Source: Acidobacteriota bacterium (GTDB lineage: Bacteria; Acidobacteriota; Blastocatellia; Pyrinomonadales; Pyrinomonadaceae). Taken from it: a DNA stretch of 40,212 bases. The DNA lies in contig JAIVJC010000034.1 of NCBI GenBank assembly GCA_020200235.1, forward strand, positions 1 through 40,212, written 5' to 3'. Both the position numbers and the translations under genes were made by a program. The notes below the pieces were generated by a model. It was not told where the DNA came from and searched no databases. It saw only the letters and a list, made by a program, of their open reading frames with translations. This document shows, piece after piece, positions 1 to 40,212 of this stretch (positions within the stretch are counted from its first letter, which is position 1; each line of letters opens with the position of its first letter).

Positions 1-837
1 GATCTGCGCCTGCGCATGATCGACACCCTCGACCGCATCCCGCCCGACGCGCCGCCGCAGGACGCGCGCTCCGCCGCCACCTTCGCCGTCGTCGGCGCGG
101 GCGCGTCGGGCGTGGAGCTCGCGACGAAGATGGGCGACCTGCTGGCGGAGGCTTTCCGGCGGCGCGGCATCCGCGGCGAGCCGCGCGTGATGATCCTCGA
201 GATGGGAGAGCGCGTCGTGCCCGGCATGGACGAGGAGCTCCGCGGCGTGGTCGAAGAGGCTCTCAGGGAGTCGCGCGTCGAAGTCCACACGAAGACGCGC
301 GTCGTGCGGCTCACGCGCGACGCGGTCAGGTTCGAGCACGACGGCGCCGAGTCGGAAGTGGAGTGCGCCGGCACGATCTGGACGGCGGGCGTGCGCGTGA
401 ACCCGCTGATCGAAAAGTTAGACGTGGAAAAGGATCGGCGCGGGCTCGTCGTCGTCGAGCCGACGTTGCAGGTGCGCGGGCGCGAGGGCGTTTTCGCGCT
501 CGGCGATCTCGCGCTCTTCCGCGACATCCCGCCGACGCTCGCGGGCACGGCGCAGCTCGCCTTCCAGCAGTCGTCGCTCGCAGGCAAAAACGTGCGCGCG
601 TTCCTCGAAGGCAAGGAGTTGGAGACGAAGCGCTTCGCCGAGCTGGGCGAAGCCCTGAGCTTAGGAACAGAGAACGCGGCGGTGCTGGTCGGCGGCAACG
701 TGGTCAGCGGCGCGATGGCGCGGCGCGCGCGCTTCGCGCTCTACACACAGCGCCTGCCGACGTGGCAGCACCGCCTCAGGGTCGGCGCGAGCTGGTTCTT
801 CGGCGGCACGACGCCGCGCCCTCTATCGTTGGAGTGA
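1..837 (+). CDS. Type II NADH dehydrogenase / FAD-dependent pyridine nucleotide oxidoreductase, C-terminal part (5' end outside window)
   Basis: The reading frame is open from base 1, so the gene starts upstream; the ATG at 16 is internal. About 278 residues are visible. A second Rossmann motif (VVGAGASGVELA) binds NAD(P)H. It is followed by an acidic-end strand (MILEMGERV), the TIWTAGV segment and the FAD-contacting block VFALGDLA, the usual order in the C-terminal two thirds of NDH-2 enzymes. The final basic, aromatic stretch (LPTWQHRLRVGASWFFGG) resembles the membrane-association tail of that family. NDH-2 passes electrons from NADH to quinone at the inner membrane without pumping protons. 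Other pyridine nucleotide-disulfide oxidoreductases without the catalytic cysteines remain possible. The stop is 2 nt before a palindromic repeat. Confidence 0.85.
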   Translation, partial: DLRLRMIDTLDRIPPDAPPQDARSAATFAVVGAGASGVELATKMGDLLAEAFRRRGIRGEPRVMILEMGERVVPGMDEELRGVVEEALRESRVEVHTKTRVVRLTRDAVRFEHDGAESEVECAGTIWTAGVRVNPLIEKLDVEKDRRGLVVVEPTLQVRGREGVFALGDLALFRDIPPTLAGTAQLAFQQSSLAGKNVRAFLEGKELETKRFAELGEALSLGTENAAVLVGGNVVSGAMARRARFALYTQRLPTWQHRLRVGASWFFGGTTPRPLSLE

Positions 838-838
838 A

Positions 839-998
839 GTCGGAACCGCCTGCGGTAGCGGGCGGGAGTTGGGATCGCGGATTGCGGATTTCGGATTGCG
901 GATTCTAAGCAGGAGGGCTCGGGCGCTCTCCATTCCGCATTCCGCATTCCGCAATCTAACAATCGGCAGGCCCGCCCGCTACCGCAGGCGGTTCCGAC
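839..998. repeat. Composite inverted repeat: 28-nt palindromic arms enclosing an inverted heptamer array
   Basis: The outer arms are 839-867 (GTCGGAACCGCCTGCGGTAG and on) and its reverse complement at 971-998. Inside them lie four GCGGATT-type heptamers (877-904) and three ATTCCGC heptamers (932-952) in inverted orientation, with a spacer of about 25 nt. The same outer arms recur at 6680, 9275 and 21017. The same heptamers recur near 21060, 23631 and 30087. Confidence 0.9.
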
Positions 999-1020
999 AG
1001 GGCTTAATCGGGATCGAGTC

Positions 1021-1299
1021 ATGGCGAGAGGTTGGGGCAAGTCAGCCGAGGAGGTGGAGCAGGAGGCGGAGGAGCGAGCGCGGAGCCGCGCCGCGCCCCG
1101 GCTCGACGACTCTACGGAAGCGCGCGGGCGGCGCGAGCGGCTCGAAACGCTCCGGCTCTCGCGCGCGCGCACGCTCGAACAATTAGAACGCTCCACCACG
1201 CGCGCCCACCGCGAGATGCTGCAACGCACGCTGCGCGCCGTCGAGTCAGAGATCGAGACGTTGAATCGCGATGACGATTCGTCCGCGCGCCCCGCTTAA
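1021..1299 (+). CDS. Small charged coiled-coil protein of unknown function
   Basis: This 92-residue protein begins MARGWGKSAEEVEQEAEERA and is rich in Arg and Glu. It is predicted to be almost entirely helical: heptad-like spacing of Leu around residues 40-80 (LETLRL, LEQLERS, MLQRTLRAVESEIETL) suggests a coiled coil. It has no cysteine, signal peptide or membrane segment, so it is probably cytoplasmic. This frame was chosen over a shadow at 1032-1274 because it has the full helical pattern and ends 3 nt before the convergent gene's stop. No function is claimed. No strong ribosome binding site is seen; the start lies 22 nt after a repeat. Confidence 0.6.
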   Translation: MARGWGKSAEEVEQEAEERARSRAAPRLDDSTEARGRRERLETLRLSRARTLEQLERSTTRAHREMLQRTLRAVESEIETLNRDDDSSARPA

Positions 1300-1302
1300 C
1301 GT

Positions 1303-3000
1303 TTACCCGCGACCACGCGCGGCGTAAGGGTAGATGGGCTCGATGTCCACGGGCACGTTCTTCAGGCGGTCGAGCGCGCCCTGCATCTGCGGGCGGACGA
1401 CGCCGTAGCGGTCGAGCATCGCCTTCGCCTTTTCGTAGGAGCCTTCCGCCTGGAGCGTCATGATGTCGTGCGCGAGCTTACGCACGCCCTCCTTGAAGCG
1501 CGCGGGGACGACAGCGAACGTGCCCGCGCGCTCGTCGAAACGGATCGCGCCCTCGTCCGCCAGGTAGTTGAACTGGAGCGCGATGCCCTTGCCGTGCGCC
1601 TCCGTGATGCCGAAGCGCACGGAGCGGAACATGCTCGCGAGGAAGGTCGTGTAGAGCGTTTGCTCCATCCGCCGCTCGACCACCCCCTTGTCGATCAGGT
1701 ACTGCAGAGCCCACAGCCCCGTCACGTCAGCCTTCGCCTCCTCGATCGCCGAGTAAGTGTCTTTCAACTGCCCGCGCACGGTCGTCGCCTGCCCGCCCGC
1801 CGTGATGTTGTGCGGGCCGAGCCCGTGCATCAGCTCGTGCGCGAGGACGTGCGTGAAGAACGCCTCGAAGGAGACGTCTCGGAGGTCGGCGGGCGCGAGC
1901 ACGACGCGCGAGATGGGGACGAGCGTCTGGTCGAACTTCGCCGCCTGCACGTTCCTCAGCATGACGCGCTTCGAGCCCTTCTCCTGCACGACGCGCTCGT
2001 CGTTCGGCAAATTAAACGCGGCGGTCTGCACGCCCGTGTTGCCCTCGCCCGAAGAGAAGACGACGTTGACGACGCGGATCGGAGACGCCGCGCCGAGCTT
2101 CGGGTTGCGGTAACGCGGATCGATGGGGAGGTTGTTTTCCAGCTCCTGGAGGTAGTTGCTGAAGTGCGAGAGCTTGGCGGACTCCGCCTCGTCGCGCAGC
2201 GTGACGTATGCTTCGAAGGCGGCTTTGTAGTTGAAGAGCTCGTCGGAGTAAGTCTCGTAAGGACCGATCGTCACGTCGATGGGCGAGTCCAAATCCATCC
2301 ACGCCACGTCGGACGCGTAATAGTCATCATTCAGAAAAGCGTCGGCGCGTTTGTTCAGAAACTTTCGGAGCGTGGCGTTCGTCGTCCGTCCCGCCGCCTC
2401 CCGCAGCAGGCGCGCCGCCGGGCGCAGGAACTGCGCGTACTCGCGGCTGTAAGGGACTGCGATCAACCGCCCTCGCGCGTCGCGGCGGATGGCGTGGAAG
2501 AAGCCCACGGCTTTTTTCTTCTCTTCGGGCGGGAGCGTCGCGACCCACGACTCGAACTCCTGCTTCGTCATGTCGTCGGGGTAGTGAGCCGCCTGCGGCG
2601 GGCGCACGCGCGGCACGCCCGCGAGGAAGGCGACGTTCTCGTCGAGCTGCGACCACGCGCCGTCGTTGATCATGAAGTAGTGGAGGCGCGCGCGCCCGAG
2701 CGGCGTGCGGTCGCGCGAAAGGCGCGCGAGCAGCGCCTCGTTGCCGCTCCAGACCTGGCGGCGGTAGAGCGGGTCGAGCAGCTTCGCGGCTTCGACGACA
2801 CGGGCGAGCGCCTGCCGGTCACGCGGCGAGAGGCGCGAGGTGTCGGCGGTGATGACGGTCGGGGCGAAGCGGCGGATGCGCGCGTTCAACTCGGCGAGAC
2901 CGGGCGCCCCCTCCTGCCCCCGCGCGCGCGGCGCGGCGGGCGCGCAGAGCAGCACGCTCAGCGCGAAGACCAAGACGCAAGCCTTCCTCAGGGTTCTCAT
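1303..3000 (-). CDS. M49-like (dipeptidyl-peptidase 3 family) secreted zinc peptidase
   Basis: This is a 565-residue protein with an N-terminal signal peptide (Arg-rich start, hydrophobic LVFALSVLLCAPAA core). The zinc site is HVLAHELMHGLGPH near two thirds of the length, followed by EEAKAD, which supplies the third ligand. Eukaryotic DPP III has a six-residue HExxGH motif; this protein has an HExxH form, as some bacterial relatives do. The expected activity is removal of dipeptides or cleavage of short peptides outside the cytoplasm. The start is ATG at 3000, supported by AAGGAG 10 nt upstream. The frame has no stop upstream and runs into the tricorn gene, so gene callers may report one 1763-residue fusion. 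The ribosome site and signal peptide argue for a separate protein. Confidence 0.8.
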   Translation of the reverse strand: MRTLRKACVLVFALSVLLCAPAAPRARGQEGAPGLAELNARIRRFAPTVITADTSRLSPRDRQALARVVEAAKLLDPLYRRQVWSGNEALLARLSRDRTPLGRARLHYFMINDGAWSQLDENVAFLAGVPRVRPPQAAHYPDDMTKQEFESWVATLPPEEKKKAVGFFHAIRRDARGRLIAVPYSREYAQFLRPAARLLREAAGRTTNATLRKFLNKRADAFLNDDYYASDVAWMDLDSPIDVTIGPYETYSDELFNYKAAFEAYVTLRDEAESAKLSHFSNYLQELENNLPIDPRYRNPKLGAASPIRVVNVVFSSGEGNTGVQTAAFNLPNDERVVQEKGSKRVMLRNVQAAKFDQTLVPISRVVLAPADLRDVSFEAFFTHVLAHELMHGLGPHNITAGGQATTVRGQLKDTYSAIEEAKADVTGLWALQYLIDKGVVERRMEQTLYTTFLASMFRSVRFGITEAHGKGIALQFNYLADEGAIRFDERAGTFAVVPARFKEGVRKLAHDIMTLQAEGSYEKAKAMLDRYGVVRPQMQGALDRLKNVPVDIEPIYPYAARGRG

Positions 3001-3160
3001 CTGACGGACACTCCTTCGCGTGATCGGTGTTGATTCGTGATGAGTTAATTTAACGCCGCCGACGTGTGGCGGTAAAGCGGGACGACGCGGCGGCGGCTCC
3101 ATTCGATCTTGGATGATGCCGCGCAGACAAAATCGGCTCGGCGCACCGTCCGTATAAGTT

Positions 3161-3358
3161 GAGCCCCGAAGGGGCGCGATTGAATAGCCAGGGGCAACGC
3201 CCCTGGTCAGTCCGGCATTACCGCCATGTGGAGCCCCGAAGGGGCGAAATAAATTCCCCACGAGATTTATTTCGCCCCTTCGGGGCTGAGACATCATTTC
3301 GGGCGCGCGTTCCAGGGGCGTTGCCCCTGGCTGTTTAATTTTGCCCCTTCGGGGATTG
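3161..3358. repeat. Cluster of nested palindromes (CCCCGAAGGGG and CCAGGGGCAACGCCCCTGG types)
   Basis: Three palindromic cores lie in 200 bp. A left unit at 3161-3206 has AGCCCCGAAGGGGC followed by CCAGGGGCAACGCCCCTGG. A central hairpin at 3232-3285 has arms AGCCCCGAAGGGGCGAAATAA. A right unit at 3311-3354 is the reverse complement of the left one. Together they make a large inverted repeat with a hairpin in the middle, a non-autonomous REP/MITE-like arrangement. It sits exactly where tricorn homology stops (3373). A related but different cluster lies at 10293-10492. Confidence 0.85.
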
Positions 3359-3372
3359 GACGAAGCGGGCGC

Positions 3373-6300
3373 GCCCTCGTCAACGAAGCGGAAGGTGGGC
3401 GCGCTCAGGCTCCCGCCGTCGGCGAGCGACGGCGTGCCGCTGAGACCGATCAGCCCGCCCCACGTCGTCGTGCCGAAGATTCTGCCGAGGTTGCGCTCGC
3501 GGAAGTAGAAGGGGAAGGCGTCGCCGCCCGATCCGGCGTAGCCGTTCGTGAGCATCGCCTTCGGTCCCGTGTGGGCGAAGCCGGGCGAGGAGTAGACGTC
3601 GCCGCCGCGCCGCGTCCAGTAGCTGGCGGGCCTGCGCTCCAGCAGCTCGATCATGCGGTCGGGGATGAAGCCGCCGCCGTTGTAGCGATCGTCGATCAGC
3701 AGCGCGTCCCTGTTCGCCTGCGCGTAGAAGCCCTTGAACAGCTCGCGGTTCCCTTCGGCCGCGGTGTTCGGCACGTGGATGTAGCCGATGCGACCGCCTG
3801 ACAACTTATCGACCATCGCGCGGCGCGCCTGCACCCAGTCGAAGTAGCGCAGGTTCGACTCGCTGCGCACGGGCCGCACGCGCTCGTCGTGCGCGCCCGC
3901 GCCGTCCGAGCGGTCGCTCAACGAGAGCGTGACGACGCGCTGCGCCTTGCCTTCGAGCAGCTCGAAGAAGTTCCTGACGCCTTTCGTCGAGCGACCGTCG
4001 ACCGCCGTGATGAAATCGCCGACCTTCGCCTTCACGCCGGGCTCGGTGAGCGGCGAGCGGAAGGACTCCTGCCAGTTCTCGCCGGGGAAGATTTTGGCGA
4101 CACGGAAGTAGCCGGAAGGGTCTTGGACGATCTCCGCACCGAGCAGCCCGCCGTCGTTGCGCGGGACGCGCGGCGGATCGCCGCCGCGCTCGACGTAGAC
4201 GTGACCCGCCATCAGCTCGCTCCCCATCTCGGTCATCACGAAGTTCAGGTCTTCGCGGTTCGCGATGTGGGGCACGAGCGCGGCGTACCTGGCGCGGATC
4301 GCGTTCCAGTCCACGCCGTGCATGTTCGGGTCGTAGAACCAGTCGCGCATGGTGCGCCAGGCGTCCGTGTACTCCTGCGCCCACTCCTTGCGCGGATCGA
4401 TCTTCATCGTCATGCCTTCGAGCTTGAGCAGCCCCTGATCCGGCTTCTGCGCGGGCGCGACCGGCGCGATGCCGTAGTTGTCGCGCCCCTGCTGGAAGAT
4501 GATGCGCTTGCCGTCCGCCGAGAGCTCGTAGTCGCCGATGCCCTCGATGATCGGCTGCTCGGCTTTGGCTTCGAGGTTGTAGAGCGAGAGCCTGCCCGGC
4601 CCCGAGACGTAGAGCACGCCGTCGTTCGTCGCCGAGAGGTGGCGGTAGTTGGCGGGCTGACCCGGAATGGCGCGCACGCGGCTCTCGAAGCCCGCGAAGT
4701 CGATCTTGACGGGCGCGACCGCGGGCGCGTTCGTTTTCTTCTCGTCGCCTTTGGCGTCCGTCGCCGCGGGCGTCGGGGATGCCTGACCCTGCGCGGGCGA
4801 CGCCGAAGGCGACGGCGAGGCTTGCGCTTCGGGCGACGCCCCCGGAGAGGCTTGGGGCTTCGCGCCCTGCGGCGGCGGCTGCTGACCGGGCGCGGGCGGC
4901 TGCGTGAGCGGCTGCTCCTTCGTCTTCGAGCGCTCCTCGTCGCTCGTCGGGAGGAAGAGCGGGGGCGCGTCCGCCGAGAGCAGCCCGACGTAGACGCGCG
5001 CCGGGTTCGTGTAGACGTAGTCGAACTCCCACGAGCTGAACGTGAGGTTCATGTCGCGGTTCGAGAGGAAGTAGAGGTAGCGACCTTTGGGATCGAAGAC
5101 CGGCTGGGTGTCGCTCGTCATCCCGCCCGTCAGCTTCTGCGTGCGCTTGTCGGGGACGGAATAGACCCAGATTTCGGACGACTGGTTGTCGCCCTGCTTC
5201 GTGTAGGCGATCCAGCGGCTGTCGGGAGCCCACGAGTAGGTCGTGATGTCGTTGTGGATGCTGCTGTCGACGTTGGTGGTCTGCCCCGACGCGACGTTGA
5301 CGACGCGCAGGCGCTTCTTCTTGTCGCCGTAGGAGAGCATCGTGCTGTCGGGCGACCACGCGACGGGGTAGCGCCACACGTCGCCGTCGGTCGAGACGCG
5401 CCGCTCCGCGCCCGCGCCGTCCGAGGGTCGCACGTAAATCTCGTACTCGCCCGAACGATCCGAGAGGTACGCGACCCAGCGACCGTCGGGCGACCAGGCG
5501 GGCGCGACCTCCCTCACGCCCTGCGAGTCGGTGAGGTTGCGCACCTCGCCCTCCTTCGCCGGGGCGGTGAAGATGTCGCCGCGCGCGCCGAACAGGGCGC
5601 GCACTCCCGTGGGCGAGATGGCGTAGGTCTCGACGGACTGCTTCACGTTCTGGAAGTAGGGCACGGTGTCGGCGAAGTCGCCGTAGACTTTGATCGGCAC
5701 ACGCTCCGTCTTACCCGACTTCGCGTCGAGGCGGTAGACGTAGCCGCCCGACTCGTAAACCAGCTCGTCGACAGCTCCGCTCAGCCACTGCGCGTCGTAG
5801 TCCGCGTGGGTCGTCACCTTGCGCGTCTGCTTGGTGCGCGTGTTGTAGGCGAAGACGTTCATCGTCCAGTCGCGGTCGGACAAATAATAGATCGTGTCGC
5901 CCAGCCAGACGGGGAGCATGTCCTGCGCGCGCGTCGTCGTGATCTGCTCGGCGGTGTTGCCCGCGAGGTCGTAGATCCACACGTCGGGCGACTGACCGCC
6001 GCGGTAACGCTTCCAGCCGCGGAACTCGTTCGAGATCGGCGTGAAGGCGACGCGGCTGCCGTCGGGCGAATAGCTCACGCCGCCCGCCTCCGTGATCGCG
6101 AGCGGCTGCTCCATGCCGCCCTCGACGGGGACGAGGTAGGGGCGACCCAGACGGTCGCTCGGTCCCACGCGGTTCGCGCGGAAGAGGACGTTCTTGCCGT
6201 CGGGCGTCCAGCCGAGCACGCGGTTGTCCCACCCGCCGCGCGGCGGCAGCGGTCCCACCTCGTTGCGGTAGGTGAGCTGTCGCGGCTCGCCGCCCTCAGC

Positions 6301-6594
6301 CGCGATGACGAAGACCTGGCGCGTGCCGTTGTACTCGCCGGAGAACGCGATCCAGCGACCGTCGGGCGAGAACTTCGGGAACAGCTCTATCCCGGCGTGC
6401 GACGTGAGGCGCCGCGCGGTTCCGCCCGACGCGGGGACGGTCCAGATGTCGCCCGCGTAGACGAAGGCGACTTGGTCGCCGCGGATGTCCGGGAAGCGCA
6501 GCAGGCGCGCGAGGTCGTCGGCGCGCGAGGCTTGGGCGGAGGCGACGACAGCGCAGGCGAAGAGCAGCGCGGAGAGCAAGAGCGATCTGAACAT
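3373..6594 (-). CDS. Tricorn-type S41 protease with signal peptide, 3' end lost at a repeat cluster
   Basis: The order is signal peptide (residues 1-25); WD40/TolB-like beta-propeller repeats (many FSPDGRWIAF- and WSPDGRWVAY-type blades, about 30-560); a Pro/Gln/Ala/Ser-rich linker (about 570-640); the C1 domain with a conserved His (ELMAGHVYVERGG); a PDZ domain (KVGDFITAVDGRS); and an S41-type core with the nucleophile serine in NGYAGSGGDAFP near residue 1020. The family degrades oligopeptides, here outside the cytoplasm. Homology stops at TFRFVDEG (3373), just before the palindromic cluster. The usual C-terminal segment with the catalytic Glu and the ENxGVxPD-type motif is absent. The frame stays open through the repeats into the downstream peptidase. 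The start is ATG 6594 with AAGGAG upstream. Confidence 0.88.
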
Positions 6595-6679
6595 CCTTCT
6601 ACTCCTTACATTCGACTCGGGTGCGGGTTCAAACGTGCGGGACTGTGTCTGACGCCGGCGGGTGCGGTCCGGTTTCGCG

Positions 6680-6754
6680 GTCGGAACCGCCTGCGGTAGC
6701 GGGCGGGTATTCTATCGTCGGACATACCCGCCCGCTACCGCAGGCGGTTCCGAC
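6680..6754. repeat. Near-perfect 31-bp inverted repeat hairpin (GTCGGAACCGCC family)
   Basis: Arms 6680-6710 and 6724-6754 are exact reverse complements around a 13-nt loop. The arm sequence matches those at 839, 9275 and 21017. It lies between the tricorn start and the 3' end of the dusB unit. Confidence 0.92.
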
Positions 6755-6768
6755 AAAGCGGGCGGAGA

Positions 6769-6933
6769 TTAGCCCTCTCCCTTGTTGTCCTGCACGCCGT
6801 CCAGCGGATCGGCGCTCAGGATCGTGCTCATCCCCTCGTTCTCTTCCGCCGAGGTCGGGGCGTCCGCTTCGGCTGCGTCGCCGCGCTCGCCGGCGCGGTC
6901 GTCGTCTTCGCGTCTCGTCTGCTCGTCCGTCAC
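6769..6933 (-). CDS. Possible small acidic protein downstream of dusB
   Basis: A GTG-initiated frame of 54 residues starts 20 nt after the dusB stop. The leader reads GGGGAGGGGAGTAGTC before GTG, a good ribosome binding site. The product (VTDEQTRREDDDRAGERG and on) is very acidic, probably disordered, and ends DGVQDNKGEG. Position and ribosome site suggest co-expression with dusB. No family is recognised. The frame is also open upstream inside dusB, so coding is not proven. Confidence 0.4.
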   Translation of the reverse strand: MTDEQTRREDDDRAGERGDAAEADAPTSAEENEGMSTILSADPLDGVQDNKGEG

Positions 6934-6953
6934 GACTACTCCCCTCCCCGGCT

Positions 6954-8018
6954 TCAGACTTCCACCGTCGCGGCTTCGCACGAGTCGAGCGCGGGCGCGT
7001 CTTCCGGCTCGCTCGCTTCGCCCTCGCCGACGTAAGTCAGACCCGCGGCGACGGTCTCGAAGTACTCCTCGATGCGATCCAGGACTTCCGCGACCGCGTG
7101 CGAGTGGTAGATGACCTGGCGGAAGCGCGAGCCGCCGGGCAAGCCCCGCGTGAACTGCCCTGCGAGCTGCTTCATGCGGCCGACGGCGGCGAACTCCGGC
7201 ATGTCGGCTCTCAGCAGGTCGAAGTATTCGATCAGCACTTCGCGCTTGTCGGCGAGCGTCGGCTCGAAGGGCTCTCGCCCCGCGATGATCTCTTCGATCT
7301 GCCGGAAGATCCACGGGTTCGCCATCGCGCCGCGCCCGATCAGGATGCCGTCACAGCCGGTCTCGCGCCAGCGCGCGAACGCCTCGGCGGGCGTCGTCAC
7401 GTCGCCGCTGCCTGAGACGGGGACGCTCACCGTCTCCTTGATCTGGCGCACCAGGTCCCAGTTCGCGCGCCCCTTGTAGCCCTGCTCTTTCGTGCGGCCG
7501 TGCAGCGCGATGTGCTCGACGCCGCACGCCTCGGCGAGCTTGGCGGTCTCGACCGCGTTGATGTTGTTGTCGTAGTAGCCCGCGCGGATCTTAACGGTGA
7601 GCGGGATCGTGATCGCGCGCTTGATCTCTTTCAGGATCGTCTCGAGCCGCGAGTGGTCGCGCAGGAGACCCGATCCGCCGCCGTGCTTGACGACTTTGGG
7701 CGCGGGGCAGCCGCAGTTCACGTCGAGGATGTCGGCGCCGATCTCTTCAGCCATCTCGGCGGCCATGCGCATGCGCTCGGGCTGCCCGCCGAAGATCTGC
7801 ACGGCGAACGGCCGCTCGTAGTCGAAGAAGCGCATCTGCCGCTTCGACTTCGGGTTGTTGCGCGTCAAGCCCTCGACCGAGATGAACTCCGAGACGGTCA
7901 AGCCGATCCCGCCTCTGCGCTTCAGCAGCGCGCGGAACGGCACGTCCGTCACGCCCGCCATCGGCGAGAGCACGAGCGGCGGGCTGATCTCAACGTCCCT
8001 GATCTTGAAAGGCTTCAT
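6954..8018 (-). CDS. dusB: tRNA-dihydrouridine synthase (DusB type)
   Basis: This 354-residue FMN enzyme reduces uridine to 5,6-dihydrouridine in the tRNA D-loop. It starts with the TIM-barrel block PPLVLSPMAGVTDVPFRAL. The family signature with the catalytic cysteine, DILDVNCGCPAPKV, is near residues 95-110. Other blocks are LTVKIRAGY, HIALHGRTKEQGYKG, PVSGSGDVTTP and GILIGRGAMANPWIF (phosphate/FMN binding), followed by the C-terminal helical tRNA-binding domain. The first barrel strand and the spacing match DusB (nifR3-like) rather than DusA or DusC. The last 30 residues are acidic and unlike the core. The start is ATG 8018; no strong ribosome site is seen. A heptamer array lies directly upstream. 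Confidence 0.93.
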   Translation of the reverse strand: MKPFKIRDVEISPPLVLSPMAGVTDVPFRALLKRRGGIGLTVSEFISVEGLTRNNPKSKRQMRFFDYERPFAVQIFGGQPERMRMAAEMAEEIGADILDVNCGCPAPKVVKHGGGSGLLRDHSRLETILKEIKRAITIPLTVKIRAGYYDNNINAVETAKLAEACGVEHIALHGRTKEQGYKGRANWDLVRQIKETVSVPVSGSGDVTTPAEAFARWRETGCDGILIGRGAMANPWIFRQIEEIIAGREPFEPTLADKREVLIEYFDLLRADMPEFAAVGRMKQLAGQFTRGLPGGSRFRQVIYHSHAVAEVLDRIEEYFETVAAGLTYVGEGEASEPEDAPALDSCEAATVEV

Positions 8019-8034
8019 AAATGGAACGAGGAAG

Positions 8035-8103
8035 TATGAACGATGAACGATGAACAGAAAGCAGTAGTCTTACAGTTCATCGTTCATCGTTCATCGTTCA
8101 TCG
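8035..8103. repeat. Inverted heptamer array, GTTCATC family
   Basis: Left arm 8035-8055 has repeated GAACGAT units. Right arm 8075-8103 has four GTTCATC units. The spacer is 19 nt. The array fills the gap between the DUF4920 gene stop (8105) and the dusB start (8018). Confidence 0.9.
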
Positions 8104-8104
8104 T

Positions 8105-8662
8105 TTATTTGCGCAGCTCGACGCCCGTGGCGACGAAGCTGATCTCGTTCGCCGTGCCGTCGGGGTTGCGCGTGAGTTTCGCTCCCTCTTTCTCGTAGTG
8201 ATCCGCGTCAGCCTTGCTGAGCGTCTTGACGTTGATCGTGCCCTCCACGCGCGCCCTCAAGCCCGCCGCGTTGAAGGGGACGAAGAAGGCGTGATCCTTC
8301 ATCGCGACGCGCACGCCGCGCGCGCCCTTCTCGGGCGCGAGCTCCATCCAGCAGCCCTGCGTCTGGCAGACGCGCTCGACGACGCCCTCGACGACCACCC
8401 GCTTGCCCTCGTACTTCGCGGGCTCCTTCAACACGTCGGCGAACTTGACGGCGGGCGAGTCGCCCAAGGGTTCGCCGCGGCGGACGACTTCGCCCGGCGC
8501 TAGACGGACGTTCGCCGCCTGCTGCTGCTGGGGCGTGTGTGCCTGTTCGTGACTGTGTTTGTCGGCGTGCTCGTCGGCGTGCTTGTCGGGGTGCGACTGC
8601 GCGGCGGCGGTCAGCGCGGAGCAGCAGAGGAGGGCGGTTGCGATCAGCAGGTCTCTCATCAT
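8105..8662 (-). CDS. Secreted DUF4920 protein with histidine-rich N-terminus
   Basis: The protein has 185 residues from ATG 8662 (a second ATG follows at 8659). A signal peptide (LLIATALLCCSALTAAAQS) leads to a His-rich stretch (HPDKHADEHADKHSHEQAH) that could bind metal, then a poly-Gln run. The remainder is an OB-like domain with VVVEGVVERVCQTQGCWMEL, the Cys-x4-GCWM signature typical of DUF4920 proteins. It is predicted to be periplasmic; the paired cysteines suggest a redox or metal role, but the family's function is unknown. The longer frame to 8788 is not used because it lacks a signal peptide and would run into the divergent gene. Confidence 0.8.
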   Translation of the reverse strand: MMRDLLIATALLCCSALTAAAQSHPDKHADEHADKHSHEQAHTPQQQQAANVRLAPGEVVRRGEPLGDSPAVKFADVLKEPAKYEGKRVVVEGVVERVCQTQGCWMELAPEKGARGVRVAMKDHAFFVPFNAAGLRARVEGTINVKTLSKADADHYEKEGAKLTRNPDGTANEISFVATGVELRK

Positions 8663-8756
8663 GGGTCGGTCGAACTCTCTTTCGGGTAGAATGTCGGGTA
8701 CGCTCTCGGCAATGCTGTTAGCCTCGCGGCGTGCGCCTTGAGCCCAGAGTATAGCA

Positions 8757-9257
8757 ATGCGACACAAGCTCATCCAATCCTGCGGCATCGCGTGGACGCT
8801 CTTCTACGCCGCGTTCGTCGTCTGGCTCTACGCGACCGCCCCGCGCACGCTCAGCGAACTCCGCACCGAGGCGAGCGCGAGCGTGGGGACTTACGCGGTG
8901 GACGAGGCGCGCTTCCAGGCGGCGCGCGAGCTGTTCCGCCGCGAGCAGTACCGCGCGGCGCGCGAGGAGTGGCTCAGGGCAGACCCGGCGCGTAGAGACG
9001 CGCGCACGCAGTTCTACACGGCTTACGCCTTCTACCGAGAGGGCTGGGGTCACCTCTACAACGACGACGCGCTCTTCCGCCAGGGCGTCGAGGCAGTGGA
9101 CCTCGCGATCAAGCTGTCGCCCGGCGGCGCGCTCGCGGTCGACGATCCAGACCTCCGCATCCACTCCGCCGCCGAGCTGAAGGCGGAGCTGGAGCAGGGC
9201 GCGGAGACGACGTGGGGCGATCTCAACCCGGCGAGAGTTTTACGCGAGAGGAAATAG
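8757..9257 (+). CDS. Membrane-anchored protein with TPR-like helices, unknown function
   Basis: The protein has 166 residues. One N-terminal membrane helix (residues 8-27, IAWTLFYAAFVVWLYATA) is followed by a helical region resembling tetratricopeptide hairpins (FQAARELFRREQYRAAREEW, TQFYTAYAFYREGWG, FRQGVEAVDLAIKLSPG). Such domains usually bind partner proteins. It is divergent from the DUF4920 gene, so a promoter probably lies between 8663 and 8756. No recognised family. Confidence 0.7.
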   Translation: MRHKLIQSCGIAWTLFYAAFVVWLYATAPRTLSELRTEASASVGTYAVDEARFQAARELFRREQYRAAREEWLRADPARRDARTQFYTAYAFYREGWGHLYNDDALFRQGVEAVDLAIKLSPGGALAVDDPDLRIHSAAELKAELEQGAETTWGDLNPARVLRERK

Positions 9258-9274
9258 ACAACCGTCGCTGTCCT

Positions 9275-9349
9275 TGTCAGAACCGCCTGCGGTAGCGGGC
9301 GGGCTCTTCTCGCGTCAATCACCCGCCCGCTTGCAGCAGGCGGTTCTGA
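9275..9349. repeat. Inverted repeat hairpin (GTCAGAACCGCC variant)
   Basis: Arms 9275-9302 and 9319-9349 enclose a 16-nt loop. The sequence is the same family as at 839, 6680 and 21017, with a few changed bases (GCTTGCAGCAGGC instead of GCTACCGCAGGC in one arm). It lies 18 nt after the preceding stop. Confidence 0.9.
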
Positions 9350-9376
9350 CCTGTCGCCATTTTTATAAGAGGTCTA

Positions 9377-10264
9377 ATGACGAAGAGGCGCGAGACTGCC
9401 GGGCGCGAGAAGCGAGAGCGCGACGCGAATGGTCGCGATGAGACTGATCGCGTCGCGAATCGCCGCGAGACGAACCGCCTGCTCACAATCCACCTGCTGC
9501 TGCCGACCATCTTCCTGACGGCCGCGCTCGCGGGCGGCGTGCGCGTCGAGGGCGCGAGCCGCGCGCTCGCCTTCGTCGCCCCGCCGCTCGTCACGCTCGT
9601 CCTCGCCGTCCTGCTGCTCGCGCTCTTCGCGCGCGGCCGTCTCGTCGATCTGCCGGGGTGGCTCTCGCACGACAACGCGCCGCTCGCCAACCTCTCGCAC
9701 GCGCTCACGCTCCTCTCGCTCTTCTTCGCCTCGGCGCAGGCGTTCAACAGCGTGCTGCCCGACGCCGGACTCTTCCGCTGGCTCTTCTCTTTCTTCTTCC
9801 TCTGGACGCTCTGGCAGAACCAGTTCGCCTCGCTCGACGCGCGCCGCACGCTGCGCGCGGTCGTCGCGCTCTTCGGCACGGCGTTCGCCCTCAAGCACCT
9901 GCTGCTCGCGAGCCTCTACGCGCCCGAAGGCGGATGGCTGCGCCGCGTCGCGGGCGCGCTCGTCGAAGGCGTCACCCAGGGGAGCCTCGGCGAGCAGCCG
10001 ACGGTCGCGCCGTCCACCGGCTACATCTCTTTCTTCACGCTCGCGCTCTACGTCGTCGGTCTCATCCTTCTCCCGCGCGCGCCGGGCGAAGGGTTGAACG
10101 AAGCGACGCGCGCGCTCAGCGTCGTCGAGGATCACAGACGACTCGCGACTGTCGAGCGCGACGAGGCGCGCGCCGAAATCCTGCGCGCAGAGTTGAGACG
10201 ACTCGAAGCGGGAGACCGGGAGCCGCGAGGGGTTGAAGAGTTAATTAGATCAGACGACGATTAA
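9377..10264 (+). CDS. Polytopic inner-membrane protein of unknown function
   Basis: The protein has 295 residues. The N-terminus is strongly charged (about 30 residues, KRRETAGREKRERDANGRDE). Around five or six membrane helices follow (LLTIHLLLPTIFLTAALAG, LAFVAPPLVTLVLAVLLLAL, LSHALTLLSLFFASAQAF, LFRWLFSFFFLWTLW, VVALFGTAFALKHLLLASL, ISFFTLALYVVGLILL). The tail is charged and probably coiled-coil (VERDEARAEILRAELRRLEA). No catalytic motif is recognised. The start is ATG 9377, shortly after a repeat hairpin. Convergent with mreB. Confidence 0.75.
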   Translation: MTKRRETAGREKRERDANGRDETDRVANRRETNRLLTIHLLLPTIFLTAALAGGVRVEGASRALAFVAPPLVTLVLAVLLLALFARGRLVDLPGWLSHDNAPLANLSHALTLLSLFFASAQAFNSVLPDAGLFRWLFSFFFLWTLWQNQFASLDARRTLRAVVALFGTAFALKHLLLASLYAPEGGWLRRVAGALVEGVTQGSLGEQPTVAPSTGYISFFTLALYVVGLILLPRAPGEGLNEATRALSVVEDHRRLATVERDEARAEILRAELRRLEAGDREPRGVEELIRSDDD

Positions 10265-10292
10265 CTGAGACGGCGATCAGGGCGCGCCTTTT

Positions 10293-10492
10293 TAAGTGCT
10301 GTAAGCACGAAAGAATTTAGCCCATGGCGTAAGCCATGGGGTGCGTCATCAAAAACAATAGGGAGCCCCTGAAAGGGGCGAAAGAATCTTGACGTGAAAT
10401 TCTTTCACCCCTTTCAGGGGCTCTCGATTGTTTGCGTCCTGATCCCACGGCTCGCGCCGCGGGCTAAATTCTTTCGCCCCTTTCAGGGGCTC
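10293..10492. repeat. Palindrome cluster, AGCCCCTGAAAGGGGC family
   Basis: The cluster has small palindromes (GTGCTGTAAGCAC near 10296; CCCATGGCGTAAGCCATGGG near 10321) and an inverted pair of AGCCCCTGAAAGGGGCGAAAG-type units (10352-10387, 10393-10425). A third copy in the second orientation ends near 10492. The architecture resembles the cluster at 3161-3358 but the core sequence differs. It sits between convergent genes. Confidence 0.82.
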
Positions 10493-10548
10493 GCGATCTG
10501 GATCGCGCGAGTACTTCTCCCGACACGAAAAAGACGCCGGGTGACTCG

Positions 10549-10601
10549 CAAAAATAAAAACGGGCGGCGGGAAAAACGTTTCCGCGTTCCCCGTCGCCCG
10601 T
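10549..10601 (-). terminator. Intrinsic terminator of mreB
   Basis: Read on the minus strand, a 12-bp GC-rich stem (arms 10590-10601 and 10560-10571, one mismatch) is followed by TTTTTATTTTT (10549-10559). It lies 24 nt after the mreB stop. This is the clearest rho-independent terminator in the window. Confidence 0.85.
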
Positions 10602-10624
10602 CACGGTTTACCCGCCCGCGGCTC

Positions 10625-11701
10625 TTACCAGTTCACGACCAGCTCTTCGGAAGCCTGCCACACCGGCGCGTCCTCGCGGATCGCGGCGCGCTGCAAGCGC
10701 TCCTTTTCGGCGAGCAGGCGACCCGCGCCGACGGCGACCGCGCAGAGCGGGTCTTCGGCGACCGCGACGTGGAGTTTCAGCTCGCGCTGCAAACGATCAG
10801 CCATGCCGTCCAGGAGCGCGCCGCCGCCCGTCAGGATCAGCCCCGTCTGGTAGATGTCGGCGGTCACGTCCGGCTGCGACTCTTCGACGGCGCGGCGCGC
10901 CCCCGCGACGATCTCCGCGACGACCGGCTCCAGAGCCTCGCGCACCTCGTCCAAGCCGATCTCGACCGCCTTCGCCATCCCCGTCGTCAGCTCCTTGCCG
11001 ACGACCTCGACGCGCTGCGGCTCCGCGACCGACTCCCCGGCGGCGCGCTTCTCGCCCAACTGCTTCTTCAACTGTTCGGCGGTGCGCTCGCCGAGCTGCA
11101 TCTCGTACTTCGCGCGGACGTAATCCCTGATCGCCTCGTCCATCGCGTTGCCCGCCGTCTTCAGGCTGTGCGACGAGACGACCGCGCCCGAGGCGACGAT
11201 GGCGATGTTGGTCGTGCCGCCGCCGATGTCCACGATGAGGTGCGCGCGCTCGTCTTCGTTGGTGAGCCCCGCGCCGATCGCGGCGCACAGCCCCTCGTCG
11301 ACGAGATCGACGCGCCCCGCCTTCGCGTCGCGCGCGGCGTCGCGCACGGAGCGGCGTTCGAGCTCGGTCGAGGAGCCGGGCACGCCGATCACCATGTGGC
11401 TGCGCTTGAGCCGGTCGTCCTGCACGCGGCGGATGAAGGCGACGAGCATCTTCTCCGCCGCCTCGAAGTTCTCGATCGTGCCGTTCCTCACGGGGCGGAA
11501 GACGTCTACGTCCTTCGGCACTCGACCGACCAGCTTGAACGCCTCGCCGCCGACCGCCAGCACCTCGCCCGTGTACTTGTGGATCGCCACCGCCGACGGC
11601 TCGTTGACGACGACGCCGCGACCGGGCGCGTAGACGAGCGTGTTGACGGTGCCGAGGTCAATCGCCAGGTCTTCGGAGAAAAAGTTGTCCAGAATGTTCA
11701 T
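10625..11701 (-). CDS. mreB: Rod shape-determining actin homolog MreB
   Basis: The protein has 358 residues. It begins with an amphipathic membrane-binding start and the phosphate 1 loop DLAIDLGTVNTLVYAPGRG. Further motifs are the phosphate 2 loop HLIVDIGGGTTNIAIV (near residue 160) and the adenosine motif GLILTGGGALLDGM (near 290). IGVPGSSTELERRSVRDA and DEGLCAAIGAG are also typical. MreB polymerises under the membrane and guides lateral wall synthesis, so a rod-shaped cell is suggested. The start ATG 11701 is preceded by AAGGGGACTGT. No mreC, mreD or rodA follows; a terminator closes the gene. MreB paralogs in other roles are possible. Confidence 0.92.
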   Translation of the reverse strand: MNILDNFFSEDLAIDLGTVNTLVYAPGRGVVVNEPSAVAIHKYTGEVLAVGGEAFKLVGRVPKDVDVFRPVRNGTIENFEAAEKMLVAFIRRVQDDRLKRSHMVIGVPGSSTELERRSVRDAARDAKAGRVDLVDEGLCAAIGAGLTNEDERAHLIVDIGGGTTNIAIVASGAVVSSHSLKTAGNAMDEAIRDYVRAKYEMQLGERTAEQLKKQLGEKRAAGESVAEPQRVEVVGKELTTGMAKAVEIGLDEVREALEPVVAEIVAGARRAVEESQPDVTADIYQTGLILTGGGALLDGMADRLQRELKLHVAVAEDPLCAVAVGAGRLLAEKERLQRAAIREDAPVWQASEELVVNW

Positions 11702-12044
11702 ACAGTCCCCTTGATTAACTTTGCGAACACGAGGAGGAAACTACGATTCGCCAATGCTTTTCAGCTTGGCAACTCGCATACCACTTGAACTTTTTCCGGC
11801 GGCGTCTCTCTTTTGAAGAGCTTAGCCTGTGGATTTCTCGCGCCCGCGCCCGGCGCCCCGTCCGCTTATGAGACGCACAGACACCTTTTTACCGGCTTGA
11901 GCCGCTTGAAAGGCGAACGGCAAGTGGGCAAATAATCCGGGGTGGAGGGGAGGGAGTGAGAGGCGGGTCGAGCGAACTGTGTGGGGTTTCGGTGCGCGCC
12001 GTCCTGATAGCGCGCTCACCCCGCGGGCTCACCGGGCGACATTT
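11702..12044. other. Intergenic stretch between mreB and rqcP
   Basis: This 343-nt gap lies upstream of mreB and downstream of rqcP. It should hold the mreB promoter, but no convincing -35/-10 pair stands out. A short inverted repeat (CGGCTTGAGCCG, near 11899) and a purine-rich run (GGGGTGGAGGGGAGGG, near 11940) are present. A 65-codon minus-strand frame (11822-12019) has no ribosome site and is not called. Confidence 0.5.
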
Positions 12045-12329
12045 TTACTCCGGGTCATCATGGTCGTCGCGCGCGCGCTCGTCCCTGATCGTCTCGTAGA
12101 GCGCGGCGGCTTCCGCCTTCGAGACGTTGCGCGACGCGGGCACGCCGACGACGCGCAACGTAGTCAGCCGGTCGCGCCGCCTGAGCGCGATCACGTCGCC
12201 CTCGCGCACCGACCGCGACGAGCGCGCCGCCACGCCGTTGACCGTGACCGCGCCCGCGTCGCACAACTCCTGCGCGACCGTGCGCCGCAGCACGATCCGG
12301 CTCGCGCGTAAGAACTGATCGAGACGCAT
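12045..12329 (-). CDS. S4-domain RNA-binding protein, RqcP/Hsp15 type
   Basis: The protein has 94 residues. The whole core is an S4 alpha-L RNA-binding domain: MRLDQFLRASRIVLRRTVAQ, then DAGAVTVNGVAARSSRSVREGD, then strand IALRR. The opening and size match RqcP (YabO) and the related Hsp15. These bind 50S subunits carrying nascent chain-tRNA and act in ribosome-associated quality control. The acidic tail (ETIRDERARDDHDDPE) resembles the RqcP end. The start ATG 12329 has no ribosome binding site: eight nt upstream begins a 35-bp hairpin (12337-12417). Assignment between RqcP and Hsp15 is uncertain. Confidence 0.83.
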   Translation of the reverse strand: MRLDQFLRASRIVLRRTVAQELCDAGAVTVNGVAARSSRSVREGDVIALRRRDRLTTLRVVGVPASRNVSKAEAAALYETIRDERARDDHDDPE

Positions 12330-12336
12330 AAAAATA

Positions 12337-12417
12337 AGGGGACGGGGGATAGGGATCGGGGGTTGGGGAAACCGATATTGATTTCCCCAACCCCCGATCC
12401 CTATCCCCCGTCCCCCG
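12337..12417. repeat. Inverted heptamer-like array, CCCCGAT/CCCTATC family, near-perfect hairpin
   Basis: Arms 12337-12371 and 12383-12417 are almost exact reverse complements, built of roughly 7-nt steps (CCCCGAT, CCCTATC, CCCCGTC). The loop is about 11 nt. On the minus strand the hairpin is followed by TTATTTTT, directly before the rqcP ATG, so it looks like a terminator between the foldase gene and rqcP. Confidence 0.88.
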
Positions 12418-12420
12418 CTC

Positions 12421-13599
12421 TCAGGGTTTCTTAGCGCCGTTGGCGTAAGACTTCTCGGGCGACTTCTCCGGAGACTTCTCCGCCTTCTTGTCTTCCTTCT
12501 TCTTGCCGGTCGCCGCCGGCGTCGCCGCCGCCGCGGGGGCGGGCGCGCCTAGGAGCGGCATCACCTGCTCGCGGTAGGCGGGCGAGACCTCGACGTAGGC
12601 GTCGCGGCGCAGGCCCGCGAGGTAGTTCTTCCGCTCCTTGTCGAGCCGCTCGTTGGCGATCAGCTCGCGCGCCTTCCTCTCGTCGTAGGCGGGCGCGCCG
12701 GCGGGCGTGCGCCCGTCGGCGCGCAGGATGATGAAGCCGTCCGGCAGCTTGATGGGATCGGAGACGGAGCCGACCTTCAGGTTCCTGACCGCGGCGAGCA
12801 CCTCCGGGTTCGAGATGTCTTCGAGTGAGAAGTTGCCGAGCTTGCCGCCCGTCGTCACCGCGACGCGCTCGCCCTTCTCGTCCACGCGCTCGGACGTGAC
12901 CTTCGCGGTCGCGGCGAAGTCCGCCCCGCCGCGCAGCTGCGCCACGATCTGCTGCGCGCGCGCGCGCACCTCCGCCTCGTCCTTGCCCTTCGTGACGAGG
13001 AAGATTTCCGAGAGGGCGAAGGTCTCCGGCTTGGCGAACTTGCCCTGGTGCGCCGCGTAGTAGTTCTTCAGCTCCGACTCGGTCAAGCCCCAGTAGAGCT
13101 TGGAGTTGACCTCGTTCTGCAAGACCGCCTGCTTCATCACCTCGGCGCGCAACTGCTGCCGCACGGCCGCCGGATCGACGCCGCTGTTGCGCATCGCCTG
13201 TTCGAGCTGCTCGATGGTCTTCAAGCCCTCCTGCTTCATCACCTCGAGCATGCGCCCGTTGACTTCCTTCTCGACGCCGTCGGCGAAGCCCAGCTCCTTG
13301 CCCTTCTGCACGAGCAACTGCTCGTTGATGAGCGTGACGATCATCTCCGTCTGCCGCTTGGCGATCTCGGCTTGCGCCTGCTCCAGGGGGATGCCCTTCG
13401 CCTGCGCGAGCGCGCCCGCGGCGTCCTTCATCTCCTGCCGCAGCATCGAGAGCGTGATGACCTCGGTGTTGACCTGCGCGATCACCTCGTCGACGACCTT
13501 CGGCACGCCCTCCTCCTGCGCCCGCGCCGCGGGGGCGGCGAGCAGGCAGGCGGCGGCGAACGCCAGGGGGAACAGGCGCGCGAATGATTTCGGTTTCAC
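12421..13599 (-). CDS. Periplasmic SurA-like peptidyl-prolyl isomerase (PpiC domain)
   Basis: The protein has 392 residues, with a signal peptide (LFPLAFAAACLLAAPAARAQ). An N-terminal SurA_N-like chaperone region follows (VVDEVIAQVNTEVITLSML; VTLINEQLLVQKGKELG). The parvulin/PpiC domain is at about 190-305 (FALSEIFLVTKGKDEAE; GKLGNFSLEDI; SVSDPIKLPDGFIILRAD). The tail is low complexity, Ala/Pro then KSPEKSPEKS. It likely helps outer-membrane or secreted proteins fold. The start is GTG 13599 with AAGGAG 11 nt upstream. The stop lies 3 nt from a hairpin. Confidence 0.88.
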   Translation of the reverse strand: MKPKSFARLFPLAFAAACLLAAPAARAQEEGVPKVVDEVIAQVNTEVITLSMLRQEMKDAAGALAQAKGIPLEQAQAEIAKRQTEMIVTLINEQLLVQKGKELGFADGVEKEVNGRMLEVMKQEGLKTIEQLEQAMRNSGVDPAAVRQQLRAEVMKQAVLQNEVNSKLYWGLTESELKNYYAAHQGKFAKPETFALSEIFLVTKGKDEAEVRARAQQIVAQLRGGADFAATAKVTSERVDEKGERVAVTTGGKLGNFSLEDISNPEVLAAVRNLKVGSVSDPIKLPDGFIILRADGRTPAGAPAYDERKARELIANERLDKERKNYLAGLRRDAYVEVSPAYREQVMPLLGAPAPAAAATPAATGKKKEDKKAEKSPEKSPEKSYANGAKKP

Positions 13600-13822
13600 A
13601 GTAGTTTTAACTCCTTACCGGGCGGCGCAAAATTTGGGACGACTGCCGCTCGGAATAATTGTATGGGCGTGGATAAGTCCTCTGCCCGCTTGCGACCTCG
13701 CGGTCGCTGATTCATTGTGTCGGGATTTCAACGCGAGTGATGCGGAATCCGGCTTCGGGCTGCCGCGCCCGGCGGGCGGCGGGCGTGCCCCGCCTCCGCC
13801 CTCCTGATTAACGCCGCAGATT

Positions 13823-16234
<2,412 letters not shown>

Positions 16235-17247
16235 CGGCGTCGGCGTGGTGCGCGGCGAGAGTCTCGTAGACCGTGCCGAGGTAGCCCTCGATCTGCGCGG
16301 GCTCGTCGACGACGAGCACCGTGTCGCGCAGGTAGTCGAACGCGGTCGCCTTCGTCGGGAGCACGAGCGAGATCAGCCACTCCCAGCCCGCGAAGGTCTC
16401 GCCCTCCTGCGCGAAGACCGTGCGATCCGCGAGCGCGCGCGCGTAGCGCTCCTCGGTGAAGCGCTCGCGCGCGGCGATCGCCCACAGGCGGAAATCGTCC
16501 GCGCCGACGGCGTACTCCCGCATCGGCACGATCTCGATCTCCTGCAACTGCCTGACGGAGAGCTGCGTTTCCGCGTCGAACTCGCGGATGGAATCCACCG
16601 TGTCGCCGAAGAACTCGACGCGCACCGGCGCGCCGCGACCCGGCGACCACACGTCGAGGATGCCGCCGCGCAGGGAGAACTCGCCGACCGCCGCCACCGG
16701 GTCTTCGCGCTTGTAGCCGGAGGCGAGCAGAATCTCGCGCAAGTCTTCCGGCGCGTGATCCTCGTCGCGCTTGAGCAGCGCGCCCATCGAGAGGATCTCG
16801 TCGGGCTTGACGGTGCGCCGCGCCAGCGCGCGCGAGGTCAGCAGCACGAACGCGCCCTCGCCGCGCGCGAGCCGCCACAGAGAGAGAGCGCGCCGCTCCA
16901 GCGTCTCCGCGTGCGGCGAAGAGCCCGCGTAAGGGTCGCTCTCGGACGCCGGCAGCAGCAGGACGTCGTCGCCCTCCTTGCGCTCCGCGTTCGCGCCGCG
17001 CAGCGCGTCGTTCCAGAAACAGAGGTCGCGCTCCCACGCTTCGAGGTCGCGGCTCGACTGCGCGACGACGGCGAAGCGTTGCCCCGTCTCCCTACGGAGC
17101 GCGGCGACGGCGAGCGCGCGCGCCGACTCCGAAGTGAGCCCCGCCACCGACACGACGCGCGCGCCGGCGCGCACCTCGTCCGCGAGGCGGCGCAGCTCTT
17201 CGCCCTCCAGCACGCGCCGCAGCACGTCCGCCAAGATCGGCAATGTC

Positions 17248-17820
17248 TCAACCACTCTGCTCATCTTGCGTGCCCGCTTCGCCCGCGGGGTCTTTTGTGA
17301 GGATCACTTGAAGCGTCTGGATGGGCGGCGAGAGGGGTCTCTTCGGGTAGTCTTCAAACCATTTGTCAGTGCCGTGGAATTTTATGTCCAATCTTTTGAT
17401 CAACTCCAAAAAAGTTTTCCAGCGATCCGCCCTGTTAATCAGCTTCTCCTGCGAGATGTATGGATTCCTCGCGACGTTGCCGATGCGGTAGGAGTAGATC
17501 GCGACGAACGTCTCCCAGTCGAGCAGCCAGTCGTCAATCATCAACGAACAATGCTCGATGAGCCCCATGTAGGCGTCCAACTGACGCCACTCGCGGTTCG
17601 TCGCCGGGCTCCCCTTATCGCCGTCCCATTCCCCGTCGGGGCAGAGCGCGACATGTATGTCGTGGAACTTCGTGAGCCGGTCGCGCAGGTCGAGCCAGAA
17701 CTTGGCGCGCTCGATCTTTCTAGCGCGCATGATGCTGATGAGACTGAGGACGAGCGTGACGACTGCCACGGCGATCCCGATGATCTCCGCGATGTCTTTC
17801 AACAGGGGCATGACCGACAC
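17248..17820 (-). CDS. Membrane-anchored protein of unknown function upstream of mfd
   Basis: The protein has 190 residues. One N-terminal membrane helix (IAEIIGIAVAVVTLVLSLISI) is followed by a soluble domain rich in Trp and charged residues (KFWLDLRDRLTKFHDIH; CPDGEWDGDKGSP; AYMGLIEHCSLMIDDWLLDWETF; IYSYRIGNVARNPYI). I recall similar short anchored proteins but no defined function. The stretch 17330-17480 is visibly less GC-rich than its neighbours, with codons such as TTT, ATC and AAA, which hints at acquired DNA. It overlaps the mfd start by 17 nt, suggesting co-transcription. Confidence 0.75.
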   Translation of the reverse strand: MSVMPLLKDIAEIIGIAVAVVTLVLSLISIMRARKIERAKFWLDLRDRLTKFHDIHVALCPDGEWDGDKGSPATNREWRQLDAYMGLIEHCSLMIDDWLLDWETFVAIYSYRIGNVARNPYISQEKLINRADRWKTFLELIKRLDIKFHGTDKWFEDYPKRPLSPPIQTLQVILTKDPAGEAGTQDEQSG

Positions 17821-17845
17821 TCCTTCCGCGCGAGCCTAGGTGTTG

Positions 17846-18325
17846 CTATCTCCCCCCGCCCCTGATCCGCTCGACGAGCTCGGTCGTCGAAGCCCCCTCG
17901 ACGAAGGGGAGGGCGACGACGCGACCGCCCGCCGCCTCGACCTCCTCGCGCCCGTGTATCTCCGGGAGCGCGTAGTCGCCGCCTTTGACGAGCACGTCGG
18001 GCAAGAGTTCCGCGATCAGCCGTCGCGGCGAGAGCTCGTCGAAGACGGTGACGTAAGAGACCGCTTCGAGCGCGGCGAGGACTTCGGCGCGCTCCCCCTC
18101 CGGCATCACGGGTCGCCCCGCGCCCTTCAGCTCGCGCACGGCGCGGTCGGAGTTGATCGCGACGATCAACGCGTCGCCCAAGCGCCGCGCCTCTCGCAAA
18201 TAGCGCACGTGCCCGACGTGCAGCAGGTCGAAGCAGCCGTTCGTGAACGCGAGCCGCCGCCCCTCCGCGCGCAGACGCGCGCGCACCTGTGCCGCCCGAT
18301 CCTGTGAAAGAATCTTCTCGTCCAT
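17846..18325 (-). CDS. rfaE2: D-glycero-beta-D-manno-heptose 1-phosphate adenylyltransferase
   Basis: The protein has 159 residues from ATG 18325. It is a nucleotidyltransferase with the HxGH signature [17 protein letters not shown] near residue 30, [14 protein letters not shown], and the ISSSTLVER-equivalent motif [15 protein letters not shown] at the end. The enzyme activates heptose 1-phosphate with ATP to ADP-heptose for LPS core or S-layer glycan synthesis. It corresponds to the C-terminal half of E. coli HldE as a separate protein; the kinase half is not next to it. The longer frame to 18349 is disfavoured because MDEKIL fits the usual start. Divergent from lysS. Confidence 0.92.
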
Positions 18326-18379
18326 CCCGTAATGACGAAATGCTAACACGAAAGCCGCCCGCGGTCAGTCGTCGAGAGC

Positions 18380-18503
18380 TGTCCGTGGTCAGTTGTCAGT
18401 TGTCAGTTGTCCGTGGTCAGTTGCTATCCGTGGCGGTCGCCCGTGTCAATCACGCGCCGCGCGCGAACAACGGACAACGGACAACTGACCACGGACAACC
18501 GAC
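18380..18503. repeat. Inverted heptamer array, CAGTTGT/CCGTGGT family
   Basis: Left arm 18380-18424 contains GTCCGTG and three CAGTTGT units. Right arm 18467-18503 contains the inverted ACAACGG/ACAACTG/ACCACGG units. The spacer is about 42 nt. It lies between divergent rfaE2 and lysS, directly upstream of the lysS promoter. The same family occurs at 28351-28451. Confidence 0.88.
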
Positions 18504-18509
18504 GAATGT

Positions 18510-18538
18510 TTGCCGAATGCCGAATGCCCCCCTATAAT
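18510..18538 (+). promoter_or_regulatory. Predicted sigma70-type promoter of lysS
   Basis: TTGCCG (18510-18515), a 17-nt spacer and a perfect TATAAT (18533-18538) lie 28 nt before the lysS ATG. A very short leader is implied. The -35 box starts only 6 nt after the heptamer array. Confidence 0.65.
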
Positions 18539-18565
18539 CCGCCTTTCGCCCGCTGACCCTTCTTT

Positions 18566-19198
18566 ATGACAGACACGCCCACGCCCTTCCTCGACGAGAA
18601 CGATCAGACGCGCGCGCGACGCGATCACCTGGAAGCGATCCGCGCGCTCGTCGGCAACGCCTACCCGAACCGCTTCCCGCGCACGAACGTCACCGCGCCG
18701 CCCGAGGGCGAGGACACGATCACGTCAGTCGTCGAGAAGTTCAAACCCCACGAGCCGCGGGTCGAGGCGGGCGCGCGACCTTCGCCGGAACAGCTCGAAG
18801 CGGCGAACGCAGGACTGAACGGCGTCGAGGTGCGCGTGAGCGGTCGCGTCGCGACGCCGCCGCGCGTGATGGGCAAGGTGGCCTTCGTCCACCTCTCGGA
18901 CGGCAAGTCGCGCCTACAGATTTACGTGCGCAAGGACGACGCGCGGGCTGTGAGCAACGACACGGGCGCAGTGATTGACGAGGCGGAGAGCGGCTGGCGG
19001 CTCTTGCAGCTGCTCGACCACGGCGACTTCCTGGGCGTCGAAGGGTTCCTCTTCGTGACGAAGACGGGCGAGCTTTCGGTGCACGTGCGCGAGATGCAGT
19101 TCCTCGCCAAGGCACTGGTTCCGATGCCCGACAAGATGCACGGCATCAGCGATCCCGAAATCGGCCGCCGGCAGCCGATCTCATCGCGTCGAGCTTGA
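18566..19198 (+). CDS. lysS: Lysyl-tRNA synthetase, N-terminal part (frame-disrupted gene)
   Basis: This frame has 210 residues: an extended N-terminus and the OB-fold anticodon-binding domain (VRVSGRVATPPRVMGKVAFV; DGKSRLQIYVRKDD; GDFLGVEGFLFVTKTGELSV). The linker KALVPMPDKMHGISDPEI follows, after which the frame turns to GRRQPISSRRA and stops. A class II LysRS normally continues with a segment of the RYRQRYADLI type. Here only 14 nt separate the EI codons from DLI where about 21 are expected, so roughly 7 nt appear missing near 19160-19175. The start is ATG 18566 behind a TATAAT promoter. Confidence 0.9.
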   Translation: MTDTPTPFLDENDQTRARRDHLEAIRALVGNAYPNRFPRTNVTAPPEGEDTITSVVEKFKPHEPRVEAGARPSPEQLEAANAGLNGVEVRVSGRVATPPRVMGKVAFVHLSDGKSRLQIYVRKDDARAVSNDTGAVIDEAESGWRLLQLLDHGDFLGVEGFLFVTKTGELSVHVREMQFLAKALVPMPDKMHGISDPEIGRRQPISSRRA

Positions 19199-20499
19199 AG
19201 ATCGAGCGCGACGAGGGTGAGCTGACGACGCGCGAGGTCTTCGAGCGCCGGTCGAAGTTGATCACGCAGATGCGCGCGCACCTGGACGCGCACGGCTACG
19301 TCGAGGTCGAGACGCCGATGCTCACGCCCGTCGCGTCGGGCGCGGCGGCGCGACCCTTCGAGACTTTTCATACCGCGCTCGGCATCAAGCTCTACGCGCG
19401 CATCGCGCCGGAGCTGTACCTGAAGCGGCTGCTGGTCGGCGGCTTCGAGCGCGTGTACGAGCTGAACCGGAACTTCCGCAACGAGGGGCTCGGCTACCGC
19501 TGGAACCCCGAGTTCACCATGCTCGAGTTCTACTGCGCCTACATGGACGTGAACGGCATGATGGACTTCTGCGAGGAGATGCTACGGGCGACCATTGAGA
19601 CTGCAACTAAGACTAAACAATTTCGTTTTGGCATTGGGCTAGTGCCCGGATTAACAAATTCATACCGCGTGGATAATCTAATCAACTTCGGTCAGCCTTT
19701 CCTGAAAATGACTATGAAAGGGTCTATTGGACGACAGTGGAATACTGAAAAAGCGTTGAAGGAGCTAACTTTTAATGGCGAGTCATTTAATAATTCATGG
19801 CTTGACGATCCCAAGATGGTTTATCTGCTCTATAAATTTGTTTTTTATCTCGTCACAGCCTCCAAAGTAGAAGATAAAATTCCTAAGGAAGAAGTAGCTA
19901 CTAGCATGAACCCTATTGTGCTCGGATGCTGGCTAGCGGCACAAAGTGACTTAACGAACTATTCAGGAGAGAAGGACAAAGACGAAATTTCAAGACACAT
20001 TGTTTTCTTGTTTGAAAACATGGTCGAGGGGAATCTTGTCCAGCCAACATTTATTACCGACTTCCCAAAACCTGTTTCTCCACTCTCGAAAGCCTCGCCA
20101 TCCGATCCGTCAATCGCAGAACGCTTCGAGCTATTCATGGGTCAGATGGAGATCGCGAACGGGTTCTCGGAGCTGAACGACCCGGTGGAGCAGTACGAGC
20201 GTTTCCAGGATCAGGCGCGGCAGCGCGAGCGCGGCGACGACGAGGCGATGCAGACCGACATGGACTACGTCCGCGCGCTCTCCTACGGGATGCCGCCCGC
20301 CGCGGGCATCGGCATCGGCATCGACCGCCTGACGATGCTTCTGACGAACAGGAAGTCGATCCGCGACGTGATCCTCTTCCCGCACATGCGCCCGCACGCG
20401 CCGAAGTCTGAAGAGGCGGAAGTGGCGGAGGCGGTCGAGGGTTTAGCCGAAGAGCTGGATAAACTCTCAGCCGACGACAGCCCGAAGGACGAGCAGTGA
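19195..20499 (+). CDS. lysS: Lysyl-tRNA synthetase, catalytic part, with an AT-rich central tract
   Basis: The class II catalytic domain has motif 1 (AHGYVEVETPMLTPVASGAA), motif 2 (RVYELNRNFRNEGLGYRWNP) and motif 3 (GIGIGIDRLTMLLTNRKSIR). It charges tRNA-Lys. Upstream codons DLIASS continue the same frame, so the TTG at 19195 is not a natural start and the piece belongs with 18566-19198. Between about 19593 and 20125 the DNA becomes AT-rich with A/T third positions (TTT, AAT, AAA), then returns to high GC. The tract stays in frame and contains LysRS-like blocks (LINFGQPFLKMTM; QPTFITDFPKPVSPLSK), but the stretch between them is longer than usual. Confidence 0.9.
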   Translation: MKIERDEGELTTREVFERRSKLITQMRAHLDAHGYVEVETPMLTPVASGAAARPFETFHTALGIKLYARIAPELYLKRLLVGGFERVYELNRNFRNEGLGYRWNPEFTMLEFYCAYMDVNGMMDFCEEMLRATIETATKTKQFRFGIGLVPGLTNSYRVDNLINFGQPFLKMTMKGSIGRQWNTEKALKELTFNGESFNNSWLDDPKMVYLLYKFVFYLVTASKVEDKIPKEEVATSMNPIVLGCWLAAQSDLTNYSGEKDKDEISRHIVFLFENMVEGNLVQPTFITDFPKPVSPLSKASPSDPSIAERFELFMGQMEIANGFSELNDPVEQYERFQDQARQRERGDDEAMQTDMDYVRALSYGMPPAAGIGIGIDRLTMLLTNRKSIRDVILFPHMRPHAPKSEEAEVAEAVEGLAEELDKLSADDSPKDEQ

Positions 20500-20561
20500 C
20501 GTTTCCCCTTGCACTCTTAACCCCGAACAACCACGCCTCACGAGGCATTTAAGGAGAAAGC

Positions 20562-20948
20562 ATGATGACCCGAAAGATTTTCGCAGTTCCCCTCCTGTTG
20601 GCTCTGACCGGAATCTTCGCCTACGCGCAAGAGGCGGCGAAGACCGTCAAGGTGAAGGGCTACCTGATCGACAACATGTGCGCGGGCGCGCCCGGCGAGG
20701 ACAAGGACTACGCCGAAGAGGCGCAGGCGCACACCGTCGGCTGCGCCGCCATGCCCCACTGCGCCGCGAGCGGCTTCGCCGTCGCCGAGGGGCGCAAGCT
20801 CTACAAGCTGGACAACGCGGGCAACAAGCTCGCGTCCAAAGTGTTCAAGGCGACGAAGGCGAAGAAGGGCGTGATGGTCGAGGTCGAAGGCACGGTCGAG
20901 GGCACGACCCTGCGCGCCACGAAGCTCGTGGAAGTCGCGGCGAAGTAG
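20562..20948 (+). CDS. Small secreted cysteine-containing protein, unknown function
   Basis: The protein has 128 residues, with a signal peptide (KIFAVPLLLALTGIFAYAQ). The mature part reads KVKGYLIDNMCAG, then HTVGCAAMPHCAASGFAVAEG with three cysteines in all, then a lysine-rich beta-strand region (VMVEVEGTVEGTTLRATKLVEV). The pattern (one Cys, then CxxxxHC) could be a disulfide or metal site. It is predicted to be periplasmic. A strong ribosome site (AAGGAG) precedes ATG 20562. No named family is assigned. Confidence 0.78.
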   Translation: MMTRKIFAVPLLLALTGIFAYAQEAAKTVKVKGYLIDNMCAGAPGEDKDYAEEAQAHTVGCAAMPHCAASGFAVAEGRKLYKLDNAGNKLASKVFKATKAKKGVMVEVEGTVEGTTLRATKLVEVAAK

Positions 20949-21016
20949 CGAAGTAGACAACTGATAAAGAAGCGCACGGGGCGCGCGTTCCGCGGAACGC
21001 GCGCCCTCCGTGCTTT

Positions 21017-21176
21017 GTCAGAACCGCCTGCGGTAGCGGGCGGGTCTATCGATTGTTAGAATGCGGAATGCGGAATGCGGATTGAAGAGCACTCAAGCCC
21101 TCTGCTGGAAATCCGCAATCCGGAATCCGCATTCCGCAATCTCGTCACCCGCCCGCTTGCGGCAGGCGGTTCCGAC
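21017..21176. repeat. Composite inverted repeat with nested heptamer array
   Basis: Outer arms 21017-21045 and 21146-21176 belong to the GTCRGAACCGCC family. Inside them are GAATGCG-type heptamers (21059-21087) and inverted ATCCGCA/ATTCCGC heptamers (21110-21142). The architecture matches 839-998. The 3' end of the minus-strand TPR gene runs into it and stops in the loop at 21093. Confidence 0.9.
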
Positions 21177-22754
21177 CACGCTGCCCTGACGCGCGATCGA
21201 CGCGACGAAAGACTCCATCGCCGTGAGCGCGCCCGCGGAGTCGCCCGACTTCTCGCGCACGCGGCTCAGATCGAAGAGCATCTGCGGCGCGGTGTCGCCG
21301 TAAGCTCCGGCGGCGAGCGCGAAGTGGCGCGCGGAGAGTTCGAACTGGCTCTGCTTCTCGTAGAGGCGCGCGAGGTGGTAGTGGACGACGGGGTAGCGCC
21401 CGCCCGCACGCTCCGCGACGGGGGCGAGCGCGGCAATCGCCTCCGCAGCCCGGTTCAGGTTGAAGAGCGTCAAGCCGAGTTCGAGGTTGGCGGGCGGGAA
21501 GTATCCGCCGTTGCGCGCGAGCACGCCGCGGTAGCGTTTGATCGCGTCCTCGTACTTACCCGTCTCGCCCGCGTCGCGCGCCGAGCGCAGCATCGTGTAG
21601 CTGACGGGATCGACGCTGTAGGATCGCGCCGGCGCGGCAGAGGCGGCGGGCGCTGCGGCGCGCGGCGCGGGGCTCGCGCCCGTCGTGCCGACGGCGGGCG
21701 ACGCCGCGATCGGCGCGGGCGCGACGCCGTCGCCCCTCGTCTCTTCGCGTATGATGCCCGCGTTGATCTCTTCGCGCGCGTAGGCGATCTCGCGCGGGAC
21801 GGTGCCGCCGACCTGCGCGGCGCGCGCGGTGAAGTTTGCGAGCACGGCGAGGGCGCGCTTCTCGTCGCCGTCCTGCGCGTAGGCGAGGGCGAGCGCCGTC
21901 GTCGCCTCGACGTGATCGGGCTGGAGGCGCAGCGTGCGCGCCCACTCGCGCACCGCGAGGTTCGTCTCGCCGCGCAGTAGGTAGAGGCGACCGAGGTTGT
22001 AGCTCGCCTCGGCGTAGTTGAAATTCTCCTGCGTCATGGCGGCGACGAGCGCGTCGTACGCCTCGTCCCAGCGGCCCTGCCGCGTGAGCACGACGCCGAG
22101 GTTGTTGAGCGCGCGCGCGTAGTTGCCCTTGCGCTGGCTGACGGCTTTGCGGTAGGCGTCCGCGGCGGCGTTCGAGTCGCCGAGGCGCGCGAGGGCGTTG
22201 CCCGTGTTGTAGAAGAACGCGGGGTCGTAGCGATCCTCGTGGATCATCAGGCGCAGCTCGGAGAGAGCCTCGCCCTTCATGTTCACCTCGACCAGGCGGT
22301 CGACGAGAGAGCGCCGCAAACGCGCGCGCTGCTCCGGCTTCGCCGTCGCCCCGATCTCGGCGCGGCGGCGACTCAGCTCAGCCTCGATGGTCTCCGGCTT
22401 CGGCCCGACCGCGGCGGTCTTCGCTTCATCAGCGACAGTCTTCTTCTCGCCAATGCCCTTCACGCCGCCGTCAGTTTTCGTCGCCGCATCGACCTTCGCC
22501 GCCGCATCGACCTTCGCCCCGCCCACCGCGGCTTTCGACTCGCCCGCGGACTTCGCCTCGGCGGTCGCGGGCTTTTGCGCGCCGACGCGCCGCGCGCGCG
22601 TCGCGGACTGAGCGCCCGAGCGCGGCGCGGGCGTCCTCTTCGGCTGCTGCGCGCTGGCAGTGTTCGACGCCGCCGCCGCGAAGACCATCGTGAGCATGAG
22701 AGCCTGCGCGAAGCGCGCGCGCGTGAGTTTTTGGATCGACGTTTGAGCGAGCAT
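21093..22754 (-). CDS. Secreted TPR-repeat protein at the end of the exopolysaccharide locus
   Basis: The protein has 553 residues from ATG 22754, which has GGAG 8 nt upstream. An N-terminal signal peptide (FAQALMLTMVFAAAASNTASA) leads into a long Ala/Lys/Pro-rich low-complexity segment (about 40-130). At least four TPR hairpins follow (DPAFFYNTGNALARLGDSNA; YARALNNLGVVLTRQGRWDE; AEASYNLGRLYLLRGETN; DHVEATTALALAYAQDGDE), then an Ala/Pro linker and a second TPR block. It probably scaffolds periplasmic assembly. The last about 28 residues, from SVVGTACRKRAGDEIAECGF, are encoded by repeat DNA, so the native C-terminus is altered or lost. Confidence 0.85.
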   Translation of the reverse strand: MLAQTSIQKLTRARFAQALMLTMVFAAAASNTASAQQPKRTPAPRSGAQSATRARRVGAQKPATAEAKSAGESKAAVGGAKVDAAAKVDAATKTDGGVKGIGEKKTVADEAKTAAVGPKPETIEAELSRRRAEIGATAKPEQRARLRRSLVDRLVEVNMKGEALSELRLMIHEDRYDPAFFYNTGNALARLGDSNAAADAYRKAVSQRKGNYARALNNLGVVLTRQGRWDEAYDALVAAMTQENFNYAEASYNLGRLYLLRGETNLAVREWARTLRLQPDHVEATTALALAYAQDGDEKRALAVLANFTARAAQVGGTVPREIAYAREEINAGIIREETRGDGVAPAPIAASPAVGTTGASPAPRAAAPAASAAPARSYSVDPVSYTMLRSARDAGETGKYEDAIKRYRGVLARNGGYFPPANLELGLTLFNLNRAAEAIAALAPVAERAGGRYPVVHYHLARLYEKQSQFELSARHFALAAGAYGDTAPQMLFDLSRVREKSGDSAGALTAMESFVASIARQGSVVGTACRKRAGDEIAECGFRIADFQQRA

Positions 22755-22786
22755 CTTGGTTCTCCAACGGAAAGTTATTTCTTGAT

Positions 22787-23755
22787 TCACTGCGAAGTTA
22801 ATTCTTCATCCGGGGCGGGGGTGCCGTTCGCGCCGCACGCCCAGCCCTCGCGCGCGTCGAGGAATTTCACGTCCGACAGATCGAAGTCCGTGTTCGTCTG
22901 CTGCCGGCGCCAGGTGCGCCCGCCGTCCGTGGTCGCCAGGGCCGTGCCGCCCGCGCCGACCGCCCAGCCGCGCCGCGCGTCGGCGAACGAGACGGCGTTG
23001 ATTCGCGTCGGCTCAAGTAAAGGAGTCTGCGCGCCGAGCCAGCGCGAGCCGCCGTCTTCGGTCTGCAAGATCGTCGAGCCCGCGCCGACGAGCCACCCCT
23101 GCGCCGCGTCGAGAAAGGACGCGCCGAGCAGGAGTCGCTGCGTGGGCACGCGCTGGCGCGACCAGCTCGCGCCGCCGTCCTGCGTGTAGTAGAGCGCGCC
23201 CAGCTCGCCGAACGCCCAGCCGTGCGCGTGATCGGTGAAGACGACGCGCACGAGCAGGACCTCCACGTCCGCGCCGGTCACGAGCACGCGCGACCAACTG
23301 CCGCCGCCGTCCGCCGTCTTGAGCAGGTAGGAGCGTGTTTGCGTCCGCGGGGAGAAGATGTCGGCTTCGCAGACGAGCCAGCCGGTCTCGCGGTCGGCGA
23401 AGTAAACGTCGCGCACCACGTCCTCGGTCGGGCGCGGCAGGGTCTGCCACGTGCGACCGCCGTCCGACGTCTTCAGCACGTTGCCCTTGCCCCCGGCAGC
23501 CCACCCCACGTTTTCGTCGAGGAAGTAGACGGCGCGCAGCCAGTTCATCGTGCCCGAACGCTGCGGCGACCACGCGCCCGCCGCGGCAACGACCTGCGCG
23601 CTACAGATGACGCATAGTGCCGCCGCGATGATTGCGGAATGCGGAATGCGGAATGCGGATTGAAGTTCGGAGGGTCGCGGCGCATGAAGGGCTTGACGCC
23701 GCGTGGTCTCGCAGCGTCGCCCGTGAATCCGCATTCCGCATTCCGCATTCCGCAT
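22787..23755 (-). CDS. Ycf48-like beta-propeller protein, N-terminus replaced by repeat DNA
   Basis: The frame has 322 residues with five or more copies of the Ycf48/BNR-type motif (VGWAAGGKGNVLKTSDGGRT; GWLVGAGSTILQTEDGG; GWAVGAGGTALATTDGGRTW). Such propellers act as periplasmic assembly factors and are common in acidobacterial secreted proteins. A signal-peptide core (IIAAALCVICSAQVVAAAGA) is present, but no ATG, GTG or TTG lies in frame between it and the repeat at 23631. The only start codons are in the heptamer array (MRNAECGMRI). The last blade stops at GWACGANGT, so the C-terminus may be shortened too. It may be a decaying gene. The TPR gene starts 32 nt downstream. Confidence 0.75.
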   Translation of the reverse strand: MRNAECGMRIHGRRCETTRRQALHAPRPSELQSAFRIPHSAIIAAALCVICSAQVVAAAGAWSPQRSGTMNWLRAVYFLDENVGWAAGGKGNVLKTSDGGRTWQTLPRPTEDVVRDVYFADRETGWLVCEADIFSPRTQTRSYLLKTADGGGSWSRVLVTGADVEVLLVRVVFTDHAHGWAFGELGALYYTQDGGASWSRQRVPTQRLLLGASFLDAAQGWLVGAGSTILQTEDGGSRWLGAQTPLLEPTRINAVSFADARRGWAVGAGGTALATTDGGRTWRRQQTNTDFDLSDVKFLDAREGWACGANGTPAPDEELTSQ

Positions 23756-23758
23756 TTC
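23631..23758. repeat. Inverted heptamer array, ATTCCGC family
   Basis: Left arm 23631-23662 has repeated GCGGAAT units. Right arm 23725-23758 has three or more ATTCCGC units. The 62-nt spacer is the longest of the set. The array begins 2 nt after the stop of the Wza-like gene (minus strand) and supplies the apparent start of the Ycf48-like gene. Confidence 0.9.
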
Positions 23759-23760
23759 CT

Positions 23761-24630
23761 TTAGAAGCCTCCCGTGAAGATGCGGAAGAAGCTGACGACG
23801 GGCAGCAGGGCGAGCACCTTGTTGACGGTCTTCAGGCGGTTGCCGGGGACGAGCACCTGATCGCCGGGCGCGAGGAAGAAGTTGTCGGGCTGTTGACCCT
23901 TCTCGATCGCCGCGACGTTGATGGGGTACTGCTGCAAAATGCCGTCGGGTCCGCGCCGCGCGACGACGATCTTCTTCTTGTCGCCGGTGTCGAGCACGCC
24001 GCCCGCGAGCATCAGCGCCTCCCGGACGGAGAAGCGGCGCGACATCGGGCGGATGCCCGGCTGACTCACGTCGCCGACCACCCAGAAGACCGCCGACTGC
24101 GCCTTCTCCAGCGTCACGTCAACCTTCGGGTTCTCAATGTACTCGTCGAACTTCTTGATGATCTCGTCGCGCACCTGATCGGTCGTCTTGCCCGCGACCA
24201 GGATGCCTTCGGGGATGAGCGGGTGCGTGATGACCGCGTTCGGCGGGACGACGATGCCGCCCTTCGAGTAGCGCTCCAGGATGGGGCTGCCGAAGACGCG
24301 GATCGAGATCACGTCCTCGGGGCCGAGCCGGTAGGTGGACATGAAGTTGTTGTAGTAGGGAGTGACGTTCGCCTCCTCCTCGGCGAGCCCCTCGTGGCGC
24401 GCCGCCTGCGCCGCGGGCGAAACGTCCGAGCGCGCCGGCGCGGAAGTGTCGTCCGGCTCCATCCGCTCGCCCGGCTTCTGCGCGCCGGGGAGGCGCTGCT
24501 GCTGCGCCGGCTTGTCCTTCTCCTTCTTACCGGGCTGCTGCTGGCGTGCGACGGCGGCGAGCGGCGTCGCGGCGAGCGCGAGCGTGGCGGCGAGCGCGAG
24601 CGTGGCGAGTCTGCTGATCCGTGTCTTCAT
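23761..24630 (-). CDS. Polysaccharide export protein (Wza/BexD type, SLBB domain)
   Basis: The protein has 289 residues. A signal peptide (LATLALAATLALAATPLAAV) is followed by a Gln/Lys/Pro-rich segment. The Poly_export domain starts at STYRLGPEDVISIRVFG and continues through PLIPEGILVAGKTTDQVRDE; an SLBB-like domain follows (FWVVGDVSQPGIRPMSRRFS; LAPGDQVLVPGNRL). No lipobox cysteine is seen. These proteins form the outer-membrane or periplasmic export channel for capsule or exopolysaccharide and work with the Wzz/Wzc proteins encoded upstream. The gene lies 43 nt after the sugar transferase stop, so the two are probably co-transcribed. Confidence 0.92.
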   Translation of the reverse strand: MKTRISRLATLALAATLALAATPLAAVARQQQPGKKEKDKPAQQQRLPGAQKPGERMEPDDTSAPARSDVSPAAQAARHEGLAEEEANVTPYYNNFMSTYRLGPEDVISIRVFGSPILERYSKGGIVVPPNAVITHPLIPEGILVAGKTTDQVRDEIIKKFDEYIENPKVDVTLEKAQSAVFWVVGDVSQPGIRPMSRRFSVREALMLAGGVLDTGDKKKIVVARRGPDGILQQYPINVAAIEKGQQPDNFFLAPGDQVLVPGNRLKTVNKVLALLPVVSFFRIFTGGF

Positions 24631-24673
24631 AGCTGTCTTACCTCTCGAAAACTTCTCCGCGTTGTTGGGCTCT

Positions 24674-26062
24674 TCAGCGCGCGCCGCGCCCGAAGAGGAT
24701 CGTCTTGACGGTCTCGAACAGGATGACCGCGTCGAGCGTGAGGCTCTGGTTCTTGATGTAGTAGAGATCGTACTGGAGCTTCTGCCGCGCGTCCTCGACC
24801 GAGGAGCCGTAAGGGTACTTGATCTGCGCCCAGCCGGTCAGCCCGGGCGGGATCAGGTGGCGCTGCTCGTAGTACGGAATCTCCCCCGCCAGCTGCTTGA
24901 CGAAGTGCGGGCGCTCCGGCCTGGGTCCGACGAAGTTCATCTCGCCGCGGAGGATGTTCCAGAACTGCGGAATCTCGTCCACGCGAATCTTACGTATGAT
25001 GCGCCCGACCCTCGTCACGCGCGCGTCATTGTCCTGCGCCCACACGGGCCCCGACTTCTCCGCGTCCGAGCGCATCGAGCGGAACTTCATGATCGTGAAC
25101 ACCCGCCCGTTCACCCCCACGCGCTCCTGCTTGTAGAGCGCCGGGCCCGGCGATTCGAGCTTGATGAGCGCGGCGGTCAGGAGCGCGACGGGCAGGGAGA
25201 CCACCGCGCCGACGAGAGCGACCGTGCGGTGCATCGCCGTGCGCACGAACTCCTCCAGGCGCACGCGCCTGCCGCGCCCCGAGAAGATGAGCCACGACGG
25301 GCGCATCATCGCGAGGTGGACGCGCCCCGTCAGCCGCTCGTAGAAGGACGCGCACTCCTCGATCGCCACCTCGCCCGACAGGCTCAAGCCCAGCAGCTCC
25401 TCGGTGGGGAACCGGCCCCTGCGGTCGCCCATGCCGACGATGATGCGGTCGACGCTCTCTCTCTTGACGACCGCGCCCATCTCCGTCGTCAAGCCGAGGA
25501 CGCGCGGGTTGACGATGGACTGGCCGACCAGCTCGGGCTTGTCGTCGACGAAGCCGACGATGCGGTAGCCCGCGTCGGGTCGCCCCAGCACCTCTCGCGC
25601 GATCTCTCTTGCGAAGTCGCCCGAGCCGACGATCAGGATGCGCTCGCCGATGAGCGGGTGACCCGTCAACCAGTGGATCGAGACGCGCCACCCGACCATC
25701 AGCGCGAGCGCGAGCGGCAGCGCGATCAGAGAGATGCCGCGCCCGATCATCAGCTGCGGCAGCGCGTAGAAGACCAGCGCGAGCGCGACCCACGCGAGCC
25801 CCAGCGCCTGCACGAGCCGCAGGACCAGCTCGCGCCGGTCGTTCATCACGACGAAGTCGTAAAGGTCGTAGAGGTAGAAGGCGCCGAGGCAGAAGACTGT
25901 GACGAGCGCGGCTTTGTAGTAGCCGTGGCGCGAGATCAGCTCGAAGGGAGCTTCCCGCCACCCGAAGCGGATCAGCGCGGCGGCGACCATCCCGCCGAAG
26001 AGCAGGCACGCCTCCGCCGCGAGCAGCAGTGACGTGCGGGCGTTGTGGCGGCGTGCGGGCAT
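24674..26062 (-). CDS. Polyprenyl glycosylphosphotransferase (exosortase-locus sugar transferase)
   Basis: The protein has 462 residues. Four or five N-terminal membrane helices come first, then a Rossmann-like domain (GERILIVGSGDFAREIAREV). The C-terminal bacterial sugar transferase domain has LESPGPALYKQERVGVNG, FTIMKFRSMRSDAE, IRKIRVDEIPQFWNILRGEM and FVGPRPERPHF. It transfers a sugar-1-phosphate from a nucleotide sugar to undecaprenyl phosphate and so starts each repeat unit. Architecture and neighbours fit the subfamily tied to PEP-CTERM/exosortase loci (TIGR03013-like). The start is ATG 26062, with a heptamer array just upstream. Confidence 0.93.
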   Translation of the reverse strand: MPARRHNARTSLLLAAEACLLFGGMVAAALIRFGWREAPFELISRHGYYKAALVTVFCLGAFYLYDLYDFVVMNDRRELVLRLVQALGLAWVALALVFYALPQLMIGRGISLIALPLALALMVGWRVSIHWLTGHPLIGERILIVGSGDFAREIAREVLGRPDAGYRIVGFVDDKPELVGQSIVNPRVLGLTTEMGAVVKRESVDRIIVGMGDRRGRFPTEELLGLSLSGEVAIEECASFYERLTGRVHLAMMRPSWLIFSGRGRRVRLEEFVRTAMHRTVALVGAVVSLPVALLTAALIKLESPGPALYKQERVGVNGRVFTIMKFRSMRSDAEKSGPVWAQDNDARVTRVGRIIRKIRVDEIPQFWNILRGEMNFVGPRPERPHFVKQLAGEIPYYEQRHLIPPGLTGWAQIKYPYGSSVEDARQKLQYDLYYIKNQSLTLDAVILFETVKTILFGRGAR

Positions 26063-26070
26063 AACTCAAG

Positions 26071-26138
26071 TGACGAGTGATGAGTGATGGGTGATGAGCA
26101 CTTTGCTTTTCACTCATCACCCATCACTCATTACTCAT
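26071..26138. repeat. Inverted heptamer array, ACTCATC family
   Basis: Left arm 26071-26098 has GAGTGAT units. Right arm 26111-26138 has inverted ACTCATC units. The loop is 12 nt. The stop codon of the tyrosine kinase gene (26124) lies inside the right arm. Confidence 0.92.
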
Positions 26139-27284
26139 AACTTCTTTCGTCTCTTCGCGCCGCTGGTAGTAGCGGCGCTGGTAGTAGTAGCTGCTCTCGT
26201 CGGGCGTCTCTTCGGCTCCGTTGAGGACGACGCCGAGGAGCCGCTCGCGCGGGAGCGGTTCGAGCACGCGGTCGAGCGCGCCGAAGCGCGTCTTGCCGGA
26301 GCGGACGACGACGAGCGCGGAGTCGGCTCTGTTGATCAGCACCGTCGCGTCGGTGAAGATGCCGAGCGGCGGCGCGTCGATGATGATGTAGTCGAACGTG
26401 CGGCGCAGCTCCGCGAGCACCGCGCTGAACTTGGGACCCGAGAGAATCTCCGCCACCGTGTCGCGCGTCGAGCCGCCCGGCAGCAGGTAGAGGCCGCCGG
26501 GCTCGACCTTGACGATCACCTCGGAGAGCGTCGCCTCGCCGGCGAGGACTTCCGAGAGACCGGCGGACGCTTCGACGCCGAGGTAGTCGGCGGCGCAGGG
26601 GTTGCGCAGGTCGCCGTCGACGAGGATGGCGCGCACGCCGTCGGTCTGCGCCAGCAGCCACGCGAGGTTCAAAGCCGTGACGGTCTTGCCCTCGGCGACG
26701 CTCGCGCTCGTGACGACGAGAGCCTGGAGTTTGCGCCGCTCGCCCGCGTGCAGGACGCGCGTGCGGAGCGAGCGGTACTGCTCCGCGTGCGGCGAGCGCG
26801 GGTCGGTGATGGCGACCAGATGTGGCTCGACGCGCGCGGTCGAAATCTCCACCGAAGGAAATTCCGCCGCGCGCGCCGACCCGACAGCGTCCACAGTTGC
26901 CCCAGCAACACGCGAAGCCTCGGCGCCGGAGAGTGCCGATCCGGCGAAGGCTGTGCCCGTGTGCTCAATGGACGCTGAAGCGTGCGCCGCGGAGAACGCC
27001 GCCGTCGTGGCGGTCTCCTCCGGCGCGTGGAAAAATTCCGAGGTGAGGCCGAGCAGGTCTTCCTGCTCGGCGCGCGCGTCGCCCTCGAAGAGACCGGAGG
27101 GCGCGGCGGCCACCTGCGGCGCGGCGAGATCGACCGCGCGGGCTTCCGCGTGCCCGTTGCCGTTGGCGCCCGCCGGCTGCGTCGCGTCGGCTGCGTCCGC
27201 CGCGCGCGTCTCGCCCTTGTCGGCGGTCGCGCCGCTGGCGCCGTTGCCGGCGGCGCGCTTCAAAGCTTCGTAGACTCTGCCCAT
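26124..27284 (-). CDS. BY-type tyrosine autokinase of the exopolysaccharide locus
   Basis: The protein has 386 residues. The first about 150 are Ala/Gly/Glu-rich and look disordered. The kinase domain has Walker A VTSASVAEGKTVTALNLAW (Ala where Pro-Gly is usual), Walker A' AILVDGDLRNP and Walker B YIIIDAPP. A tyrosine cluster near the end (SSYYYQRRYYQRRE) is the likely autophosphorylation site. No membrane helix is present: the partner is the separate Wzz-like protein encoded upstream. It would regulate polymer length. The last residues (VMSNE) and the stop come from a heptamer repeat. The ATPase stop codon overlaps the start region by 0 nt. Confidence 0.9.
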   Translation of the reverse strand: MGRVYEALKRAAGNGASGATADKGETRAADAADATQPAGANGNGHAEARAVDLAAPQVAAAPSGLFEGDARAEQEDLLGLTSEFFHAPEETATTAAFSAAHASASIEHTGTAFAGSALSGAEASRVAGATVDAVGSARAAEFPSVEISTARVEPHLVAITDPRSPHAEQYRSLRTRVLHAGERRKLQALVVTSASVAEGKTVTALNLAWLLAQTDGVRAILVDGDLRNPCAADYLGVEASAGLSEVLAGEATLSEVIVKVEPGGLYLLPGGSTRDTVAEILSGPKFSAVLAELRRTFDYIIIDAPPLGIFTDATVLINRADSALVVVRSGKTRFGALDRVLEPLPRERLLGVVLNGAEETPDESSYYYQRRYYQRREETKEVMSNE

Positions 27285-28337
27285 TTATCTCTCCCCCATC
27301 GCGTCCCAGCGTCTGAACGCCGCGCCGATGTCGTTCACGTCGAAGGCGCGCGGGACTTCCCGCTCGACCTCGCGCGCGGCGCCCGACGCCGGGTCGTCTC
27401 CCGACCCGCCGTCGCCGCCGCCGCCGTTCTCGCCGCCGCCCGCCGACCAGAGTTCCGCGCGACCGCGCGCGTCGAAGATTCTCGCGGGGCTCTCGCGCTC
27501 GTCCGCCACGGGGCGGCCCGCGGCGGCGCGCGGCAGCATGTCGAAGGTGTCGGCGACCTCCTCGATGATCGCGCGCGTGACAGTCGGCTCGCCCGCCGCG
27601 TAGCCGGCGAGCAGGGCGTTGTCGCAGAGGTTGTTGATCTGGCGCGGGATGCCCTCGGAACAGCGGAAGACGTAGTCGAGCGCCGACTGCGTGAACACGT
27701 CCGTGCGCTGCGCGCCCGCGGTCACGAGCCGCGACTTGACGTACTTCTCCGTCTCCTCGATGTTCGGCAGCGGCTTGATCTCGCAGCGCAAGGCGACGCG
27801 CTGCTTGAGCTGCCTGAGCTCCGGGTTGTTCAAGACCTCGCGCAGTTCCGGCTGCCCCGTCAGCACTACTTGCAGGAGCTTCGCCGAGTCGGACTCGAAG
27901 TTCGACATCAGGCGAATCTCTTCGAGGACGGAGGTCGAGAGGCCGTGCGCCTCGTCGATGATGAGCACGGTGCGAAGCCCGCGCGCGTGGCGCGACTCCA
28001 GCACCTTGCCGAGCTTGAAGAGGAGATCGGACTTGTTCTCCCACTCCTCCACCCCGAGGACGCGCGTGACGTGCTGGTAGAACTCCGGCACGGTGAGGCG
28101 CGGGTTGAAGACGTAGCCGACGAGCACGGTGCGGTCGAGCCGCTGCATCATCCAGCGCAGGATCGTCGTCTTGCCCGTGCCCACCTCGCCCGTCACGACG
28201 ATCAAGCCCTTGCCGCTCTCGATGCCGTAGTGCAGGTTCGCCATCGCCTCCGTGTGCGACGGCGTGAAGTAGATGAAGCGCGGATCGGGCGTCAGCGCGA
28301 ACGGCAACTCTCTGAGACCGTAGAACTCTTTGTACAT
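27285..28337 (-). CDS. AAA ATPase of the PEP-CTERM/exosortase locus (ExeA-like)
   Basis: The protein has 350 residues. The start YKEFYGLRELPFALTPDPRF is the typical ExeA/GspA-type opening. Walker A GLIVVTGEVGTGKTTILRW is near residue 50, Walker B TVLIIDEAH near 125, sensor-like VVLTGQPEL near 160, and an arginine-containing lid segment is GIPRQINNLCDNALLAGY. This matches the putative secretion ATPase found in exosortase loci (TIGR03015-like). The last about 80 residues are low complexity with a glycine run (GGGENGGGGDGGSGDD). The stop abuts the start of the kinase gene (27285/27284), so translation is probably coupled. Confidence 0.92.
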   Translation of the reverse strand: MYKEFYGLRELPFALTPDPRFIYFTPSHTEAMANLHYGIESGKGLIVVTGEVGTGKTTILRWMMQRLDRTVLVGYVFNPRLTVPEFYQHVTRVLGVEEWENKSDLLFKLGKVLESRHARGLRTVLIIDEAHGLSTSVLEEIRLMSNFESDSAKLLQVVLTGQPELREVLNNPELRQLKQRVALRCEIKPLPNIEETEKYVKSRLVTAGAQRTDVFTQSALDYVFRCSEGIPRQINNLCDNALLAGYAAGEPTVTRAIIEEVADTFDMLPRAAAGRPVADERESPARIFDARGRAELWSAGGGENGGGGDGGSGDDPASGAAREVEREVPRAFDVNDIGAAFRRWDAMGER

Positions 28338-28350
28338 CTCAACTCCAAAA

Positions 28351-28451
28351 CTGTCCGTCGTCCGTCGTCAGTTGTCAGTTGTTAACTTCGCCTTCGGTGA
28401 GCAGCTTCGCTCAGCATGAGCAACGGACTACTGACCACGGACAACTGACAG
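28351..28451. repeat. Inverted heptamer array, CAGTTGT/CCGTCGT family
   Basis: Left arm 28351-28383 has GTCCGTC and CAGTTGT units. Right arm 28421-28451 has CAACGGA, CTGACCA and ACAACTG units in inverted orientation. The spacer is about 37 nt. It starts 3 nt after the stop of the Wzz-like gene (minus strand) and is the same family as 18380-18503. Confidence 0.87.
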
Positions 28452-28454
28452 CTT

Positions 28455-30077
28455 TTACGTTCCCAGCTTCTCGAACACGTGCGTCAGCTTCAGCAGCAGC
28501 GCGAGCGCGGGGATGCTGAAGGCGGTCGCGACGACGCTCGCGAAGGCGAGCGCGGTGCGGCGCACCTTGCGCCGGCGCTCCTCGCGCGCCGTGAGCAGTT
28601 CCGGCACGGAGACGAGGACGGGCAGAGACGTGTAGTGGCGCGCGTCCTCGACCGTCTGGATCGTCATCAGGCGCGGGACTTCGAAGGCGGCGGCGAAGAG
28701 GAGTCCCACGCCGACGCCGAGCGCGAGCCCGAAGATGATCAGCATCGGGCGCTTCGGCGCGATGGGCTTTTCGGGGAGCGAGGCGGGGTCGATGACCGCG
28801 ATGGTCTCGCCCTGCGCCGACTTCGACGCCTCCTCCGCGAGGTGCGCGCTCGCCTGCTTCTTGAGCAGGTCGTCGTAAGCCGCCTTCTTCGTCTGGTACT
28901 CGCGGTCGAGCGTCGTCAAGCCGACCTCAGCCTGCGGCACGCGCTCGATGCGCGCGGAGATGCCGGCGATCTGAGAGCGCGTCTCGTCGAGCAGCTTCTG
29001 CTGGCGCGCGACCTCGCCCTGCATGAACTGGAGCTGCGTCTTGTAGGTCGTCGCGCTGGGATCGACGCGCCTTTCGAGCCGCGCCTTCTTCTCGCCGATC
29101 TTCTCCTTCCAATCGTCGAGCATCCGCTGCTTCTGCTTCTGGACGGCTCCGAGCTCCTGCTTCTTCGCCAACACGTCCGGGTTCTTCGGTCGCATGCCCG
29201 CGGCGAGCATCGCCTGAATCTCCGACTCGAACTGCGACTCCTGCTTGGCGAGATCAGCCCACGCCAGCGTCGTCTTCGGGTCGGTCAGCGTCTCGGCGAC
29301 GTCCTCGATGCCAGCCTGCGTGTTGTTCTCCGCGGCGCCGAGCTGCGTCGTCAGCATCGTCTGCTGATCGCGCAGGCGGCCGATCTCGGTGATGTAAGCC
29401 TTCTGCTGCTCGTAGAGGCCGGAGAGCTGCTGGACGAGCGCGGAGGTGGACGACGGCAGGTTCGCGAGGTTCGCCTTGAGGTATTCGAGCCGGCGCACGT
29501 CGATGGCGTCGAGATCCGCCTTCGCCGCCTCGACCTGGCGGTCGATGAACACGCTCCCCTCCTTCGCACTCAACGACGAGAACTGCGTCTGCGCGTTGAC
29601 GTACTTCGAGGCGAGATCGGAGGCGACCCTCTGGACGATGAACTGGTCGGGTCCCTTGTAGGAAATCTGGAAGCCGTTGGTGATGTCGTTGCGGCTCTTG
29701 TTCAGCTCGACCTGGATGTCCTTCTTCTTCATCTGCTCGACGAGGACTTCCATCGACTCGCCGCGCCTGCGCTCCAGCGCGTAGAGGTTGTAGTTGAGGA
29801 TCATCGGCTCCAGCGACGAGCGGCTGAAGACCTCCTGCGCGATGTTGTTGATGCGGATCGTCAGCTCGTCCTCGGAGACCTGCGGGACGATGCCCTCGGT
29901 CAGCGAAGAGGGCCGCACCGTCAGCAGCGTCGTGGACTGGTAGACGTTCGGGAGCCGCCAGACGACCGCCGCGACGGCGAAGAAGATCGCGATCGCCGGC
30001 AGCGCGATCATCCACTTGCGCCGCCAGAGAATCTGCGCGTACTCGGCTGGTGTGCGCTGTCGAAATTCAGTGCTCAT
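28455..30077 (-). CDS. Wzz-like chain-length determinant of the exosortase locus
   Basis: The protein has 540 residues from ATG 30077, which has GGAG 5 nt upstream. Two membrane helices border a long periplasmic coiled coil: WMIALPAIAIFFAVAAVVW near residue 30 and MLIIFGLALGVGVGLLFAAA near 445. A third hydrophobic segment (ALAFASVVATAFSIPALALL) is at the C-terminus. The N-terminal Wzz domain includes PNVYQSTTLLTVRP. Coiled-coil blocks rich in Gln, Lys and Glu fill residues 200-420. The family sets polymer length and recruits the tyrosine kinase; it matches the XrtA-system chain-length protein type (TIGR03007-like). Confidence 0.92.
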   Translation of the reverse strand: MSTEFRQRTPAEYAQILWRRKWMIALPAIAIFFAVAAVVWRLPNVYQSTTLLTVRPSSLTEGIVPQVSEDELTIRINNIAQEVFSRSSLEPMILNYNLYALERRRGESMEVLVEQMKKKDIQVELNKSRNDITNGFQISYKGPDQFIVQRVASDLASKYVNAQTQFSSLSAKEGSVFIDRQVEAAKADLDAIDVRRLEYLKANLANLPSSTSALVQQLSGLYEQQKAYITEIGRLRDQQTMLTTQLGAAENNTQAGIEDVAETLTDPKTTLAWADLAKQESQFESEIQAMLAAGMRPKNPDVLAKKQELGAVQKQKQRMLDDWKEKIGEKKARLERRVDPSATTYKTQLQFMQGEVARQQKLLDETRSQIAGISARIERVPQAEVGLTTLDREYQTKKAAYDDLLKKQASAHLAEEASKSAQGETIAVIDPASLPEKPIAPKRPMLIIFGLALGVGVGLLFAAAFEVPRLMTIQTVEDARHYTSLPVLVSVPELLTAREERRRKVRRTALAFASVVATAFSIPALALLLKLTHVFEKLGT

Positions 30078-30086
30078 CACTACTCC

Positions 30087-30168
30087 ATTTCGGATTTCGG
30101 ATTGGGGATTTCGGATTAAAGAAGAGCGACGACGTCGACGCTTTCAAATCCGCATTCCGCATTCCGCC
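30087..30168. repeat. Inverted heptamer array, ATTCCGC/TCGGATT family
   Basis: Left arm 30087-30119 has TCGGATT units. Right arm 30146-30168 has ATCCGCA and ATTCCGC units. The spacer is about 26 nt. It lies between the TPR lipoprotein stop (30170) and the Wzz-like start (30077). The arms match less exactly than at the other loci. Confidence 0.82.
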
Positions 30169-30169
30169 A

Positions 30170-32605
30170 TCAAAGCGTCGCGAGGGCGCGTCGCGCCTCC
30201 TCGGCTTGCGCGGGTGTCAGGCCCTTGCCCGCGCCGGTGTTCAAAGCCTGCTGCAACTGCTGGCGCGCCTCCGCCTTGCGCCCCGCGGCGGCGAGCGCCT
30301 GCCCCAGCCGCGCGCGGTAGGCTGCGTTGTCACCGCCCGACGCCTGCGCCCGCGAGACAGCCTTCTGCAACTGCTCGACGGCGGCGGAGCCGAGCCCCTT
30401 CTTGAAGTAGACCCAGCCGAGCGTGTCGGCGAAGCCCGGCTCGTCCGGGAATTTCTGCACGACCCCCTGCGCGAGCCGCATCGCCTCGTCGAGGTTGCCG
30501 CCGCCGTGATCGGCGTAGTTCCACGCGAGGTTGTTGGCGGCGAAGATGTGGTCGGGTCTGATGGTCAGAGCCTTGCGGTACGACTCGTTCGCCTTGTCGT
30601 AGCTCTGCCGCTTGTCTTCGATCATGCCGATCATGACGTGCGGCACGGCGTCGTCGGGTCGCTTCGCCGCCCACTCGCGCAGCGAGGCGATGGCCTGATC
30701 GGGCTGATCGGTGTTGATGTAGAGCGAGGCGATCGCGTTGAAGGCGGGGACGAAATTTGGATCGAGTTCGAGCGCGCGGCGCATCTCGCCCTCCGCGCCC
30801 CTCGCGAACTGCGCCTCCAGCTCCTGGTTCTTCTGCTCCTTCGCCGCCCCCCCCTGCGCGCCGTAAATCTGACCCTTGAGGAAGTGGAGCGGCGCGCTGT
30901 CTTTGACGGCGAGCGCCTGATCGACGCGCGCGTGCGCCTTGTCGAACTCCTTCTGCTGGGCGAAGAGGCCGATGATGCCGTTCAGCGCGTCGAAGCTCGT
31001 CGCGTCGAGCTGGAGGGCGCGCTCGTAGTGCTGCATCGCCTCGTCGCGCTTCTTCTCGACGGCGGCGACCGCCGCGAGGTTCGTGTGCGAAGAGGGCGCG
31101 TTCGGCAGCAGGTCGCGCGCGGCGGTGAAGTCGGCCCGCGCGGCTGCCAGGTTCTTCAGCTGCGCCTGCGCCGAGCCGCGCGCGGTGAGAGCCTTCGCGC
31201 GCAACTCGTTCATCATCTCCGGCGTGACGCGGGAGTCGGGCGTCGCGCGGCTGAGCTTCTCGACGAGGTCGTTCGACTGCCTGAGCGCCGCCTGCCAGTC
31301 GCCCGCGGCGAGGTTGATCTGCAGCTGGAGGAGCTTCGGATGGATTTCGTTCGGGTAGTACTTTTCGAGGTCTCCGGCGAAGACCCGCGCCTGCTCGATC
31401 TGGTTCAGCCGCAGGTGCGCGTCAGCCATGTAGTAGAGCCCCGCCTGATCGCGCGGCTCCTGCTTCAGCACCTGCTTCAAGTCCTCGACGGCGTCCCTCA
31501 ACTGCGCGCCGCCGTTCATCCTCACGCGCGCGCGCAGCAGGAGAGCCTGCTTGTCGTTCGCGTTCTTCTTCAACACCCCTTCGGCTTGCGCCAGAGCCCC
31601 GGCAGCGTCGCCCTTCTGCATCATCAGCTCGCCGAGGCGGTAGCGCGCCTGCGTGTAGTCGGGGAACTTCGCGATCGTCTCCTGGAAGGCGCGCGCGGCT
31701 TCCTCGGGGCGCCCGATCTGCGAGTAGAAGTCGCCGAGGACGGCTGTGCCTTCGGGCTTGCCGCTGTCGAGCTGGGCGAGGGCGCGCGCGGCTTGCTCGG
31801 CGCGGTCGAGGCGCTTCTGCTGGATGTAGAAGGTGACGAGCGTGCGGTGCGCCTCGCGGTTCTGCTGATCGACTTCGACGGCGCGGAGGAACTGCTCCTC
31901 CGCCCTGTCCATCCGGTTCTGCTGGACGAAGAAGCGCGCGTACTCGAGGTGCGCGAGCGCGGAGCGGTCGTCGACGCCGATGGCGCGCTGGTAAGTCTCT
32001 TCGGCTCTCGCCGAGTCGCCCGTCTGCCGGTAGTAGAGCGCGAGGCTGATCAAAGACTCGACGCGCCGCGGATCGATCTCGACGGCTTTCTTCAGCTCGG
32101 CGAGCGCGCCCTCTTTGTCGCCCGCCGTGAAGAGGATCGTGCCGCGGAGGATGTGGCCCTCGATGTGGTTGGGGTTCTTCTGCAGGACCTCTTCGGCGAG
32201 CCGCGACGCCTCGTCCTTCGTCCTGGAGTCGCGGTTCTGCTGGTAGGCGACGATGTAGTAGTTGCCGAGGCGGACGCGCGCGTCGAGGTTGTTCGGATCG
32301 AGCTGGATCGTGCGCTGCATCTCATCGACAGCCTGCGCGAACTGCCCCGCGCCCTCGTAGGCGCGCGCCAAGCCCCAGTGAGCCTGCGCCGCGCGGTCGT
32401 CGATCTGGACGGCGTTGCGGAACTCCAGCGACGCCTCCTGATATTTCTTCTCTTTGAGGTAAGCCTCGCCGCGGTTGAGGTGCTCGGCTTTCGCCTTTTC
32501 GGGATCGGAGCAGGCGGAGGCGACCAGCAGCAGGGCGAGCGTGGCGAGCAGGAACGGGAGCAGACCCCGGCGTGCGCCGGAGCGTTGGCACTCTTGTCGA
32601 TTCAT
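30170..32605 (-). CDS. TPR-repeat lipoprotein of the exosortase (PEP-CTERM) locus
   Basis: The protein has 811 residues. The lipoprotein signal ends in ALLLVASACSDPEKAK, with Cys as likely lipidation site (the lipobox is not perfect, Ala at -3). More than 15 TPR hairpins cover nearly all the rest, for example HLNRGEAYLKEKKYQEAS, AHWGLARAYEGAGQFAQA, ARVRLGNYYIVAYQQN and FADTLGWVYFKKGLGSAA. Length and context fit the PEP-CTERM system TPR lipoprotein (PrsT, TIGR02917-like), thought to organise periplasmic assembly. An upstream gap of 260 nt suggests its own promoter. Confidence 0.9.
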   Translation of the reverse strand: MNRQECQRSGARRGLLPFLLATLALLLVASACSDPEKAKAEHLNRGEAYLKEKKYQEASLEFRNAVQIDDRAAQAHWGLARAYEGAGQFAQAVDEMQRTIQLDPNNLDARVRLGNYYIVAYQQNRDSRTKDEASRLAEEVLQKNPNHIEGHILRGTILFTAGDKEGALAELKKAVEIDPRRVESLISLALYYRQTGDSARAEETYQRAIGVDDRSALAHLEYARFFVQQNRMDRAEEQFLRAVEVDQQNREAHRTLVTFYIQQKRLDRAEQAARALAQLDSGKPEGTAVLGDFYSQIGRPEEAARAFQETIAKFPDYTQARYRLGELMMQKGDAAGALAQAEGVLKKNANDKQALLLRARVRMNGGAQLRDAVEDLKQVLKQEPRDQAGLYYMADAHLRLNQIEQARVFAGDLEKYYPNEIHPKLLQLQINLAAGDWQAALRQSNDLVEKLSRATPDSRVTPEMMNELRAKALTARGSAQAQLKNLAAARADFTAARDLLPNAPSSHTNLAAVAAVEKKRDEAMQHYERALQLDATSFDALNGIIGLFAQQKEFDKAHARVDQALAVKDSAPLHFLKGQIYGAQGGAAKEQKNQELEAQFARGAEGEMRRALELDPNFVPAFNAIASLYINTDQPDQAIASLREWAAKRPDDAVPHVMIGMIEDKRQSYDKANESYRKALTIRPDHIFAANNLAWNYADHGGGNLDEAMRLAQGVVQKFPDEPGFADTLGWVYFKKGLGSAAVEQLQKAVSRAQASGGDNAAYRARLGQALAAAGRKAEARQQLQQALNTGAGKGLTPAQAEEARRALATL

Positions 32606-32865
32606 CTGTTTTACGAAAACTCCCCGCGTTCCCGACCCTGTCCCGCGCGCTCCGGGGCAACGGCGCGCGCGCGAATCTCGTCGGTGATCGCGTCTCTTCG
32701 TCTAAGTCCCGACTCTCCCCCGCCGGGGCAACCGGCGGCGTGAGTCATCCGCAATGGGTGAAACTAATAATCCCGACTTCGTTCCGCTTTTCTGGAGATT
32801 TGGAAGGCGGGGCAACTGCCGACATCAATCTTACCCGAAGGTGAGCCGACCGCGCCAGCCTTTTC
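32606..32865. other. Leader of the TPR lipoprotein gene with a thrice repeated GTTGCCCCG motif
   Basis: On the minus strand GTTGCCCCG occurs three times: near 32813-32821, 32722-32731 and 32655-32663. Each is embedded in a GC-rich inverted context, for example CCGCCGGTTGCCCCGGCGG. No ORF of interest is present. These could be operator sites or hairpins in the untranslated leader. No known riboswitch class is recognised. Confidence 0.4.
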
Positions 32866-33528
32866 TCAGTCGGGGACGTATGCCGGGAGGTGCGGGGCGG
32901 CTTGCGCGGCGAGGTCCGTGGCGGTGCGCAGAGCCTGCGCCTCGTCGCCCGCGAAGGGGACCATCACGCGCACCATCGCGCCGTCGGAGCGGCGGCGCTT
33001 GACGCTGTCGATGACGGTGTAGACCTTGCCCCAGTACTCGCTCGCCACGGCGCGCCCGCGCCCCTGGTACCAGTAGAGCAGGAGCTGGCGGCTGTCGCCG
33101 TTCTCGACGATGTAGCGGTTCGCCTCGAAGGGGGCGCCGCCGCCCGCGGGCGTGACGTGGATGACGCCGGGCTCGCGCATCGTCCAGCCCGCGCCGGGCA
33201 GGCAGTTGAGCGGGCTGTGGTAAGTCGCGCCGTTGCGCTGCGTCGCGTAGTAGCCGACGTAGAAGTTCGCGCCGCGCCCGTCCGCCGTCACGTAGTCGCG
33301 CGCGAGGTAGTCGTCGGCGCGCAGCACCTGCTCCACGTCCGCCGTGAAGCGCGCGTCCGCGCCGCTCTGCCGCCACGCGCCGAGCTGCTGCGGGAACTGC
33401 GAAAGCTCGCGCCGCCCGACGTGCGCCTCGCCCGCGCGCTCCCAGAAGTTGACCAGCGCGCCGCCCGCGAAGAGCAGCAAGAGCATCGCCCAGAAGTGCC
33501 AGCCGCGTGATCTCATCTCCGGCCTCAC
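32866..33528 (-). CDS. epsI: EpsI family protein (exosortase-associated)
   Basis: The protein has 220 residues from GTG 33528, which overlaps the exosortase stop (GTGA). An alternative ATG at 33516 has GGAG directly against it, too close to work well. One N-terminal membrane helix (FWAMLLLLFAGGALVNFW) is followed by the EpsI/DUF3485 domain: FPQQLGAWRQSGADARF, NFYVGYYATQRNGATYHSPL, NCLPGAGW, LLLYWYQGRGR and VRVMVPFAGDEAQALRTATD. The motif YHSPxNCLPGxGW is characteristic. EpsI proteins accompany exosortases in exopolysaccharide loci; their exact job is unsettled. Confidence 0.92.
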   Translation of the reverse strand: MRPEMRSRGWHFWAMLLLLFAGGALVNFWERAGEAHVGRRELSQFPQQLGAWRQSGADARFTADVEQVLRADDYLARDYVTADGRGANFYVGYYATQRNGATYHSPLNCLPGAGWTMREPGVIHVTPAGGGAPFEANRYIVENGDSRQLLLYWYQGRGRAVASEYWGKVYTVIDSVKRRRSDGAMVRVMVPFAGDEAQALRTATDLAAQAAPHLPAYVPD

Positions 33529-34412
33529 GTCCCTTCCCCGCCCCTCGCGGTCGCGGGCGCGACGCTCGCGACCACGGTCGATGATTCCGGCGCGGCGCGC
33601 GCCTGCGACTCCGACGCGGCGACCGCCGACGCCCCTGACACCGTCTGACCCTTCGACGCCTCGCCCGCCTTGGTCGCCGTGCCCGCCCGCTTCGCGGCGC
33701 GCCGCGCGCGGCGACTCTGGCGGTTGGCGATCCCATCGAGCAGCCACCCGAGCGCGAAGAGCAGGAGGAACGCGGCGACGTAGACGACCCAGCCGGAGAA
33801 CTCGTGAAAGAACCCGTCGGCGACCTTCGTCCCGTAGTAGCGCGCGAGGATGCCCGTCCCGCTCACGCGCGCCGCGTTCGTGATGATCGCGATGGGCACG
33901 GCGGAGAGGACGAGGATCACGGAGCGCCACACGCCGTAACTCTTGAGCCACGCGAAGCGGCCGCGAGCTCCTTCGCCCTTACCATCGTCCTTCGGGAACG
34001 AGAAGTAGGCGAAGACGACGGCGAGCGTGACGAGCGTCATCAAACTCCGGATGCCGCTGCACGCCTCGACCACCTCGAGCTTCTTCGTCGTCGAAGAGCC
34101 GAGCGGCATCAGCTCGATGACGTTGCCCTGTCTCAGCACGGGGATGTCGAAGAGCCGCATCGACGCCACGGCGCAGCGCGAGGCGAAGAGTTGTAGGGGG
34201 AAAGCGATCTTGTTGAAGATGATCGAGGGGATCGGGATGGCGAGCAGGAGCAGCAGCAGCGGCACGAGCACGAGCCTGAGCCGACCGCGGCGGCGCCCCA
34301 CGCGAGCGAGGGGCGTCTGAGGGCGCGTGCGAGCGCGTCGCGCTCCGTCCAGAGGATGTAGCCGATGATGAAGGGGATGAGCAGCCCGTGCGAGTAGTTC
34401 TCGTCCTCCCAC
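33525..34412 (-). CDS. Exosortase, C-terminal catalytic part (gene internally deleted and frameshifted)
   Basis: Homology in this frame runs from [19 protein letters not shown] (about 34280) to the stop. It contains the active-site triad of the family: Cys in [17 protein letters not shown], Arg in [18 protein letters not shown] and His in [17 protein letters not shown]. The residues from the nominal ATG at 34412 to about 34285 are an out-of-frame reading of the N-terminal part. Exosortases are polytopic transpeptidase-like enzymes that process PEP-CTERM-type sorting signals. The Ala/Ser-rich tail after residue 220 is unusual. EpsI follows with overlapping stop/start. Confidence 0.88.
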
Positions 34413-34513
34413 CAGAAGCGACCGAGCTTGGCGAGCACGCCCCAGTAGGCGAACGCGACCGCCGCCGCGACCAAGAGCGGCTTCGTGAAGTTGCGCGCGG
34501 GGGTCTGTTCCAT
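34133..34513 (-). CDS. Exosortase, N-terminal part (frame lost after about residue 75)
   Basis: Residues 1-75 are genuine exosortase sequence: first helix [19 protein letters not shown], then [20 protein letters not shown], the conserved N-terminal block. After SLAWGAA (near 34300) the frame becomes Ser/Cys-rich nonsense. The next homologous sequence in the other frame starts at [11 protein letters not shown]. The two helices usually found between (about 45-55 residues) are missing, so this is an internal deletion and not only a one-base shift. The start is ATG 34513. Confidence 0.8.
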
Positions 34514-34654
34514 ATCGTTCTTCGTCGAGGACTATCGATCGGGGTAGGTCTATAAAGGGTTGTCCGCTCCGGCGAGCGCGGAGCCCACCGCCTGCCGAGG
34601 CTGAAGCCGCTGTCGCGCGCGGCGACCTGACTACTATGAGAAGATTAACGCGAA

Positions 34655-34687
34655 CCGCGCGCCGACGGCAACGCCCGTCGCGCGCGG
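34655..34687. repeat. GC-rich hairpin downstream of the glycosyltransferase gene
   Basis: Arms CCGCGCGCCGACGG (34655-34668) and CCCGTCGCGCGCGG (34674-34687) pair with a small bulge around a 5-nt loop. It lies in the 266-nt gap between the GT4 stop and the exosortase start. There is no T-run, so a terminator role is uncertain. The rest of the gap shows nothing clear. Confidence 0.4.
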
Positions 34688-34779
34688 GCGCCCCCTGCGT
34701 AAACGTTCAATCGCGCGTCCATTCCCCGACGCGGTTGCCACACTCATGCCCACTCGCGACAGTTCAGCACGAGATTCGA

Positions 34780-35826
34780 TCACGAGCCGAGCAGCTCCTC
34801 GTAGAGCTTGAAGACCTCTTCGACGTTGCGCTCGTCGGTCGCCGCGTCGCCCGCGCCGCGCGGCGCGCGCTCGCGCGAGAGGTGCGCGTCGATAGCCGCG
34901 ACGAGTGCGCGCCCGTCCGCGACGGGGACGAGCGCGACGCCGCCGGGGCGCATCCCGTTGTCGGTCGCGACGACGGGGACGCCGAGGTGCAGAGCCTCGC
35001 GCACGGAGATCGCGTCGCCGTCGTAGAGGGTCGTGCGCAGGAAGAGATCGCTTTCGGAGACGGCGCGGAGCGTCGCCTCGTGCGGCACGTCGCCGCAGAG
35101 CAGGACGTGTCCGGCGTAAGGCTTCTCGGCGATCAGCCGCCGCAGCTCGCCTTCCAGACTCCCCGATCCGATGATGACGAGCCCCGCGCCGGGGAAGCGC
35201 TCGCGCACCGCGCCGAGCGCGTCGATCTGCGCCGCGAGATCGTACTCGGGCTCCAGCAGCCCGACCGTCAACAGAACCTTCTCGTGCGCGCCGAAGAAGC
35301 CTCTGAGCGGCTCGCCGAGTTCGACGCCCGTAGGCGCGGCGGAGAGCGCGTGCGGGAGGATGAGGCGCACGCGCGCGGGCGCGACTCCGAAGCGGCGGAA
35401 CATCCCTGCGATCTCCTCGTTGACGGCGATGACGCGGTCGAAGCGGCGGAAGACGAAGCCGCGCAGCGTCGCGGGTCGCGCCGTGCGCCCTTCGGGCGAC
35501 GACGGGTAGCCGCCCGAATGAAAGGTCAGAACCGACTTGCCGCGCCCGACGGTCGCGCAGGCGAGTGCGAGCCCTAAGAGTCGCGCGGGCAGCCCGCCGC
35601 CGACGTGCAGGTGGATGATGTCGTAGCGCAGGCGGCGCAGGTGTCGGAGCAGTTGCGCCGGGGTCTCGGGGTAATAAACTTCGTCGGCTTCCGGCTTGCG
35701 GTGGCGCGTGACGTTGACGACGGCGCAGCCGTGCCCGCGGCGCAGCAGGTACTCGCGGATCGACACGAGGTTGGCTTGCACCCCGCCCCACGGCGGCGGG
35801 TACGGTCCGAGTTGGAGGACTTTCAT
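34780..35826 (-). CDS. Glycosyltransferase family 4 (GT-B fold)
   Basis: The protein has 348 residues. The start MKVLQLGPYPPPWGGVQANL has the typical Gly-Gly loop of GT4 enzymes. The N-terminal Rossmann half includes YDIIHLHVGGGLPARLLGLA. The C-terminal half has KVLLTVGLLEPEYDLAAQID, LVIIGSGSLEGELRRLIAE, VLLCGDVPHEATLRAVSESD and the nucleotide-sugar motif GDAISVREALHLGVPVVATD (E-x7-E-like). It would add a sugar to the lipid-linked repeat unit in the cytoplasm. Donor and acceptor cannot be told. A heptamer array separates it from the upstream oxidoreductase. Confidence 0.92.
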   Translation of the reverse strand: MKVLQLGPYPPPWGGVQANLVSIREYLLRRGHGCAVVNVTRHRKPEADEVYYPETPAQLLRHLRRLRYDIIHLHVGGGLPARLLGLALACATVGRGKSVLTFHSGGYPSSPEGRTARPATLRGFVFRRFDRVIAVNEEIAGMFRRFGVAPARVRLILPHALSAAPTGVELGEPLRGFFGAHEKVLLTVGLLEPEYDLAAQIDALGAVRERFPGAGLVIIGSGSLEGELRRLIAEKPYAGHVLLCGDVPHEATLRAVSESDLFLRTTLYDGDAISVREALHLGVPVVATDNGMRPGGVALVPVADGRALVAAIDAHLSRERAPRGAGDAATDERNVEEVFKLYEELLGS

Positions 35827-35844
35827 CGAAGGACAAAGACAAAA

Positions 35845-35930
35845 GTGATGAGTGATGGGTGATGAGTAGAGGCGACTTGCTTTTACTCATCACTCATCAC
35901 TTCTCCCTCATCACTCATCACTCATCACTG
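35845..35930. repeat. Inverted heptamer array, ACTCATC family
   Basis: Left arm 35845-35870 has GAGTGAT and GGGTGAT units. Right arm 35884-35930 has seven or so ACTCATC units with an interruption (TTCTCCC). The stop codon of the Gfo/Idh gene (35911) lies inside. Same family as 26071-26138. Confidence 0.92.
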
Positions 35931-37041
35931 CTGCTAAGTCTATCTCGCGCGGCTCCGACGAGCGCGCCGAGTCCATCAGCGCGAGGCAGCCGATGGTTGC
36001 GCGCGCCCCGTCGAGGACAGTCACCTCCGGCGCGCGCCCCTCGCGCATGGATTTGACGAAGGATTCCAACTGCGCCGCGTAGCCCTTCTCGCCCCACCAG
36101 CGCGAGCGCGCGCTGAGAGTGCCCTTTTTGATCGCGAGCCGCTTGAAGTCTTCCGTCGCGAGACCGAGCCCTTCCGCGAAAGCCTCGACGCGCTCGCCCG
36201 CGCTCGTCTTGCTGCCCACGGTGCAGTAGGTGAGATTCGCGACCGAGCCGTCCGCGAAGCGGAACGAGGCGGCGACGTTGTTCTCTCCGACCGTGCCCTC
36301 GCCGCCCGTCGGCAGACTGTAGGCGGAGACCGCGGCGGGCTCGGAGTCGAGCAGCCAGAACATGAGATCGACGAAGTGGACCGCTTCGCCGAGGATCGCG
36401 CCGCCGATCGCCGGATCGGCCATCCAGTAGGAGCCGGAGATGCCGGGCGAGTTGACGCGGCAGTTCACGACGGCGGGGCCGGCGCGGCGTGCGAGCTGCG
36501 ACTTCAGCTCGCGGTAGAAGGGCGCGAAGCGTCGGTTGAAGCCGACCGTGAGTTGCTTGCCACTCTCGCGCACCGCCCGCGCCAGCGCGCGGCATTCATC
36601 GACGGTCAGCGCCATCGGCTTCTCGACGAAGACGTGCTTACCCGCGGCGAGCGCGGCGAGCGCCTGCGCGGCGTGGTGCTGGTTGCGCGTCGCGATGAGA
36701 ACCGCGTCGATCGATTCGTCGCGCAGAATTTCGTCGTAGTCGGAGGCGCAGTAGTCCGCGCCGAAGCGCAGGGCGTAGCTCTTGCCGCGCGAGCCGCTCG
36801 CCGAGTAGACGGCGGCGAGTTTCACTCCGGGGATTTTTTTGAGCGCGGGCACGTGCGCCCAGCGCGCGATGTTGCCCGCGCCGACGAGCGCGACGCGCAA
36901 CTCCTTCGCGTCGCCCCGCGGCTCGACCCTGTCGCGCGCGATCTCGACCCTGCGCCGCGGCGCGAACGACTCCGCCGCCCGCTCGTCGTCAGCCGCGGGG
37001 TAGCGCAGCAGCACCGCCACGCTCGACTCCGCCGGGTTCAT
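35911..37041 (-). CDS. Gfo/Idh/MocA oxidoreductase, C-terminal half of a bi-domain oxidoreductase
   Basis: The protein has 376 residues. The NAD(P)-binding motif LRVALVGAGNIARWAHVPAL is near residue 50, and the signature AGKHVFVEKPMALTVDECRAL is near 135. GEAVHFVDLMFWLLDSEP carries the catalytic-type His. The first 45 residues (AESSVAVLLRYPAADDERAA) are not Gfo/Idh sequence. They look like the end of the alcohol dehydrogenase domain that precedes it in bi-domain oxidoreductases of polysaccharide loci. The likely role is nucleotide-sugar modification. The C-terminal AVMSDE and stop are repeat-encoded. ATGA overlap with the upstream frame. Confidence 0.88.
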   Translation of the reverse strand: MNPAESSVAVLLRYPAADDERAAESFAPRRRVEIARDRVEPRGDAKELRVALVGAGNIARWAHVPALKKIPGVKLAAVYSASGSRGKSYALRFGADYCASDYDEILRDESIDAVLIATRNQHHAAQALAALAAGKHVFVEKPMALTVDECRALARAVRESGKQLTVGFNRRFAPFYRELKSQLARRAGPAVVNCRVNSPGISGSYWMADPAIGGAILGEAVHFVDLMFWLLDSEPAAVSAYSLPTGGEGTVGENNVAASFRFADGSVANLTYCTVGSKTSAGERVEAFAEGLGLATEDFKRLAIKKGTLSARSRWWGEKGYAAQLESFVKSMREGRAPEVTVLDGARATIGCLALMDSARSSEPREIDLAAVMSDE

Positions 37042-37775
37042 GATCGCGCCGCCGCCACGATGACGCGATCCGCGCCGCGCCCGTTCGTCGCGGCGGAGAC
37101 GGCGTCGCTGACCGGCGCGCCGCCGGGCTCGACCGCGTGAGCCGCGCCGAGCGCGAGCGCGAGCGCGACGCGATCGGACTTCAGGTCGGTGGCGATGACG
37201 ACGCCGCCTTGCAGGCGCGCGAGCTGCGCGATGAGCTGACCGACGAGGCCGAGACCGACGACGACGACGGTCTCGCCCAGGCCGATCTCCGCGATCCGCA
37301 CGGCGTTCATCGCGATGCTGCCGAGCGTGGCGAAGCAGGCGTGCTCGAAGGGCACCGCGTCGGGCACGCGCGCGACCAGGTTGCGCCCCGTCAGGATCGT
37401 CTCGCCGTGGCCCGTGCCCTCGCCGCCGTAGGCGACGCGGTCGCCGATCTCCATGTCGGTCACGGTCTCGTGCTTGTCGACGACGACGCCGGCGCCCGAA
37501 TAGCCGAGCACGGCGTACTCGCTGAACTTGGCGCGCACCTCCGAGATCGTGCGCACGGGTCCCGCCTGCCGCATCACGTCGGCGACCTTGCGCAGGTGCG
37601 AGGGGTTGTCGGCGACCTCTTTCATCAGGCTGTCGGTGTGGATGCTCGCCGTCTCGGTGCCGCTGCTGATGAGGGAGAAGAGCGGGCGGACGAGGACGTG
37701 GTGCGGCGCGGCGACGGGGTCGGGCACCTCGTCGACGATGATCTCTTTGAGACCTTTGCGGATGACCTGTTTCAT
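37038..37775 (-). CDS. Zinc-type alcohol dehydrogenase domain, N-terminal half of a bi-domain oxidoreductase (truncated)
   Basis: The product has 245 residues from ATG 37775. It has the GroES-like fold start (KGLKEIIVDEVPDPVAAPHH) and the SLISSGTETASIHT segment typical of the bi-domain family. GYSGAGVVVDKH, IGDRVAYGGEGTGH and the Rossmann motif VVVVGLGLVGQLIAQLARL follow. It ends abruptly at GADRVIVAAARS. The rest of the dehydrogenase domain (about 90-110 residues) is missing, while its last strand reappears at the start of the next frame (IMNPAESSVAVLLRYP). A deletion inside one former gene of about 700 codons is the simplest reading. It was the first gene of the polysaccharide cluster. Confidence 0.85.
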   Translation of the reverse strand: MKQVIRKGLKEIIVDEVPDPVAAPHHVLVRPLFSLISSGTETASIHTDSLMKEVADNPSHLRKVADVMRQAGPVRTISEVRAKFSEYAVLGYSGAGVVVDKHETVTDMEIGDRVAYGGEGTGHGETILTGRNLVARVPDAVPFEHACFATLGSIAMNAVRIAEIGLGETVVVVGLGLVGQLIAQLARLQGGVVIATDLKSDRVALALALGAAHAVEPGGAPVSDAVSAATNGRGADRVIVAAARS

Positions 37776-37955
37776 TGTCTCGTGCGCGGGCTTAACAACG
37801 GCTCGTCGGAAATTCTGTAGAGCGTGGAGTCGTCGGGCGGGCGCGGGCTGGCGGGTTTCGCGCGCCGCGCGGCGAAGATAAAAATCGCACGCGCGTCGTG
37901 GGCTTGTCAAAACCGTCCGCCCGCCGGAGTGGGGGCGAGTCGTCGCGCAAAGTTA

Positions 37956-37999
37956 AAGGCGCGGGAGGGCGCCGGGTCGCTGGTGCCTTCCCGCGCCTT
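37956..37999. repeat. GC-rich hairpin between the beta-helix gene and the polysaccharide cluster
   Basis: AAGGCGCGGGAGGGC (from 37956) pairs with GCCTTCCCGCGCCTT (37985-37999), with a loop of about 14 nt. It lies downstream of the beta-helix gene and could end its transcription, though no T-run follows. The remainder of the gap 37776-38010 shows no gene and no clear promoter. Confidence 0.5.
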
Positions 38000-38010
38000 C
38001 AACCGTTGTG

Positions 38011-38080
38011 GCGAAGCCGCGACTGTTTTAGCGGCGAAGCCGCGACTGTTTTAGCGGCGGAGCCGCGTCCGTTTCTAACG
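38011..38080. repeat. Three tandem units of 23-24 bp overlapping a stop codon
   Basis: GCGAAGCCGCGACTGTTTTA plus GCG is repeated at 38011-38033 and 38034-38056. A diverged third copy (GCGGAGCCGCGTCCGTTTCT and on) covers 38057-38080. The third copy includes the stop codon (38075-38077) of the beta-helix gene. Confidence 0.88.
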
Positions 38081-40212
38081 GACGGTGATCGTCCCGGCGT
38101 TGCTGCGCTGACCGCCCGCGACGAGCGTCAGCTCGACAGAGCCCGCGCCCTGGAGGAAGGAGGGGAGGACGAAGTTGACCTGATCGACGCCCGCCGCGCC
38201 GTCGTACGCCGCGCCCGCGTACTCGACCGCGAGCTGGTAGACGAGGCCGTTCTGCAGGCGCGCCTCGACCGTGACCGACTCGGCGACGTTCGCGCGGCTG
38301 AACGATCCGCCCGAGAGATCGTTGGAGGGGTTCGTGTTCGACGCGCCGCGCAGGCCCGTCGCGTAGATCATCAGGCGCGTGTGCTTGTCGGCGGAAAGGT
38401 TATCCGGCGTCCACACGTCGAACGCGCCGCCCTTGTAGGTCGCGGCGTTCATCACGAGGGCGTCGCGCGTGCCGGCGGCGTTGAAGACGCCGGGCGAGAG
38501 CGCGCCGACCGTGACCGTGCCGCGCGAGACGTAGCCCTCCTGCAGCGTGACGATCACTTCCGCCTCGCCCGCCGCGAGCCCGGCGGGCACGACGAAGCTG
38601 ACGCGCGAAGGCGAGACGGCGAGCAGCGACGCGGCGCTGCCGCCGACCGTGACGCTCACGCCCGCAAGCTCGAAGGGGAGGTTGCCCGAGGCGTCGAAGC
38701 GCGCGGTCGCCGTCTGCGACGAGAGGGGGCTGAGGTTCGGATCGCCGTTGATGACGCCGAGGCTTTCGGGCGCGACCGACGGCGCGAGGCTCGCGCCGGA
38801 GAGGGTGGTCGCCGTGCCGATGACCGAAGAGAACGCCGCGGACGCGGGGCTCGCGCTGCCCGAGTTGATGACGGCAGCCATCAGGTCTTTCGCCTGACCG
38901 AGCTTCGTCCCCGAAATGCGCAGGCGGCTCTGCGCGCTGCCCGTCGCGCCCTTGGCGGCGAGTGCGCGTGCCGCGCGCGCGAAGTAGAGGGCCGAGCGCA
39001 GGTTCGTGTCGATCTGCGAGGCGTTCGTGAAGCGGCCCGACTCTCCCGTGAAGACCGCGTAAGCCTGCTCGATGTTGGCGACGAGCGGCACGATCTGCGC
39101 CTCGCCGACCGAAGGATTGGCGGCGAGCGAGACGGCAAGCGACTGCGCCGCCGCGACGAGCGCGGGCGAAGCCGGGCCTTGAGGCGTGGGGGTCGGGGTG
39201 GGCGTCGGCGTGGGCGTCGGCGTGGGCGTCGGCGTCGCGTTGGGCGTCGGCGTGGGGGTGGGGGCGGGCGAGGAGCCGGAGCGCGCCGCGTTGAGTTTGT
39301 CGATGTCGCAGCCGAGGTCTTTGCCGTCCGTGCCGGCGTTCTTGTAGGGCGACGAAGGCGCGAGGCGGTAGTCACCGCCCGCGAAGTCGACGTAGCCCAT
39401 GTTGTTCAGCGTCGCCGGGTAGAAGTTGCCCGCCGGGTAGATGATGTCCGTGTTCCACGGCGCGTTGACCTCTTTGGCGACGGCGTTGCCGGCGAAGACG
39501 CCGCCGGGAAGGTAGGTCGTGATCGCGTTGTTGCCGTAGCCGACGCCGCTGCCGAAGACGCCGTAGTCGTTGTGACGCGCGACATTGTTTTTGATGCGGA
39601 CGTTCGTGCTCGGCTCGCCGTCCAGGACGATCATCGAGCCCGTCTGCACCGCCGTGTTGTGCTCGATCACCACGTCGTCCGAGCCGCTCAGGATCTGGGC
39701 GAACGCGCCGTTGCCGCCCCACTGCCCGCCCACGTCCTCGAACAAGTTGTTAACGATCTTTACCCTGTGCAGGCGCATCTCCTTCGGCGCCGGCGTATAG
39801 ATGTAATCCTGACCTAGCAGGTTCACCCCCGCGGCGACGTGGCGCACGACGTTGTTGGTGAACTCCACGTCCTCGACGACCGCCCACGCGCCGGAGTCGT
39901 TGGGGCGCGGCGTGAAGAGGATGGAGAACCCGGATTGCGCGTCGGGCCAGTTCCCTTCGAGGACGTTCCCGTCGATGACGACACGCCGGGCGTGCTTCAA
40001 CTCCAACAGGTTCTTGACCGTCCACACGCCGCGCCACTCGGCGGGCTTGCGAATGTGGTTGCGGAGAATCTTGATGTCGGACGGCGTCTGGTTCGGCACG
40101 ATGGCTGCCGCCCCGCCGAACATGATGTTCTCGCCCGCGCCCTCCACGTAGTTGTTGACGATGTTGTAGGGTCCGGGTCCGTTCCAGCCGCCTATCGCCT
40201 GCGCCTCCTGCC
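38075..40212 (-). CDS. Secreted right-handed beta-helix protein with Pro-Thr linker and TIGR03437-type C-terminus (5' end outside window)
   Basis: The frame is open to the window edge, so the N-terminus is missing; about 711 residues are visible. The first about 270 are parallel beta-helix rungs with repeated N/V-rich turns (VVIDGNVLEGNWPDAQSGFS; VEFTNNVVRHVAAGVNLLG; VEHNTAVQTGSMIVLDGE; VRIKNNVARHNDYGVFG), as in pectate lyase-like proteins. A Pro-Thr repeat linker follows (about 300-335). Then comes a helical segment and a beta-rich tail with LSPGVFNAAGTRDALVMN, IYATGLRG and VDQVNFVLPSFLQGAGS, typical of the acidobacterial TIGR03437 domain. It is probably extracellular, perhaps binding or cutting a polysaccharide; no catalytic residues are assigned. 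Confidence 0.87.
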   Translation of the reverse strand, partial: QEAQAIGGWNGPGPYNIVNNYVEGAGENIMFGGAAAIVPNQTPSDIKILRNHIRKPAEWRGVWTVKNLLELKHARRVVIDGNVLEGNWPDAQSGFSILFTPRPNDSGAWAVVEDVEFTNNVVRHVAAGVNLLGQDYIYTPAPKEMRLHRVKIVNNLFEDVGGQWGGNGAFAQILSGSDDVVIEHNTAVQTGSMIVLDGEPSTNVRIKNNVARHNDYGVFGSGVGYGNNAITTYLPGGVFAGNAVAKEVNAPWNTDIIYPAGNFYPATLNNMGYVDFAGGDYRLAPSSPYKNAGTDGKDLGCDIDKLNAARSGSSPAPTPTPTPNATPTPTPTPTPTPTPTPTPQGPASPALVAAAQSLAVSLAANPSVGEAQIVPLVANIEQAYAVFTGESGRFTNASQIDTNLRSALYFARAARALAAKGATGSAQSRLRISGTKLGQAKDLMAAVINSGSASPASAAFSSVIGTATTLSGASLAPSVAPESLGVINGDPNLSPLSSQTATARFDASGNLPFELAGVSVTVGGSAASLLAVSPSRVSFVVPAGLAAGEAEVIVTLQEGYVSRGTVTVGALSPGVFNAAGTRDALVMNAATYKGGAFDVWTPDNLSADKHTRLMIYATGLRGASNTNPSNDLSGGSFSRANVAESVTVEARLQNGLVYQLAVEYAGAAYDGAAGVDQVNFVLPSFLQGAGSVELTLVAGGQRSNAGTITVR

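Follow-up and report, generated by a model that had tools for sequence, protein, structure and literature searches.

Why does a tricorn protease gene of an uncultured soil acidobacterium stop short of its C-terminal tail and continue, through a palindromic repeat, into a second peptidase gene? The stretch of DNA analysed (the window, 40,212 nt) is the whole of contig C81 from a 4.08-Mb, 87.6% complete genome in 258 contigs, whose nearest relatives, judged by nearest homologues, are metagenome-assembled genomes of Acidobacteriota/Pyrinomonadaceae. A first, sequence-only reading had described a continuous frame of 1763 codons with a tricorn protease followed in frame by an M49-like peptidase and a cluster of palindromes between both parts, and all of this was recovered (Table 1): domain and PDB matches assigned the N-terminal side to tricorn and the C-terminal side to M49, and in the single frame the tricorn gene is separated by 378 nt of other DNA from an M49 dipeptidyl-peptidase III-like gene, which is complete. 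The same reading had the frame open through 370 nt of repeats; it is indeed open, but the non-homologous stretch measures 378 nt, of which just 195 nt are repeat.

Table 1. Features of the tricorn–M49 locus in the window
Feature	Coordinates	Strand	Basis
Continuous frame, 1763 codons	1303..6594	(-)	
Tricorn protease gene, codons 1-1072	3379..6594	(-)	Pfam and PDB matches; alignment with 20 orthologues
Junction between element and tricorn, 22 nt	3357..3378		Local alignment
Palindromic element, complete, 195 bp	3162..3356		Copies aligned, sharp common boundaries
Second Acido-Lenti-1 unit, outward facing	3312..3356	(+)	26.3 bits, E = 6.7e-4, below gathering score
Central hairpin, 23-nt perfect arms	3232..3287		
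Acido-Lenti-1 (RF01687) unit, outward facing	3162..3206	(-)	39.7 bits, gathering score 37
M49 leader with AGGAG at 3011-3015	3001..3161	(-)	Sequence
M49 dipeptidyl-peptidase III-like gene, 565 codons, complete	1303..3000	(-)	PF03571; PDB 5zum, E = 6.5e-197
Small 92-aa gene, directly after tricorn in congener	1021..1299	(+)	80% identical in L097
Pyridine nucleotide-disulphide oxidoreductase gene, cut by contig end	1..837	(+)	PF07992; collinear in congener

Loss of the tricorn tail

The tricorn part retains a signal-like leader, beta-propellers (PD40), Tricorn_C1, PDZ_Tricorn and the S41 core up to ...TFRFVD, and the detection of the Tricorn_C1, PDZ_Tricorn and S41 domains places the protein in the tricorn family of S41. 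Its S41 profile match stops at position 149 of 165, whereas that of the congener reaches 165. The last homologous codon is 1072, an Asp at 3379-3381, and not position 3373 as first proposed, the E and G of the 'VDEG' string being junction sequence. The protein thus lacks its last 63 residues, including an active-site residue, whereas the orthologue of the congener (L043/L097, 79% identical) runs on for 63 residues, VNGNWAVEGVGVDPD...NQK.

A scan of GTDB genomes returned 80 homologues, and the 79 that were uncut by a contig end before the break point were counted. The tail with the catalytic Glu (VE-x-x-G-V-x-P-D), absent in the window, was kept in 79/79, the congener included. This Glu aligns with position 997 of the 1k32 chain, 1023 in 1n6d numbering, which we take to be the catalytic E1023 of tricorn. 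Compared with the Thermoplasma acidophilum tricorn (PDB 1k32, 1n6d), to which the propellers, C1, PDZ and S41 core align by sequence, the window protein halts about 8 residues before E1023 and is devoid of the rest of the C2 domain. The alignments with homologues and with the Thermoplasma enzyme therefore bear out the earlier claim that the catalytic Glu and the ENxGVxPD segment are absent. Orthologues naturally ending at the break, which that reading had considered as an opposing outcome, were not found among the 79 homologues reaching it. Because all of these keep the tail, its loss is not a matter of chance; it is real in the assembly and clearly derived.

When the missing tail was searched for elsewhere in the source genome, only paralogue tails of 34-43% identity were detected, ruling out a piece displaced to another site. 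A simple insertion of the element with the tail left downstream was also ruled out, as no piece of the tail was found in 3001-3161. The tricorn remainder showed no sign of pseudogene decay: in the alignment with 20 orthologues, 0 of 206 otherwise-invariant positions were changed, and unique changes numbered 22 in the window vs. 30 in the congener. As the remainder is free of decay, the loss looks recent, or the shortened protein may still be useful. A product lacking both the catalytic Glu and the final part of the S41 fold would be inactive or unstable and, judged from its sequence, the truncated protease is probably inactive.

The source genome carries four further tricorn homologues. In a full-length paralogue (L021, contig C146), the same element is present again about 60 nt past the stop codon, and contig C146 terminates within that copy. 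A tricorn orthologue (L102, G007:C236) contains one in-frame TAG before its contig end, with the remainder on contig C96.

Probable replacement of the tricorn 3' end

Collinearity between the window and the congener (L097) extends to either side of the break, over window 12368..3378 and 1244..283, and between these flanks the congener has 314 nt, corresponding to the tail, stop, intergenic DNA and end of the small gene, vs. 2134 nt in the window. This block of about 2.1 kb is made up of the M49 gene with its leader and a single 195-bp palindromic element, which is intact. Because both flanks are collinear and 314 nt have been swapped for about 2.1 kb, the event, as read from this comparison, is a replacement and not a simple deletion at a repeat. 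An inactive protease or a repeat-linked deletion producing a fusion had been the two options offered before; the loss of the tail and the likely inactivity stand, whereas the deletion does not. M49 was not found in the congener, which is 86% complete; with this one genome for comparison, the gene may have been gained here or lost there.

The M49 gene bears the signature of its domain, HELMHG (zinc-site motif) and EEAKAD (EE-x-K/R-AD motif), aligned with 5zum, and its homologues in 10 related genomes are 62-76% identical, the sequence around the gene differing from genome to genome. A ribosome site at 3001-3015 had been taken as a hint that the gene still starts independently, and the AGGAG agrees with this, as do the ATG that comes after it at 2998-3000 and the hydrophobic leader: M49 probably starts on its own. 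Because of this AGGAG and leader, the fused tricorn-M49 frame is treated as probably a coincidence. The 378-nt stretch was kept open in 6.2% of dinucleotide shuffles, and with the chance of about 1/3 of being in register with M49, this gives around 2%, so that the open frame alone is only mildly unusual. Two other Acidobacteriota genomes showed weak M49-like matches (24-26% identity) next to tricorn (L098 and L103); these lie on the opposite strand, some hundreds of nt upstream of it.

The element is built as a pair of inverted terminal units around the central hairpin, and its ends are the same, and as sharp, as in eleven other aligned copies. Its subfamily numbers about 20 copies in the source genome, and as single-stranded DNA it folds with z = -12. 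The tricorn gene had been described as cut exactly at a palindrome ending at 3358; the element is in fact complete, it ends at 3356, and the break lies 22 nt beyond. This junction (GAGGGCGCGCCCGCTTCGTCCA, coding strand) resembles the neighbouring tricorn bases with a 7-nt gap. An alignment score at least as high was obtained for 0.5% of shuffles and for 1% of 22-mers drawn at random from the window, which weakly suggests a templated insertion.

We consider it fairly probable that the tricorn 3' end was replaced by the M49 gene, its leader and the element, the latter being the paired inverted terminal repeats, in non-autonomous form, of a Y1 (IS200-like, HUH) transposase family. What is seen directly is that the tail is missing here and kept in all relatives reaching the break, that the flanks are collinear with those of a congener having neither M49 nor the element at this place, and that such ends flank Y1 genes. 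Illegitimate recombination close to the element would have brought in the block, possibly with the element hairpins as primers, and the junction bases look templated; we infer this part of the element in the rearrangement from its position alone. On this reading, the frame runs through the element into M49 by coincidence, and most M49 would be produced from the start of its own gene.

The contig comes from a metagenome assembly and might contain an error or combine several strains, in which case the real tricorn would be full-length and the 3357-3379 junction would come from reads misjoined at the palindromic repeat. The 258 contigs and 87.6% completeness of the genome, the end of contig C146 inside an element copy and the absence of decay in tricorn would all fit such an artefact, but the block is bordered on either side by sequence collinear with the congener, so that misassembly would have required two independent false joins to bring M49 to this place. 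Moreover, element copies differ by 16% or more and therefore share no long k-mers, the element and the gene are not contiguous but 22 nt of junction sequence apart, and the tail is on no other contig, making this explanation unlikely.

The absence of relaxed selection could also mean that a shortened or fused product still works. A shortened tricorn might keep a non-proteolytic role, such as peptide binding via propeller and PDZ, with the tail dispensable and the four further homologues of the genome able to supply activity; dispensability is, however, not seen elsewhere, because no scanned homologue has lost the tail, and we regard such a role as quite improbable. The same intact remainder would suit a selected fusion in which a single two-peptidase protein comprises the tricorn core, a 126-residue linker and M49, as would the 378 nt being open and in register and the fact that, among 30 elements examined in the source genome, no full-length one apart from the window copy has a long open frame running across it. 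Nevertheless, the protein has lost the catalytic Glu together with the end of the fold, M49 retains a ribosome site and leader of its own, translated repeat would make up about half of the linker and no such fusion was found in any relative of the GTDB scan. The readthrough fusion of two peptidases proposed earlier, of about 190 kDa, found no positive support as a selected product, and we hold it to be very improbable.

Acido-Lenti-1 units and Y1 transposases

Both terminal units of the element carry GGCTAA-type linkers and match the Acido-Lenti-1 RNA family (Table 1); weaker Rfam matches at the palindrome (microRNA and other unrelated families) were far below cut-offs and were taken as chance. 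The source genome has 77 RF01687 matches, in which the close pairs are all outward facing (34/34, minus then plus), 27 of them being 186-230 bp long. One pair of 641 bp encloses a 146-aa ORF identified as Y1_Tnp (PF01797, E = 9.6e-25). Genes for Y1 (HUH) transposases flanked by terminal inverted repeats were found in this genome on contigs C186 (L208 1831-2471, this 641-bp pair) and C133 (L228); the second, on C133, has the same inverted arms with the TTAGCC...GGCTAA linker, although these arms do not score as RF01687. The window copy contains no transposase, and the source assembly has no transposase copy with the exact ends of its subfamily. A second Acido-Lenti-1 pair of the window (10295-10491) belongs to a subfamily similar to the ends found on either side of the C186 Y1 gene; like the element at the tricorn gene, it is absent from the collinear congener.

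In relatives, Y1 homologues at eight loci (L229, L230, L232, L238, L241, L252, L255 and L256) have RF01687 matches no more than about 150 nt away, on the minus strand upstream and on the plus strand downstream, some of the matches being below the gathering score; L234 and L235 have matches in other arrangements and many remaining Y1 loci have none. Of 297 genomes taken from across the phylum, 78 contained RF01687 matches. A Y1 homologue was present in all genomes with at least 30 matches (19/19), whereas none of 41 Y1-negative genomes reached this number, although some have up to 29 (Fisher p = 1e-5, genomes being treated without correction for relatedness). Four cut-offs, that of 30 included, were tried, and each gave a significant result. 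Within one genus (g34), the near-closed genomes G038 and G077 (L256) have one Y1 gene and 42-45 Acido-Lenti-1 matches each, and G034, G088, G091 and G094 have neither.

Acido-Lenti-1 was listed as 'probably RNA', and not cis-regulatory, in Weinberg 2010 (PMC2864571), and a paper of June 2026 speculates that it regulates Tannerella proteases, adding that little is known of its function (PMC13298647). The two-hairpin unit with a GGCUAA-type linker is found here at both ends of the element, in agreement with the RNA family, but the outward-facing pairs flanking transposase genes fit DNA ends better than an RNA gene. TIRtrons/TIRYTs, already described with acidobacterial examples included, are similar in having an HUH-Y1 transposase flanked by long terminal inverted repeats and dispersed copies, often dimers (Di Nocera 2013, PMC3733652); in contrast, the repeats found here match RF01687, a link absent from the section of that paper on such elements, and the window copy is without transposase. 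Close to the present layout are also the TnpA-Y1 class 3 genes of Acidobacteria and Planctomycetes, which are flanked by atypical high-copy hairpins (Quentin 2018, PMC6006769). No published link between RF01687 and a transposase was found in the consulted parts of the literature naming Acido-Lenti-1, although the 2010 supplement may discuss it.

From its arrangement, RF01687 is probably a transposon end rather than an RNA gene. That Acido-Lenti-1 is the terminal DNA hairpin of a phylum-wide Y1 family that spreads transposase-free pairs, and that it contributed here to the arrival of a peptidase gene at the end of tricorn, is proposed tentatively, with doubt slightly outweighing confidence. The tricorn truncation itself is local in significance. 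Annotation pipelines report Acido-Lenti-1 as a non-coding RNA; if it marks transposase-family ends instead, such annotations would have to be changed, and the present evidence puts the question within reach of a test.

Two further arrangements of repeats were observed. On contig C244 (L207 477-1733), an Acido-Lenti-1 pair 1257 bp apart has no transposase between its units and encloses ORFs of 243 aa (DUF6338) and 125 aa, possibly cargo. Another palindromic repeat family, with GTCGGAACCGCCTGCGGTAGCGGGCGGG arms, occurs in the window at 839-998, 6680-6754, 9276-9350 and 21021-21044, with six exact 24-mers vs. none in shuffles, and the regions with the first three of these repeats are shorter in the congener.

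Follow-up and report, generated by a model that had tools for sequence, protein, structure and literature searches.

The window considered here (the whole stretch of 40,212 nucleotides analyzed, from contig JAIVJC010000034.1 of an Acidobacteriota bacterium of the family Pyrinomonadaceae) carries two unrelated genes with similar protein tails, along with a series of hairpins, to which no strand is assigned, whose arms are built of tandem heptamers:

872 to 953: heptamer hairpin with GGATTGC/CATTCCG arms
8025 to 8105: heptamer hairpin of the ATGAACG family, in contact at its outer edge with the TAA stop of a minus-strand gene (end at 8105)
18381 to 18503: heptamer hairpin with GTCAGTT/ACAACGG arms, in a divergent gap, which is a minority position
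21059 to 21138: heptamer hairpin with GAATGCG/AATCCGC arms
23633 to 23754: heptamer hairpin of the GCGGAAT family, stop-free in both reading directions
24674 to 26062, minus strand: bacterial sugar transferase gene (PF02397), downstream of the kinase
26068 to 26143: heptamer hairpin of the ATGAGTG family, arms at about 26068-26098 and 26113-26143, loop of 14 nt
26124 to 27284, minus strand: BY-kinase-like ATPase gene (PF13614), protein end KEVMSNE, last four codons and stop in heptamers
28347 to 28455: heptamer hairpin of the GTCAGTT/GTCCGTT family, located 3' of a minus-strand GNVR-domain gene (end at 28455), aligned with genome G021
30087 to 30167: heptamer hairpin with ATTTCGG/TCCGCAT arms, folding poorly (z -1.7) and probably degenerate
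35844 to 35929: heptamer hairpin of the ATGAGTG family, arms at about 35844-35867 and at 35907-35929, with an extra heptamer run between them
35911 to 37041, minus strand: Gfo/Idh/MocA oxidoreductase gene (PF01408), protein end AAVMSDE, last four codons and stop in heptamers

Read directly from the sequence, the kinase gene closes with GTT ATG AGT AAT GAG TGA (V M S N E stop, the stop at 26124-26126 on the minus strand) and the Gfo/Idh gene with GCA GCA GTG ATG AGT GAT GAG TGA (A A V M S D E stop, at 35911-35913). The sequence-only reading had it that these tails are translated from heptamer repeats that entered the coding ends, and this holds: in both genes the final four residues and the stop are encoded within ATGAGTG-type heptamers, in period-7 arrays at 26110-26142 and 35885-35929, respectively. 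What had been taken for lone arrays, a notion dropped once the inverted partners were found, are in each case one arm of a hairpin. The tails are also peculiar to this copy of each gene. In the 60 kinase rows (59 named loci and the window), an MS[DN]E end occurs in the window alone and in 0 of the 59 orthologs, one of which (L206) has a broken reading frame in the ortholog table and entered the tree through its longer alignment, the short one being passed over. Similarly, none of the 29 Gfo/Idh homologs (30 rows) shares the tail, with 6 of them at 52 to 74% identity to the window copy and the others at 30 to 38%. As RNA, the hairpin between the kinase end and the sugar transferase start is predicted to fold at -46.3 kcal/mol (z -9.3) and that at the Gfo/Idh end at -49.5 kcal/mol (z -7.4). 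At gathering score, Rfam has no match at the elements and only one, Acido-Lenti-1, elsewhere in the window.

The heptamer arrays are non-random. In 908 kb of this genome there are 187 arrays at lag 7 against 1 to 33 for each of lags 4 to 6 and 8 to 13, the excess among lags 4 to 14 being confined to 7 and its multiple 14, and a single-base shuffle of the same 908 kb leaves 1 lag-7 array. The 14-mer ATGAGTGATGAGTG is present in 83 copies in the 4.08-Mb genome, with 0 copies of its reversed control. In the typical element, a variable loop separates two arms in inverted orientation, each about four heptamers long: allowing at most 2 mismatches, 60 of 64 adjacent array pairs in one set and 22 of 23 in another are inverted complements, and only 15 and 1, respectively, match as direct repeats. 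At the threshold used, about half of the array clusters in genome G000 (61/124) are paired, and 0 of 751 shuffled gaps yield a heptamer hairpin. Arm lengths vary; the commonest class is 4 to 4.5 units, clearly so in G021 (22/56) and weakly in G000 (25/101, with 3 to 4 units nearly equal). The word lists show that the common words ATGAGTG, ATGAACG, TTAGCTG, and GCGGATT lack a GGG run, which a few rare words have. Grouping into families was by greedy clustering that joins words at most 2 mismatches apart and serves as a guide only.

Across 1.31 Mb from two genomes (Pyrinomonadaceae, Blastocatellia, Acidobacteriota), we detected 157 such hairpins. In gaps of 25 to 600 bp, delimited with gene starts from a simple in-house caller and, for much of one sample, drawn from contigs known to contain ATGAGTG, they occupy 133 of 557 codirectional and 19 of 94 convergent gaps but only 5 of 100 divergent ones. 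Within genes, array clusters are few (4/124 in G000 and 0/53 in G021). One run of N (in L087) was excluded from the later counts but included in one earlier element listing. At least 6 T residues in the 8 nt downstream, taken as the U tract of an intrinsic terminator, accompany 5 of 133 codirectional heptamer hairpins and 4 of 57 nonperiodic hairpins, a comparison of little power given the low control. The hairpins cluster at stop codons, and part of this clustering is to be expected from selection in tight operons. One could go further and attribute the entire pattern to purifying selection, with insertion being random and the survivors lying just past stops in tight operons, and the rarity of elements between divergent genes and within genes is consistent with this. 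However, the preference persists where space is not limiting: in 32 codirectional gaps with at least 60 nt of free space, 16 elements are located at most 10 nt past the stop, against 2.5 expected (P = 1.8e-10), and just 4 at most 10 nt from the start (P = 0.23). Hence, we consider purifying selection on its own a rather unlikely explanation.

Comparison of relatives indicates that the site and the word are separable. In 22 of the 60 kinase rows, the sugar transferase gene either abuts or overlaps the kinase stop, with a 4-nt overlap in 20 of these 22, and heptamer hairpins are found at this junction in 5 of the 60, with five different words. The sister loci L153 and L154, from two species, are 86% identical in DNA over 7.6 kb, yet their words differ at two of three junctions (GTGACAA versus ATGAACG and AGTGATG versus ATGAACG); the third is a mosaic, with the CTTACTGC array common to both and an extra ATGAACG hairpin in L153. 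In genome G001, which belongs to the same genus and has about half the array density of G000 (106 versus 206 per Mb), genes abut at a site that is filled in G000; among 31 gaps that are the same in the two genomes, 2 are filled in both, 10 in G000 only, and 19 in neither. Certain orthologous sites retain the identical word. Period, architecture, and position can persist through word change. Taken to its full extent, this might mean that a dedicated activity of the Pyrinomonadaceae builds and rewrites hairpins of about four 7-nt units per arm at gene 3' ends, such that the 7-nt step, the arm size, and the stop-codon address would be inherited while the word is replaced across both arms, with each species having its own dialect and unrelated proteins sharing C-terminal peptides. 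We regard so specific a scheme as unlikely. Of the two traits that mark MITEs, terminal inverted repeats and target-site duplications, the elements have inverted arms; 16 aligned gap pairs read by eye show no consistent or clear case of a duplication. No mobilizing gene for the elements was identified.

Alternatively, the elements might be of local origin: a chance heptamer after a stop could grow in place by replication slippage and acquire its inverted partner by local fold-back copying. The tandem units, the variable arm lengths, and loops that mostly differ between elements are all in keeping with such local growth, as is the order of variant units, which is matched between arms weakly or not at all. 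In 62 arm pairs, the order mismatch relative to permuted units was lower in 37 and higher in 16, or 32 and 14, or 35 and 22, under three overlap rules, and a looser rule gave 30 lower versus 32 equal or higher; the in-register mismatch of 5.8%, against 21% for slid arms, is partly circular because the elements were picked as hairpins. Nevertheless, many loci, some of them in another genus, contain the same irregular CGGAACG unit amid ATGAACG units, and one G000 element matches 29 places in G001 that are not on the orthologous contig, although word similarity by itself could explain the latter. Local growth as the source of the elements thus appears to us distinctly improbable.

The sequence-only reading had further suggested that supplying a stop makes insertion at 3' ends nearly harmless and accounts for the placement of the repeats. 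Because 7 and 3 have no common factor, any unit with a TGA brings all three frames to a stop within 18 nt, and by the tabulated distances ATGAGTG reaches the start of a stop codon in at most 15 nt whatever the phase, the other stop-bearing words in at most 18 nt. Such all-frame closing has already been published for another heptamer, TAACTGA (PMC4679880). An adaptive version, in which heptamers are retained at 3' ends for these stops, could also draw on the 23 of 171 facing gene 3' ends that overlap a hairpin by at least 6 nt, with hairpin-derived tails such as MNAER, MKYER, VNRES (twice), and AVSC; in a few of these genes, including the one at 21093 in the window, the frame crosses the arm and stops in the loop. 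Among codirectional elements, overlaps of at least 10 nt are found for 12 of 75 stop-bearing but 3 of 58 stop-free ones, and 54% of elements have inward stops as opposed to 31% with outward stops. However, shuffled words give 48% and 26%, respectively, so the inward/outward difference is mostly one of base composition. Moreover, stop-free elements begin before the gene end or within 10 nt past it in 42 of 58 cases (64 of 75 for stop-bearing ones), the words GCGGATT and GTCCGTT, which contain no stop in either direction, being placed like stop-bearing words, and 94 of the 133 codirectional elements start after a stop that they do not supply. These three observations speak against stop supply as the cause of placement, leaving the adaptive version very improbable and the repeat-derived tails and stops as the part of the initial reading that stands. 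Stop supply is mostly a by-product rather than the reason for placement. Selection for stop-bearing words is not claimed, the excess over composition being small.

Tandem heptamers of several families also constitute the cyanobacterial STRR sequences. The closest parallels are the GGGAATC and GGGGA(C/T)T heptamers of Xanthomonas and Nostoc, described in PMC4692102 as intergenic 7-nt units, preferably four, that lie near or overlap stop codons on the sense strand, are underrepresented between divergent genes, and form 70 to 75 convergent inverted pairs in two xanthomonads. The elements here share the mostly intergenic tandem 7-nt units, the near-four-unit preference, and the stop-codon proximity. 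That account, however, concerns a single G-rich word, discusses G-quadruplexes, and reports 83% of one species' sites as kept in the other, whereas here each genome has many words, mostly not G-rich, only about half of the G000 array clusters are paired at the threshold used, and words at the same site can differ between relatives. A G-rich, quadruplex-forming unit of that kind is not seen in the common words here; mostly non-G-rich words with a Xanthomonas-like period, length, and stop proximity argue against quadruplex formation as the general cause. The TAACTGA repeats of Beggiatoaceae and others likewise provide all-frame stops, with coding-end overlap limited to 18 nt, but comprise one word in direct repeats (one indirect case is mentioned) mostly just upstream of starts, and the available portion of that report offers no evident mechanism for their origin and change (PMC4679880); the present elements have different words, inverted pairs, and a stop-side bias. 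Geobacter metallireducens likewise has tandem heptamers in runs of four or five, grouped into families with tens of copies, but these are called regulatory elements or binding sites, a 49-copy family is also intragenic, and the sections of the report at hand do not describe stop-codon placement (PMC2700814). Judged mainly by titles, the PMC literature contains no publication that we could find on heptamer or 7-bp repeats in Acidobacteriota.

That these are REP-like elements moved by REP-associated (Y1) transposases is highly doubtful: Y1_Tnp genes are indeed present in 34 of 40 genomes, two of them in this genome, and the elements are short intergenic palindromes, but each genome has many different words, and G011, which is 91% complete and lacks a Y1_Tnp match, still has 67 ATGAGTG 14-mers, so that a dependence on RAYTs is unsupported. 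To our knowledge, heptamer arms are no hallmark of REP sequences. REP and the GTAG- and CGTC-tagged palindromes are similarly short, intergenic, and multicopy, but they are classified by a tag at one of their ends and associated with tyrosine transposases, with heptamer arms unmentioned in the available parts of the descriptions (PMC3733652, PMC2817692).

We therefore propose, with a probability of about 70%, that the MSNE and MSDE tails arise as a side effect of short hairpin elements, which sit at gene 3' ends and which arrive, spread, and are replaced or rewritten; the best reading of the heptamer hairpins is as a variant of the heptamer repeats already described in bacteria, with some activity spreading and replacing them. 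A preference of target or mechanism, together with selection, would bring elements to stop codons or their vicinity, their words would spread within the genome, and later replacement or rewriting might give each genome its own word set. A gene whose last codons run into an arm is closed within 18 nt by a stop-bearing word. In the mRNA, the elements are predicted to fold into very stable stem-loops lying between the genes of an operon, and their putative role is most likely that of 3'-end barriers or spacers. Annotated C-termini in this soil lineage can be repeat-derived, and in this way unrelated proteins can share tail peptides. Sister species with differing words at one junction also provide a system for testing how heptamer repeats originate and change in bacteria.

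Most loops are not shared: among 126 loops of at least 15 nt there are only 14 similar pairs, and we do not take loop similarity as proof that entire elements were copied. Separately, the loop of the element at 21059 to 21138 has 31 nt identical to the loop of the element at L123:7555.

Two genes in the window, the BY-kinase-like gene (26124-27284, minus strand; tail VMSNE-stop) and the Gfo/Idh/MocA gene (35911-37041, minus strand; tail VMSDE-stop), take their final four residues and stop codon from ATGAGTG-type heptamer units, as the sequence-only reading had held. The genome amounts to 4.08 Mb in 258 contigs, of which the window is C81. The proteins are unrelated, since their Pfam domains are AAA_31 ATPase and GFO_IDH_MocA oxidoreductase, respectively; the best named kinase matches come from Acidobacteriota, many with a Pyrinomonadaceae label. 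An MS[DN]E end is seen in just one of the 60 kinase rows, that of the window (the other 59 are named loci), and among 30 Gfo rows the same tail is confined to the window's own copy. Element-free kinase orthologs near the window in the tree have longer tails (L160 ...YYRRDETQPGAPTKDVEEDV; L155 longer still) than the window (...YYQRREETKEVMSNE), so the native C-terminus looks to have been cut and replaced; the Gfo end, EIDLAAVMSDE, is two residues longer than that of the repeat-free locus L011 (EIDLEAALR). Relatives carry other heptamers at both sites: the kinase of G021, the second genome sampled, ends in KETMNAER, read from ATGAACG units, and the Gfo protein of G001, from the same genus as the window's genome (G000), ends in KDERGTMN, read from ATGAACG-like units. 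Locus L154 and G021 contig C17 are evidently one contig (143,112 bp) and not independent.

The 908 kb sampled from G000 contain 187 arrays with a period of 7 (lag-7) and the 400 kb from G021 contain 76, against 1 to 33 and 1 to 14, respectively, at other lags from 4 to 13 in the same samples; lag 14, a multiple of 7, gave 119 and 49. Neighbouring arrays at most 150 bp apart are inverted complements with at most two mismatches in 60/64 cases in G000 and 22/23 in G021, and direct repeats by the same rule in 15/64 and 1/23; at the array threshold, 61/124 and 22/53 clusters comprise two or more arrays. Intergenic gaps 25-600 bp long (512 in G000 and 239 in G021) were scanned for hairpins, and those with 7-periodic arms came to 101 and 56 elements; the 751 gaps, when shuffled, yielded zero. 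The median arm is 29 nt in G000 and 30.5 nt in G021, its periodic part being most commonly 4-4.5 units, a preference that is weak in G000. In these elements, pre-selected as hairpins, mismatch is 5.8% between arms, 21% with the arms slid by one unit, and 20% between units within an arm. For 62 array pairs found at lag 7 only, agreement between arms in the order of variant units exceeded that of permuted units in 37, fell below it in 16, and equalled it in 9 (the three counts were 32/14/16 and 35/22/5 with two other overlap rules; with a looser rule, 30 pairs exceeded it and 32 did not). Together, these tests make the inverted pairing of arms firm and the matching of unit order weak. Folds of six window elements gave z of -7 or below in four, -4.6 in one, and -1.7 in one; our guess from such folds is that the elements might act as an mRNA barrier or spacer.

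Elements occupy 133/557 co-directional, 19/94 convergent, and 5/100 divergent gaps, and the co-directional hairpins lie a median of 4 nt from the stop in G000 (one N-run row included) and 3 nt in G021. Of the co-directional gaps, 32 leave at least 60 nt free and involve no overlap; half of their elements (16, against 2.5 expected; P 1.8e-10) are no more than 10 nt from the stop, and four are no more than 10 nt from the start (P 0.23). In one convergent gap (L265:11868 vs L078:4782), a heptamer hairpin stands just beyond a separate terminator-like hairpin; the latter is present in both species, and the heptamer units differ.

The supply of stop codons had been put forward as a reason for this placement. 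A 7-nt unit traverses the same seven codons whichever frame is read; for ATGAGTG these read M S D E stop stop V, and in any phase a stop therefore begins within 15 nt (within 18 nt for the other stop-bearing words tabulated). A passage of MacGregor (PMC4679880) makes the same all-frame argument for TAACTGA, 13 arrays of which overlap upstream stops. Stop supply thus occurs, but it does not explain the placement: the words GCGGAAT, GCGGATT, and GTCCGTT have zero stops in both directions, stop-free words also lie at stops (42/58 elements vs 64/75 for stop-bearing words), and stops read inward are found in 54% of elements and 48% of word-shuffled ones (outward, 31% and 26%). The element begins past the gene's end in 94/133 co-directional cases, and overlaps of at least 6 nt are seen at 23/171 gene 3' ends facing an element. 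Stop supply may add a little to placement. At window 23633-23755, an open frame runs across GCGGAAT arrays (translation MRNAECGMR... and SAFRIPHSAI), so automatic annotation may give genes false N-termini that reach into repeats of this kind.

At the kinase junction, heptamer hairpins of five different words are present in 5/60 rows; the genes overlap or abut in 22 (20 of them by 4 nt), other gaps, some with other hairpins, occur in 32, and the downstream gene is absent in one. In the kinase tree, L153 and L154 group together (100/99) and the window groups with L155 and L160 (96/82), both without the element. The five element-labelled rows imply four changes, a value as low in 56/500 shuffles; as the labels cluster no more than by chance, this points to hairpins having been gained or lost several times. 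Over 7.6 kb the DNA of L153 and L154 is 86% identical, yet their words differ at two junctions: at the kinase end L153 has GTGACAA and L154 ATGAACG, and at the end of the GNVR gene they have AGTGATG and ATGAACG, respectively (GTCAGTT/GTCCGTT in the window); at a third, a CTTACTGC array is common to both, with an extra ATGAACG hairpin in L153.

Words also differ in abundance between whole genomes (G000, G001, G021, and G011, in that order), in which 14-mers number 83, 3, 0, and 67 for ATGAGTG, 102, 24, 95, and 1 for ATGAACG, and 37, 1, 2, and 0 for GTCCGTT. Reversed-control 14-mers are zero in these four and non-zero elsewhere (ATGAGTG, 28 in G026 and 1 in G024; GTCCGTT, 2 in G036 and 3 in G037). 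The 59 named loci (471 kb) hold 75 lag-7 arrays with 39 canonical words, in 32 loci, and 0-11 arrays at other lags from 5 to 12; the 135 kb of sequence in 16 loci from other lineages, chiefly Streptomyces, lacks lag-7 arrays. Among orthologous gaps with 80-90% flank identity, both are filled in 7, one in 20, and neither in 119; unit distances in the both-filled gaps are 0 (two), 1 (two), 2, 3, and 4, with a background mostly of 3-4, and some groups (L171, L176, L178, and L182) retain one word. Orthologous gaps classified automatically number 31 between G000 and G001 (both filled 2, G000 only 10, neither 19) and 28 between G000 and G021 (both 5, G000 only 6, G021 only 1, neither 16); this classification missed degenerate elements, including that at Gfo, and took one non-heptamer hairpin for an element.

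Elements with inverted heptamer arms thus sit on the stop side of genes, relatives have empty sites, and a minority of elements have captured coding ends. We infer that whole hairpins would arrive at stops, that words would spread within one genome, and that elements would later be replaced. One G000 element has matches at 29 places in G001 beyond the orthologous contig (counted from the match listing), some of which could reflect similar words alone. Similar loop pairs number 14 among 126 loops; as most loops differ, straightforward copying of entire elements does not give a full account. Y1 transposases are present in 34/40 genomes, but G011 has zero of them and yet carries 67 ATGAGTG 14-mers. 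Contigs C31 and C237 of G002 have matches at coordinates identical to those in contigs C22 and C161 of G000, suggesting contigs common to both bins; G002 contamination is listed as 6%.

The Xanthomonas GGGAATC repeats, as described in parts of PMC4692102, share with these hairpins the period, four units, inverted pairs, stop proximity, overlap with stops, and scarcity between divergent genes. There, the four units are linked to G-quadruplexes, whereas here words that lack G runs reach similar lengths.

The window also holds the following features:
3162-3206, minus strand, Rfam Acido-Lenti-1 (RF01687), above gathering score
10295-10340, minus strand, Rfam Acido-Lenti-1 (RF01687), above gathering score
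10444-10491, plus strand, Rfam Acido-Lenti-1 (RF01687), above gathering score
38010-38074, 23-nt tandem repeat (GGCGAAGCCGCGACTGTTTTAGC), 2.8 copies, adjoining a minus-strand gene ending at 38075

At 838-1000 and 21010-21175, a larger inverted repeat, GC-rich and formed by GGAACCGCCTGCGGTAGCGGGCGGG with its near-complement, encloses a GCGGATT-type heptamer hairpin, both sites being composites of two kinds of palindrome.
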